From Burkholderiales bacterium (lineage in GTDB: Bacteria > Pseudomonadota > Gammaproteobacteria > Burkholderiales > Burkholderiaceae_E): a stretch of DNA of 45,601 bases. The notes below the pieces were generated by a model, which searched no databases, was not told where the DNA came from, and saw nothing but the letters and a program-made list of their open reading frames with translations. Position 1 is the first letter of the stretch. Each line of letters begins with the position of its first letter. The position numbers and the translations under genes were made by a program. This document shows, one piece after another, positions 1-45,601 of this stretch. Location of the stretch: positions 1 to 45,601 of the forward strand of contig JAPLQE010000012.1 in NCBI GenBank assembly GCA_026399835.1, given 5' to 3'.

Positions 1-95
1 GACCGCTGGCGATCGACCACATCGGACAGCGCGGCGTGCTCGATGGCGGGAACGTGAAGGTGAACGAGGCGAGCGAGGCCTGCTGGCAGCGCTGA
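1..95 (+). CDS. 3' end of an unidentified gene (partial)
   Basis: The window opens inside a reading frame that stops with TGA at 93-95. The visible tail is 30 residues ending in SEACWQR. Codon use is GC-rich like its neighbours, so it is plausibly the end of a real gene, but no family can be recognised from so short a piece. It converges on ptxC, with a small hairpin in the 76-bp gap. Confidence 0.45.
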   Translation, partial: PLAIDHIGQRGVLDGGNVKVNEASEACWQR

Positions 96-139
96 GCGGT
101 CGAGCGTGTCCGGGGGCGAGCACCGGGCGGGCGCGTCGG

Positions 140-155
140 GGCACGTCGGCGTGCC
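140..155. terminator. Hairpin between convergent genes
   Basis: A perfect 6-bp stem (GGCACG/CGTGCC) closes a TCGG loop in the gap between the convergent partial gene and ptxC. There is no T tract, so an intrinsic terminator role is only inferred from position. Confidence 0.3.
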
Positions 156-171
156 GCGGCCCCCGCCGCGT

Positions 172-1005
172 TCAGGCCAGCCGCCGCCGGATCCGCTGCC
201 CGATGCCGTCGACCACGGTCACGCACACCAGGATGCAGAGCAGGATCGCACCGACCTGCGGGTAGTCCATCAGCCGCAGCGAGCCCATCAGCTCGGTACC
301 GATGCCACCGGCGCCGACCGCGCCCATCACCGTCGAGGCGCGGAAGTTGTATTCCCAGCGGTAGACGGTGGTGTCGGCCATCTGCGGGAGCACCTGAGGC
401 AGCACCGCGTGCCAGATCACCTGCAGGCGTGAGCCGCCCGCGGCCCGCGCGGCCTCGATCGGACGCGCATCGGCATGCTCGATCGCCTCGGCGAAGAACT
501 TGCCCACCATGCCGACCGAGTGCAGGGCGAGCGCGAGCACGCCGGGCAGCGCGCCGAAGCCCACGGCGGCCACGAACAGGATGCCCATGATCAGTTCGGG
601 GATCGAGCGCAGCAGGTTGAGCAGGGTGCGCGCGGCCTGCTGCACGACGCGGTTCGGCGTGGTGTTGGGCGCGGCGAGCAGCGCCACCGGCAGCGCGAGC
701 ACCACCGAGAGCGCGGTGCCGGCCACGCTCATCGCGAGCGTATCGAGCAGCGGACGCATCCAGAAGCGCCAGCGGGCGAAGTCGGGCGGCAGCATCTCCG
801 AGCCGATCTGCGCGAGCGCGGGCAGCCCATCGACCAGCCGATCGCGGTCGAAGGCGCCGGTGAACGCGAGCGCCACCCCGACGACCGCGAACAGCGCCAC
901 GGCCCTCGCCAGGGCCGCGCGCGTGGCCGCATCGCTGCCGGCCAGCAGCGCGTCGTGGCGCGGATCGGCCGCGGGCGCGGCGGCGTTCGACCGGATCGCG
1001 CTCAC
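172..1005 (-). CDS. ptxC: Phosphite/phosphonate ABC transporter permease PtxC (PhnE family)
   Basis: Inner-membrane permease of 277 residues that would carry phosphite (or phosphonate) delivered by PtxB. Several hydrophobic segments are visible (about residues 34-50, 88-112, 135-160 and 250-268). The BPD-type coupling loop around residues 180-200 (EAARAAGG followed by a VLPQVLP stretch) is the docking site for the ATPase. A GTG start gives a GTGA overlap with the ptxB stop, so the two are translationally coupled. The family is PhnE. The specific name PtxC rests on the neighbouring ptxB and ptxD, since PhnE-type permeases do not reveal their substrate by sequence. It is the last gene of ptxABC and converges on the gene at the left edge. 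Confidence 0.88.
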   Translation of the reverse strand: MSAIRSNAAAPAADPRHDALLAGSDAATRAALARAVALFAVVGVALAFTGAFDRDRLVDGLPALAQIGSEMLPPDFARWRFWMRPLLDTLAMSVAGTALSVVLALPVALLAAPNTTPNRVVQQAARTLLNLLRSIPELIMGILFVAAVGFGALPGVLALALHSVGMVGKFFAEAIEHADARPIEAARAAGGSRLQVIWHAVLPQVLPQMADTTVYRWEYNFRASTVMGAVGAGGIGTELMGSLRLMDYPQVGAILLCILVCVTVVDGIGQRIRRRLA

Positions 1006-1862
1006 TGGAACTTCGCGAGGTCCAGGTTCAGCACCTTCGCCGTGTCGCGCAGCACGTCGTACGCGCGGTCGTCGGTGGCGGCGAAGCCCTCCGCACGGAA
1101 GCTCCTGAGCAGGTCCGGATCCTTCAGGTCGAGGAAGGCGCCGCGGATCTTCGCCTTGAGCTCGGGCGCGAGCTTCGATTGCATCGCCATCGGGTAGTTT
1201 GGGATCGCCTTCGTCTCGGCGAGCACGCGGACCTTCGTGCCGTCGATCTTGCCGGCCTTGACCAGCGAGTCGAAGATCGGCCGCGACAGCGCGCCCGCGT
1301 CCACCTTGCCGGTCTCCACCGAGCGGGCGACGGCATCGTGCGCACCGACGTAGACCGTCTTGTAGTCGGTGTTGGCGACCAGGCCGGCGTCCTGCAGCAT
1401 CGCGCGCGGCACGAGGTGCGAGGAGGTGGAGGCCTGGTCGCCGTAGGCCACCGTGCGGCCCTTGAGCTCGGCGACCGTCTTCAGCGTCGACGCCGCCGGC
1501 ACGATCACCACGCTCGTGTAGGTCGGCGAGCCGCGCGAGACCCCGACCGCGAACGCCTCGATGTCGGCCTTCGAGCGCGCGAGCACGTACGACAGCGGCC
1601 CGAAGTAGGCGACGTCGATGCGCCCGAAGCGGGTCGCCTCGATCATCGACGAGTAGTCGGTGGTGACGATCATCTCGACCGGCCTGCCGACCACGCGCTC
1701 GAGGTGCGCCTTCAGCGGCTGCGCGTTCTGGATGATCGTCGAGGCGTTCTCGTCGGGCAGCAGCGCGACGCGCAGCGTCTTCGGATCGGTGCCCTGCGCG
1801 CGGGCGACCCCGGGCAGCAGGCCGGCGAGCAGCGCGCCGGTGGTGAAGGTACGTCGATCCAT
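1002..1862 (-). CDS. ptxB: Phosphite-binding periplasmic protein PtxB (PhnD family)
   Basis: Solute-binding protein of 286 residues. Its core (VALLPDENAS near residue 33, VTTDYSSMIEA near 65, RFGRIDVAYFGPLSYV near 77, YGDQASTSSHL near 136) follows, from memory, the Pseudomonas stutzeri phosphite-binding protein PtxB far more closely than generic PhnD. The N-terminus MDRRTFTTGALLAG looks like a twin-arginine signal peptide ending near ARA-QG, so export may be folded. The ATG at 1862 is chosen because it gives a proper signal peptide; a longer open frame upstream only overlaps ptxA. It lies 29 bp after ptxA and overlaps ptxC by 4 nt. Together with ptxA and ptxC it forms a high-affinity importer feeding PtxD. 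Confidence 0.9.
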   Translation of the reverse strand: MDRRTFTTGALLAGLLPGVARAQGTDPKTLRVALLPDENASTIIQNAQPLKAHLERVVGRPVEMIVTTDYSSMIEATRFGRIDVAYFGPLSYVLARSKADIEAFAVGVSRGSPTYTSVVIVPAASTLKTVAELKGRTVAYGDQASTSSHLVPRAMLQDAGLVANTDYKTVYVGAHDAVARSVETGKVDAGALSRPIFDSLVKAGKIDGTKVRVLAETKAIPNYPMAMQSKLAPELKAKIRGAFLDLKDPDLLRSFRAEGFAATDDRAYDVLRDTAKVLNLDLAKFQ

Positions 1863-1891
1863 CGTGAGGCTCCGGGTGGGGGCAGGTGGGG

Positions 1892-2764
<873 letters not shown>

Positions 2765-2771
2765 GCGGGCC

Positions 2772-2800
2772 GAATATGTCAGATGTATTACCTAAGTCAA
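2772..2800 (-). promoter_or_regulatory. Predicted promoter of ptxABC
   Basis: Read on the minus strand, TTGACT (2800-2795) and ATATTC (2777-2772) are separated by 17 bp, a fair sigma-70 match placed just before the ptxA ATG. This stretch is AT-rich against a very GC-rich background. The implied leader is very short if the ATG at 2764 is used, which favours the second ATG at 2752. Confidence 0.45.
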
Positions 2801-2819
2801 TTCGTCACATTGATGAATT
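2799..2819. promoter_or_regulatory. Inverted repeat in the ptxA-ptxD intergenic region, candidate PtxE operator
   Basis: AATTCGTCA and TGATGAATT flank a CAT spacer, giving an inverted repeat with 8 of 9 pairs matching. It overlaps the -35 of the ptxABC promoter and sits upstream of ptxD. Its TTC/GAA-type symmetry and position suit a LysR-type regulator such as PtxE. No obvious Pho box was seen. Confidence 0.45.
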
Positions 2820-2854
2820 ACGATTCGCAAATCATCGACCGAGAACGGATCAGC

Positions 2855-3829
2855 GTGCCCAAGATCGTCGTCACCTGCCGGACCTTCCCCGAGACCCTGG
2901 CGGCGCTGCGCGCGCACGGCGAGGTCCTCGCCAATGACGGCGACGCGCCGTGGCCCACCGCGCGGGTGCTCGACGCCTGCCGCGACGCCGACGCGCTGCT
3001 CGCCTTCATGCCCGACTCGGTGGACCGGGCCTTCCTCGCCGCCTGCCCGAAGCTGCGGGTCGTCGCCTGCGCGCTCAAGGGGTACGACAACTTCGACGTC
3101 GAGGCCTGCGCCGAGCGCGGCGTGTGGCTCACCATCGTTCCGGACCTGCTGACCGAGCCCACCGCCGAGCTCACCCTGGGCCTGATGATCGGACTCGGCC
3201 GCTTCGTGCTGCCCGGCGACGCCCGGGTCCGCGGCGGCGGCTTCGAGGGCTGGCGCCCGGTGCTCTACGGCCGCTCGATCGACGGCGCGCGGATCGGCGT
3301 GCTCGGCGGCGGCGCGGTCGGCCGGGCGATCGCACGCAAGCTCTCCGGCTTCGACTGCGAGACCCTCGTGCACGACCGCGAGCGCTCGGCGCCGCTGCCC
3401 GCGAACGCCCGGTGGGCGGCGCTCGACGAGACGGTCGCCACCGCCGACTTCGTCGTCGTCGCGCTGCCGCTCACCGCCGGCACGCGGCACCTGGTCGACG
3501 CCGCACTGATCGCCCGGATGCGCCCCGGCACGCTGCTGGTGAACCCCGGTCGGGGCTCGGTGGTCGATGAGCGCGCGGTTGCCGATGCCCTCGCGGACGG
3601 GCGGCTCGGCGGCTACGCGGCCGACGTCTTCGAGCTCGAGGACTGGGCCCTGCCCGATCGGCCCCGCGCCATCGACCCGCGCCTGCTCGCCGATCGCGAC
3701 CGCACCCTCTTCACCCCGCACATCGGGTCGGCGGTGGCGTCGGTTCGACGCCGCATCGAGATGGATGCCGCGCTCAACCTCATCGAAGCCCTGCGGGGCG
3801 ACAGGCCGCACGGTGCGATCGGGCGCTGA
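2855..3829 (+). CDS. ptxD: NAD-dependent phosphite dehydrogenase PtxD
   Basis: Oxidises phosphite to phosphate with reduction of NAD+, allowing phosphite to serve as a phosphorus source. It has 324 residues from the GTG at 2855, which matches the N-terminus of known PtxD; in-frame ATGs at 2783 and 2813 would add residues not found in the family. Diagnostic residues of the P. stutzeri enzyme are present: Met52 (AFMPD), Lys75 (CALKGYDNFD), Trp133, Tyr138, Arg233 (NPGRGSVVDE), Glu262 (VFELEDW) and His289 (TPHIGSAV). The Rossmann glycines are at 148-156 (GVLGGGAVG). After the second strand the cofactor residues are Asp174-Arg175, where the P. stutzeri enzyme has Glu-Ala. The gene overlaps ptxE and diverges from the importer genes. 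Confidence 0.93.
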   Translation: MPKIVVTCRTFPETLAALRAHGEVLANDGDAPWPTARVLDACRDADALLAFMPDSVDRAFLAACPKLRVVACALKGYDNFDVEACAERGVWLTIVPDLLTEPTAELTLGLMIGLGRFVLPGDARVRGGGFEGWRPVLYGRSIDGARIGVLGGGAVGRAIARKLSGFDCETLVHDRERSAPLPANARWAALDETVATADFVVVALPLTAGTRHLVDAALIARMRPGTLLVNPGRGSVVDERAVADALADGRLGGYAADVFELEDWALPDRPRAIDPRLLADRDRTLFTPHIGSAVASVRRRIEMDAALNLIEALRGDRPHGAIGR

Positions 3830-4742
3830 GGCACTGGACCTGCGCGAGGTCCGCGCCTTCGTCGCGGTCGTCGACGCGGGCAGCTTCCTCGCGGCCGCGC
3901 GGCGGCTGTCGGTGTCGCAGCCCACGGTGAGCCTGCAGGTGCAGCGGATGGAGGCGCAGCTCGGCGCGCCGCTCCTGGTGCGCGAGCGCAGCGGCTGCCG
4001 GCCGACGCCGGCGGGCGCGACCTTCCTGCCGCATGCGCGGCGGCTGCTCGATGCGGGCGAGCGCGCGCGCCGTGCGCTCGAAGGCGAACGGCTGACGCTC
4101 GGCGCGTCGTCCAACATCGGCGTCTATCACCTGCCCGACGTGCTCGCAGGCTGGGGCGACGCGGCGGCGGTCGATCGCATCGACCTGCAGGTCGCGCCGC
4201 ACGCCGAGCTGCTCGAGTCGCTCGCCTCGGGCCGCATCGACCTCGCCTTGACCGAATGGTGGGACGGCCGCAGCGGCTACGACGCACAGCCCTGGCACCG
4301 CGAGCCGCTCGTCGCGATCGTGCCGCCCGGGCATGCGCTCGCCCGGGCGAGGTCGGTGACGCTCGAGCGGCTGTTCACCGAGCCGCTGATCGGAGGCGAA
4401 GGCGGCACCGGGACCGCCACCCTGCTGCGCGAGGCGTTCGGTGCACGCATCGCGATGCCGGCGCCCCGCCATGCGTTCGGCAGCACCGAGGGCGTCAAGC
4501 GCGCGGTGTCCGCGGGGCTCGGCGTCTCGCTGGTGCTGGCGCGCAGCTGCCGCGACGAGGTGGCGGCGGGGGCGCTGCACGCGCTGCGCGTGCGCGACGG
4601 CCCGCTGGTGAAGACCTTCCATGCGGTGGGCGTCGCGGGTGCAACGGGCGCCGGTCTGGCCGGCGCGCTGCTCGCGCGCCTGGCGAGGCTTCGCTCGGGC
4701 ACCGCGCGAGCGGGCCGCACGGCCGGGCGTCCCGAGCACTGA
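3813..4742 (+). CDS. ptxE: LysR-family regulator, probable PtxE
   Basis: LysR-type transcription factor of 309 residues. The N-terminal winged helix (LDLREVRAFVAVVDAGSF, then LSVSQPTVSLQVQRMEAQLG) covers roughly residues 8-66, followed by a substrate-binding-like effector domain to the end. A GTG start at 3813 lies 17 nt inside the end of ptxD and provides the full helix-turn-helix; no ATG is available there. In the P. stutzeri ptxABCDE locus a LysR gene follows ptxD, so it most likely controls phosphite genes, perhaps through the inverted repeat at 2799-2819. The inducer is unknown. The identification as PtxE is by synteny plus family. Confidence 0.82.
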   Translation: MRSGAEALDLREVRAFVAVVDAGSFLAAARRLSVSQPTVSLQVQRMEAQLGAPLLVRERSGCRPTPAGATFLPHARRLLDAGERARRALEGERLTLGASSNIGVYHLPDVLAGWGDAAAVDRIDLQVAPHAELLESLASGRIDLALTEWWDGRSGYDAQPWHREPLVAIVPPGHALARARSVTLERLFTEPLIGGEGGTGTATLLREAFGARIAMPAPRHAFGSTEGVKRAVSAGLGVSLVLARSCRDEVAAGALHALRVRDGPLVKTFHAVGVAGATGAGLAGALLARLARLRSGTARAGRTAGRPEH

Positions 4743-4812
4743 GCGGCCCGCCGTTCGACCGGCGGCCGGCGCCTGTCCCGGCGCGCCCGGGTCACGGCGG
4801 CAGCGCTCCCGG

Positions 4813-4818
4813 TATGCT
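4813..4818 (+). promoter_or_regulatory. Possible -10 element upstream of the alpha/beta hydrolase
   Basis: TATGCT stands out in GC-rich sequence about 45 bp before the GTG start of the hydrolase. No convincing -35 was found, so support is weak. Confidence 0.22.
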
Positions 4819-4863
4819 CGAGCTGCGCCGTCGCCTCCGGTGGCGCCCCGTCGGAGCGCCTTC

Positions 4864-5799
4864 GTGATCCAGCCCCCGCCCCCCCGCCGTCGCCGGTTCA
4901 TCACCGCCTTCGTGGCCGGTGCGCTGACCGTCGCGGCCTGCGCGATCGCTCCCGCCCGCGCCCAGCAGCCCGCCGAGCCGCCGCTCGATGCCGGCCTGCG
5001 CGAGCGGGTGATCTCGGTCACCAAGCCCGGCTTCTGGGCGGCGACGCTGCAGGTCACCCTGTTCTCGCCGCCCGGCGACGGCCCGTTCCCGGTCGCGGTG
5101 ATCAACCACGGCAAGGCCGCGGGCGACCCGCGCTGGCAGGGGCGTGCGCGGTTCCTGCTGCCCTCGCGGGCCCTCGTCGAGCGCGGATTCATGGTGGTGC
5201 TGCCGATGCGGCAGGGCTTCTGGAAGTCGACCGGCACCTACATGGGGGTCGGCTGCAACGTCGAGAGCAACGGACTGTCGCAGGCCGAGGACGTGGTCGC
5301 GGTGCTCGATCACCTTGCGACCCTGCCCGAGGCCGACGTCGCGCGCACGATCGTGCTCGGCCAGTCGCACGGCGGACTGACGACGCTGGCCTTCGGGACG
5401 CTGAACCGGCCCGGCGTGCTCGGCCTGGTGAACTTCGCCGGCGGGCTGCGCAACACCGACTGCGTCGCCTGGGAAGACGGGCTCGCGCGCACCTTCGCGG
5501 CCTACGGACGCCAGTCGCGCGTGCCCTCGCTCTGGTTCTACGGCGACAACGACAGCTACTGGAGCCGGCCCGTCTGGGAGGCGATGCACGCTGCCTACGC
5601 CGGCGCGGGCGGCCGCGCCTCGATGGTCGCCTTCGGCACCTTCGCGCCGGGCGACGCACACGCCATGTTCGGCAGCCGCGCGGGCCAGGCGATCTGGCTG
5701 CCGGAGTTCGACCGCTTTGCGGCAGGGCTCGGCCTGATGCCGGACAGGTCGGCCAGGCCTGCGGCGCCTGCTGCCCCGGCCACCTCGGCCGCGAAGTAG
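4864..5799 (+). CDS. Exported alpha/beta hydrolase (dienelactone-hydrolase-like)
   Basis: Predicted secreted or lipid-anchored hydrolase of 311 residues. The N-terminus has RRRRFITAF followed by a hydrophobic stretch, with both a signal-peptidase site (ARA-QQ) and a lipobox-like VAAC, so either a Tat/Sec-exported or lipoprotein form is possible. The nucleophile elbow GQSHGG lies near residue 164, an oxyanion-type VINHGKAAG near 80, and acid and His candidates are WFYGDNDSYW (near 227) and GDAHAMF (near 263). The GTG at 4864 is the only start giving the signal peptide. It stands alone between ptxE and an enoyl-CoA hydratase. The substrate is unknown; an ester or lactone is the family expectation. 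Confidence 0.75.
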   Translation: MIQPPPPRRRRFITAFVAGALTVAACAIAPARAQQPAEPPLDAGLRERVISVTKPGFWAATLQVTLFSPPGDGPFPVAVINHGKAAGDPRWQGRARFLLPSRALVERGFMVVLPMRQGFWKSTGTYMGVGCNVESNGLSQAEDVVAVLDHLATLPEADVARTIVLGQSHGGLTTLAFGTLNRPGVLGLVNFAGGLRNTDCVAWEDGLARTFAAYGRQSRVPSLWFYGDNDSYWSRPVWEAMHAAYAGAGGRASMVAFGTFAPGDAHAMFGSRAGQAIWLPEFDRFAAGLGLMPDRSARPAAPAAPATSAAK

Positions 5800-5846
5800 C
5801 GTCGGCATCGGCCAGGGCGGCCCGCCGGCCGCGGCCGGTGGCGTGT

Positions 5847-5855
5847 TGGTATGCT
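5847..5855 (+). promoter_or_regulatory. Extended -10 promoter element before the enoyl-CoA hydratase
   Basis: TGGTATGCT matches the extended -10 pattern (TG-n-TATnnT) 30 bp before the ATG. No good -35 is visible, as is common for extended -10 promoters. Confidence 0.35.
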
Positions 5856-5884
5856 CCCGGCACTTCGACCGACGCAGGCCCGCC

Positions 5885-6676
5885 ATGACCTACACCACCC
5901 TCGAGACGACGCTGCAACAGGGCGTCGCCGTCATCTGGCTGAACCGCCCCGATGTCCGCAACGCGATGAGCGCGCAGCTCATCGCCGAGCTGACCGATGC
6001 CGTGGGCGCCGCTGCCGAGGACGACGACGTGCGCGCGATCGTGCTCGCCGGCCGCGGCAAGGCGTTCTGCGCAGGCGCCGACCTGAACTGGATGAAGGAG
6101 GCGTCGGCGTACGGCCCCGCCGAGAACCGGGCCGACGCCGGCAAGCTCGCCGCGCTGCTGCGCACGATCGCCGAGGCGCCCAAGCCCACGGTCGCGCGCG
6201 TGCACGGCCCGGCCTTCGCCGGCGGCCTCGGCCTGGTCGCCGCCTGCGACATCGCGATCGCCTCGTACGACGCGAAGTTCTGCCTGACCGAGGTCCGCAT
6301 CGGCCTGATCCCCGCGATGATCAGCCCCTACGTGATCCGCGCGATGGGCCCGCGCGCCGCGAGCCGCTGGTTCCTGAGCGCCGAGGTCTTCGACGGCGCC
6401 GAGGCCTACCGGATGGGCCTGGTGCAGGAGATCGCGCCGCCCGAAGAGCTCGACGCCGCGGTGAACACGATGCTCGGGCATCTGCTGCTGGGCGGCCCCG
6501 CAGCGCTGGCCGCGACCAAGCGGCTGATCCGCGAGGTGACCGGCCGCCCGGTGGACGACGCCCTGATGGCGGACACCGCAGGCCGCATCGCCACCGCGCG
6601 CGCGGGCGACGAGGGCCGCGAGGGCATCGCCTCGTTCCTCGAGAAGCGCAAGCCGGGCTGGCAGCCGCAGGGCTGA
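5885..6676 (+). CDS. Enoyl-CoA hydratase/isomerase, methylglutaconyl-CoA hydratase-like (LiuC type)
   Basis: Crotonase-fold enzyme of 263 residues. The oxyanion-hole segments are GKAFCAGADLNWM (about residues 58-70) and AFAGGLGLVAACDIAIA (about 109-125), and the catalytic region FCLTEVRIGLIPAMISPYV carries the expected acidic residue. NWMK after the first oxyanion segment is typical of the 3-methylglutaconyl-CoA / gamma-carboxygeranoyl-CoA hydratase group (LiuC/AtuE), which hydrates methylglutaconyl-CoA to HMG-CoA in leucine breakdown. It is alone here. A biotin-carboxylase alpha subunit and an HMG-CoA lyase lie 21 and 29 kb away, so the pathway genes appear scattered. The exact substrate is inferred. 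Confidence 0.8.
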   Translation: MTYTTLETTLQQGVAVIWLNRPDVRNAMSAQLIAELTDAVGAAAEDDDVRAIVLAGRGKAFCAGADLNWMKEASAYGPAENRADAGKLAALLRTIAEAPKPTVARVHGPAFAGGLGLVAACDIAIASYDAKFCLTEVRIGLIPAMISPYVIRAMGPRAASRWFLSAEVFDGAEAYRMGLVQEIAPPEELDAAVNTMLGHLLLGGPAALAATKRLIREVTGRPVDDALMADTAGRIATARAGDEGREGIASFLEKRKPGWQPQG

Positions 6677-6717
6677 GCCCGTCGGCGGGTCGCCCGAGCG
6701 GACCTGCGACCACGCAC

Positions 6718-7086
6718 GGGCCGACCGCGCTGGTGCACAAGGCCGAGGTCGACCGCTTCCCCGGATCGCTGGACCGCCTGCCGGTGCTGCTGCCCACCGC
6801 GCACTCGGCGCTGCGTCCGCGCCTGGACCGCTGGTTCGAGGCCCGCAGCCTGCGGCCGCGGATCGTCGGCGAGTTCGAGGACAGCGCGCTGCTGAGCGTC
6901 TTCGCGGCGCGCGGCATGGGCGTCTTCCCGGTGAGCAGCCTCGGCGCCGGCGACGTCGCGATGACCCGCGGGCTGCCGCTGCTCGGACGCAGCGACGAGG
7001 TGACCGACGAGATCCACGCGATCTGCTCGCGCCGCGGCCGGCACCATCCGCTGGTGACGCGCATCCTCGAGGCGGCGCGGCGCTGA
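6718..7086 (+). pseudogene. C-terminal remnant of an NhaR-type LysR regulator
   Basis: The frame after the hydratase encodes about 120 residues of the effector domain of a LysR regulator resembling the sodium/proton antiporter activator NhaR (FPGSLDRLPVLLPTAHSALR, then VGEFEDSALLSVFAARG and GVFPVS). No helix-turn-helix is present and no start codon gives one, because the hydratase stop lies immediately upstream. The gene has therefore lost its N-terminal two-thirds. The remaining part shows no internal stop, suggesting a fairly recent deletion. A stand-alone effector domain is the alternative but seems unlikely. Confidence 0.7.
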
Positions 7087-7120
7087 GCCCGGGGGGGCGC
7101 AGGCCGGACGGGCCCGCCGC

Positions 7121-7168
7121 GCTCAGGTCGCCGCTCAGGTCGCCGCTCAGGTCGCCGCTCAGGTCGCC
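7121..7168. repeat. Four perfect copies of a 12-bp tandem repeat
   Basis: The unit GCTCAGGTCGCC occurs four times without change between two convergent genes. The stop codon of the minus-strand gene at 7159 lies in the last copy, and each other copy would supply another in-frame stop. Confidence 0.9.
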
Positions 7169-7797
7169 CCGGCCAGCGCCTGCGTCATCCGCTTCGGCAG
7201 CGCGCGGTCGATCACCAGCGTGCGCACGTCGGCCACGCTCAGGTAGCGCCCGCCCGAACCGTCGTGGCCCATCACCTTGAGCAGCACCGGCCACTCGCCG
7301 TCCATCAGATTGCGGTCGAGCGCGCGGCGCCGACCTTCGGCGCGCTCGAAGTTCGCGTCCATGTAGCGGCGGATCTGCGGCAGCGTCAGGCCGCGCTCCG
7401 ACTGCCCCGAGCTGCCGATCTGCTCGCTCGCGAACTCGTCGAGCCGGGCGAGCTCGCGCTGGACCACGCGGCCGCCCGCATCGAGGATGCCCGAGCCCGC
7501 GCCGTGCTTGTCGAGCGGGCCATCGCGCAGGCCCGACAGGCGCAGGCCCTCGCGGGCCGTACGCGCCATGGCCAGCGGACCGAGGCCGTGCGCGATCAGC
7601 GCGATCGCCCAGATCGCCGCGGGCGGCAGCGACGGACTGCCTTCGCCGGAACGGGCGACCCGGGCCACCGTCGAGGCCACCTTGCCCAGCGGCTCGACGC
7701 CGTCGGCGAGCAGGCCTTCGGCGACGAGCGCGCGCAGGAACGGGCAGGGATTGCCCGACGAGACGGGAATCGAGGCGGGCTTGCGTGCGCGTGCCAT
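7159..7797 (-). CDS. Uncharacterised protein with an N-terminal PCP motif (possible chloroperoxidase-like fold)
   Basis: A 212-residue protein without a signal peptide. Near residue 16 it has NPCPFLRALVAEGLL, which resembles the heme-thiolate segment of fungal chloroperoxidase and unspecific peroxygenases (Pro-Cys-Pro followed by a short helix and Asn/Arg-Ala-Leu). Later segments are helical and charged (about residues 105-165: GGRVVQRELARLDEFASEQ and an Arg-rich run). The usual acid-His-Asp active-site motif of chloroperoxidase was not found. The relation is therefore only a hypothesis and the protein is best called hypothetical. It is convergent with the nhaR remnant and followed by a 12-bp tandem repeat. 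Confidence 0.6.
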   Translation of the reverse strand: MARARKPASIPVSSGNPCPFLRALVAEGLLADGVEPLGKVASTVARVARSGEGSPSLPPAAIWAIALIAHGLGPLAMARTAREGLRLSGLRDGPLDKHGAGSGILDAGGRVVQRELARLDEFASEQIGSSGQSERGLTLPQIRRYMDANFERAEGRRRALDRNLMDGEWPVLLKVMGHDGSGGRYLSVADVRTLVIDRALPKRMTQALAGAT

Positions 7798-7876
7798 GGG
7801 GGTGACCGGGAGAGGCGCGGGCCCGACGGGCCGCAGGCTCCCAGCCTACCCCAGTCGGGCGCCGCAACCCGGCAGA

Positions 7877-7998
7877 GAAGTCGTGAAGAAACCGTAGCGA
7901 GCAGGCCCGAGCCGGTGTCGAGGAGCGCAGCCGTACAGGTGTACGGCGAGCACCGCAGGCGCCGGATCGGGACGCGCAGTAGGCTTATTCACGACTTC
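7877..7998. repeat. About 122-bp imperfect palindromic repeat element
   Basis: The element starts with GAAGTCGTGAA (7877-7887) and ends with its perfect reverse complement (7988-7998). The two halves can be paired along most of their length around a centre at CCGTAC-AGGT-GTACGG (about 7931-7944). It fills the gap between two minus-strand genes and reaches into the stop codon of the alcohol dehydrogenase. The architecture is that of a REP/MITE-like intergenic repeat, and the transcript could fold into a long hairpin. Confidence 0.75.
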
Positions 7999-9064
7999 AG
8001 GCGTCGACGGTCCCGAAGTCCAGCACCACGCGGCCCGACACGCGGCCGTCCCGCAGTTCCTCCATGCTGCGGCTCGCCTCGGCGGCCGGGCGCACCTCGA
8101 TCGGCGGCGGCGCGAGCCGGCCGGTCTTGGCGAGCGCGACCACCTCGTGCAGCTCGCGCAGGCTGCCGACGTAGGAGCCGCGGATCGAGATGCCGCGCTG
8201 TGCGATCGGCGGCAGCGACATCGTCACCTCGCCGCCGAACAGCCCGCACAGCACGTAGTGCCCGCCCTTGCAGAGCGCGCCGGTGCCCAGCGTGGTCGTG
8301 GCCGGCATGCCGACGAAGTCGAGCACGCCCGCGAGCTGGTCGCCAGCCAGTGCCTTGAGCTGCGCCAGCGCGTCGGGCGCGCGGGTATCCAGCACCTGCG
8401 CGGCGCCCTGCTCGCGCGCCCGCTCGAGCTTCGCGGCGTCGACGTCGCAGGCCACGACGTTCTCGATGCCGCGTGCGCGCAGCATCGCGATGGCGCTCAT
8501 GCCCAGGCCGCCGCAGCCGAGCACCGCCACCCAGTGGCGCGGCTTGAGCACCGGCAGCTTGGCGATCGCGCTGTGCACCGTCAGGCCCGAGCAGGCGAGC
8601 GTGGCCGCCCAGGCCTCGTCGACGCCGTCGGCCTCGACCAGGTACTTCGCGTCCGGTACCACCAGGTGGGTCGCGTAGGCGCCGGGCCGCACGATGCCCA
8701 CGAAGCGCGCCGCCAGGCACAGGTGATCGTCGCCGTCGGCGCAGACCGCGCACTGCCCGCAGCCGATCCACGGGTAGACGATGCGCCGGTCGCCGACCTT
8801 CACGCCCTTCGCGTCGGGGCCGAGCGCGTCGACCACGCCGAAGGGCTCGTGCCCGGTGGTGAAGGGCGGCACGCAGCCGCGGTCCTTCACGTTGAAGCGC
8901 TTGCCGCCGCCGAGGTCGAAGTAGCCCTCCCAGATGTGCAGGTCGGAGTGGCACACGCCGGAGCGCACGATGCGCACCCGCACCTCGCTGCCCTGCGGCA
9001 CCGGCGTCTCGCGCATGCGGACCTGCAGAGGCTTGCCGTGTTCGATGACGTCATAGCTGAGCAT
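7997..9064 (-). CDS. Zinc-dependent alcohol dehydrogenase (MDR superfamily)
   Basis: Medium-chain dehydrogenase of 355 residues that oxidises an alcohol or aldehyde with NAD(P). Catalytic zinc ligands are Cys in GVCHSDLH (near residue 38) and His in TTGHEPFG (near 71). The structural zinc loop has CGQCAVCADGDDHLC near 101-115, with the expected four cysteines. The coenzyme fold has GCGGLGMSAIA near 175 followed by Asp in ACDVDAAK, which favours NAD. The ATG at 9064 is preceded by GGAGAC. An internal segment GGGKRFNVKDRGCVPPF marks a subfamily with an insertion before the His ligand. The physiological substrate is unknown. The gene ends inside the palindromic repeat. Confidence 0.88.
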   Translation of the reverse strand: MLSYDVIEHGKPLQVRMRETPVPQGSEVRVRIVRSGVCHSDLHIWEGYFDLGGGKRFNVKDRGCVPPFTTGHEPFGVVDALGPDAKGVKVGDRRIVYPWIGCGQCAVCADGDDHLCLAARFVGIVRPGAYATHLVVPDAKYLVEADGVDEAWAATLACSGLTVHSAIAKLPVLKPRHWVAVLGCGGLGMSAIAMLRARGIENVVACDVDAAKLERAREQGAAQVLDTRAPDALAQLKALAGDQLAGVLDFVGMPATTTLGTGALCKGGHYVLCGLFGGEVTMSLPPIAQRGISIRGSYVGSLRELHEVVALAKTGRLAPPPIEVRPAAEASRSMEELRDGRVSGRVVLDFGTVDA

Positions 9065-9205
9065 GGAGTCTCCGTGAGTCGTGCGGGCCGGCCTGCGGGC
9101 CCTGGAGCGCCTCGGACGGGCGCGCGGGGTGTGACTGTGACCGGGCGGGGCGGGACCGGCAAGCCGGCGTGTCGGCTTCAGGGGCCGAGGACCTGCGATG
9201 GCATC

Positions 9206-9820
9206 ATGACGGCTCGACCGGAGCCCGCCTTGCACGTCGCCACCCTCACCCGCCCGGACGCCGCACCGACGCCGCGCTCCGTCCTGCGCGCCTACTTCCA
9301 CGCCAAGGACGAGAACCGCCCGCAGGTCATGCGGCAGGCCTTCGCTCCGGACGCCACGCTCGACATCGTCAACCGCAGCGCATCGATCGCCTTTCCCGCG
9401 CGCACCGTGGGCCGCGAGGCGATCGCCGACGTGCTGGTGCGCGCGTTCGGCCGCACCTACGAGAACGTCAGGACCTTCTACCTCGGCGCCCCGCCGCCCG
9501 ACGCGCAGCGCTTCTCGTGCGACTGGCTGGTGGCGATGTCAGACAAGGAGCACCGCTGCGCGCGCGTGGGCTGCGGCCGCTACGACTGGACCTTCGACAC
9601 GCCGGGCAGCGGCCTGGCGAGCGGGCTGGTCATCACCATCGAGGCGATGCTCGTGCTCGCGCCTGCGCTGCTCGATGCGACACTCGAGGCGATCGACACG
9701 CTCGACTACCCGTGGACCACGGGTCCGGCCGCGGCCGCGGCGCTGCGGGTGCCGCCCGACCTCGCATCGGCGCTCGGGCCGGTGCTCGCCTGGCTCGAGC
9801 GTGAGGCCCCTGCCGGCTGA
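9206..9820 (+). CDS. NTF2/SnoaL-like protein
   Basis: A 204-residue protein whose N-terminal two-thirds fit the NTF2-like fold: an opening helix VLRAYFHAKDENRPQVM, then APDATLDIVNRS, VGREAIADVLVRAFGRTYENVRTFYL and GCGRYDWTF. Such domains serve as isomerases, dehydratases or ligand-binding subunits, and sequence alone does not separate these. The ATG at 9206 gives a normal start. It diverges from the alcohol dehydrogenase and precedes a PhyH oxygenase on the same strand after 174 bp, so a shared metabolic role is possible but unproven. Confidence 0.65.
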   Translation: MTARPEPALHVATLTRPDAAPTPRSVLRAYFHAKDENRPQVMRQAFAPDATLDIVNRSASIAFPARTVGREAIADVLVRAFGRTYENVRTFYLGAPPPDAQRFSCDWLVAMSDKEHRCARVGCGRYDWTFDTPGSGLASGLVITIEAMLVLAPALLDATLEAIDTLDYPWTTGPAAAAALRVPPDLASALGPVLAWLEREAPAG

Positions 9821-9994
9821 CTGGTGCGCGGCGGCCAACGGACTGGCACTGCGGTTCGCCGCGCGACCGGGCTGAGCCGCGCCGGGCGGCGCGATTCCGC
9901 CGCGCACCCCGCCGGCTTGCCCTTCGCGCCGCGCGGCGCGACCATGTCCGCGAGACGACGACAGGCCGGCGCACGGCCGCCCCCGGAGACACGC

Positions 9995-10837
9995 ATGGCA
10001 TCGATCTTCACCCCCGAGCAGCAGGCCGCCTACGAGCGCGACGGCTACGTCCTCGTCCGGTCCCTGTTCGACGCCGACGAGACCGCGATGCTGCGGGCCG
10101 CGATCGAGCAGGACCCGGCGCTGCGCGCGAGCCTGTACGACCGCCGCGACGCCGAGGGCAAGTCGACGCGGATGGCCACCTGGAACCACCCGGGCGACAG
10201 CGTCTACGGCCTGGCTGCGCGTTCGCACCGCGTCGTCGACACGATGGAGGCGATGCTCGGCGGCGAGGTCTACCACTACCACTCGAAGCTCACCGCCAAG
10301 GAGCCCTACGACGGCGGCGCCTGGGAGTGGCACCAGGACTACGGCTACTGGTACCACAACGGCTGCCTGCTGCCGACGATGGCCTCGATGATGCTGGCGC
10401 TGGACCGCGCGACGAAGGAGAACGGCTGCCTGCAGGTGCTGCGCGGCTCGCACCTCGCGGGACGCGTCGACCATGGCGTGCTGCCGGGCGAGCAGGTCGG
10501 CGCCGACCCGAAGCGCGTCGGGCAGATGCTGAAGTCGATGGAACTCGTGCACGTGGAGATGGAGCCCGGCGACGGCCTCTTCTTCCACGCCAACGTGATG
10601 CACCGCTCCGACCAGAACCGGTCGCCGAACCGGCGCTGGACGGTGATCATGTGCTACAACGCGGCGCGCAACGACCCCTACCTCGAGCACCACCATCCGC
10701 AGTACACGCCGCTGTCGAAGGTGGAGGACGCCGCGGTGAAGGCCGCCGGCGTGACCTTCGCGGCCGAGGGCGCCGACGCGTTCCGCAAGACCTTCGCGAA
10801 CCCGCCCGAGCTCAAGCGGCGAATGGACGTGGCCTGA
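9995..10837 (+). CDS. Phytanoyl-CoA dioxygenase (PhyH) family oxygenase
   Basis: Non-heme iron, 2-oxoglutarate-dependent oxygenase of 280 residues. The iron site is His/Asp in WEWHQDYGYW (near residue 112) with the distal His in NVMHRSDQN (near 201), followed by an Arg in SPNRRWT that would bind 2-oxoglutarate. A GGAG ribosome site lies 6 bp before the ATG. PhyH members hydroxylate fatty acyl-CoAs, ectoine precursors, phosphonates or hypophosphite, so the substrate cannot be named. Direct resemblance to the hypophosphite enzyme HtxA was looked for and not seen. It converges on a cupin gene only 16 bp away. Confidence 0.85.
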   Translation: MASIFTPEQQAAYERDGYVLVRSLFDADETAMLRAAIEQDPALRASLYDRRDAEGKSTRMATWNHPGDSVYGLAARSHRVVDTMEAMLGGEVYHYHSKLTAKEPYDGGAWEWHQDYGYWYHNGCLLPTMASMMLALDRATKENGCLQVLRGSHLAGRVDHGVLPGEQVGADPKRVGQMLKSMELVHVEMEPGDGLFFHANVMHRSDQNRSPNRRWTVIMCYNAARNDPYLEHHHPQYTPLSKVEDAAVKAAGVTFAAEGADAFRKTFANPPELKRRMDVA

Positions 10838-10853
10838 GGCCGCGGCGCGGCGC

Positions 10854-11246
10854 TCAGCCGCGCACGAACAGCGTCTGCAGCGGCACCTCGCCGACCTGCC
10901 GGCTCCAGTGGCCGTGGACCGCGGCATCGAACGTGGCACCCTCGGGCAGCAGGTCGGCCGAGTAGAAGTGCTGGCCCGGGCCGAACACGCGCGAGCTGCC
11001 GTCCTGCAGGCCGATCTCCATGGCCCCGGCCAGGATGAACACCCACTGCGGCGTGGTGCTCACGTGGAAGGGGCTGCGAAAGCCCACCGGGCTCTCGCGC
11101 AGCTGCAGCCCGCCCGAGGGCATCAGCGCCGACAGCCTCGACTGCGGCGAGCCCTCGGCGAGCGGCACGGCCTCCTCTCGAAAGCGCGCGCGTCCGTCGG
11201 TGTCGGTGAACAGGACGACGCGGGTGAAGGTCGGCGTGGCGGTCAT
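10854..11246 (-). CDS. Small cupin-domain protein
   Basis: Single-domain cupin of 130 residues. The conserved beta-barrel features are TTPQWVFILAGAMEIGLQDG (about residues 64-83), which corresponds to cupin motif 1, and FGPGQHFYSAD (about 88-98) for motif 2. Metal-binding histidines are sparse: HVST and GQHFY are the candidates. Function may be sensory or enzymatic and is not predictable. It is transcribed toward the PhyH gene. Confidence 0.75.
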   Translation of the reverse strand: MTATPTFTRVVLFTDTDGRARFREEAVPLAEGSPQSRLSALMPSGGLQLRESPVGFRSPFHVSTTPQWVFILAGAMEIGLQDGSSRVFGPGQHFYSADLLPEGATFDAAVHGHWSRQVGEVPLQTLFVRG

Positions 11247-11302
11247 GGCGGGACTCGTGTCGGACGGTCGGCGGGGGACCCGAGCTTACCGCTCCGGGCG
11301 CA

Positions 11303-12025
11303 TCAGCCGGGCAACGCTCTGCACACCGTCCGCACGGCGCCGGGCCTGCGGCCGAAGTCCACGACCAGCTCGAGCCGTCGATGCGTCGTGTGCGACGCGC
11401 CACCCAGGCGAAGTCGCAGGTGACGCGGCAGCTCCGAGGGGACCGGCCAGCACAGGCCGCTGATCGCGCCGATCTGGTCCTCGCCTTCGAAGCAGGACGC
11501 CCATTCGATCACTGGCATCTCGCTCGGCGCCGAATCGGGCAGGCCGTGCAGCCGGCGCGCGACCGCGTCCAGCCGGAGGGTGAACGACGGATGCTCGTAC
11601 TCGATGACGCCCAGCGCCTCATCCGCGTCATGGCGCACGGGCGTCTCGTCGGCGGGCGCTGCGGACTCGGGCCGACCCGCATCGATCTCGACGCGCAGCA
11701 CGTAGGCCCACAGACCCGCGCGCCACTCGCCGCCGCTCAGCTCCAGCCGCGCGACGGACGCGCCCTCGGCGCCGGCATCGATGATGACCATCGCGTGTCG
11801 GCACGGCGCACCGAGCCGCACCGCCTGCATCGCGCCGCGCACGGTCGGCAGGTCTTCGACGCGCATCCAGCTCAGCAGTTCGTCGAGCGCACCCCGCGTG
11901 ATCCGGGGCGCGGCAGCGAGCCGCTGCGGCAGGCCGCCCGCGCGGACGATCTCCACCCAGCTGCCGCCTGCAGCTCCGGCGACCACCTGCACGAAGGTGC
12001 AGCCCGACGAGACGCCGGTGCTCAT
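11303..12025 (-). CDS. Uncharacterised protein, possibly with degenerate PAS-like folds
   Basis: A 240-residue protein with no signal peptide or membrane segment. Two segments faintly recall PAS/PAC strands: ARLELSGGEWRAGLWAYVL near residues 92-110, and LGVIEYEHPSFTLRLDAVAR followed by LHGLP near 139-163. No catalytic residues are apparent. It diverges from the Crp/Fnr regulator across 161 bp, so the two may share regulation. The PAS idea is weak and it should be treated as hypothetical. Confidence 0.5.
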   Translation of the reverse strand: MSTGVSSGCTFVQVVAGAAGGSWVEIVRAGGLPQRLAAAPRITRGALDELLSWMRVEDLPTVRGAMQAVRLGAPCRHAMVIIDAGAEGASVARLELSGGEWRAGLWAYVLRVEIDAGRPESAAPADETPVRHDADEALGVIEYEHPSFTLRLDAVARRLHGLPDSAPSEMPVIEWASCFEGEDQIGAISGLCWPVPSELPRHLRLRLGGASHTTHRRLELVVDFGRRPGAVRTVCRALPG

Positions 12026-12186
12026 GCAGCGTGCATCCGCGCAGTGGGCGCGCCCGCGATCGGTAAGAAAATGGTCATAATCATCCGTCCTTGGCGCGAT
12101 ACTCGGTGTGCCGGTGCGCCCAGGGCTTCCAGTTGAAGCTTCGCCGTTCAGTCGTGCCGGATGATCTCAGGAACCTAAGCAGCACG

Positions 12187-12912
12187 ATGTCGCCTATCAG
12201 ACAGAGCCAGGCCGGTCCCGCCGACGCGTCGATCGAGCAGCACGAAGCGGCGGTTCGCGACGGATCCTGGTTCCGGAATCTGTCCGACCTCATGCAGGCA
12301 CGAATGCTCGCGGCCGCGCGCGTGCGCCGCCTCGACGACGGCCAACGGGTGTTCGCGAGCGGGGAGGCTTCCGACGGGCTGTACTGCGTGATCGAGGGCA
12401 CGGTGCGACTGACCGCGTCGCTGCGCAGCGGTCAGGAAGCGCTGCTCGGCGCCTTCGAGCCGGTGCAGTGGTTCGGCGAGGTGGCGCTGATCGACGGCGG
12501 CGGCCGCGCCTACGACGCGTGGGCCGACGGACCGACGCTGCTGCTGCAGGTGGCGCACGATCCGATGATCGCGATCCTCGACGCCACGCCCGGAGGCTGG
12601 CCCGCGGTGGCCGCGCTGCTCGCCCGCAGGACACGCTTCTCGTTCGGCGCCCTCGAGGAGCTGACGCGGCTCCCGGCGATCGGTCGCGTGGCATCACGGC
12701 TGCAGGCGATCGCCGAAGGCTACGGCGATCGCCTTCAGCCGCTGGGCACGGTGCGCGTGCAGCAGGACCAGCTCGCGGCGATGCTGGCGCTGTCGCGCCA
12801 GACGGTGAACCGTGCGCTCAAGCAACTCGAGGCGCAGGGTGCGATCCGGCTGACGCGGGGCGGCACCGAACTGCTCGACCTCGGACGCCTGCGCGACCTC
12901 GCGCAGTGGTGA
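12187..12912 (+). CDS. Crp/Fnr-family transcriptional regulator
   Basis: A 241-residue regulator with an N-terminal cyclic-nucleotide-type beta-barrel (about residues 25-140: FASGEASDGLYCVIEGTVRL, then FGEVALIDGGGRAYDA) and a C-terminal winged helix (QDQLAAMLALSRQTVNRALK near 193-212). The FGE phosphate-binding-cassette glycine and glutamate are present, but the Arg-Ser/Thr pair of true cAMP-binding Crp is not evident. The N-terminus lacks the cysteine cluster of Fnr. The ligand is therefore unknown. The ATG at 12187 is preferred over an upstream in-frame start because it begins the conserved region. It converges on the 12-gene operon. Confidence 0.82.
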   Translation: MSPIRQSQAGPADASIEQHEAAVRDGSWFRNLSDLMQARMLAAARVRRLDDGQRVFASGEASDGLYCVIEGTVRLTASLRSGQEALLGAFEPVQWFGEVALIDGGGRAYDAWADGPTLLLQVAHDPMIAILDATPGGWPAVAALLARRTRFSFGALEELTRLPAIGRVASRLQAIAEGYGDRLQPLGTVRVQQDQLAAMLALSRQTVNRALKQLEAQGAIRLTRGGTELLDLGRLRDLAQW

Positions 12913-12967
12913 GATCGCATCCCGCGGCACGGGGCCGTCGCAGCGCAGGCGCGCCGTCGCGGCCCTC

Positions 12968-13846
12968 TCAGGATTCGTAGCGCCGTCCGCGTTCGAGCAG
13001 TTCGGGCGTACCGATCGTCCGGTTGAGTCCGTCGAAGTCGAGCATGCGGTCGCGCCACGCGGCCGTGCCGCCTGCCTGCGCCAGGTCGGCGAAATAGCCC
13101 TGCAGCGTGCGGGCGACCACGCGCACCGTCGCGCCGGGGAAGATCGCGATCCGGAAGCCGCGTTCCTGCAGCGCCCGGGCGTGCTGCACCGGCGTCTTGC
13201 CGCCCTCGACCATGTTGGCGAGCAGCGGCACGCGCGCACCGAAGCGGGCGCAGGCCGCGTCCATCTGCTCGGGCGTGCGCAGCGCCTCGATGAACAGCGC
13301 GTCCACGCCGCACTCGAGATAGCGTTCGGCCCGCTCGAAGGCCGCCTCCACGCCCTCGACCGCGACCGCGTCGGTGCGGGCCATCACGAGCGTGCCGGCG
13401 TCGTGCCGCGCGTCGAGCGCGGCGCGCAGCTTGCCGCACATCTCCGCGACCGGCACCACGCCCTTGCCATCGAGGTGGCCGCAGCGCTTGGGGAACGACT
13501 GGTCCTCGATCTGGATCATCGCCGCACCCGCGCGCTCCAGGCCGCGCACGGTGCGCTGCACGTTGATCGCGTTGCCGAAGCCGGTGTCCGCGTCGACGAT
13601 CACCGGCACCGATACGCGCTCGGCGATCTGCTCGAGCGTCTGCTGGACCTCGGTGAAGGTGGTCAGCCCGACGTCCGAGCGGCCGAGCCGCGTATACGCG
13701 ATCGACGCGCCCGACAGGTACAGCGCCTGCAGGCCCGCCTGCTCGGCGAGCAGCGCGGTCAGCGCGTCGTAGACGCCCGGTGCGACCAGGATCTCGGGGC
13801 GGGCGAGGCGGTCCTTCAGCGACGGTGTGCGCTGCGCTGCGTTCAT
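12968..13846 (-). CDS. Isocitrate lyase/PEP mutase family C-C lyase (dimethylmalate or methylisocitrate lyase-like)
   Basis: TIM-barrel enzyme of 292 residues and the last gene of the 12-gene operon. Family signatures are VAPGVYDALTALLAEQAG (about residues 20-37), VDADTGFGNAINV (about 88-100; the Mg-binding Asp lies here) and the active-site loop KRCGHLDGK (about 122-130), whose Cys is the general base in lyases. That Cys argues for a C-C lyase (2-methylisocitrate, 2,3-dimethylmalate or oxaloacetate cleavage) rather than PEP mutase. Its ATG overlaps the stop of the FAD dehydrogenase (ATGA). With the LeuCD-type hydratase upstream, cleavage of a hydrated branched malate to pyruvate plus a short acid is the inferred role. 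Confidence 0.82.
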   Translation of the reverse strand: MNAAQRTPSLKDRLARPEILVAPGVYDALTALLAEQAGLQALYLSGASIAYTRLGRSDVGLTTFTEVQQTLEQIAERVSVPVIVDADTGFGNAINVQRTVRGLERAGAAMIQIEDQSFPKRCGHLDGKGVVPVAEMCGKLRAALDARHDAGTLVMARTDAVAVEGVEAAFERAERYLECGVDALFIEALRTPEQMDAACARFGARVPLLANMVEGGKTPVQHARALQERGFRIAIFPGATVRVVARTLQGYFADLAQAGGTAAWRDRMLDFDGLNRTIGTPELLERGRRYES

Positions 13847-15306
13847 GTCGTCTCCATGTTCTCGAACGTGCGGGCGATCGTGCCTGCCGCGATCGCCCCA
13901 CCGGCGATGGCGCTCAGCAGGCCGTTGCCCGACAGGTAGCCCCACACCGCGTTGCCGGACACGCCGCGCGCGGCGCCGCCGGCGGCGAGCAGGTTCGGCA
14001 TCGGCCGGCCGTCGGCGTCGAGCACGCGGCAGCGCGCGTCGACGTCGAGGCCGCCCTGGGTGTGGAAGAGCGCCCCGGTGACCCTGACCGCGCAGTACGG
14101 CGGGGCGAGGCGGCGGGTGAAGCGGCGGGCAGGTCTCGGCTCGGCACCCGCGTGGCGCCCATCGCCCACGTCGCCCGCTTCGCCCACGTCGCCCGCTTCG
14201 CCCGCTTCGCCCGCATCGCCCGCGTCACCCGCGTCGCCGGGCGGTGCGACCGACGCCAGCGTGTCGGCGAGCACCGTCGCATCGCAGCCGATCAGCGCCG
14301 CGAGCGCGGTGACGTCCGAGGCATCGTGCACCGCACCCGCGGCCTCGGCATCGCGGAAGTCTGGAAAGCCGCGGGCCAGCGCGCGCAGCGGCGCATCGAA
14401 GACGTTCCAGGCGATGCCGCCCGGCTGCTCGAGGACGCGCACGGCGGCCTCGGAGTAGCCCTGGGTCTCGTCGTGGAAGCGGCGCCCGTGCGCATTGACC
14501 TGGATGCCGCCCTCGGTCATCGGGGCCCAGGTGATCAGCACGCCCTGCGGCACGGCCCAGGACCCGTGGCCCTGGTAGCCGCCGAGGTCGGCCAGGCGCG
14601 CGCCGAGCCCGCGCCCCCAGGCGATCGCGCTGCCGTCGTTGCCGACGTGGCCGCCGAAGACCGCGTCGCGCATCTCGGGCAGCCACTCGCGGACCATCGC
14701 CGGATTGCCGCCGAAGCCGTTGCAGGCCAGCAGCAGCGCCTCGCAGCCCAGGTGCTCGAGGCGCCCGTCCGGTCGCTCGAAGCCGACGCCGATCATGCGC
14801 TGCGCGTCGTCGCACCAGAGTTCGACGACTCGGGCACGCGTCAGCAGCACGGCACCCGCGCGCTGCGCGGCGGCGTCGAGCGCGGCCAGCAGCGCGGCAC
14901 CGGTGCGCTCGGGCAGCGCGTGCATGCGGCGCACCGAATGGCCGGGGTAGAGGAAGCCGTCGAGCAGCTCGAAGGACACGCCATGGTCGCGCCGCAGGCG
15001 GTCGATCGCGGGAGCGATGGCGGCGACGAAGGCGTCCACCAGCTCGGGCGCGGCGGTGCCGTGCGCCTTGGCGCGGATGTCGCGTGCGAAGGCGGCGGAG
15101 TCGTCGACGACGCCGGCCTCGCGCTGCACGGCGGTGCCGGCGGCCGGCACGAAGCCCGAGGACAGCGCCGTCGAGCCGCGCGGCGCGTCGTCGCGCTCGA
15201 GCAGCACGCAGTCGATGCCGGCATCGCGCAGCAGGATCGCGGCGACCTGCCCGCAGGCCCCGGCGCCGACGATCGCGACCGGCACGGCGGGCGTGTCGGG
15301 CGGCAT
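13843..15306 (-). CDS. FAD-dependent dehydrogenase (fumarate reductase / KstD-like)
   Basis: Flavoprotein of 487 residues. The dinucleotide fold VAIVGAGACGQVAAIL starts at residue 10, followed by LLERDD, a substrate-domain segment QGHGSWAVPQGVL and the C-terminal flavin motif GGAARGVSGNAVWGYLSGNG with two glycine turns. Family members add or remove a carbon-carbon double bond next to a carboxylate or ketone. The ATG at 15306 begins just before the fold. A GTG at 15414 would give a GTGA overlap with the upstream gene and 36 extra Ala/Pro-rich residues. Around residues 357-381 a Gly-X-X tract encoded by 9-bp repeats interrupts the family sequence. Inferred role in the operon: desaturation of an acid intermediate. 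Confidence 0.8.
   Translation of the reverse strand: MPPDTPAVPVAIVGAGACGQVAAILLRDAGIDCVLLERDDAPRGSTALSSGFVPAAGTAVQREAGVVDDSAAFARDIRAKAHGTAAPELVDAFVAAIAPAIDRLRRDHGVSFELLDGFLYPGHSVRRMHALPERTGAALLAALDAAAQRAGAVLLTRARVVELWCDDAQRMIGVGFERPDGRLEHLGCEALLLACNGFGGNPAMVREWLPEMRDAVFGGHVGNDGSAIAWGRGLGARLADLGGYQGHGSWAVPQGVLITWAPMTEGGIQVNAHGRRFHDETQGYSEAAVRVLEQPGGIAWNVFDAPLRALARGFPDFRDAEAAGAVHDASDVTALAALIGCDATVLADTLASVAPPGDAGDAGDAGEAGEAGDVGEAGDVGDGRHAGAEPRPARRFTRRLAPPYCAVRVTGALFHTQGGLDVDARCRVLDADGRPMPNLLAAGGAARGVSGNAVWGYLSGNGLLSAIAGGAIAAGTIARTFENMETT
14161..14232. repeat. 9-bp tandem repeat tract inside the FAD dehydrogenase gene
   Basis: Eight units of pattern nnCGCCCnC (for example TTCGCCCGC and GTCGCCCGC) run without interruption. 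In the gene they encode collagen-like triplets GDA, GEA and GDV. A repeat of three codons can expand or shrink without a frameshift. Confidence 0.85.
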
Positions 15307-15410
15307 CGCGGCGGCACGCACGATGGCGGGCTCGCGGCGAGGCGCGGCCGCGGCGCCCGCATCCCCCGCGCCGTCGGGCGGTACGACCGGTGCGTGCCCG
15401 AGCGGCGAGC

Positions 15411-16040
15411 TCACGCCGGCCGGCCCGCGGCCAGCCGCGCCGCCCAGTCGGCGCAGTCGAGCACTTCGCCGACCGTCGCGAGGTCGGCGAGGCTGGTCGC
15501 ATGCACCGACTCGCGAAAGGCCGCGCAGCCGTCGCCGAGCACCTGCACCGCGTACTCGCGCACATGCGCATCGCGCGCCGTGCTGGCGACGCCGCCGTTG
15601 GTGACGATGCCGCAGACCACGACGGTCTCGATGCCGGCATGGCGCAGCACCCAGTCGAGCTGCGTCATGTGGAAGGCCGAGTAGGCGACCTTGTCGACCG
15701 CGACGTCCACGTACGGCGCGAGCCCGTCCACCACCGCCTGACCGCGGCTGCCGGGGGCGAAGTCGCCGCGCGCGAGGAACGGGCGCAGCGCACGCAGGTG
15801 CGCGGACACCATCGGCTCGCCGGCGGCGTCCGGCCACAGCGTGAATCGGCTGGCCACGACCATGCCGCCGGCGGCCTTCAAGGCGCGTGCGAGCGGCGCC
15901 ACGCGCGCCGGCAGCGCGCGCGCCGCCTCGCTCGCCGCGCCGCCGCGCGCGTAGGCGCCGTCGGGCGCGAGGAAGTCGTTCTGCAGGTCGACGGCGAGCA
16001 GCGCGGTGCGCCGGGGATCGAACAGATGGGACGCGCTCAT
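15411..16040 (-). CDS. Isochorismatase-fold hydrolase lacking the usual nucleophile Cys
   Basis: A 209-residue alpha/beta protein of the cysteine-hydrolase/isochorismatase superfamily. The conserved Asp (LAVDLQNDF near residue 19) and Lys (VDKVAYSAF near 117) are present. At the third position the family normally has T-N-x-C-V-x-S-T; here it is TNGGVAST, so Gly replaces the Cys. A Cys four to six residues upstream (VVVCGIVTN) is not in the usual spot. True isochorismatases also lack this Cys. Relatives include N-carbamoylsarcosine amidase, maleamate amidase and nicotinamidase. It overlaps hyuA (ATGA), so hydrolysis of the HyuAB product was the expected role, but the missing Cys makes amide hydrolysis uncertain. 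Confidence 0.8.
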   Translation of the reverse strand: MSASHLFDPRRTALLAVDLQNDFLAPDGAYARGGAASEAARALPARVAPLARALKAAGGMVVASRFTLWPDAAGEPMVSAHLRALRPFLARGDFAPGSRGQAVVDGLAPYVDVAVDKVAYSAFHMTQLDWVLRHAGIETVVVCGIVTNGGVASTARDAHVREYAVQVLGDGCAAFRESVHATSLADLATVGEVLDCADWAARLAAGRPA

Positions 16041-18130
16041 GCGGACTCCGGAGACGGTGCGGGCGAGGCGGCGACGGCGCGGATCACCAGGTTGCCGAGC
16101 GTATCGACCGCGGCCGCGAAACCGGGCTCGATCCAGGTGGTGGTGTCGGGCTGCTCGAGGATCGCCGGGCCCTCGATGCGCGCGCCGGCGGGCAGCTCGA
16201 GCCGCGCGAATCGGCGTGCCTCCCACCAGCGGCCGGCATGGTGCACGCGCTGCGTGCCGAGCGGCGCGGGCATCGCGGTCGCCGTGGGGCCGAGCACCGC
16301 GAGGTCGAAGTGCGGGCGCTCCCCGATCCGCGCACAGCGCAGGTTCACCACGCGCGGCGCGATGCCCTCGAGGGTCGCGCCGAACGCGTCGCGGTAGGCG
16401 CCGGAGAAGGCCCGCGCCACGCCCTCGGCGTCGAGCGCGTCGCGCGCGATGCCGACCCGCACGGTATGCGTCTGGCCGGTGTAGAGCATGTCGAGCTCGA
16501 TCACCTCGTGGACCGCGGCGAGCGCCACGCCCGCCGAGTCGAGCCGCGCCTGCGCGGCCGTGGCCATCGCGTCGAGCTGCGCGCGCAGCGCGTCGAAGTC
16601 GACGTCGGCGAGCGCGCGCGAGACGGTGCGCACGTCGTCGTGGCGCAGGTCGGCGATCACGCAGCCGAGCGCCGAGGTCACGCCCGGATAGCGCGGCACC
16701 AGGCCGGTCTCGACGCCGATCGCGCGCATCATCGCGCACACGTGCAGCGCGCCGCCGCCGCCGAAGGGCATGTAGGCGAAGCGGCGCGGGTCGTGGCCGC
16801 GCTCGATCGACACCACGCGCACCGCGCCCGCCATCCGCGCATCGGCGACCGTCAGGATCGCCTCGGCGGCGGCGAGCACCTCGAGCCCGAGGGGCTCGGC
16901 GACATGGCGACGGATCGCCTCGTAGGCCTGCCCCGGGTCGAGCGCGGCGAGCAGCCCGCCGCCGAGCGGGCGCTCGGCCGCGATGCGCCCGAGCAGCACG
17001 TTCGCATCGGTGACCGTGGGCCGCGTGTTGCCGCGCCCATAGCACGCCGGTCCGGGCACGCTGCCGGCCGACTCGGGGCCGACCTGCAGCAGCCCGCCCG
17101 AGTCGACACTGGCGATCGAGCCGCCACCGGCGCCGATCGTCTCGATACGGATCATCGGCGCGCGCACCACCATGCCGAACTCGATCGCGGTCTGCTCGGC
17201 GAGCGCGGGCCGCCCGCCTGCGACCAGCGACACGTCGAACGAGGTGCCGCCCATGTCGCCGGTGATGACGTCGGCGAAGCCCGCCGCGCGAGCGATCGCC
17301 GCGCAGGCGATGACGCCGGCCGCCGGCCCCGACAGCGCGGTCGCCACCGGCCGCTCGCAGGCGGTGGCGAGCGACATCGTGCCGCCGTTGCTCTGCACCA
17401 CCAGCAGCTCGCCGGCGAAGCCGCCGGCCCGCAGGTCGGCATCGAGCCGGCCGAGGTAGCCGCCCACCACCGGCTGCAGCGCGGTGTTGAGCACCGCGGT
17501 CGAGCAGCGCTCGAACTCGCGGATCTCGGGCAGCACCTCGGCCGCCGCGGTGACGAAGGGGTTGGGCCAGAGCGCGCGCACCGCGTCGGCGGCGGCGCTC
17601 TCGTTGGCGGCGTTGGCGTAGGCATTGACGAAGAACACGCAGACCGCGTCGCAGCCCGCCGCGCGCAGCGCCCGCGCCGCCTCGCGCACCTGCGCGAGAT
17701 CGACCGGCAGCAGCACCTCGCCCGAGGCGAGCACGCGCTCATCGACCTCGAGCCGCAGGTCGCGCGGCACCACCGGCACGAACGCGCCGCGCAGGCCCCA
17801 GGTGCGCGGGCGGTCGCGCCGACGCATCTCCAGCACGTCGCGAAAGCCGCGCGTGGTGATGAGCCCGGTGCGAGCCACCTTGCGCTCGAGCAGCGCGTTG
17901 GTGGCCACCGTGGTGCCGTGCACGATGGTCGCAATCGACGCGGGTGCGGCGTCGGTGCGCGCGATGCCGTCCATGAAGCCGCGGGCCTCGTCGCCGCGCG
18001 TGGACGGCACCTTGACGATGCGGGCGACGCCGCGCGCCTCGTCGAGCACGAACAGGTCGGTGAAGGTGCCGCCGACGTCGACGCCGACGACGGTGCGGCC
18101 CGATGCACTCATCGTGCTGATCGCGCTCAT
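16037..18130 (-). CDS. Hydantoinase/oxoprolinase subunit A (HyuA family)
   Basis: Catalytic ATPase-type subunit of 697 residues. The ASKHA-like ATP site is seen as GVDVGGTFTDLFVLDEA (about residues 15-31), IVHGTTVATNALLER (about 68-82), ITGDMGGTSFDVSL (about 290-303) and TIGAGGGSIASVDSGG (about 330-345). HyuA with HyuB couples ATP hydrolysis to opening of 5-oxoproline, hydantoin or lactam rings, or to carboxylation of ketones. The ATG at 18130 overlaps the hyuB stop (ATGA); a second ATG at 18112 is possible. The carboxylase subgroup usually has a third small subunit, not seen here, which favours a ring-opening role. Exact substrate unknown. Confidence 0.87.
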   Translation of the reverse strand: MSAISTMSASGRTVVGVDVGGTFTDLFVLDEARGVARIVKVPSTRGDEARGFMDGIARTDAAPASIATIVHGTTVATNALLERKVARTGLITTRGFRDVLEMRRRDRPRTWGLRGAFVPVVPRDLRLEVDERVLASGEVLLPVDLAQVREAARALRAAGCDAVCVFFVNAYANAANESAAADAVRALWPNPFVTAAAEVLPEIREFERCSTAVLNTALQPVVGGYLGRLDADLRAGGFAGELLVVQSNGGTMSLATACERPVATALSGPAAGVIACAAIARAAGFADVITGDMGGTSFDVSLVAGGRPALAEQTAIEFGMVVRAPMIRIETIGAGGGSIASVDSGGLLQVGPESAGSVPGPACYGRGNTRPTVTDANVLLGRIAAERPLGGGLLAALDPGQAYEAIRRHVAEPLGLEVLAAAEAILTVADARMAGAVRVVSIERGHDPRRFAYMPFGGGGALHVCAMMRAIGVETGLVPRYPGVTSALGCVIADLRHDDVRTVSRALADVDFDALRAQLDAMATAAQARLDSAGVALAAVHEVIELDMLYTGQTHTVRVGIARDALDAEGVARAFSGAYRDAFGATLEGIAPRVVNLRCARIGERPHFDLAVLGPTATAMPAPLGTQRVHHAGRWWEARRFARLELPAGARIEGPAILEQPDTTTWIEPGFAAAVDTLGNLVIRAVAASPAPSPESA

Positions 18131-19833
18131 CGCGGCACCCCCGCGCCGGTCGCACCGTCGACCAGGTAGCCGAGGGCCTCGTCCGCCGCGTGCAGCGCCG
18201 CGGGCCGCGCTGCGGGCGGCCCCCAGCCGCCGCCACCGGGCGTCTCCAGCCGCACGCGGTCGCCGCGCACCAGCCGGATGCCGACCATCTTCGAGCCCAT
18301 CGGCGGCACGTGCCAGCGCCCGTCGTGATGCCACGAGAAGCGATTGGCGGCGGCCTCGCCGCCGCCGGCCACGCCCTTCGGGCCCGAGCGAGCGCGCTCG
18401 CCGAACAGGAAGCCCTCGGCCGCATCCTCCATCAGCTCGATCTCGTAGACCGCGCCCAGCCCGCCACGGTGCGTGCCGTCGCCGCCCGAGCCCGGGCGCA
18501 GCGCCCACTGCGTGAAGCGCACCGGATACGCGGCCTCGAGGATCTCCAGAGGCGGGATGGTCGCCATCGAGATCGGCGCGTTGCCGTGGTTCAGGCCGTC
18601 GCCGTCCGAATGCGCGCCGTGGCCGCCGCCGAAGAAGCTGAACATCACCCAGCGCTGGCCGCGGCGCGCCGCGTCGCTGCGGAGGCCGGCGATCGACAGC
18701 GCGTTGATCGTGCCGTACGCATGGCCCACCGCGCGCTCGGGCTCGGCGAGCGCGGCGGCGCCGAACACCACGTCGATCATCCGCAGGATGGTCTCGGTAT
18801 AGCCGCCGACCGGGCGCGGGCGGGTGGCCGAGATCACCAGCCCGTCGGGGATCACGATCTCCACCGCATCGAGCACGCCGGCGTTGGCCGGCACGTCGGG
18901 GAACAGGTGCTTGAGCGCGACGTAGCAGGCCGCCACAGCGGTCGCCCGCGAGATGTTGACCGGCCCGGCACAGGCCGGTGCCGAGCGCGAGAAGTCGAGC
19001 GTCATGCGGTCGCCGTCGACCGACAGGTCCAGCGCGATCGCGAGCGGCGCATCGACGATGCCGTCGTTGTCGAGCACGTCGTCGAAGCGCCAGCGGCCGT
19101 CGGGCAGCGCTGCCACGTGCTCGCGCATCAGCCGCAGCGCGCGCACGCGCAGCAGGCGCATCGCCTCGAGCACCGTGTCGGCGCCGTGCTCGTCGAGCAG
19201 CGCCACCGTACGCCGCGCGCCGAGCTCCAGCGCGACGAGCTGGCCGGCGAGGTCGCCGCGCAGGCTGTCGGGCAGCCGCGTGTTGGCCTTGAGGATCGCC
19301 AGCACGTCGTCCTGCAGGTCGCCGTCGCGCAGGATGCGCACCGGCGGGATCTGCACCGCCTCCTGCCAGCACTCGGTGGCCGCCGGGTTGTAGTTGCCCG
19401 GCACCGCGCCGCCCACGTCGTGCCAGTGCGCGGCCGACGCGAGGTGGCAGACCAGGCGCCCGCGGTGGAAGAGCGGGCGCACCAGCTTGAAGTCGTTGGC
19501 GTGGGTGCCGCCCTCGTACGGGTCGTTGAACAGCCAGACGTCGCCGTCGCGCAGGCCGCCACGCGTGGCCGCGGTGGCGATGGCGGCACGCACCGCGAAG
19601 GCCATCGCGCCGACGAACACCGGCAGGCCCGCGGTGCCCTGCACCAGCGTGTCGCCGGTGGCCGCGTCGTACAGGCCGTGGCAGGCGTCATGGGCCTCGG
19701 CGATGATCGGGTTGAACGCGCTGCGGTACAGGGTCGCGTCCATCTCGTCGGCGATCTGCTCGAGCCGGCCCTTGAGCACCGCGAGCGTGACCGGGTCGAT
19801 CGTGGGCGTCGACGTCGGGGCGGGGTCAGCCAT
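18127..19833 (-). CDS. Hydantoinase/oxoprolinase subunit B (HyuB family)
   Basis: Partner subunit of 568 residues. Conserved segments include DPVTLAVLKGRLEQIADEMD (residues 13-32), FNPIIAEAHDACHG near 43, the phrase NDPYEGGTHANDFKLV near 103-118, GAVPGNYNPAATE near 142 and a C-terminal GGDGTHRGGLG near 442, all hallmarks of HyuB. It forms the active heteromer with HyuA. It overlaps the LeuD-like gene by 8 nt upstream and hyuA by 4 nt downstream, so the complex is made from one transcript. The substrate is taken to be the compound imported by the co-transcribed Liv-type transporter or an intermediate derived from it. Confidence 0.87.
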   Translation of the reverse strand: MADPAPTSTPTIDPVTLAVLKGRLEQIADEMDATLYRSAFNPIIAEAHDACHGLYDAATGDTLVQGTAGLPVFVGAMAFAVRAAIATAATRGGLRDGDVWLFNDPYEGGTHANDFKLVRPLFHRGRLVCHLASAAHWHDVGGAVPGNYNPAATECWQEAVQIPPVRILRDGDLQDDVLAILKANTRLPDSLRGDLAGQLVALELGARRTVALLDEHGADTVLEAMRLLRVRALRLMREHVAALPDGRWRFDDVLDNDGIVDAPLAIALDLSVDGDRMTLDFSRSAPACAGPVNISRATAVAACYVALKHLFPDVPANAGVLDAVEIVIPDGLVISATRPRPVGGYTETILRMIDVVFGAAALAEPERAVGHAYGTINALSIAGLRSDAARRGQRWVMFSFFGGGHGAHSDGDGLNHGNAPISMATIPPLEILEAAYPVRFTQWALRPGSGGDGTHRGGLGAVYEIELMEDAAEGFLFGERARSGPKGVAGGGEAAANRFSWHHDGRWHVPPMGSKMVGIRLVRGDRVRLETPGGGGWGPPAARPAALHAADEALGYLVDGATGAGVPR

Positions 19834-20329
19834 GGGTGCGTTCCTGGGCGAGTCGGCGCTTCAACTGCTCGAAGAGGCCGCCCGCGGCCACCATGTCGAG
19901 CAGGAAGCCGGGGATGGGTTCGCAGCGCAGCACGCTGCCGTCTTCGGCGGTGACGGTGCCCGCTGCGGCATCGAAGGCGATGCGCTCGCCGTCGCGCAGG
20001 CGCGGCGCGTCGGCGCAGGCCAGCGGCAGCAGGCCGACGTTGAAGGCGTTGCGCAGGTACAGCCCGCCGAAGGACGGCGCGATCACCGCGGCCACGCCCA
20101 GGTGGACCAGCACCGAGGCGGCCTGCTCGCGCGAGGAGCCGATGCCGAAGCCCGGCCCCGCGACGATCACGTCGCCCGGGCGCACGCCCGTGGCGAAGTC
20201 CGGCCGCAGCGCGGCCAGGCAGTGACGCGCGGTCACCTCGATGCCGGACTTCATCGTGTGCCCGGGCGCGAGCTGGTCGGTGTCGACGTCGGCGGGCAGC
20301 GTCCAGACGCGGTGGCGCATCACGGTCAC
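19826..20329 (-). CDS. Aconitase-family small subunit (LeuD-like, short type)
   Basis: Swivelling-domain subunit of 167 residues. Motifs are PADVDTDQLAPGHTMK (about residues 12-27), GPGFGIGSSREQA (about 58-70; the Ser-Arg segment binds substrate carboxylate) and IAPSFGGLYLRNAFNVGLLPL near 83-103. At 167 residues it is of the short, archaeal/DmdB type rather than the biosynthetic LeuD of proteobacteria (about 200 or more). It pairs with the gene just upstream (ATGA overlap). The dimer should hydrate or isomerise an unsaturated dicarboxylate such as a maleate derivative. Assignment to leucine biosynthesis is unlikely given its length and operon. Confidence 0.83.
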   Translation of the reverse strand: MTVMRHRVWTLPADVDTDQLAPGHTMKSGIEVTARHCLAALRPDFATGVRPGDVIVAGPGFGIGSSREQAASVLVHLGVAAVIAPSFGGLYLRNAFNVGLLPLACADAPRLRDGERIAFDAAAGTVTAEDGSVLRCEPIPGFLLDMVAAGGLFEQLKRRLAQERTHG

Positions 20330-21597
20330 GACAGCACCTCGCGCGGATCGGTGATCGTGCCGCGCAGCGCGGACGCGGCGACGGTGTACGGCGAGCCGAG
20401 GAAGACCCGCGCGTCGTCCGCGCCCATGCGGCCGCGGAAGTTGCGGGCGGTGCTGGAGATGACGGTGGACCCGGCCGGGATCTGCCCGCCGTAGCCGGCG
20501 CAGGCGCCGCAGCCGGTGGGCAGCAGCCGCGCGCCGGCCTCGCGCAGCACGCGCATCGTGCCGTCGCGCTCGGCGGCCGCGGCGTCGGCGAGGCTGGCCG
20601 GCGCCACCATCAGGTCCACGCCCGCGGCGATCCGCGCGCCGCGCAGCACGCGCGCGGCGGCCTGCAGGTCCTCGAGCTTAGCGCCGGTGCAGGCGCCGAC
20701 GTAGGCGACCTGGACGGGCGTGCCCGCCGACTCGCCGACCGGCCGCGCGTTCGCCGGGCTGTGCGGCAGCGCCACCTGCGGCGCGAGCGCGGCGGCGTCG
20801 ACGACCTGCTCCTCGTCGATGCGCGCGCCCGGGTCGGTGTGCCACGGGCCCGGGTCGACGCCGCTCACGCCGTGCGCGGCGAGCCACTCGACGGTGACCG
20901 CGTCGGGTGCGACCAGCCCGACCTGCGCACCCAGCTCGGCGGTCATGTTGCACAGGGTCATGCGCTCGGCCATGCCCATCGCCGCAACGCCGCTGCCTGC
21001 GAACTCCACCGCGCGGTAGCCGGCGCCGCTCATGCCCAGGCGCCCGATCAGCGCGAGCATCACGTCCTTGGCCGACACGCCGTCGGCGAGCCGCCCGTCG
21101 AGGCGCACCCGCAGCGTCTCGGGCACCCGCAGCCAGATCCGCCCGGTGACCGTGACACCCAGCATCTCGGTGGCGCCGATGCCGAACATGTACGCGCCGA
21201 ACGCGCCGCCCGTGGGCGAGTGCGAGTCGCCGCCGACGCAGAACATCCCCGGGCGCAGGTGGCCCTGCTGCGGCAGCACCACGTGGCAGATGCCGATCGA
21301 GTCGTGCACGCGGGTCAGGCCCGCCTCGGCCGCCCAGTCGCGCGCGATCTTCACGATGCGGCGCGACTCGTCGTCCTGCTCGGGCACGTAGTGGTCCATC
21401 ACCAGCACCAGCTTCGACGGATCGCGCACCCGCGTGCCCAGCGCCGCCAGCATCGGCGCGAGGCGCCGCGGGCCGCTGGAGTCGTGGAACATCGCGAGGT
21501 CGACCTCGCAGTCGACATACTCGCCGGGGCGCACGGTCGGGCGTCCGGCGGCGCGTGCGACCAGCTTCTCGGCGAGGGTGGCGGGTGCGGCGTCCAT
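20326..21597 (-). CDS. Aconitase-family large subunit (LeuC-like, short type; possible dimethylmaleate hydratase-like)
   Basis: Iron-sulfur hydro-lyase subunit of 423 residues. Cluster cysteines are in YVGACTGAKLEDL (near residue 299) and GCGACAGYGG (near 363-372), with HDSIGICHVVLPQQG and GGDSHSPTGGAFGAYMFGIG upstream, as in the LeuC/homoaconitase group. The length (about 420) places it in the short type, which includes dimethylmaleate hydratase DmdA and archaeal enzymes, not the roughly 470-residue LeuC of proteobacterial leucine synthesis. The ATG at 21597 overlaps the livF stop by one base; a GTG one codon earlier is also possible. The neighbouring lyase suggests the product is a substituted malate. 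Confidence 0.83.
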   Translation of the reverse strand: MDAAPATLAEKLVARAAGRPTVRPGEYVDCEVDLAMFHDSSGPRRLAPMLAALGTRVRDPSKLVLVMDHYVPEQDDESRRIVKIARDWAAEAGLTRVHDSIGICHVVLPQQGHLRPGMFCVGGDSHSPTGGAFGAYMFGIGATEMLGVTVTGRIWLRVPETLRVRLDGRLADGVSAKDVMLALIGRLGMSGAGYRAVEFAGSGVAAMGMAERMTLCNMTAELGAQVGLVAPDAVTVEWLAAHGVSGVDPGPWHTDPGARIDEEQVVDAAALAPQVALPHSPANARPVGESAGTPVQVAYVGACTGAKLEDLQAAARVLRGARIAAGVDLMVAPASLADAAAAERDGTMRVLREAGARLLPTGCGACAGYGGQIPAGSTVISSTARNFRGRMGADDARVFLGSPYTVAASALRGTITDPREVLS

Positions 21598-22307
21598 CAC
21601 AGCCCCAGGTAGGCGCGGCGCAGCGCATCGCTCGCCAGCAGCTCGGCGGGGCGGCCCTCGAAGCGCACCGCGCCGTTCTCCAGCACGTAGGCGCGGTCGG
21701 CGATCTCCAGCGACTGCGCGACGTTCTGCTCCACCAGCAGCACCGAGAGCCCCTCGCCGTGCAGCCGGAGGATCAGCGCGAAGAGCTCCTCCACCAGCAG
21801 CGGCGACAGCCCGAGCGAGGGCTCGTCGAGGATCAGCAGCCGCGGCTCGGCCATCAGCCCGCGGCCGATCGCCAGCATCTGCTGCTCGCCGCCGCTCATC
21901 GTGCCGGCCTTCTGCGCGAGCCGCTCGGCCAGCCGCGGGAAGATCGCCAGCACCCGCTCGAGGTTGGCGGCGCGCCGCGCGCGGCCGCGCGCGAACGAGC
22001 CGAGCTCGAGGTTCTCGCGCACGTCGAGGTCGGGGAAGACCCGCCGGCCTTCGGGCACCTGGATCAGCCCGGCGCGCACCACGTCGCGATAATGAGCGCC
22101 GCTCAGGTCGCGGCCATCGAAGCTCACGCGGCCGGACCAGGCGGGCACGATGCCGCAGACGGTGTTGTTGAGCGTGGACTTGCCGGCGCCGTTGCTGCCG
22201 AGCAGGGCGACCACCTCGCCCGCGGCCACCGTCAGGTCGACGCCGCGCAGCACCTCGGTGCGGCCGTAGCCGCCGCGCAGGCCCGCGATCTCAAGCAGCG
22301 CGGTCAC
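21597..22307 (-). CDS. Branched-chain-amino-acid-type ABC transporter ATPase LivF
   Basis: ATPase of 236 residues. Walker A is GSNGAGKST near residue 36, the signature is TMSGGEQQMLAIGRGLM near 134 and Walker B is LLILDEPSLGLSP near 155. PEGRRVFPDLDVRENLELG near 90 is diagnostic for LivF. The GTG start overlaps the livG stop (GTGA). It works with LivG in the cytoplasm to power import through LivH/LivM. Liv-type systems in catabolic operons often carry aromatic or dicarboxylic compounds rather than leucine, so the substrate is left open. Confidence 0.88.
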   Translation of the reverse strand: MTALLEIAGLRGGYGRTEVLRGVDLTVAAGEVVALLGSNGAGKSTLNNTVCGIVPAWSGRVSFDGRDLSGAHYRDVVRAGLIQVPEGRRVFPDLDVRENLELGSFARGRARRAANLERVLAIFPRLAERLAQKAGTMSGGEQQMLAIGRGLMAEPRLLILDEPSLGLSPLLVEELFALILRLHGEGLSVLLVEQNVAQSLEIADRAYVLENGAVRFEGRPAELLASDALRRAYLGL

Positions 22308-23065
22308 GAGGCCGCTCCCCGCAGCCGCGCCGCGGTCCCGTGCCCGAGATACGCCTCGACCACCGCCGGATCGGCGGTGACCTGCGCGGGCGTGCCCTGC
22401 GCGATCAGCCGCCCCTGGGCGAGCACCCACACATGGCCGGCGAGGTTCATCACCGCCTGCATCACATGCTCGATCATCAGCACGGTAACGCCGCCCGCCG
22501 CGATGTCGCGGACCACCGGGATCATCTCGGCGATCTCCTGCGGGTTGAGCCCGGCGAGCACCTCGTCGAGCAGCAGCAGCCTGGGGCGCGTGGCGAGCGA
22601 GCGCGCGAGCTCGAGCCGCTTGCGCCCGGCGACCGTCAGCTCGGCGGCCGGCCGGTCGAGCTGCGTGCCCAGCCCCACCCGCTCGGCCACCTCGGTGGCC
22701 GCCGCGAGCGCGGCCGCGCGCCGGGGCTCGTGCAGGTGCGCACCGACCGCGACGTTCTCGCGCACCGTCTGCGCAGCGAAGGGCTGCACGATCTGGAAGG
22801 TGCGGGTCATGCCCGCGCGGGCCGCGAGGTGCGGCGCCAGCCCGGTCACGTCGCGGCCGTCGAAGCGCACGCGGCCGCTGTCGGGCCGCAGGAAGCCCGA
22901 CATCAGCGCGAACAGCGTCGTCTTGCCCGCGCCGTTGGGCCCGATCAGCGCGGTGAGCGTGCCGGGCGCCACCTCGAGGCTGACGTCCTGCACCGCGCGC
23001 AGCCCGCCGAAGGCGCGCGAGACGCCCGTCACGGACAACAGCGGCGACAGCAGCGGCTCAGCCAT
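22304..23065 (-). CDS. Branched-chain-amino-acid-type ABC transporter ATPase LivG
   Basis: ATPase of 253 residues. Walker A is GPNGAGKTT near residue 43, MTRTFQIVQPFAAQTVRENV near 85 is typical LivG, the signature region is AAELTVAGRKRLELARSLA near 140 (degenerate, with TVAGRKR in place of LSGGQQR) and Walker B is LLLLDEVLAGLNP near 163. Such signature variation is seen in other LivG proteins. The gene overlaps livM by 8 nt and livF by 4 nt. Confidence 0.87.
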   Translation of the reverse strand: MAEPLLSPLLSVTGVSRAFGGLRAVQDVSLEVAPGTLTALIGPNGAGKTTLFALMSGFLRPDSGRVRFDGRDVTGLAPHLAARAGMTRTFQIVQPFAAQTVRENVAVGAHLHEPRRAAALAAATEVAERVGLGTQLDRPAAELTVAGRKRLELARSLATRPRLLLLDEVLAGLNPQEIAEMIPVVRDIAAGGVTVLMIEHVMQAVMNLAGHVWVLAQGRLIAQGTPAQVTADPAVVEAYLGHGTAARLRGAAS

Positions 23066-24053
23066 CGCGGCGCTCCGGGGCGATGCCGGTGGCCGCGTCG
23101 CGCCGCCCGCCGAACAGGTCCCGCACCGAGCGCCCCGCGCCCGACAGCCCGCGCGGCAGGAAGGTCACGATCAGCACCAGCACCGTGCCGTAGATCACCA
23201 TGTTCAGCCCCGGCAGCTGGCCGAACAGGTTGCGCGTCGTCTCCGCCAGCAGGTGCAGCGCCAGCGCGCCCAGCACCGGCCCCCACAGCGTGCCCATGCC
23301 GCCGACGATCGCCGCCACCAGCGCCTCGACCGAGGTCGCCGGCCCGAAGGCGATGCCCGGGTCGATGTACTGGAACACCTGCACGTAGAACGCGCCGCCC
23401 GCGCCCATCAGCGCGCCCGACAGCACGATGGCACCGAGCTTGATGCCGAACGGATCCACGCCCATCGCGCGCGCGGCGTCCTCGTTGTCGCGCACCGCCT
23501 GCAGCCGCGCGCCGAAGCGCGAGTGGCGCAGCCACGCGGTGACCGCCAGCGCGACCACCACGAAGCCCAGCGCCAGCAGCAGGTAGCCGCGGCGCGAGCC
23601 GAACTGCATGTTGGCCGCCGACTCGCGCAGCGGCACCATCAGGCCGACGCCCCCGCCGGTGAAGTCGACCGACACCGCGAGGATGCGGAACACCTCGGCG
23701 AAGGCGAGCGTGACCAGCGCGAAGTACGAGCCGCGCAGCCCGTAGCGGAAGGTCAGGGCACCGACCAGCGCGCCCACGAGCGCCGCCGCGGCCACCGCCA
23801 GCACCAGTGCCAGCCAGGCGTTCAGGCCGAAGCTGAGCTGCGCGATCGCCTGCACGTAGGCCCCGGTGCCGAAGAAGAGCGCATGGCCGAACGAGAACTG
23901 CCCGCCGAAGCCGCCGAGCACGTTCCACGCCTGCGCCAGCAGCGCCGCGTACAGCGTCATCGTGAGGAAGGTCAGCGCCACGCCCGAGTCGGTGCTGAAG
24001 GCCAGGCCCAGCACGGCGAGCGCGAAGGCGAGGATGGCGGCGGCGTCGCGCAT
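23058..24053 (-). CDS. Branched-chain-amino-acid-type ABC transporter permease LivM
   Basis: Polytopic inner-membrane protein of 331 residues with hydrophobic segments throughout (for example ILAFALAVLGLAF at 7-19 and LVLAVAAAALVGALVGAL at 83-100). The Liv permease motif GGFGGQFSFGHALFFGTGAY (about residues 47-66) and the coupling loop with AVRDNEDAARAMGVDPFGIK (about 187-206) are present. The ATG at 24053 is chosen because it lies one base after the livH stop; a longer open frame upstream would overlap livH. An Arg-rich tail follows the last membrane span. Confidence 0.87.
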   Translation of the reverse strand: MRDAAAILAFALAVLGLAFSTDSGVALTFLTMTLYAALLAQAWNVLGGFGGQFSFGHALFFGTGAYVQAIAQLSFGLNAWLALVLAVAAAALVGALVGALTFRYGLRGSYFALVTLAFAEVFRILAVSVDFTGGGVGLMVPLRESAANMQFGSRRGYLLLALGFVVVALAVTAWLRHSRFGARLQAVRDNEDAARAMGVDPFGIKLGAIVLSGALMGAGGAFYVQVFQYIDPGIAFGPATSVEALVAAIVGGMGTLWGPVLGALALHLLAETTRNLFGQLPGLNMVIYGTVLVLIVTFLPRGLSGAGRSVRDLFGGRRDAATGIAPERRDG

Positions 24054-24054
24054 C

Positions 24055-24927
24055 TCAGGCCCGCGCCCCGAACAGGCCCTGCGGCCGGAACAGCAGCACC
24101 GCGATGAAGATCGCGAAGATGCCGATCTGCCCGAGCGACTCGCCGAGGAACAGGCCACCGAGCGACTCGACCACGCCGATCAGCAGCCCGCCCACCAGCG
24201 CCCCGGCGAAGCTGCCCATGCCGCCCAGCACCACGATCGTGAAGGCGACCAGCACGAAGCCGCCGCCGACCTGCGGGTTCACGTAGTAGGCCGGCAGCAG
24301 GAAACACGCGGCCGCGCCCAGGCAGGCCAGCCCGATGCCGAAGCTCATCGCGTAGACATGGTCGACGTCGATGCCCATCAGCTTGGCGCCCTGTTTCTCC
24401 TTGGCCACCGCGCGGATCGCCCGGCCGAGGTCGGTGCGCTGCACGGTCCACAGCAACACCGCGGAGGCGACCAGCGCGCCCGCGAAGGCGATCAGCTTGG
24501 GCAGCGCGATCATCGCCGGGCCGATCGCCACCGTCGTCAGCGTGTACGGCGTGTCGATCGTGCGGGTGTCCGACTTGAACGCCATCAGCGCGAGGTTCTC
24601 CATCACGATCGACAGCCCCAGCGTCACCAGCAGGATGTTCTCGTCCTTGCCGTGGCTGGCGCGGTTGATGACCACGCGCTGCAGCAGGTAACCGAGCGCG
24701 AACATGCCGGGCACCACGATCGGCAGCGCCAGGTACGGGTCGATGCCCAGGTGCGTCTTGAGCAGCCAGACCGCGTAGAGCGCGACCATCAGCGCCGCGC
24801 CGTGCGCGAAGTTGACGATGTGCAGCACCCCGTAGATCAGCGTCAGCCCGAGCGCGACCAGCGCGTAGACCGCGCCGGTCGTCAGGCCGTTGAGGACCGA
24901 CGGGAAGAGGACGTCGAACGAGAGCAC
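24055..24927 (-). CDS. Branched-chain-amino-acid-type ABC transporter permease LivH
   Basis: Inner-membrane permease of 290 residues. The opening VLNGLTTGAVYALVALGLTL (about residues 11-30) followed by GVLHIVNFAHGAALMV is the LivH hallmark, and the coupling segment is AIRAVAKEKQGAKLMGID near 156-173. LVAFTIVVLGGMGSFAGALV near 228 is the conserved C-terminal Liv permease motif. It lies 15 bp after livK and pairs with LivM to form the channel. Confidence 0.88.
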   Translation of the reverse strand: MLSFDVLFPSVLNGLTTGAVYALVALGLTLIYGVLHIVNFAHGAALMVALYAVWLLKTHLGIDPYLALPIVVPGMFALGYLLQRVVINRASHGKDENILLVTLGLSIVMENLALMAFKSDTRTIDTPYTLTTVAIGPAMIALPKLIAFAGALVASAVLLWTVQRTDLGRAIRAVAKEKQGAKLMGIDVDHVYAMSFGIGLACLGAAACFLLPAYYVNPQVGGGFVLVAFTIVVLGGMGSFAGALVGGLLIGVVESLGGLFLGESLGQIGIFAIFIAVLLFRPQGLFGARA

Positions 24928-24942
24928 GGCGCAGCGCGGTCC

Positions 24943-26145
24943 TCAGGCCTTGAGCGGGAACACCGGCTCGGCCTCGCGGTAGTCGCGCGGGATGATCACG
25001 CGGATGTCGCCCTTGATCACCTGCGTCATCAGCGGCTGCGCGCCCTGGTTCTGGCCGTCGACGAACTTCGTCGGACCGTAGGGCATGATGTGGTCCGAGA
25101 AGGTGCTCGAGGCCAGCGCATCGATGATCGCCGCCCGGTCGGTCGACTTCGCGCGCTCGATCGCATCGGCCAGCAGGCGCATGGCGGTGTACGCCATGAA
25201 CACCTCGTAGCTGAAGAACAGCCCCTTGGCCTCGACCCGCTTCCTCAGTTCCAGGCTGCGCTTGTCGCGCGGGTTGAACCAGTGGTTGCAGTCGATGATG
25301 CCGTTCGAGGCGTCCGGGAACTCCTTGAGGAACTTGTAGCTCGAGGCCGCCCCGCCCAGCACCGAGTAGATCGCCTTGGGCTGCACCTTCTGCTGCTGCA
25401 TCGTGCGCACCAGCAGCGCGTACTCGTTGTAGTAGTTGGCCGGGATCACGATGTCCGGGTTCACCGACTTCATCCTCAGCACGATGTTGTTGAAGTCGCG
25501 GGTGGGGTTCGCGTGCTTGACCACCTCCTTCACCTCGTAGCCGTAGCCGGGCAGCTCGCGCGACAGCAGGTTGGCGGTGCCGGTGCCGAACAGCGACTCC
25601 TCGTGGATGATCATCACCGTCTTCGCAGGCTTGCCCGCGGCGGTGTTGAGCACGTGCAGGTTCGCGACCGCGACCTGCGCGCAGGTGCGGTAGCCCGGGC
25701 CGAAGCGGAAGGTGTTCTTCAGCCCGCGCTCGACGATCTGGTCGGCCACGCCGACGTCGACCACGTGCGGCAGGCCGTGGCGGGCCGCGGCCTGCGTGGT
25801 CGCCAGGCAGATCGCCGACGCGAAGGCGCCCAGCACCGCCGAGACGCCCGCCTCGTTCATCTTCTCGACCTCGGCGGCGCCCGCCTGCGGCGTGGACTGC
25901 GCGTCGCCGAGCAGGGCCTCGAGCTTGGCGCCGCCGAGCGACTTGATGCCGCCCGCCTTGTTGACGTCCTCGAGCGCCATCAGCGCGCCCTCGCGGCACT
26001 GCTGGCCCGAGTAGGCGAGCGCCCCGGTGACCGGGTGCAGCACGCCGATCTTGACCGTGCGCGGCTGCGCACCGCCCACCAGCGGGAAGGCGGTGGCGGA
26101 GCCGGCGACGGCCGACTGCTTCAGGAACCTGCGACGCGTGCTCAT
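24943..26145 (-). CDS. Liv-type ABC transporter substrate-binding protein with Tat-like signal
   Basis: Periplasmic binding protein of 400 residues (Peripla_BP_6 / LivK family). The N-terminus STRRRFLKQSAVAG is a good twin-arginine signal, followed by the family opening TVKIGVLHPVTGALAYSGQQ (about residues 30-49). ISAVLGA-type and YNEYALLV segments mark the two lobes. A GAGGAG ribosome site lies 8 bp before the ATG, and the ATG overlaps the GntR stop (ATGA). The ligand is unknown: relatives in catabolic operons bind amides, aromatic acids or urea rather than leucine. Tat export suggests folding before transport. Confidence 0.86.
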   Translation of the reverse strand: MSTRRRFLKQSAVAGSATAFPLVGGAQPRTVKIGVLHPVTGALAYSGQQCREGALMALEDVNKAGGIKSLGGAKLEALLGDAQSTPQAGAAEVEKMNEAGVSAVLGAFASAICLATTQAAARHGLPHVVDVGVADQIVERGLKNTFRFGPGYRTCAQVAVANLHVLNTAAGKPAKTVMIIHEESLFGTGTANLLSRELPGYGYEVKEVVKHANPTRDFNNIVLRMKSVNPDIVIPANYYNEYALLVRTMQQQKVQPKAIYSVLGGAASSYKFLKEFPDASNGIIDCNHWFNPRDKRSLELRKRVEAKGLFFSYEVFMAYTAMRLLADAIERAKSTDRAAIIDALASSTFSDHIMPYGPTKFVDGQNQGAQPLMTQVIKGDIRVIIPRDYREAEPVFPLKA

Positions 26146-26990
26146 CTGTGCTCCTCGTGCGGCGCCCGACTGCTGCGGGCGGGTTGACGGACCGGCCGCG
26201 CCGCAGGGGCGGGCACCGGCGATTCTTTGCTGACCCAGACCCGCGCATCGACACCGCCGATGCGCGAGAGCTCCATCTCGTACCGGTACCGGTCCGGCCG
26301 GTACAGCCCGTGCAGCCACTGCACCGGGCGCTCGTCGGCATCGAGCACCAGGCGGTTGACCGCGAGCAGCGCCGAGCCGACCGCGACGTCCAGGTGCGTG
26401 GCCACGGCGGCATCGGCCAGCCGCGCGCTGATCGTCTGCGTGGCGCGCCCGATCCGCACGCCGGCCTGCTCGAGCAGCACCAGGATGGGCGTGCGCGCGA
26501 GCTCGCGACGGCCGAAGCGCGCGCCCAGGCGCGCCGGCACCCAGGTGGTGATGTGCGAGATCGGGCCGTCGCGGGTGGCGCGTACCCGCACCGCCTTCTG
26601 CACCGCGGCGCCCGCGGCGAGGTCCAGCGCGCGCGCGACCGCCTCGGGCGCGGCGAGCGTCTCGCAGGTCACGACGCGCACCGAGGTCCGCCGACCCAGG
26701 GTCACGATGTTCTCGAGCAGGCCCTCGAGCGGCACGGCGGGCGCATCGTCCTCGTCGGCGCGGCGCACGGGCACGGTGCCGCGCCCGGGCGTGCGCTCGA
26801 TCAACCCCTCGGCGGCGAGCGACTCGAGCGCGCGGCGCACCGTCACCCGGGCCACGCCGAAGTCGGCGGCCAGGCGCGGCTCGCTCGGCAGGCCCTCGGC
26901 CCAGCGCCCTTCCAGGAGCTGCTCGCGCAGCACCAGGTAGACCTGGTGATACTTGGGCAAGGGGAGCGAAACGGGCAGACCGCGGACCAT
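26142..26990 (-). CDS. GntR-family (HutC/UTRA) regulator of the downstream operon
   Basis: A 282-residue transcription factor. The N-terminal winged helix is at about residues 12-78 (YHQVYLVLREQLLEG, LPSEPRLAADFGVARVTVRR, ALESLAAEGLIERTPGRGT). The C-terminal UTRA ligand-binding domain runs from about 95 to 255 (VQKAVRVRATRDGPISH, VLLEQAGVRIGRATQTISA). It is the first gene of the 12-gene operon, overlaps livK (ATGA) and diverges from the biotin-carboxylase gene. HutC-type regulators usually bind the substrate or an early intermediate, so it is likely a repressor of its own operon. The ATG at 26990 places the start only about 10 bp after the predicted -10. Confidence 0.87.
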   Translation of the reverse strand: MVRGLPVSLPLPKYHQVYLVLREQLLEGRWAEGLPSEPRLAADFGVARVTVRRALESLAAEGLIERTPGRGTVPVRRADEDDAPAVPLEGLLENIVTLGRRTSVRVVTCETLAAPEAVARALDLAAGAAVQKAVRVRATRDGPISHITTWVPARLGARFGRRELARTPILVLLEQAGVRIGRATQTISARLADAAVATHLDVAVGSALLAVNRLVLDADERPVQWLHGLYRPDRYRYEMELSRIGGVDARVWVSKESPVPAPAARPVRQPARSSRAPHEEHR

Positions 26991-26999
26991 GGGCACGGA

Positions 27000-27028
27000 C
27001 GGTAGGTGCGCACCGCTTGTCCTGTCAA
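27000..27028 (-). promoter_or_regulatory. Predicted promoter of the 12-gene GntR-Liv-Hyu operon
   Basis: On the minus strand a perfect -35 TTGACA (27028-27023) is followed after 17 bp by CTACCG (27005-27000), a poor -10. The start site would fall within a few bases of the GntR ATG, so the mRNA may be leaderless or nearly so. Confidence 0.4.
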
Positions 27029-27041
27029 TGGAACAAACAGG
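27021..27041. promoter_or_regulatory. Inverted repeat over the -35 of the operon promoter, candidate GntR operator
   Basis: CCTGT (27021-27025) and ACAGG (27037-27041) are inverted around an 11-bp centre, and an overlapping TTGTCC/GGAACAA pair adds further symmetry. The repeat covers the TTGACA -35, so binding of the divergently positioned GntR protein would block transcription. Confidence 0.4.
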
Positions 27042-27202
27042 CGCGTCGGGTCTTTGTGCGGCGCCGAACCCGACCCGTCGAATTGCCCCGCCCCCCGCGG
27101 CGCTGGTAGCCTGCGGACAGGGCCCGCCCAGACCCTTCCCGCTCGCTCCACCGACCGTGCGCCCTGCGCCGCGGGCCGGTGCCGTCAAGGTGCACAGACC
27201 GC

Positions 27203-29227
27203 ATGTTCGACACGATCCTGATCGCCAACCGCGGCGAGATCGCCTGCCGCGTCGCCGCCACCGCGCGCCGGCTCGGCGTGCGCACCGTCGCCGTCTACTC
27301 CGACGCCGACGCCGACGCCCGCCACGTGCGCGCCTGCGACGAGGCGTACCGGCTCGGGCCCGCCCCGGCGCGCGAGTCGTACCTGCGCGGCGACGCGATC
27401 CTGCAGATCGCCAGGCGATGCGGCGCGCAGGCGATCCACCCGGGCTACGGCTTCCTGTCCGAGAACGAGGGCTTCGCCCAGGCCTGCGCCGACACGGGTG
27501 TGGTGTTCATCGGCCCGCCGCCCTCGGCGATCTCGGCGATGGGCCTGAAGGCCGAGTCCAAGCGGCTGATGGCCGCGGCCGGCGTGCCGCTGGTGCCCGG
27601 CTACCACGGCGAGGACCAGGACCCGGCGCTGCTCGCGAGCGAGGCCGCGAAGATCGGCTTTCCGGTGCTGATCAAGGCGAGCGCGGGCGGCGGCGGCAAG
27701 GGCATGCGGATCGTGCGCGAGGCCGGCGAGTTCGCCGCCGCGCTGGCCTCGTGCAAGCGCGAGGCCACCGCCTCCTTCGGCAACGACGCGGTGCTGGTGG
27801 AGCGCTACGCGACCAAGCCGCGCCACGTCGAGATCCAGGTGTTCGCCGACGCGCACGGCCACGCGCTGTACCTGTTCGAGCGCGACTGCTCGGTGCAGCG
27901 CCGCCATCAGAAGGTCATCGAGGAGGCGCCGGCGCCGGGCCTGCCCGAGGCCACGCGGCGCGCGATGGGCGAGGCGGCGGTGGCCGCGGCGCGCGCGGTC
28001 GGCTACGTCGGTGCGGGCACGGTGGAGTTCATCCTCGATGCCTCGGGCGCGTTCTACTTCATGGAGATGAACACGCGGCTGCAGGTCGAGCATCCGGTCA
28101 CCGAGATGATCACCGGGCTCGACCTGGTCGAGTGGCAGCTGCGCGTGGCCGGCGGCGAGCCGCTGCCGCTGGCGCAGTCGGACCTGCGCGTGAACGGCCA
28201 TGCGATCGAGGCGCGCGTCTACGCCGAGAACCCGGACCGCGGCTTCCTGCCGTCGACCGGCACCCTGGTGCACCTGCGCACGCCCCCCGCCGTGCAGTTC
28301 ACGGTCGGTGCGGACGCGAGCGGCCGGCCGGCCGCGGTGCGCATCGACAGCGGCATCGGCGAGGGCGACACGATCACGCCGTTCTACGACCCGATGATCG
28401 CCAAGCTGATCGTCTGGGGCGAGGACCGTGCGCAGGCGATCGCCCGGATGCGCGAGTCGCTCGCGCGCTTCGAGGCGGTGGGCCCGTCGACCAACGTCGA
28501 CTTCCTCGGCCGCCTGATGCGCTGCCGCAGCTTCGCCGAGGCCGACCTCGACACCGCGCTGATCGAGCGCGAGCGCGAGGCCCTGGCGCCGCGCACCGCC
28601 GCACCGCCCGCAATCGTGCTCGCCACCGCCGCCGCCGCGGTGCTCACCGCCGAGACGCCGCGCGGCGCCGCCTCCGACCCGTGGTCGGTCGCCGACGGCT
28701 TCCGGATCGGCGCGCCGCTCGCGCGTACGCTGGTCTTCACGCGCGGCGAGTCCCGACACGAGGTGGTGCTCGAGTACGGGCGCGGCGGCCATGCGGTGCG
28801 CACCGGCGACACCGTGCTGTGCCTGGCGGCGCTGCGCCGCGACGGCGCCCGCGTGAGCGGCATCGCCGGCGAATCGCGCTTCGACGCGAGCGCGGTGGTC
28901 GCCGGCGAGACGCTGTACCTGTTCGGCATCGACGGCCACTGGCAGCTCGGCTACGCGCCGCCGCTCGCGCACGCGGGCGACGCCGACGACACCGGCGGCA
29001 GCCTCGCGGCGCCGATGCCGGGCAAGGTGATCGCGCTGATGGTCGAGGCGGGCGCCACGGTGCGGCGCGGCCAGCCGCTGCTGGTGATGGAGGCGATGAA
29101 GATGGAGCACACCATCGCCGCGCCCGCCGACGGCGTGGTCGAGGCCCTGCTCTACCGGGTCGGCGACCAGGTGGCAGAAGGGGCGGCGCTGGTGGGGTTC
29201 GCGGCGTCGGTGCCCGCGCCGGCCTGA
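27203..29227 (+). CDS. Acyl-CoA carboxylase alpha subunit (biotin carboxylase + BCCP; methylcrotonyl- or propionyl-CoA type)
   Basis: A 674-residue biotin-dependent carboxylase alpha chain. Domains in order: biotin carboxylase N-terminal (ILIANRGEIACRV at 5-17), ATP-grasp (KASAGGGGKGMR near 159, MEMNTRLQVEHPVTE near 288), biotin carboxylase C-terminal (EARVYAEN near 336, then DPMIAKLIVWG), a BT-type linker domain and a C-terminal biotinyl domain with MEAMKMEH, where the biotinylated Lys is residue 633. It carboxylates biotin for transfer to an acyl-CoA by a beta subunit, which is absent from this window. The length fits methylcrotonyl-CoA carboxylase (LiuD) or propionyl-CoA carboxylase. It diverges from the GntR operon and is followed by an M81 gene. 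Confidence 0.85.
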   Translation: MFDTILIANRGEIACRVAATARRLGVRTVAVYSDADADARHVRACDEAYRLGPAPARESYLRGDAILQIARRCGAQAIHPGYGFLSENEGFAQACADTGVVFIGPPPSAISAMGLKAESKRLMAAAGVPLVPGYHGEDQDPALLASEAAKIGFPVLIKASAGGGGKGMRIVREAGEFAAALASCKREATASFGNDAVLVERYATKPRHVEIQVFADAHGHALYLFERDCSVQRRHQKVIEEAPAPGLPEATRRAMGEAAVAAARAVGYVGAGTVEFILDASGAFYFMEMNTRLQVEHPVTEMITGLDLVEWQLRVAGGEPLPLAQSDLRVNGHAIEARVYAENPDRGFLPSTGTLVHLRTPPAVQFTVGADASGRPAAVRIDSGIGEGDTITPFYDPMIAKLIVWGEDRAQAIARMRESLARFEAVGPSTNVDFLGRLMRCRSFAEADLDTALIEREREALAPRTAAPPAIVLATAAAAVLTAETPRGAASDPWSVADGFRIGAPLARTLVFTRGESRHEVVLEYGRGGHAVRTGDTVLCLAALRRDGARVSGIAGESRFDASAVVAGETLYLFGIDGHWQLGYAPPLAHAGDADDTGGSLAAPMPGKVIALMVEAGATVRRGQPLLVMEAMKMEHTIAAPADGVVEALLYRVGDQVAEGAALVGFAASVPAPA

Positions 29228-29283
29228 GATGAGCCCCCGATGAGGCCGGTGCGAGGCGCCTGGGCGAACGAGGGCCGGCGGCG

Positions 29284-30786
29284 ATGACCCGCATCGCCGT
29301 CGCCCGGCTCTGGTTCGAGGGCAACGCCTTCTCGCCGACGCTCACCGGCGAGGCCGAGTTCGCACGGCGCGAGTGGCGCGAGGGCGAGGCGGCGCTCGCG
29401 GCCGGACGCGGCACCGCCACCGAGCTGGGCGCGGTGGTCGACGCCGCCGCGGCCGACGGCCTGTATCCCGGCTGGTCGGTGCACGCGCTGCGCTGCGCGT
29501 CGGCCGACCCGGGCGGCCCGATCGAGGAGGCGGTGTTCGGCCGCTGGCTCGACGAGGTGCTCGCCGGGCTGCGGCGCGTGGCGCCCGACGGCGTCTACCT
29601 GTCGCTGCACGGCGCGGCGATCACCACCGCGCGCGACACGCCCGAGCTCGACGCGCTGCGCGCCGTGCGGGCCGCGGTCGGCGACGCGGTGCCGGTGGTC
29701 GCGAGCTTCGACCTGCACGGCAACCTCGATCCGGGCATCGCCGCGCCGCTCGACTTCGGCACGGTCTACCGCACCTATCCGCACGTCGACATGCACGAGA
29801 CCGCCACGCGCGCGCTCGGCGTGCTCGCGCGGCGGCTGGCCGGCGCGCCGCGCGCCGCGGGCGCGGTGGTGCCGCTCGGGCGCGTGCTGCCGAGCTTCAA
29901 CATGCGCACCGACGGCGGCCCGATGCAGGCCCTCGAGGCGCTCGCTCGCGCCGCCGAGCGCGAGCCGGGCGTGCTCGACGTGTCGCTGTTCGGCGGGTTC
30001 CCGTATGCGGACACCGCGGCCACCGGCGCCTCGGTGATGGTCTGGGCCGACGACGCTCCGCACGCCGCACGCGTCGCGCACCGGCTCGCCGACGCGATGG
30101 CCGCCCGCGCCGCCGAGTTCGAGCCGCGGCTGCTGTCGGCGCGCGAGGGCCTCCTGAGCGCGCTCGCCGCCTCCGCCGGCCCGGTCGCGATCACCGACCC
30201 CGCCGACAACCCGCTGTCGGGCGGCGGCGCGGACACGCCGGCGCTCTTCGCCGCCCTGCTCGCGATGCGGCGCGAGCCCGGCTCGCCGCTCGCCGCGCTG
30301 CCCGCGGGGCGCATCGCCTTCGCCTACTTCGCCGATGCGGCGCTGGTCGCGCGAGCGCGGGCCGCCGGGCCGGGCGCGACGATCGAGGCGGCGCTCGGCG
30401 CGCGTCACGGCGATGCGTTCGGCGCCGCCGTGAAGGTGTCCGCCCGCGTGCTGCGCGCCACCGACGGCCGCTTCGTGAACACCGGGCCGATGGAACGCGG
30501 CTCGGTCGTCGACGTGGGGCCGAGCGTCGTGCTCGACGTCGACGGCATCCTGGTGGTGGTCACCAGCGCCGTCGGCGCGGCCAACGACCCGGGCTTCCTC
30601 GCGCTGCACGGCATCGACCCCGGCGCGCTGCGCCTGCTCGCGGTGAAGGCGAAGAACCACTTCCGTGCGGCCTTCGCGCCGCTGCTCGGTGCCATCGTCG
30701 ACGTCGACTGCCCGGGGCCGGCCGCGGCCGACCTGTCGACGCTGCCGTTCCGGCATGCGCCGGGGGTCGTGCGGCCCGCCCGCTGA
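29284..30786 (+). CDS. M81-family metallopeptidase (microcystinase C / MlrC-like)
   Basis: A 500-residue member of the M81 family, with the N-terminal DUF1485 domain followed by an MlrC C-terminal domain. Likely metal-binding residues are in ASFDLHGNLDPG (near residue 140) and YRTYPHVDMHETATRA (near 162-177). VKTFN-like and FGGFPYADTAATGASVMV segments match the family. MlrC hydrolyses linearised microcystin peptides, but most bacterial homologues have unknown substrates and sit in catabolic clusters. It follows the carboxylase by 56 bp on the same strand, so the two may be co-transcribed. Confidence 0.83.
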   Translation: MTRIAVARLWFEGNAFSPTLTGEAEFARREWREGEAALAAGRGTATELGAVVDAAAADGLYPGWSVHALRCASADPGGPIEEAVFGRWLDEVLAGLRRVAPDGVYLSLHGAAITTARDTPELDALRAVRAAVGDAVPVVASFDLHGNLDPGIAAPLDFGTVYRTYPHVDMHETATRALGVLARRLAGAPRAAGAVVPLGRVLPSFNMRTDGGPMQALEALARAAEREPGVLDVSLFGGFPYADTAATGASVMVWADDAPHAARVAHRLADAMAARAAEFEPRLLSAREGLLSALAASAGPVAITDPADNPLSGGGADTPALFAALLAMRREPGSPLAALPAGRIAFAYFADAALVARARAAGPGATIEAALGARHGDAFGAAVKVSARVLRATDGRFVNTGPMERGSVVDVGPSVVLDVDGILVVVTSAVGAANDPGFLALHGIDPGALRLLAVKAKNHFRAAFAPLLGAIVDVDCPGPAAADLSTLPFRHAPGVVRPAR

Positions 30787-30893
30787 CGCGACGGCGCACG
30801 ACGACGGGCATCGGAGTTGCCTGCAGGTTCCGGACGCTCCGGTGCGCGGCCAGGCCGCCCCGGGATCCATCATCCCGCCTCGCAGAGAGTCCC

Positions 30894-31661
30894 ATGACGC
30901 CCTCCACCGACACCCTTTCCCTACCCGTCGCGTTCGCGATGCCCGCCGCCGCATCGGCCATCGCCGACATCGTCCTCGCGGCCTGCCAGCGATCGATGTC
31001 GCTGCATGCGCAGCTCGTCGACCACATGGTCGGCGTCGGCATCGAGCACTCGCGCCAAGCCTTCTCCGATCCGCGCGCCGCCCTGCGCGACGCGATGCTC
31101 ACCACTTCCGCCATGGAGCCGGTCTGGCGCTACGCCATGGGCCTCGCCGGCATCGGCCAGACCGCGGTGTCCTCGGTGACGACCCTGGTGACCGCGCAGA
31201 TGCGCGGCGCCGACGCCGAGGTCGAGTCGCTGTCGCGCCAGGCGCGCGAGGAGGCGGCCCGCAGCACCGAGCAGGCCGCCGGCGCCGCGCAGACCGCGAT
31301 GAGCCACGGGCTCGCCGCCCTCGGCCGGCTCGCGCAGACCGCGACCCGGCCTGCGACCGAGGTGGTGACGCGCGGCACGAGCGACATGCGGTCGGGCGCG
31401 GGCTCGCAGGCCAGCGAGGCCGCCGAGGCGGCGATGTCCGTGATCGAGGACACGGTCGGCGAGGCCGGCGGATCGGCCGGGCGCACGCCGCAGGTCGACC
31501 GCAGCGCCCGCGCGCATGCGGCGACCAAGGCGCGCGCCGCGCGCAGCACCGCCCCCGGCACGCCGCGCGGCCCGGCTAAGGCCGCCCCGACGCACGCCGG
31601 CGCGGCGCGGGAGGGCGCCCGCAACGGACGCGGCGCCAGGAAGACCGGCCCGCGGGGCTGA
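30894..31661 (+). CDS. Phasin-family protein with a basic C-terminal tail
   Basis: A 255-residue protein. Residues about 15-135 form the amphipathic helical phasin-like region (QRSMSLHAQLVDHMVG, EPVWRYAMGLAGIGQ, VESLSRQAREEAARS), expected to coat polyhydroxyalkanoate granules. From about residue 200 the chain becomes Ala/Arg/Lys/Pro-rich (RSARAHAATKARAARS, then further basic repeats), like the histone-like tails of PhaF and PhaM that link granules to the nucleoid. The ATG is preceded by GAGAG. It stands between the M81 gene and a hairpin that separates it from a convergent gene. No other PHA gene is nearby. Confidence 0.7.
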   Translation: MTPSTDTLSLPVAFAMPAAASAIADIVLAACQRSMSLHAQLVDHMVGVGIEHSRQAFSDPRAALRDAMLTTSAMEPVWRYAMGLAGIGQTAVSSVTTLVTAQMRGADAEVESLSRQAREEAARSTEQAAGAAQTAMSHGLAALGRLAQTATRPATEVVTRGTSDMRSGAGSQASEAAEAAMSVIEDTVGEAGGSAGRTPQVDRSARAHAATKARAARSTAPGTPRGPAKAAPTHAGAAREGARNGRGARKTGPRG

Positions 31662-31671
31662 CGCGCCACAC

Positions 31672-31712
31672 GGGGCCGTCCCGCCGGCGCGCACCGCCGT
31701 CGGGACCGGCCC
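31672..31712. terminator. Long GC-rich hairpin between convergent genes
   Basis: The arms GGGGCCGTCCCGCCGGCG (31672-31689) and CGCCGTCGGGACCGGCCC (31695-31712) pair over nearly their whole length with a short loop. It lies 10 bp after the phasin stop and 9 bp before the end of the opposing gene, so it could act in both directions. No T tract is present. Confidence 0.45.
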
Positions 31713-31720
31713 GCGCGCCC

Positions 31721-32662
31721 TCAGCCGTACCGCTTCGCCAGCGACGCCACGCTCGCGTGGAAGCCCGCGACTGTCTTCTCCAGGATCTCGGCCACCGTCT
31801 CGACGGCCTCGATGCGCCCGCAGACCTGCCCGGTCAGCGGCACCGCCGCCTCCATGTCGCCGCCGAAGTACAGGTCCTGCACGCCGGCGAACTCGGCGCG
31901 CACGCTCTCCGGGATCGTGGCTTCCAGCCGCGTCGTGCGCGCCGTGCGCAGCGCGCGCAGCGCCGGCCCCTGCCCGCCGCGGTTGAGGAACACGGTGTCG
32001 GTCTCGGCGGCGCCCACGATCGCGCGCTTCCAGTTGTCGTGCACCGGCGACTCCGCCGCCGACAGCATCCGCGTGCCCATCTGGATGCCCTCGGCACCGA
32101 GCGCGAACGCGGCCGCCATCGACGGCCCGTCGCAGAAGCCGCCGGCCGCGATCACCGGCACGTCGACCTTCGAGCACACCAGCGGCAGCAGCACCATCGA
32201 GGCCACGTCGCGCTGGTTCTTGAAGCCGCCGCCCTCGCCGCCCTCGACGATCAGCCCGTCGACGCCGGCCTCCACCGCCTTCAGTGCGCCCTTGAGCGTG
32301 GGCACGACGTGGAACACGGTGAGCCCCGCCGCCTTGAGCTCGGCGCAGTAGCGCGACGGATCGCCCGCCGACGTGGTCACGAAGCGCACGCCCTGGTCGA
32401 CCACGAACTTCACGATGTCCGGATCGCGCACGTAGGCCAGCGCGATGTTCACGCCGAAGGGCTTGTCGGTCAGGTCGCGCATCTTGCGGATCTCGCCGCG
32501 GATCGCGTCGAGGTCCCCCGAGGAGGTCTCGATGATGCCCATGCCGCCGGCATTGGAGACCGCCGAGGCGAGCTGCGCGCGGGCGATCCAGCCCATCGGC
32601 GCCTGCACGATCGGACAGGGCACGCCCAGCAGGCGGGTAACGCGGTTGTCGAGGGATCGCAT
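31721..32662 (-). CDS. Nitronate monooxygenase family flavoprotein
   Basis: FMN-dependent TIM-barrel enzyme of 313 residues (2-nitropropane dioxygenase family). The opening PIVQAPMGWIARAQLASAVS (about residues 17-36), KPFGVNIALAYVRDP near 67-81, GVDGLIVEGGEGGGF near 133-147 and VIAAGGFCDGPSMAAAFALG near 170-189 are the FMN-binding signatures. The active-site His of class I enzymes (usually in an EGxEAGGH motif) is replaced here by GGGF, so it may be a class II-like or enoyl-reductase-related member. It follows the tctC-like gene at 31 bp and is probably co-transcribed with it. Confidence 0.8.
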   Translation of the reverse strand: MRSLDNRVTRLLGVPCPIVQAPMGWIARAQLASAVSNAGGMGIIETSSGDLDAIRGEIRKMRDLTDKPFGVNIALAYVRDPDIVKFVVDQGVRFVTTSAGDPSRYCAELKAAGLTVFHVVPTLKGALKAVEAGVDGLIVEGGEGGGFKNQRDVASMVLLPLVCSKVDVPVIAAGGFCDGPSMAAAFALGAEGIQMGTRMLSAAESPVHDNWKRAIVGAAETDTVFLNRGGQGPALRALRTARTTRLEATIPESVRAEFAGVQDLYFGGDMEAAVPLTGQVCGRIEAVETVAEILEKTVAGFHASVASLAKRYG

Positions 32663-32693
32663 GAAGGCTCGAGTCCGTCGGGAAGCGTGGATA

Positions 32694-33707
32694 TCAGTCG
32701 ATCTTGGCGCCCGAGGTCTTCACCACCTCGCGCCACTTGGCCGTCTCGCTCGCGATGTGGCGGGCGAGGTCCGCCGGCGTGCCGCCCACCGGCTCGGCGC
32801 CCAGCCCGCGGAAGCGCTCGATCACCTCGGGCTTCTTCAGGATGCGGTCGACCTCGGTCGAGACGCGCGTGACGATCGCCTCGGGCGTGCCGCGCGGCGC
32901 CACCAGCACGAACCACGACTCGGCCTCGTAGCCGGGCAGCGAGGCGCCGATGGGCTTGACGTCGGGGAGCTGCGCGTTCGGCGTCGCCGAGGTCACGCCG
33001 AGCGCGATCAGGCGGCCCGACTTGATGTGCGGCAGCGCCGAGGGCAGGTTGTCGATCGACATGTCGATCTGCCCGCCGAGCAGGTCCTGCAGCATCGGCG
33101 CGCTGCCCCGGTACGGGATGTGCGTGACGAAGACCTTGGCGCGGGTCTTGAAGAGCTCGGTGGAGAGCTGGCCGGTCGAGCCGTTGCCCGGGCTGCCGTA
33201 GGTGAGCTTGCCGGGCTTGGAGCGCGCCAGCGCGATCAGCTCGTCCATCGTCTTCACGCCCAGCGAGGGCGGCACGACCATCACGTTCGGCACGCGCGTC
33301 ACGTAGGAGACCGGGATCAGGTCCTTCTCCGTGTCGTACGGCATCTTCGGGTAGAGGAACTGGTTGATCGCCTGCGTGCCCGGCGTGCCCATCAGGAAGG
33401 TGTAGCCGTCGGGCGCCGACTTGGCGACCGCGTCGGCGCCGACGTTGCCGCCCGCGCCGGCCCGGTTCTCGATGATCACCGTCTGCTTGAGCACCGGCGA
33501 GAGCTGCTCGGCGATCACGCGCGCGACGATGTCGGTGGTGCCGCCGGCGGCGAAGGGCACGACGATGCGCACCGGTTTCGAGGGCCAGTCGGACTGGGCC
33601 AGGGCCTGGGGTGCGGCGACGGCCGACAGGACGCCGAGCGTGGCGGCGGCGGCGAGCGCGCGGCGGCGGACCGCGGCGTGCTGCGAGATGGAACGGTAGC
33701 GGCGCAT
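32694..33707 (-). CDS. Bug/TctC-family periplasmic substrate-binding protein
   Basis: A 337-residue tripartite-tricarboxylate-transporter binding protein of the Bug type, greatly expanded in Bordetella, Cupriavidus and relatives. It has a long Arg-rich signal peptide cleaved near ALA-QS (residue 38), then KPVRIVVPFAAGGTTDIVAR (about 44-63), the carboxylate-binding loop ENRAGAGGNVGADAVA (about 80-95) and YGSPGNGSTGQLS near 170-182. TctA/TctB membrane partners are not adjacent, as is usual for Bug genes. The ligand is probably a carboxylate but unknown. It is paired with the nitronate monooxygenase downstream. Confidence 0.88.
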   Translation of the reverse strand: MRRYRSISQHAAVRRRALAAAATLGVLSAVAAPQALAQSDWPSKPVRIVVPFAAGGTTDIVARVIAEQLSPVLKQTVIIENRAGAGGNVGADAVAKSAPDGYTFLMGTPGTQAINQFLYPKMPYDTEKDLIPVSYVTRVPNVMVVPPSLGVKTMDELIALARSKPGKLTYGSPGNGSTGQLSTELFKTRAKVFVTHIPYRGSAPMLQDLLGGQIDMSIDNLPSALPHIKSGRLIALGVTSATPNAQLPDVKPIGASLPGYEAESWFVLVAPRGTPEAIVTRVSTEVDRILKKPEVIERFRGLGAEPVGGTPADLARHIASETAKWREVVKTSGAKID

Positions 33708-33762
33708 GGTGGTGTCTCCCCCGTGTCGGAACGCCCGATGGTAGCGCGCCGGGCCGATCGCC

Positions 33763-33768
33763 TATGAT
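33763..33768 (+). promoter_or_regulatory. Possible -10 element before the GhrA-type reductase
   Basis: TATGAT (5 of 6 to consensus) lies 8 bp before the ATG at 33776. If used, the transcript would begin at or after that ATG, which would favour the ATG at 33800. No clear -35. Confidence 0.25.
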
Positions 33769-33775
33769 CGCCGCC

Positions 33776-34771
33776 ATGTCTGCCGCCCTGCCCTCCGCGA
33801 TGAGTCCGCCTGTGCGACTGCTCGTCGCCCATTCCGAACCCGGCGCCGGCCGCGCATGGCGCGACGCGCTCGCCGCGCGCCTGCCAGACGCCCGCATCGC
33901 CATCGACCCCGCCACCCCCGACGGCGCCGGCGCCGACGGCGCGCCGCCCGGCTTCGAGGCCGACTGGGCGGTGGGCTGGGGGCCGCCCGCGGACCTCTTC
34001 GCGCGCCAGCCGCGGCTGCGCGGCTTCTTCTCCTCGGGCGCCGGCGTCGACCACCTGCTGCGCCATCCCGGGCTGCCGGCGGCCCTGCCGCTGATCCGCC
34101 TCGAGGATGCGGGCATGGGCGAGCTGATGGCCGACTACTGCCTGCTCGAGCTGCTGCGCATCGCGGGCCGCCACGACGCCTACGCCGCGCAGCAGGCGCG
34201 CGCGCACTGGGAGGCGCTGACCGGCTACACCCGTGCCGAGCTGCCGGTGGGCATCGTCGGCGTCGGCGTGCTGGGCGCACACGTGGCACGGCACCTGGCG
34301 CGCTCGGGCTTCACCGTGCGCGGCTTCGCGCGCGGCCCGAAGCTCGTCGACGGCGTCGAGGTGATGCACGGCGCGTCGCGCTGGCAGGAGTTCCTCGAGG
34401 CCACGCGCGTGCTGATCCTGCTCGCGCCGCGCACCGCCGAGACCGAGAACCTGATCGACGCGGCCGCGCTCGCGCGGCTGCGCCCCGGCGGCTGGCTGAT
34501 CAACGTCGCGCGCGGTGCGCTCGTCGTCGACGCGGACCTGGTGGCCGCGCTCGATGCCGGCACGCTCGCCGGCGCCACGCTCGACGTCTTCCGCGAGGAG
34601 CCGCTGCCGGCCTCGCATCCGTTCTGGCACCATCCCCGCATCCGCGTGACGCCGCATTCGTCGGCGCCGACGCAGGTCGCGGTCTCCGCCGCGCAGGTCG
34701 CGGCCAAGCTCGCCGCACTCGTGCGCGGCGAGACGGTCGGCGGCCTCGTCGAGCGCTCGCGCGGCTACTGA
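33776..34771 (+). CDS. D-2-hydroxyacid dehydrogenase, glyoxylate/hydroxypyruvate reductase A type
   Basis: NAD(P)-dependent reductase of 331 residues. The Rossmann glycines are in GIVGVGVLGAHVARHL near residue 158. The catalytic Arg is in INVARGALVVD near 242, the Glu in DVFREEPLPASHPFW near 271, and the His in VTPHSSAP near 292. HPFWxHP after the Glu is typical of GhrA. Three in-frame ATGs (33764, 33776, 33800) are possible; the middle one is used here, while the conserved fold begins only after the third. It precedes HMG-CoA lyase by 21 bp and is probably co-transcribed with it. It likely reduces glyoxylate or hydroxypyruvate. Confidence 0.84.
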   Translation: MSAALPSAMSPPVRLLVAHSEPGAGRAWRDALAARLPDARIAIDPATPDGAGADGAPPGFEADWAVGWGPPADLFARQPRLRGFFSSGAGVDHLLRHPGLPAALPLIRLEDAGMGELMADYCLLELLRIAGRHDAYAAQQARAHWEALTGYTRAELPVGIVGVGVLGAHVARHLARSGFTVRGFARGPKLVDGVEVMHGASRWQEFLEATRVLILLAPRTAETENLIDAAALARLRPGGWLINVARGALVVDADLVAALDAGTLAGATLDVFREEPLPASHPFWHHPRIRVTPHSSAPTQVAVSAAQVAAKLAALVRGETVGGLVERSRGY

Positions 34772-34792
34772 GCCCCCGAAGGACACCCCACG

Positions 34793-35719
34793 ATGACCCC
34801 CACCCTGCCCCGCCGCGTCGCGGTCGTCGAAGTCGGCCCGCGCGACGGCCTGCAGAACGAGAAGTCGCCGATCACCACCGACATGCGGATCGAGCTCTGC
34901 GACCGCCTGACCGATGCCGGCTTCCCCAACATCGAGGCCGGCTCCTTCGTGTCGCCCAAGTGGGTGCCGCAGATGGCCGACACCGCGGAACTCATGCGGC
35001 GCATCCGCCGCAAGCCTGGTGTCACCTACTCGGTGCTGACGCCCAACATGAAAGGCTTCGAGGGCGCGCTCGAGGCGAAGGCCGACGAGGTGGTGATCTT
35101 CGGCGCCGCCTCCGAGGCCTTCTCGCAGCGGAACATCAACTGCTCGATCGCCGAATCCATCGCGCGCTTCGAGCCGGTGGCGCAGGCCGCCAAGGCGAAC
35201 CGCATCCGGCTGCGCGCGAGCGTGTCGGTCGCGCTCGGCTGCCCGTACCAGGGCGAGGTGTCGCCGGCCGCGGTGGCGGACGTCGTGCAGCGCTTCGCCG
35301 ACCTCGGCTGCGACATGATCGACATCGCCGACACCATCGGCACCGGCACGCCGCGCCAGACCCATTCGGTGTTCGAGGCCGCGCTGCGCGTGGTGCCGCC
35401 GGGGCGGCTCTCCGGCCACTTCCACGACACCTACGGCATGGCGGTGGCCAACACCTACGCCGCGCTCGAGGCCGGCATCTCCACCTTCCATGCGTCGGTG
35501 GCCGGCATGGGCGGCTGCCCGTATGCCAAGGGCGCCACCGGCAACGTCGCCACCGAGGACCTGCTCTACCTGTTCCAGGGCCTGGGCATCGAGACCGGCG
35601 TGGACCTGGCCAAGGTCGTCGAGACCGGGCAGTGGGTGTCGGGGCTGCTCGGACGCAAGGGGCAGGCGCGCGCGGGGAATGCGATCGCGGCCAAGCGGGC
35701 GGACGCGGCGACGGCCTGA
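34793..35719 (+). CDS. Hydroxymethylglutaryl-CoA lyase
   Basis: TIM-barrel lyase of 308 residues cleaving HMG-CoA to acetoacetate and acetyl-CoA, the last step of leucine breakdown. VVEVGPRDGLQNEKSPI (about residues 11-27) supplies the catalytic Arg and Asp, GSFVSPKWVPQMADT follows near 51, metal-ligand His residues are in SGHFHDTYGMAVANTYAAL near 206-224, and the signature loop with the catalytic Cys is AGMGGCPYAKGATGNVATED near 241-260. The full family length and all key residues are present. It lies downstream of a GhrA-type reductase rather than in a liu cluster. Confidence 0.92.
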   Translation: MTPTLPRRVAVVEVGPRDGLQNEKSPITTDMRIELCDRLTDAGFPNIEAGSFVSPKWVPQMADTAELMRRIRRKPGVTYSVLTPNMKGFEGALEAKADEVVIFGAASEAFSQRNINCSIAESIARFEPVAQAAKANRIRLRASVSVALGCPYQGEVSPAAVADVVQRFADLGCDMIDIADTIGTGTPRQTHSVFEAALRVVPPGRLSGHFHDTYGMAVANTYAALEAGISTFHASVAGMGGCPYAKGATGNVATEDLLYLFQGLGIETGVDLAKVVETGQWVSGLLGRKGQARAGNAIAAKRADAATA

Positions 35720-35749
35720 TGCCTGGCGCGGGCGCTGCACGCGCCTCGC

Positions 35750-35766
35750 GGCGTCCGGGCGACGCC
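35750..35766. terminator. Hairpin between convergent HMG-CoA lyase and lipoprotein genes
   Basis: GGCGTC and GACGCC form a perfect stem around CGGGC, and an overlapping alternative stem CCGGGC/GCCCGG is also possible. No T tract. Terminator role inferred from the convergent position. Confidence 0.3.
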
Positions 35767-35784
35767 CGGCCCCGGCAGGCCCGC

Positions 35785-36714
35785 TCAGCGCGCCGCGGCC
35801 GCAGCCACCATCGCGTCCTTGTACCCCGCCGCATCGAACGCGCGGCGCACCGTGCCGTCGCGCTTGGCCTCCTCGATGAAGGCCGCCGCCACGCCGAGCG
35901 CCGCACGGCGCCCGCGCGGCACGCCGATCGCCACGCGCTCCACCAGGAAGGCATCGTCGAGCACCTTCGAGCCCGGCACCTGCGCGGCCAGGCCCAGCAG
36001 CGTCTCGCGGCCCGCTCCGGCCGCATCCACCGTGCCGGTCCGGAGCTGTTCGCGGATCTGGTCGAGGGTGCGGAAGCGCACGATCGTCGCGGCCTTGATC
36101 ACGCCCTCGCGGTTGCGCGCGGTCACCGAGCCGTCGGCCACCGCGAGGCGGATGCCGGCGCGGTCGAGGTCGGCGACGCGGGCGATCGGCACGCTGGCGC
36201 GCACGAGGTAGGTGTACGACTGGTCGTAGTAGGACGGCCCGTAGTCGATCACGCGGGTGCGGGCGTCGTCGTAGGGCAGGAAGGTCACGTCCCAGTCGCC
36301 GCGGGCGCCGGCGTCGAGCAGGTCCGGATAGTTGCCGTAGGGCACGAGATCGACCGGCAGGCCGATGCGCGCACCGAACGCGACCGCGAGGTCGGCGGGC
36401 ACGCCCTTGGGCCGCCCGCCCGGCGCATCGACCGTTCCACGGAAGGTGCTGCCGCTCGGGCCCACCGCGATCGCCGCGCGCAGGCGGCCGGTGGGGGCGA
36501 GCTCGCGGAGGGCGGCGGGGTCGGCGACGCGGGCGCGGGGCGGCGCCGAGGCCGAGGCTGCGGCGGACGCTGCGCCCGGCGCCGACGACCCCGTGCGCCC
36601 GCTCGCACACCCCGCGAGCGCCAGCCCCGCGCCCAGCAGCAGCGTGCGGCGCGGGCCGGACGCGACGCGAGGCGTCGGAGCGGAGCCGTTCGGCGTCGAG
36701 GGGTCGCGGTACAT
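35785..36714 (-). CDS. ABC transporter substrate-binding lipoprotein (solute-binding family 3)
   Basis: A 309-residue periplasmic lipoprotein. An Arg-containing signal (PRRTLLLGAGLALAGC) ends in a lipobox with Cys near residue 36, followed by a low-complexity Ala/Ser/Pro linker and a family 3 fold: PKGVPADLAVAFGARIGLPV (about 102-121), DVTFLPYDDARTRVIDYGPS near 141 and AGRETLLGLAAQVPG near 232. Family 3 proteins bind amino acids or related organic solutes. No permease or ATPase gene adjoins it, so it is an orphan. The ATG at 36714 gives the proper signal; it diverges from the DUF1289 operon. Confidence 0.8.
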   Translation of the reverse strand: MYRDPSTPNGSAPTPRVASGPRRTLLLGAGLALAGCASGRTGSSAPGAASAAASASAPPRARVADPAALRELAPTGRLRAAIAVGPSGSTFRGTVDAPGGRPKGVPADLAVAFGARIGLPVDLVPYGNYPDLLDAGARGDWDVTFLPYDDARTRVIDYGPSYYDQSYTYLVRASVPIARVADLDRAGIRLAVADGSVTARNREGVIKAATIVRFRTLDQIREQLRTGTVDAAGAGRETLLGLAAQVPGSKVLDDAFLVERVAIGVPRGRRAALGVAAAFIEEAKRDGTVRRAFDAAGYKDAMVAAAAAR

Positions 36715-36868
36715 GGTCCCGATCCTGCCATGCCCGTCGCGCGAGTGGAACCGCGGCCGGCGTACCGTGGCCAGGGTACGGCCGCCGCGGCATCCCGACC
36801 GACGCACCGGCCAGAGGGGTAGCCGCACCCGGCCCCGGGACGCCTGCGCCCGCGCCGGACCCGTCTTG

Positions 36869-36874
36869 TACACT
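36869..36874 (+). promoter_or_regulatory. Possible -10 element before the DUF1289 operon
   Basis: TACACT (4 of 6 to the -10 consensus, preceded by TG) lies 8 bp before the DUF1289 ATG. If real, the operon mRNA would be essentially leaderless. No strong -35 was found. Confidence 0.28.
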
Positions 36875-36882
36875 GCGCCGCG

Positions 36883-37128
36883 ATGACCCCCGCCTCCCGT
36901 CCCGTCCGCGCCGCCCCGCCCGCCCCCGGCGACACCACGCGCCCCGTGCGCTCGCCCTGCGTGTCGATCTGCCACATCGATGCCGCGAGCGGTCTGTGCG
37001 TCGGCTGCCAGCGCACCCTCGACGAGATCGGCGACTGGGGCTCGATGGCCGACGGCGAGCGCCTCGAGGTCTGGGCCCGGATCGTCGAGCGACGCGAGGC
37101 CGGCGCGCTGAGCCGCGGCGGGGCATGA
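36883..37128 (+). CDS. DUF1289-domain protein
   Basis: Small cytoplasmic protein of 81 residues. The DUF1289 core is SPCVSICHIDAASGLCVGCQ (about residues 24-43), with four cysteines arranged like a metal or iron-sulfur site, followed by RTLDEIGDWGSM. The function of this family is not established. The stop overlaps the start of the HCCA isomerase gene (ATGA), making it the first gene of a four-gene operon through the metallo-beta-lactamase gene. Confidence 0.82.
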   Translation: MTPASRPVRAAPPAPGDTTRPVRSPCVSICHIDAASGLCVGCQRTLDEIGDWGSMADGERLEVWARIVERREAGALSRGGA

Positions 37129-37763
37129 TGAAGACCGTCCGCTGGTACTTCGACTTCATCTCGCCGTACGCGTACCTGCAGAGCACCGTGCTCGAGCGCC
37201 TCGCGCCCCACGCCCGAATCGAGCCGGTGCCCATCCTCTTCGCCGGTCTGCTGCAGCACCACGCGCACAAGGGCCCGGCCGAGATCGCGCCGAAGAAGGT
37301 CCACACCTTCCGCCAGGTGGTCTGGCTCGCGCACCGGCACGGCATCCCGTTCGCGCTGCCCGCCGCCCATCCGTTCAACCCGCTGCCGATGCTGCGGCTG
37401 TCGATCGCGCTGGGCAACACGCCCGAGGCCGTACAGGCCCTGTTCCGCCATGTCTGGGTCGACGGCCATCTGCCCACCGACGCCGCCCCCTGGGCCGAAC
37501 TGTGCCGTCGCCTCGGCGTCGACGACCCGGCCGAAGCCACCGCGCGGCCCGAGGTCAAGGACACGCTGCGCCGGAACACCGAGCGCGCGATCGCCGAGGG
37601 CCTGTTCGGCGTGCCGACGCTGGCCGTCGACGACCAGCACTTCTGGGGCTTCGACATGACCGACGCAGCCATCGCATACCTGGGCGGCGACCCGATCTTC
37701 GACTCGCCGCTGATGACGCGCGCGGCCTCGCTGCCCGACGGCGTGACGCGGGTGCCGCGATGA
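37125..37763 (+). CDS. 2-hydroxychromene-2-carboxylate isomerase family protein (DsbA/kappa-GST fold)
   Basis: Thioredoxin-fold protein of 212 residues. The N-terminal WYFDFISPYAYLQS (about residues 7-20) is the HCCA isomerase hallmark, with the glutathione-activating Ser at SPY. AIAEGLFGVPTLAVDDQHFW near 161-180 is the conserved cis-Pro segment, and FWGFDM follows. HCCA isomerase is a glutathione-dependent enzyme of naphthalene breakdown, but many homologues act on other ligands. No other aromatic-ring genes are nearby, so the exact reaction is unknown. It is coupled by ATGA overlaps to DUF1289 upstream and a small membrane protein downstream. Confidence 0.85.
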   Translation: MMKTVRWYFDFISPYAYLQSTVLERLAPHARIEPVPILFAGLLQHHAHKGPAEIAPKKVHTFRQVVWLAHRHGIPFALPAAHPFNPLPMLRLSIALGNTPEAVQALFRHVWVDGHLPTDAAPWAELCRRLGVDDPAEATARPEVKDTLRRNTERAIAEGLFGVPTLAVDDQHFWGFDMTDAAIAYLGGDPIFDSPLMTRAASLPDGVTRVPR

Positions 37764-38221
37764 ACCCGCGCCACGACGCGCTCGCACGGACCTTCGCGAC
37801 CCCGGTCTCGGGCCGCGCGTATCGGCCGGCGACCCGCATCCTCGCGGCGGCGCTGGTCGCGGGCCTGCTCGGTTGGGGCGCGGCGGGCCTGCTCGCCGAC
37901 CTCAGCACCCCGATCGACTGGCAGCGCATCGGCGCCTCCGCGCTCATCGCGGTCGCGCTGCTCTGGCCGATGCCCTCGATCCTCGCCGGGCGCACCGTGA
38001 TCGACGCCACCGGCATCCGCCAGGACGGCTGGCTGGGGCGCGAGGCCACCTGGGCCGAGGTGCAGAAGATCCGGTACATCCCGATGCCGATGTCGCCGCG
38101 CCTGGTCGTCTCGACCGGCCTGGGCCGCGCACGCGTGTTCTACAGCGGTGACGCCCAGCTCGACGGCGCCTTCCGCGAGGTGGTGCGGCTGCTGACCGCG
38201 CCGATCGAGGAGCTTCGATGA
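37760..38221 (+). CDS. Small membrane protein with a PH-like cytosolic domain
   Basis: A 153-residue protein not assignable by name. Two hydrophobic helices (ILAAALVAGLLGWGAAGLL near 28-46 and IGASALIAVALLWPMPSIL near 55-73) are followed by a short strand-rich domain: TVIDATGIRQDG, WAEVQKIRYIPMPMSPRLVV, ARVFYSGDAQ. This layout resembles bacterial PH-like (bPH) membrane proteins. Its start and stop both overlap neighbours (ATGA), so it is firmly part of the operon. Confidence 0.65.
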   Translation: MNPRHDALARTFATPVSGRAYRPATRILAAALVAGLLGWGAAGLLADLSTPIDWQRIGASALIAVALLWPMPSILAGRTVIDATGIRQDGWLGREATWAEVQKIRYIPMPMSPRLVVSTGLGRARVFYSGDAQLDGAFREVVRLLTAPIEELR

Positions 38222-39135
38222 GCCCCGCGCCGCGCCTGCCTGCCACCCTGCGCTTCATCGAGCGCGACTGGCTGTCCGCCAACGGCGTGCTGTTCGACGA
38301 CGGCACGCACACAGCGCTGGTCGACACCGGCTACGTCAAGCACCAGGACCTCACGCTGGCGGTGGTGCGCCGCGCGCTGGACGAGCGCCCGCTCGACCTG
38401 CTGGTCAACACCCACCTGCACAGCGACCACTGCGGCGGCAACGCGATCCTGCAGGCGCACTACGGCGTGCGCACGCTGGTGCCTGCAGCAAGCGTCGACG
38501 CCGTACGCGCCTGGGACGAGGAGACGCTGACCTTCGCCGCCACCGGCCAGCGCTGCGAGCGCTTCGCCTGCGACGGCGCGCTCGACGACGGCCAGACCAT
38601 CGAGCTCGGCGGCCTGTCGTGGCAGGCCATCGCTGCCCCCGGTCACGACCCGCAGGCGCTGATCCTCTACTGCGCCGCCGAGCGCGTGCTGATCTCGGCC
38701 GACGCGCTGTGGGGCAACGGCTTCGGCGTGATCTTCCCCGAACTCGAGGGCGAGTCAGGCTTCGCCGAGCAGCGTTCCATCCTCGATCGGATCGAGGGCC
38801 TCGACGTCGCCATCGTGATCCCCGGCCACGGGCCGATGTTCACCGACGTGCGCGGCGCGCTGCGCACCGCGCGCCAGCGGCTCGAGCACCTGTCGGCCGA
38901 CCCGGCACGCAACGCGCTGCAGGCGGTCAAGGTGCTGCTCAAGTTCCTGCTGCTCGAGCATGAGCGCGTGCCGCTCGAGGGCGTGGGCCCGCTGCTGTCG
39001 TCGATCCCGCTGACGGCGAACGCGAACGCGCGCTACATCGGCATGGCGCCGGACGCGCTGGTCGACTGGGCGATCACCGGGCTGCTGAAGGCGGGGGCGG
39101 CGCGGGTCGACGGGGACGCGCTGGTCAACGCGTAG
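38218..39135 (+). CDS. Metallo-beta-lactamase-fold hydrolase
   Basis: A 305-residue MBL-fold enzyme. The dinuclear zinc motif is NTHLHSDHCGGN (about residues 62-73), followed by the His in AAPGHDPQALIL near 140, the bridging Asp in LISADALWGNGF near 160 and a C-terminal His in IPGHGPMF near 202. This set fits the glyoxalase II/lactonase-like group acting on thioesters or lactones. It is the last gene of the DUF1289-HCCA-membrane protein operon; an HCCA-type glutathione enzyme next to an MBL hydrolase hints at glutathione-thioester chemistry, which is only inference. Confidence 0.85.
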   Translation: MSPAPRLPATLRFIERDWLSANGVLFDDGTHTALVDTGYVKHQDLTLAVVRRALDERPLDLLVNTHLHSDHCGGNAILQAHYGVRTLVPAASVDAVRAWDEETLTFAATGQRCERFACDGALDDGQTIELGGLSWQAIAAPGHDPQALILYCAAERVLISADALWGNGFGVIFPELEGESGFAEQRSILDRIEGLDVAIVIPGHGPMFTDVRGALRTARQRLEHLSADPARNALQAVKVLLKFLLLEHERVPLEGVGPLLSSIPLTANANARYIGMAPDALVDWAITGLLKAGAARVDGDALVNA

Positions 39136-39163
39136 CGGGGACCGGCGCTGCGCGCGCGGGTGA

Positions 39164-39201
39164 CTGGCCAATCAACCCCAGCAAGCCAGTGCATGAGCCG
39201 G
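39164..39201 (+). mobile_element. IS3-type end fragment (left border of the island)
   Basis: This 38-bp stretch is the same as the reverse complement of 44268-44305 with two differences. In frame it encodes LANQPQQASA then stop, the end of an IS3-type transposase. It marks the left edge of a block of broken and mobile genes; the remaining part of this IS copy has been lost. Confidence 0.65.
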
Positions 39202-39247
39202 CATTCTTGTGAGAGTCGCGCGACTGACGCAATCGGGTCCTTGCGAC

Positions 39248-39358
39248 GCCTAACGATGGCGTTGAACGGCGCCTTGCACGTGCCGGCGCACAGTGGACGA
39301 TTCATCGGCCGCGGAGAGCCGGCCCATGCAAGCCGTCCGCTCCAACTTTAGGTTAGGC
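39248..39358 (-). repeat. attC-like integron recombination site
   Basis: The 111-bp segment begins with GCCTAAC (39248-39254) and ends with its exact reverse complement GTTAGGC (39352-39358), the R-box pair of attC sites. Between them the arms continue to pair (GTTG, CGG, CTTGCA and GCCGGC blocks on both sides), giving an imperfect long hairpin with unpaired bases, as attC sites fold. It lies 19 bp after the stop of the toxin-antitoxin pair on the minus strand, exactly where attC sits in a gene cassette. No integrase gene is in the window. Confidence 0.65.
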
Positions 39359-39377
39359 ACGCGGTCGCCTGCGCAAG

Positions 39378-39725
39378 CTAAGCAGCCTGCAGAAGAAACT
39401 CGACCTTCACCGCGTCGTAAGGAAAGACAATCTCACCGGTGTCAGTGCGATCAAGGACACCAGCACGCAGCAGCGCCGTGATATCGCCATGGACCGCCTT
39501 GACGTCTCGATCGACGCGCCGGGCCGCCTCGCGAATCGAAACAGGGCCTGCGCCGCAAAGAATCTTCAACAACTCCCAGCGCTTGGCGGTCAACACCTTC
39601 CAAAGGAGCTCGGGCGTCGCGAAACTGATTCGCGAAGAACGCTCGGACTTACCCGTCCGCCAAGCCTTGGAGAACTCTGCCAGCGAACTACTGGCGTCAC
39701 GCACTTCAAGGGTCACAGTTTTCAC
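39378..39725 (-). CDS. HTH antitoxin (TumA-like)
   Basis: A 115-residue DNA-binding protein, second gene of the toxin-antitoxin pair. The N-terminus KTVTLEVRDASSSLAEFSKA is followed by a winged-helix region (LLWKVLTAKRWELLKILCG, then SIREAARRVDRDVKAVHGDI, residues about 52-92) and a short beta-wing (TDTGEIVFPYDAVKVEF). The GTG at 39725 is chosen because it starts the conserved region and overlaps the end of the toxin gene by 20 nt. It would neutralise the toxin and repress the pair through the inverted repeat at 40014-40037. The TumA name is by family resemblance and order. Confidence 0.72.
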   Translation of the reverse strand: MKTVTLEVRDASSSLAEFSKAWRTGKSERSSRISFATPELLWKVLTAKRWELLKILCGAGPVSIREAARRVDRDVKAVHGDITALLRAGVLDRTDTGEIVFPYDAVKVEFLLQAA

Positions 39726-40002
39726 GGTTCCATCTCGCAATATCTCGCTCAAACGCAGCGAGCAGCGCGTCCGGCGTGGTGAAGGAGTAGTCCGACTCCC
39801 TGGTACCGAAATGCCGATGGTCGCCCTTTCCGACTTCGTTGTCGTAGCGCACGACACAGACACCGTTCACGACATACGCCAAGCGGTACTTGAACGCATG
39901 ATTCGAACCGACAATCGGCGAAGGCACCTTCCAAAGCACCAACCCGGCGAACGCGCTCTCGGCATAGACGATGCGAGTGCGTGCGACGAGAACTGCCTTC
40001 AT
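39706..40002 (-). CDS. TumE-like toxin (DUF6516 family)
   Basis: A 98-residue protein, first gene of the pair. Recognisable segments are SRIVY-like RTRIVYAESAFAGLVLWKVP (about residues 7-26), HAFKYRLAYVVNGVCVVRYD (about 35-54), GKGDHRHFG (about 58-66) and YSFTTPDALLAAFERDI near 72-88, matching the family annotated as TumE toxins. The charged GKGDHRH motif is the likely active site; the molecular target of TumE toxins is not known to me. The ATG at 40002 is preferred to one 12 codons earlier because it begins the conserved part and leaves the operator free. It overlaps the antitoxin gene. Confidence 0.75.
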   Translation of the reverse strand: MKAVLVARTRIVYAESAFAGLVLWKVPSPIVGSNHAFKYRLAYVVNGVCVVRYDNEVGKGDHRHFGTRESDYSFTTPDALLAAFERDIARWNRENCDP

Positions 40003-40013
40003 GTTGGATACGA

Positions 40014-40037
40014 TGACAACAACTATGACCGTTGTCA
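40014..40037 (-). promoter_or_regulatory. Operator/promoter of the toxin-antitoxin pair
   Basis: TGACAAC (40014-40020) and GTTGTCA (40031-40037) form a perfect 7-bp inverted repeat with a 10-bp spacer, 12 bp before the toxin ATG. On the minus strand a perfect -35 TTGACA (40039-40034) overlaps the right arm; the -10 is poorly defined. The layout fits autoregulation by the antitoxin. Confidence 0.55.
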
Positions 40038-40065
40038 ATCACTCCAATGATCGAGCACGGTTGGG

Positions 40066-40115
40066 GCCTAACGTCGCCGCTGACCAGCGCGCCGCAGCAG
40101 GACGGCGGCTGCGCC
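40066..40115 (-). repeat. Remnant of a second attC-like site
   Basis: GCCTAAC at 40066-40072 repeats the core of the 39248 site. The following bases (GTCGCCGCTGACC and a GCGGCG/CGCCGC-rich hairpin) look like one half of an attC, but no partner GTTAGGC follows before the broken ABC gene begins. The site appears truncated. Confidence 0.4.
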
Positions 40116-40570
40116 AGAATGCGGATCCAACGGACTCGGAATCTCCCCCATCAGCGGAGTCGTCGCCCGCCTCCGCGCGGGATCCGGCACCGGCACCGAC
40201 GCGAGCAACGCCTTCGCATACGGATGCTTAGGCCGCGCGAACAGCGCATCCGCCGCCGCCAGCTCCACGATCCGCCCGAGATACATCAGCGCCACCCGTT
40301 CCGCCACCTGACGCACCACCGCCAGGTTGTGCGACACGAACAGATACGTCAGCCCGAGGCTGGCCTGCAGATCCCGCAGGAGGTTCAGGATCTGGGACTG
40401 CACCGACCGTCGACGGGCCTCACGGGGCCGGCGGCGGTCGGGAACTCGACCACCAGCTCGCGCACCGACAGCCGTGGCGCGCCACCGGTGCCGGGCGCGC
40501 CGACCGCTGCGGCTGCCGGGCCGGCGGCTCCCACGCCCTCAGGCGTCGCGACTGGCCCACCTCCGCTCAC
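40116..40570 (-). pseudogene. Fused remnants of peptide ABC transporter ATPases (DppD/DppF type)
   Basis: Two pieces of oligopeptide-type ATPases are joined. The first (from the ATG at 40570) is an Ala/Gly/Pro-rich start followed by LSVRELVVEFPTAAGPVRPV, the opening strand of an ABC ATPase, and it goes out of frame near 40409. The second is a DppF-type C-terminal part: SQILNLLRDLQASLGLTYLF, VSHNLAVVRQVAERVALMYL, then HPYAKALLASVPVPDP, losing similarity after IPSPLDP near 40122. Walker A, signature and Walker B are all missing. A deletion has removed the middle of one or two genes. It cannot be functional. Confidence 0.75.
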
Positions 40571-40941
40571 CGCAGCTCCAGCCGCAGCCGCGGATCGAGC
40601 ACGTCGCGCAGCCCGTCACCGAGCAGGTTCAACCCGATCACCAGCGTCATCACCGCCACGTCGGGCACGGCGCAGGTCCAGGGCGCTTCGGCCAAGTCGT
40701 TGCGGCCGTCGGCGATCACTTTGTCGAAGCTGGGCGCGGGCGGGCGGGGGCCCACGCCGATGAAGGACAGCACGGCCTCGGCGAGCACGGCGAGCGCGAA
40801 CACGAAGGTGAGCTGCACGAGGATGGGCGCCATGGAGTTGGCGAGCACGTGGCGCACGAGGATGCGCGCATGGCCTGCGCCGATGGCGCGCGCCGCCTCG
40901 ACGAACTCGGCCTGTTTGGTGACCAGCACTGCGGCGCGCAG
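40567..40941 (-). pseudogene. C-terminal remnant of a peptide ABC permease (DppC type)
   Basis: About 120 residues of the permease remain, starting in the coupling loop (EFVEAARAIGAGHARILVRH) and continuing through the last membrane helices (LTFVFALAVLAEAVLSFIGV, VMTLVIGLNLLGDGLRDVLD) to the normal end. The N-terminal half is absent, replaced by a binding-protein fragment in another frame near 40941-40946. The stop overlaps the start of the ATPase remnant as in intact operons, showing this was once dppC-dppD order. Confidence 0.75.
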
Positions 40942-40945
40942 AACG

Positions 40946-41545
40946 GATCATCGCGGTGTCGACCCATACCGTCTTGCGGCCGGAGAAGCCGTCGGCGGCC
41001 TTGACGTTGAAGTTGGGCACGAAGCCGTCGAAGCGCTTGAGCTTGACGTGGCTGTCGGGCTTGTACTCGACGAACTGGACGGGGCCGGTGCCGATCAGCT
41101 CGATCTTGCCGGCGTCCTCGGCCGGGATGATCGCGACCGGCGCGCGCGGCGAGGACAGCATGTCGATGAAGCTGGGCGTGACCGTCTTGGGCGTCGGGCT
41201 CGCGCCCACGCGGCGGTAGCGCTCGAGCGAGGCCTTCACATCGGCGGACGTCAACTCCTTGCCGTTGTGGAACTTCACGCCCTCGCGCAGCGTGAAGGTG
41301 TAGATGCGGCCGTCGGGCGAGGCGTCGATCTTCGAGGCGAGGTCGTTGATGACGTTGCCGGCCTCGTCGCGCGTGACCAGCGTCTCGAAGATGTGCATCC
41401 CGATGTTGCGGGACGCCTGGGCGGTGGTGGTGGCCACGTCGAGGGTCGGCGGCTGCGCTTGCTGGGCCATTCCGATGTCGCCGCCGCGCTTGTGCGCAGG
41501 GGCGGCGGCGGCCATGACTCGGACGGCTGGCATGCGGATCGACAT
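40946..41545 (-). pseudogene. N-terminal remnant of a peptide ABC substrate-binding protein (SBP family 5)
   Basis: A fragment of about 200 residues: AQQAQPPTLDVATTTAQASR, HIFETLVTRDEAGNVINDLA, YTFTLREGVKFHNGKELTSA and a later YKPDSHVKLKRFDGFVPNF. It lacks the signal peptide, has lost a segment after the VKASLERYRRVGASP stretch (two normally distant parts are adjacent), and breaks off at VWVDTA where permease sequence begins out of frame. The ORF is open but encodes only part of a normal roughly 500-residue protein without export signal, so it is scored as a pseudogene. Confidence 0.72.
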
Positions 41546-41788
41546 CGCGATTCCTCATGTGGAGAGCCACGGGTGGCGCTGATCTCGGAATCGTCGGCGC
41601 ACGGGCGTGCGCAGCGGTCTCGGGTCAGACCGTTGTCGACACAAAGCGCGGCGGAACGCAAACGCGGACCACGAGTCGCGGATCGGGGGGTGCGGGGCGT
41701 CGCGAAGGGCCGTCAGCAGACGGGCCTGCGGGTCGGCCGGGCCGCGTCGACACACGCTTCGACATCCGCGCTCAGCCCGTGCGCTGCG
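41546..41788. other. Intergenic stretch without recognisable features
   Basis: Between the binding-protein remnant and the transposase remnant I see no convincing gene, RNA or repeat. It may include further decayed IS sequence leading into the transposase remnant. Confidence 0.5.
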
Positions 41789-41932
41789 CCCGAGCCGGTG
41801 TTCGGCATCACCAAGCGGGTGATGGGCTGGCGCCAGATGAACATGCGCGGACTGGACAAGGCCAATGTTGAGTGGAGCTTGGTCACCATGGCCCGGAACA
41901 TCAAGCGCATGCATGTGCTGCGAGCGGCGTAG
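41789..41932 (+). pseudogene. C-terminal remnant of a transposase (IS1182/IS5-like DDE type)
   Basis: The last 47 codons of a DDE transposase are visible: PVFGITKRVMGWRQMNMRGL, then KANVEWSLVTMARNIKRMHV and stop. The 'VFG-IK-x5-RQ' pattern with the closing Glu-Trp-Ser-Leu and Asn-Ile-Lys-Arg motif is typical of IS1182 and related groups. The upstream catalytic part is absent, so the element is dead. It lies just before the large hypothetical gene. Confidence 0.65.
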
Positions 41933-41963
41933 AGGGGCGAGCTGATTCAAGCCGGACAGCCTC

Positions 41964-41979
41964 CTAGGGTAGACCCTAG
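41964..41979. repeat. Perfect 7-bp inverted repeat
   Basis: CTAGGGT and ACCCTAG flank AG. It lies 32 bp after the transposase remnant and could be part of an IS end or an operator for the downstream gene. No further evidence. Confidence 0.5.
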
Positions 41980-42088
41980 ATAGGCACGTACCCGGGACTC
42001 GTGGGACCGTTCGCCCGTCGTCGGCGCATCGTCGGATCGAGAGACCGGGGAGACACGTCTGCGGACTTGCGCGGCGACAGCGCGTGAG

Positions 42089-42106
42089 GCGCATGGGCCC
42101 ATGCGC
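42089..42106. promoter_or_regulatory. Perfect 18-bp palindrome before the 712-residue protein gene
   Basis: GCGCATGGGCCCATGCGC is fully self-complementary and ends 22 bp before the ATG at 42129. Its position suits an operator or an mRNA hairpin covering the ribosome site. The region otherwise (41933-42128) holds no gene that I can support. Confidence 0.4.
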
Positions 42107-42128
42107 AGCGGGCAACCAAAGAGATCAG

Positions 42129-44267
42129 ATGCCAACCAACGTAAGAGGATCGCCGGCCATGCGGCCAGCAGTGCCCGCCGAGGCGCCCGTACGCGCCGCC
42201 CGGTCGCCCAGCATCAAATCGCAGGGCACGACGCCCGGCGCGTCGCGCACTAGCTTCTACCAGTTGCCCACCTCAAGCCCACCGGCAGGACCGACTGTGC
42301 TTCGCGAGCTGCTCGGTGGTGTGCTCAAGTCCGGGCCCGTCCTCCCCGCCCTCCTCGGGGTCGGGCTGGCAGCCTTCGATCTTCTCCTTCCCCGGCCGGT
42401 GAATCGGAGTGAGGTCGGCTTGTTGAAGGCAGAGCGCCGCGCCGACCAGTTCGTCGGCGACCTGAGGAGCGAGGTGGGAGTCGCGCGGGCGCTGTCGCGG
42501 CTGTCGACGGGGCTGTTCGCCAACGACATCTCTGTGGCGAGGCTGGGAACCGAGCTCACCGGGCTGGAGAATGCGATCGCCCGGGGGGACAGCATCGCGG
42601 CCCGGCGGCACTTCAGAACGATCGCCAAGGCCATGGCCTTCAATCCCAGTGCGACGAATGCGGGCGTCGCCGCCGTCGACCGCGAGATCGCGCGGTTGAC
42701 GAGGGTCACGGCGCCGCGTCTGCCGGCGCCTGCCCGCCCGAGCGCGTCTGGAACGGCTCAGGGGGCATCGAACTCATCGCGCGATGCCCTCGGAGCCGGC
42801 CGGCAGGCCGCTCGGGCGCGGAGCCCAGCACCGAAGCCCGTGACCCACCGACTGCCCGCGCTGGGCGGGTCCAGCGCGGCGGCCCCGCCGCAGCCTGCCC
42901 GACTTGAGCGCGAGTCCCAGATCACGCATACCCGCAGCACCGGCACCCGGACCGAAGTCGAGAGACGGGCCATTGAGCAGCGCGAAGAGGCCCTGAAGAA
43001 CGCCCTGCGGATCGTCTACGAGCGCATCAGAACACTGTTTCCTGGCGGCCCCTCCGTCGCTCAGCTCGCGCGCGAGGTCTACCGCGAGCGCCCCGAGCTG
43101 CAGGCTGTCGGGCTCAGCGAGGACGCATTCGTCTCACAGGTGAAGGCGCCGGGCCCGCTTGCGGGGGGCGACGGTGGAGGGCGCGTCAGAGCGAGTGCGG
43201 GCGGCGTCCAGGCCTCGGGCAGCGGAGGGGGCAGTGGGGGGTCGGCTTTCGGGAAGTTCAGTCTGAAGGTCCAGGTAGACCGTGAGTCGGTTAGAAGCCA
43301 TCTGCGGAGATACCTCGCTTGGAGCGCGGGCTCCAAGGCGGATCGCGGTGAACCGCCACCGGTAGGTGCTGACCTCAAGCGGGACGGCATCGATGAGGCA
43401 ATGATGCAGCTGGCCCTCGACGGTGACGTCCGCGCGCAGCGCGCTGTGGTGGCGTCGCTCGGAAAGGCGCGCCTAATCGATATTTTAGGCAAGGCCGCCC
43501 CTGACCCACAATTCAATGCTCGCGAATGGGTCGAAAAATGGTTGAATACTTACTCCGAAGTTCTTGGGGGTAAGCCCGAGAGTTATCTAGCCTCCGTACT
43601 ATATGACGACTTTCTATCAAGAGCGATGCTGTCCGACCTCCTCCGCCCGGACCCAGCCCAAGAATTGCTAGGTAAAATCCATACAAACCCAAGGCATGAA
43701 AGATATGTCACCGAGCGCTTCGAAGAGCGCTTAGCGCAGGTTTTGGCTGAAAATCCAAACGCGAATGAATCCGAGAAAACAGAAATAACCAGACTGGCAA
43801 TGCAAATAACCAGACAGGAGCTGGATCCGCGAATAATTCGCTTGCCGCTCCAGCGCCTCATAGAGAATCCCGATCTAGCGAATCAGATGAGAATGGAACT
43901 AAATCTAGCCACCCAGAGCCTCAATGAGCGCTTAGCGCAGTTTTTGGCTGAAAATCCAAACGCGAATGAATCCGAGAAAGATCTAGCAAGCCGAGCATAT
44001 ACGGTTGCTAGTCGAATCTCGGCGGTGGATGTCATGCGCGCTTACATGATTTACGAGAATTTCGACCTTGGCGAGGTAATAGCAGCGCTCGAAAAGATTG
44101 ATTCGAATTTCTCGACGGAATTTAAAAGCAAAAAGCCAAACAAAATACAAGCAGCGATACGATTTATCACGGCCGGGAGTCTATCGCCCATTGATCCCAT
44201 ACTGGTCAATATCTTCGCAGGGGATTATGCTCGGTATCCCCGTGACCTTGGAAACCGTATCCCATAG
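42129..44267 (+). CDS. Large protein of unknown function, C-terminus probably cut by an IS3-type fragment
   Basis: A 712-residue protein matching no family I recognise. Residues 1-55 are Pro/Ser/Arg-rich and probably disordered; 65-87 form a hydrophobic segment (possible membrane helix); 90-200 are helical; 205-285 are again low complexity; 285-340 include a charged helix (EVERRAIEQREEALKNALR); a Gly/Ser linker lies near 355-375; the remainder is helical. Two copies of ERLAQ-[VF]-LAENPNANESEK occur at 533-550 and 600-617. DNA is GC-rich to about 43450 and then clearly AT-richer. The stop directly abuts the IS3-type end at 44268, so the true C-terminus may be missing. The layout recalls secreted effectors or polymorphic toxins, without proof. 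Confidence 0.65.
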   Translation: MPTNVRGSPAMRPAVPAEAPVRAARSPSIKSQGTTPGASRTSFYQLPTSSPPAGPTVLRELLGGVLKSGPVLPALLGVGLAAFDLLLPRPVNRSEVGLLKAERRADQFVGDLRSEVGVARALSRLSTGLFANDISVARLGTELTGLENAIARGDSIAARRHFRTIAKAMAFNPSATNAGVAAVDREIARLTRVTAPRLPAPARPSASGTAQGASNSSRDALGAGRQAARARSPAPKPVTHRLPALGGSSAAAPPQPARLERESQITHTRSTGTRTEVERRAIEQREEALKNALRIVYERIRTLFPGGPSVAQLAREVYRERPELQAVGLSEDAFVSQVKAPGPLAGGDGGGRVRASAGGVQASGSGGGSGGSAFGKFSLKVQVDRESVRSHLRRYLAWSAGSKADRGEPPPVGADLKRDGIDEAMMQLALDGDVRAQRAVVASLGKARLIDILGKAAPDPQFNAREWVEKWLNTYSEVLGGKPESYLASVLYDDFLSRAMLSDLLRPDPAQELLGKIHTNPRHERYVTERFEERLAQVLAENPNANESEKTEITRLAMQITRQELDPRIIRLPLQRLIENPDLANQMRMELNLATQSLNERLAQFLAENPNANESEKDLASRAYTVASRISAVDVMRAYMIYENFDLGEVIAALEKIDSNFSTEFKSKKPNKIQAAIRFITAGSLSPIDPILVNIFAGDYARYPRDLGNRIP
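43725..43979 (+). repeat. Pair of 54-bp direct repeats inside the large gene
   Basis: Positions 43725-43778 and 43926-43979 match in 53 of 54 bases and are 201 bp apart, keeping the frame. Both encode the ERLAQ-x-LAENPNANESEK segment. Near identity at the DNA level points to a recent duplication or selection on the DNA. Confidence 0.9.
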
Positions 44268-44305
44268 CCGGCTCATGCACTGGCTTGCCGGGGCTGATTG
44301 GCCAG
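44268..44305 (-). mobile_element. IS3-type end fragment (inverted copy of 39164-39201)
   Basis: 36 of 38 bases match the reverse complement of 39164-39201. It contains the last codons and TGA stop of the IS3 transposase remnant that continues to the right. The large gene ends at the base before it. Confidence 0.7.
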
Positions 44306-44658
44306 CCAGTTCTCTTCGAACCGCAGCGGCCTCACATAGTCGAGCGTCGAGTGCAATCGAATTCGGTTGCACCAGAGTATCCCGGACACGACTTCGTCCA
44401 TGGCTTGCACCGGGTGTTAAAGCGCTGCCCGTGCAGGCGTTCCACCTTAAACGAGCCGAACAGCGTCTCGCAGCAGGCGTTGTCCCAGCAGTTGCCGCGG
44501 CGGCTCATCAATGCCGTGATGCCGTACTCGGTCAGCATGTCGCGCAAGTCCTTGCTGGCGTACTGGCTGCCCTGGTCGCTATGGAAGATCAGCCTGGCCT
44601 GCTTTCTGGGATGGCGCTTGAACCCCGCCATGCGCAGCGCATCAAGGCAGGAATTCGC
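44273..44658 (-). pseudogene. IS3-family transposase (OrfB) remnant with a frameshift
   Basis: The C-terminal part of an rve/DDE transposase: [20 protein letters not shown] (second catalytic Asp), [20 protein letters not shown] with the catalytic Glu, then [14 protein letters not shown] one-base loss near 44428 shifts the frame; in the next frame the family sequence resumes as [20 protein letters not shown] and runs to the stop at 44273. The N-terminal part with the first Asp is absent, because the frame merges with a gamma-carbonic-anhydrase-like gene near 44658. Inactive. Confidence 0.8.
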
Positions 44659-44913
44659 CATCACCACGGCGTTCATGCCGACGAGCGCGTCGCGGCCGAT
44701 GCGGCAGCCGTGGCCGATGTGGGCGTCGGCCTCCATCACGGTGTCGAAGTCGGGCAGCGAGTGCACGACGCAGTTGTCCTGCAGGTTGGCGCCGGCCTCG
44801 AGCACGATGCGGCCGAAGTCGCCGCGCATGACCGCGCCAGCGCCCACGTCTCAGCGCAGCCCGACGATCACGTCGCCGATCAGCACGGCGCTCGGATGGC
44901 TCCTCGGATCAAC
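44659..44913 (-). pseudogene. Broken gamma-carbonic-anhydrase/PaaY-like gene
   Basis: Left-handed beta-helix (hexapeptide-repeat) protein remnant. It starts in HPSAVLIGDVIVGLR, meets an in-frame TGA at 44851-44853 where the family has a Cys-Tyr or similar, and resumes as [52 protein letters not shown] few residues are missing after HIGHG. The downstream half is replaced by transposase sequence. The intact relatives (PaaY/CaiE) are acyl-CoA thioesterase or carbonic-anhydrase-like trimers. Nonsense mutation, small deletion and IS truncation make it dead. Confidence 0.75.
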
Positions 44914-45253
44914 CGAACGGATACGCTGCCTGATCCGTCGCCAGCAAACGATCGTCGGCCGCCTGCAACGGGTCATCCAGTCGCGCGTGACGACGCCGAC
45001 GCAGGCGATCCGAGAGACGCTGGCCAAGCGAAACCGGGTGTTCGAGCAGACCGCGCCACGCAAGACCGAGACCCCGAATCTCTACAGGCACGCTCGATTG
45101 CTTGAATAGCGCGAACTTTCCCCCGCCTCGATCGTGGACATCAGCATCGTCTACACGCCGTCCTCGCCGACCCTCATGCGCCAGTGCGACGGGCTCGACG
45201 GATCGAACAGCGACTCGGAATGGATGTACGTCTCGCCGGATTATAATTATGGA
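44914..45253. other. Decayed sequence, no recognisable gene
   Basis: A plus-strand frame ends at 45107-45109 with a basic, helical tail (GRLQRVIQSRVTTPTQAIRE), and short frames on both strands cover 45110-45240, but none matches a family that I know or has a credible start. From 45240 the sequence becomes strongly AT-rich (TATAAT at 45242-45247), leading into the next gene's end. Most likely debris of former genes around IS insertions. Confidence 0.4.
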
Positions 45254-45461
45254 TTAATTATTAGTATATAACACAAAAGATCTGCCACCAACGCATTCAA
45301 TGGTGATTTGGGTACCGATTACCCCTTTTGGCCCTGTTCTCACCTCAACACTGTATGTCGAACCTTTAGGTATACTTAGTGCTCGATCAGTGCAGCCACT
45401 TCCACCATACGAAGTTCCAGTTTGAGATTGCGCCAACCTTGTATCAATGGCCTGCATTGTT
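45254..45461 (-). pseudogene. C-terminal part of an unknown AT-rich gene cut by an IS3-family element
   Basis: About 68 residues remain, including QAIDTRLAQSQTGTSYGGSG, TDRALSIPKGSTYSVEVRT and a closing ECVGGRSFVLYTNN. Two Cys residues could form a disulfide, suggesting an exported protein. The frame continues to the right only into IS DNA starting at about 45462, so the original N-terminus has been separated. A new start at ATG 45457 is possible but would give an unusually short protein. The composition is much less GC-rich than the host background, implying foreign origin. Confidence 0.5.
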
Positions 45462-45601
45462 TGACCTTGCCCCTGAAAACCGGATCCCTTGCTGAGGAGT
45501 TCAAAATGGACGGCAAGGAGAACGGAAGTGACAGGAACGACAAGGGCGCGGTACACGCTGGAGTTCAAGCTGGAGGCGGTTCGGCTGGCCAAGACGGGCC
45601 A
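45462..45601 (+). mobile_element. Left end of an IS3-family insertion sequence (runs off the window)
   Basis: From TGACCTTGCCCCTGAAAACC onward the sequence resembles the terminal repeat of IS3-family elements (TGACCTGCCCC-type ends), and the orfA start follows 66 bp later. To its left the reading frame of the interrupted AT-rich gene ends, marking the insertion point. The right end lies outside the window. Confidence 0.65.
45528..45601 (+). CDS. IS3-family transposase OrfA (5' part)
   Basis: The frame starting with GTG at 45528 encodes TGTTRARYTLEFKLEAVRLA and KTG before the window ends. 'RYTLEFKxEAVRL' is the standard opening of IS3-group OrfA, a helix-turn-helix protein that pairs with OrfB by programmed frameshift. 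AAGGAG lies about 9 bp before the start. Only 24 complete codons are visible, so activity of the element cannot be judged. Confidence 0.75.
   Translation, partial: MTGTTRARYTLEFKLEAVRLAKTG

Follow-up and report, generated by a model that had tools for sequence, protein, structure and literature searches.

A conserved 13-gene operon in Proteobacteria with a candidate role in the catabolism of a small cyclic imide

Gene content and layout

The window, i.e., the whole analysed stretch of 45,601 nucleotides from a Burkholderiales bacterium (contig JAPLQE010000012.1), carries on its minus strand 13 genes in the order GntR-LivKHMGF-LeuCD-HyuBA-ISO-FAD-ICL. A first-pass annotation had given coordinates, strand and family names for this gene set that proved correct on re-examination; its number of genes, 12, became 13 on recounting. 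The features are:

12968..13846, minus strand: ICL, ICL/PEP-mutase-family lyase (Pfam PEP_mutase, ICL; NCBIfam PrpB-like, below cut-off)
13843..15414 (alternative start 15321), minus strand: FAD, FAD-dependent dehydrogenase, flavocytochrome c / TcuA-like (PF00890)
15411..16040, minus strand: ISO, isochorismatase-fold protein (PF00857)
16037..18130, minus strand: HyuA, hydantoinase/oxoprolinase-family subunit (Pfam; NCBIfam caprolactamase alpha, below cut-off)
18127..19833, minus strand: HyuB, hydantoinase B subunit (PF02538; NCBIfam caprolactamase beta, below cut-off)
19826..20329, minus strand: LeuD/DmdB/HacB-type hydro-lyase small subunit (TIGR02087 above cut-off)
20326..21600, minus strand: LeuC/HacA-family hydro-lyase large subunit (NF001614 and TIGR01343 above cut-off)
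21597..22307, minus strand: LivF, ABC importer ATPase (this and the next three named as in the first-pass annotation and by conserved gene order)
22304..23065, minus strand: LivG, ABC importer ATPase
23058..24053, minus strand: LivM, ABC importer permease
24055..24927, minus strand: LivH, ABC importer permease
24943..26145, minus strand: LivK, periplasmic binding protein (Peripla_BP_6; best PDB match 8wch)
26142..26990, minus strand: GntR/UTRA regulator, first gene of the operon (GntR and UTRA domains; ATG at 26990)
26991..27202, no strand: divergent intergenic region, presumed promoter (from the sequence)

The 12 junctions comprise seven overlaps of 4 nt, two overlaps of 8 nt, gaps of 1 bp and 15 bp, and the ISO-FAD junction, which depends on the choice of start; they are thus as claimed before, with overlaps of 4 or 8 nt, gaps of at most 15 bp and a single ambiguous start, that of FAD. 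A GTG at 15321 would leave 89 bp, a GTG at 15414 yields a 4-nt overlap. We prefer 15414, since the 4-nt overlap of FAD and ISO also occurs in all four orthologues compared (L040, L051, L056, L066), and the FAD orthologue of L051 shares residues upstream of 15321 with that of the window.

The intergenic region contains ATTG-N6-CAAG, overlapping a TTGACA hexamer and one letter away from ATTG-N6-CAAT. Of 44 upstream regions, 14 have the exact dyad ATTG-N6-CAAT, spread over 6 of the 13 LeuC groups; it is absent from the window, as is TGTC-N5-GACA, the strongest dyad. While the best dyads reach 6-7 of the 13 LeuC groups, any 4-letter dyad reached at most 5 groups in 30 shuffles. The dyad search thereby provides a weak candidate for a GntR operator.

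Conservation of the gene set and exchange of single steps

We scanned 120 loci in addition to the window. Eighty named loci are the best 80 of at least 581 confirmed matches, such that close relatives are over-represented, and the plasmid sample consists of 15 regions taken from among the matches listed. Among the 119 loci, L103 and L145 represent one record; counting it once changes only the number of loci without a ring module (from 40 to 39). Bearers of the unit are freshwater, soil and marine Proteobacteria. Environmental isolates among them include Limnohabitans sp. Bal53 (L078) and Paraburkholderia sp. BL9I2N2 (L049), the latter with a possibly broken LivK and no called FAD.

All 13 families are present in 30 loci, window included, an arrangement far beyond chance. 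In the loci with all 13 families, pairwise distances correlate at 0.82-0.98, and six Mantel tests on LeuC in 20 Burkholderiales loci gave p 0.001 each. The 13-gene set is a genuine unit, kept in Burkholderiales and Alphaproteobacteria. Its description as one unit in the first-pass annotation is borne out by co-inheritance in these 30 loci, even though other loci fill single steps with non-homologous enzymes.

A split into unrelated modules, for which the conservation of the gene set was checked, was not found; given the co-inheritance of the 13 families in 30 loci, we reject a chance assembly of unrelated modules. In one genome, G180, about 28 kb separate LeuC-HyuBA from ISO and a FAD-like gene (39%).

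The same core is adjoined by three non-homologous types of ring hydrolase: HyuBA, an allantoinase-like amidohydrolase and a PuuE-like pair. The amidohydrolase fills the HyuBA-ISO position in some loci; in others, HyuBA-ISO is replaced by two PuuE-like proteins together with a different isochorismatase-fold protein. Likewise, the place of LeuCD is taken in some loci by another LeuCD type or by an MmgE/PrpD-family protein, the latter in L166 and L176. Among fully flanked loci, FAD is present in 39 of the 49 that have a ring module versus 1 of the 22 that lack one; Fisher's p values on locus counts ignore phylogeny. These 22 loci, out of 71 fully flanked ones, have LeuCD without any ring module, and nine of them have ICL. 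The PuuE module is not specific to the proposed route: eight of the plasmid regions carry it, and in five of these (L169, L170, L173, L177, L178) no LeuCD is annotated nearby. Overall, this exchange of steps supports a putative sequence in which ring opening and deamidation are followed by desaturation and then by hydration and C-C cleavage of a substituted maleate.

Two further kinds of neighbour were observed. Mo-hydroxylase-like genes lie near L091, L111 and L115, and annotated Mo-hydroxylases occur in L177. A ThiC-looking gene adjoins the core in L069, L134 and L135, i.e., in three LeuC groups, a recurrence possibly due to chance plus shared ancestry.

Enzyme families and the proposed pathway

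We infer the order of the pathway and each catalytic activity from the gene families. At roughly even odds (about 0.5), the genes form a catabolic operon whose substrate is a small nitrogen ring compound; the likeliest kind is a five-membered cyclic imide with a carbon substituent, of the succinimide or maleimide type. Induction would presumably be mediated by the GntR regulator, and the substrate would be taken up by the Liv ABC importer; comparison of LivK with the PDB (best match 8wch) gave no clue to the ligand.

HyuAB would then open the ring to a half-amide in an ATP-driven reaction. The best PDB match of HyuA is N-methylhydantoinase, and HyuA and HyuB score 491.1 and 259.3 bits with the NCBIfam CapAB equivalog models, whose cut-off is 1000. 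Both subunits also match those of acetophenone carboxylase, as would be expected if HyuAB were an acetophenone/acetone carboxylase-like enzyme acting on a ketone, with no ring ever opened. Caprolactamase and N-methylhydantoinase are the better matches, and ring hydrolases fill the HyuAB position in other loci, which makes such a carboxylase highly improbable.

In the next step, ISO would release the amide nitrogen. Its predicted structure (pLDDT 92.2) has BiuH, TrtA, RutB and maleamate amidase as nearest folds. ISO thus shares the fold of the isochorismatase-fold cysteine amidases (BiuH/RutB/NicF) but not their catalytic Cys: this position is Gly150 in 57 of 57 rows examined, it aligns with Cys162 of triuret hydrolase (wild type and C162S), and Asp18, Lys117 and Gly150 are invariant in 16 sequences. 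Lacking the catalytic Cys, ISO cannot cleave by ordinary Cys amidase chemistry. PhzD and EntB have Gly at the catalytic-Cys position, and ISO follows this isochorismatase pattern, with Asp and Lys kept and Gly in place of Cys. Of the steps in the first-pass annotation, import, ring opening, desaturation, hydration and ICL-type cleavage remain plausible from the families; cleavage by an isochorismatase-fold enzyme is narrowed to chemistry other than that of ordinary Cys amidases.

ISO is thus a mechanistic puzzle, an amidase-family member without Cys, which counts against the imide reading, since no established mechanism covers its deamidation step. Maleamate amidases among the nearest folds of the model lend this step some support. 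We propose that ISO hydrolyses the half-amide or acts together with HyuAB; in hydrolysis, the substrate might itself make up for the missing Cys through its neighbouring carboxylate.

Alternatively, HyuAB or a bifunctional AllB-like enzyme might open an unsaturated lactam, with Cys-less ISO hydrolysing the resulting enamine by acid catalysis. Enamidase is one bifunctional enzyme, and most AllB-like modules lack an amidase next to them (in L048, an ISO-like gene, 31%, lies on the opposite strand). The Asp, Lys and Gly at the ISO triad positions would suit this chemistry, which is likened to that of isochorismatases: the substrates of PhzD and EntB are vinyl ethers, and the homologue VibB has a catalytic Asp (excerpts of PMC4519933 and PMC12210187). 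We regard an enamide substrate as very unlikely.

In the cyclic imide pathway, FAD is proposed to introduce the double bond that turns the substituted succinate into a substituted maleate. Its scores with the models of flavocytochrome c and TcuA stay below cut-off (tricarballylate dehydrogenase TcuA equivalog, 112.7 vs 369), and its PDB matches are fumarate and urocanate reductases.

LeuCD would hydrate the substituted maleate to a substituted malate. Among the NCBIfam models matched, the cut-off was reached by the LeuC and LeuD subfamily models only; both subunits thus fall into the LeuCD/HacAB/DmdAB subfamily (NF001614, 496.7 vs 385; TIGR02087, 138.7 vs 108.95), and both stay below the homoaconitase HacAB equivalog cut-offs (large subunit 342.4 vs 550, small subunit 115.3 vs 229). 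LeuD has the GSSRE motif in 75 of 75 rows and, in 66 of 75, a Lys (Lys27) in the substrate-recognition loop, which aligns to YLRT of homoaconitase and occupies its Arg position. This Lys suggests an anionic side chain of the substrate; it also occurs in Cupriavidus LeuD of loci without ICL.

Finally, ICL is proposed to split the substituted malate at a C-C bond, releasing pyruvate (or glyoxylate) together with a carboxylic acid; this acid may be glutarate, and would then enter metabolism via glutaryl-CoA. ICL belongs to the ICL/PEP-mutase superfamily by its Pfam score (149.9 bits vs 31.5) and KRCGH motif, and stays below the methylisocitrate lyase PrpB equivalog cut-off (288.7 vs 354.4). PKRCGH is present in 51 of 51 rows. 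In place of the NITEFG of PrpB, 49 of the 51 have NMVEGG; the exceptions are one truncated row and one paralogue. Val at the position of the PrpB Thr argues against a PrpB-like carboxylate contact.

Candidate substrates and known systems

Hydantoins, cyclic imides and lactams had all been named as candidate substrates. Cyclic imides stand; hydantoins and lactams fit less well, since an amino group would be left over and no aminotransferase family is found among the neighbours recurring in at least three LeuC groups. A cyclic ureide such as hydantoin, opened by HyuAB, AllB-like or PuuE-like enzymes and followed by ISO acting on the N-carbamoyl product, would agree with ureide-hydrolysing relatives of all three ring-hydrolase types and with biuret/triuret hydrolases and RutB as nearest structures of ISO. 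Besides the leftover amine, with ammonia-lyases likewise missing from these recurring neighbours (single loci may have an aminotransferase, e.g., an aminotransferase-looking gene in L111), relatives of LeuCD, FAD and ICL use nitrogen-free acids. A ureide is in our view distinctly unlikely.

Among the cyclic imides, genomic neighbourhood makes (dihydro)hematinic acid a candidate. Of the 119 loci, 8, belonging to 5 of 55 LeuC groups, encode glutaryl-CoA dehydrogenase (GcdH) near the core; the chance expectation was taken for genomes of 4,500 genes bearing 1-2 copies of it. In L137-139 the gene is divergent to LeuC and directly precedes the isochorismatase-PuuE genes; the L137 protein closely matches glutaryl-CoA dehydrogenase entries over its full length (~622 bits, E ~1e-186). 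Two plasmid clusters, L164 and L168, contain GcdH together with a CoA-transferase. The neighbours may reflect only three or four independent acquisitions, and recurrence in three LeuC groups is also seen for the ThiC-looking gene. Among 35 fully flanked loci of the HyuAB type only 1 has GcdH nearby, and in the genome of the window it lies on a different contig from the operon. As a link to glutarate as the lyase product and (dihydro)hematinic acid as substrate, the GcdH neighbours are suggestive only.

The operon could accordingly serve a bacterial route for pyrrolic chlorophyll/heme end products, which we put forward tentatively and consider rather unlikely. Opening and deamidation of the (dihydro)hematinic acid imide would give methyl-homotricarballylate or methyl-homoaconitate, hydration by LeuCD would follow, and the ICL-family enzyme would split the product to pyruvate and glutarate; ISO could dispense with Cys, since a maleamate brings its own nucleophile, the adjacent carboxylate.

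The ring might instead lead to dimethyl- or ethylmethyl-maleate, with LeuCD as dimethylmaleate hydratase and ICL as dimethylmalate lyase, yielding pyruvate plus propionate or butyrate. NMVEGG without the Thr of PrpB, 2,3-dimethylmalate lyase and petal death protein among the PDB relatives of ICL, the name LeuD/DmdB of the passing LeuD model and the precedent of Eubacterium barkeri nicotinate fermentation favour this dialkyl route. Its products would not need GcdH neighbours, however, and the loop Lys of LeuD suggests an anionic side chain, although the Cupriavidus LeuD without ICL has it too. In leaves, hematinic acid was found and maleimides were not detected, according to an excerpt of PMC7318184. 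Dialkylmaleates thus appear unlikely.

If the cyclic imide reading is true, the operon encodes a pathway several steps of which can be filled by non-homologous enzymes; our search of the open-access literature turned up no account of the gene set or of such a pathway. The operon would be a candidate for the return of small cyclic imides, possibly chlorophyll/heme end products, to central metabolism.

Parts of the route resemble known systems. N-methylhydantoin (creatinine) degradation likewise passes from ATP-dependent HyuAB to an isochorismatase-fold enzyme, there N-carbamoylsarcosine amidase, which uses Cys and produces an amino acid; in the window, ISO has Gly for Cys, and LeuCD, FAD and ICL belong to the same operon. 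CapAB and N-methylhydantoinase supply the best NCBIfam and PDB matches of HyuA and, for CapAB, the best NCBIfam match of HyuB, but the scores of 491 and 259 bits lie well below 1000. With maleamate amidase (NicF/Ami), biuret hydrolase and RutB, ISO has in common the fold and the Asp and Lys of the triad, and differs in the catalytic Cys, replaced by Gly throughout. The 2-methylcitrate cycle (PrpD, PrpB) and TcuA share a PrpB-like lyase, a TcuA-like FAD enzyme and, in L166 and L176, MmgE/PrpD; the models stay below cut-off, and the window adds a ring-opening module and the Liv importer. In E. barkeri nicotinate fermentation, dimethylmaleate hydratase DmdAB and dimethylmalate lyase Dml form the same succession of LeuCD-type hydratase and ICL-family lyase to pyruvate and an acid, whereas the 13 genes of the window include no B12 mutase or isomerase, the upstream enzymes differ, and glutarate is a possible product.

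Organization of the operon and its gene starts

The window represents contig C66 in a 4.95-Mb genome of 93 contigs. The first-pass annotation had described a 12-gene operon on the minus strand; this observation was confirmed by ORF, codon-usage and family searches with respect to place and gene families, while the count has to be raised to 13 when LivF, LivG, LivM, LivH and LivK are each counted. The names LivF, LivG, LivM and LivH were taken from gene order.

Operon and divergent genes in the window
12968..26990, minus strand: 13-gene operon GntR-LivKHMGF-LeuCD-HyuBA-ISO-FAD-ICL, where ISO denotes an isochorismatase-fold protein with Gly150 at the catalytic-Cys position, FAD an FAD-dependent dehydrogenase, and ICL an ICL/PEP-mutase-family lyase
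27203-30786, plus strand: biotin carboxylase gene (start 27203, divergent from GntR), with biotinyl domain and methylcrotonyl-CoA carboxylase alpha-type BT domain, followed by an M81/MlrC metallopeptidase gene

The GntR start codon is the ATG at 26990. A candidate start of FAD is the GTG at 15414, which overlaps the ISO stop. This start is preferred, since FAD and ISO overlap by 4 nt in four compared loci (L040, L051, L056, L066), and FAD of L051 shares residues with the window protein upstream of 15321. An M81 homologue (58% identity) comes after FAD in the AllB-type operon of L129.

Distribution and co-inheritance

LeuC was found at E 1e-90 or better in 39 of 399 genomes of the order, 20 of which, including the window's own, reach at least 53% identity. 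This distribution is patchy, since the search showed no match in any of the 12 listed genomes of the same family. At 1e-120, LeuC occurs in 9 of 398 genomes of a phylum sample; at 1e-115, in 20 of 240 genomes in the class of genome G707, taken to be Alphaproteobacteria from likeness to named loci, and in 4 of 244 genomes in its order. ISO was found at 1e-40 in 5 of 399 genomes, the window's own and four relatives.

Genes were mapped in 120 loci, i.e., 80 named loci (the best 80 of 581 confirmed), 20 unnamed regions, and 20 more. LeuC identity is at least 50% in 119 of these, a set that contains one record twice and falls into 55 groups at 78% LeuC identity. The full set of 13 families, at 75% length, is present in 30 loci including the window. 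Pairwise gene distances correlate at 0.85-0.98 across these 30 loci and at 0.82-0.98 across 20 Burkholderiales loci (Mantel tests against LeuC: p 0.001 in 6/6), which shows co-inheritance rather than function, and shared ancestry alone can raise such correlations too. Genome G180 provides a counter-example: about 28 kb separate its ISO and a FAD-like gene from LeuC and HyuBA. The unity of the operon is strongly supported. In L049, the LivK match is split into three pieces, and this copy may be broken.

Exchangeable ring modules and replaced steps

Genes with a proposed role in ring opening, beside the LeuC neighbourhood (the core), constitute exchangeable ring modules.

Ring modules among the 119 loci
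HyuB-HyuA-ISO: 52
Allantoinase-like amidohydrolase: 11
PuuE-like proteins and/or Cys-bearing isochorismatase-fold protein: 12
Another PuuE-like type: 3
Mixed: 1
None: 40 (39 once the doubly counted record is removed)

The amidohydrolase scores 230.9 bits against the allantoinase AllB model, below the cut-off of 357.85, and its best PDB matches are allantoinases; the PuuE-like proteins likewise match PuuE under the cut-off. Among fully flanked loci, FAD occurs in 39 of 49 with a ring module versus 1 of 22 without (Fisher p 1.4e-9, ignoring phylogeny), and is therefore read as acting on something derived from the ring. The PuuE module is not exclusive to the LeuCD route, since, of the eight fetched plasmid regions that carry PuuE, five (L169, L170, L173, L177, L178) have no annotated LeuCD. 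An AtuA-family protein is encoded near the core in L041-L043 and L046, and a PrpD-looking together with a PuuE-like protein in L041, L043 and L058; these loci represent a further variant.

LeuCD is replaced as well. The HyuBA-ISO genes of Tistrella and Azospirillum are adjoined by a LeuCD of another type (35-39% identity); in Sulfitobacter, annotated leuCD lies beside them, without a match in one search used to find plasmid regions. MmgE/PrpD takes the place of LeuCD in Roseomonas (Pfam) and Neorhizobium. The examined Acidiphilium stretch has no annotated ICL but encodes a CoA-transferase as well as an HMG-CoA-lyase-like protein. Burkholderia plantarii plasmid p1 (L168), typed conjugative, combines a PuuE pair, Cys-bearing isochorismatase, GntR, LeuCD, FAD and ICL with a porin, ETF beta, an FAD-binding protein, GcdH (glutaryl-CoA dehydrogenase) and a CoA-transferase.

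Substrate clues and neighbouring genes

LeuCD exceeds the LeuC/HacA and LeuD/DmdB subfamily cut-offs, and no equivalog cut-off was reached in the family model search. A LeuD Lys aligns to the Arg of the homoaconitase loop YLRT (Lys in 66 of 75 rows, Gln 6, Arg 2, Ala 1) and is shared by Cupriavidus loci without ICL; PMC7308503 describes this loop as setting substrate preference within the enzyme family. ICL retains PKRCGH in 51/51 rows and has NMVEGG at the position of PrpB's NITEFG in 49/51, the remaining two being a truncated row and a paralogue. Judged from these motifs, LeuD would point to an acidic side chain and ICL to the lack of a PrpB-like carboxylate contact, clues that pull in different directions.

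For the general imide-to-malate route (Liv import, HyuAB ring opening, ISO deamidation, FAD desaturation, LeuCD hydration, ICL cleavage) we estimate about even odds. Cleavage of 2-methyl-3-(2-carboxyethyl)malate would yield glutarate and pyruvate, from which we infer (dihydro)hematinic acid as a candidate substrate. PMC7318184 reports hematinic acid in leaves, with maleimides not detected, and cites earlier reports of both from lake sediments and senescent leaves. Searches of an open-access library returned no bacterial gene set for hematinic acid catabolism.

GcdH occurs in the fetched stretch of eight of the 119 loci, or five of the 55 groups (L038, L066, L137, L138, L139, L140, L153, L156). 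The L137 protein is identified as GcdH by a full-length PDB match, and the other seven are 70-97% identical to it. GcdH is divergent to LeuC in L137-139, where 34-48 bp separate it from the Cys-bearing isochorismatase gene that follows, and in L153 and L156, at 89-142 bp. Acyl-CoA dehydrogenases of L168 (71%) and Tistrella pTM2 (L164, 77%), the two compared of 15 plasmid regions fetched, resemble L137 GcdH, and each is followed by a CoA-transferase (62% identical to one another). If GcdH is present once or twice per 4,500 genes, chance would place it in 0.09-0.18 groups, and the probability of reaching at least five ranges from 5e-8 to 1.4e-6. Because L038 and L140 share context and L066 resembles an ordinary gcd operon, independent cases may number three or four, which may be chance across thousands of gene families. 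In the window's genome, GcdH is located elsewhere, with no operon gene near it.

Further genes were observed near the core. A protein that combines a tautomerase-like segment, scoring under its Pfam cut-off, with a SnoaL-like domain recurs, whole or in part, in 11 of 119 loci, including L064, L101, L104, L142, L143, L146 and L155; on Sulfitobacter plasmids (L174/L175), an annotated tautomerase or DUF4440 gene immediately precedes HyuB. A ThiC-looking gene, named from its sequence, adjoins the core in L069, L134 and L135 (three LeuC groups). Molybdenum-hydroxylase-type genes in L091, L111, L115 (read from sequence) and L177 (annotated, beside the PuuE pair) are a hint that some variants may begin by hydroxylating a heteroaromatic ring. 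Taken as a whole, the operon combines known families in a new way and includes one unusual component.
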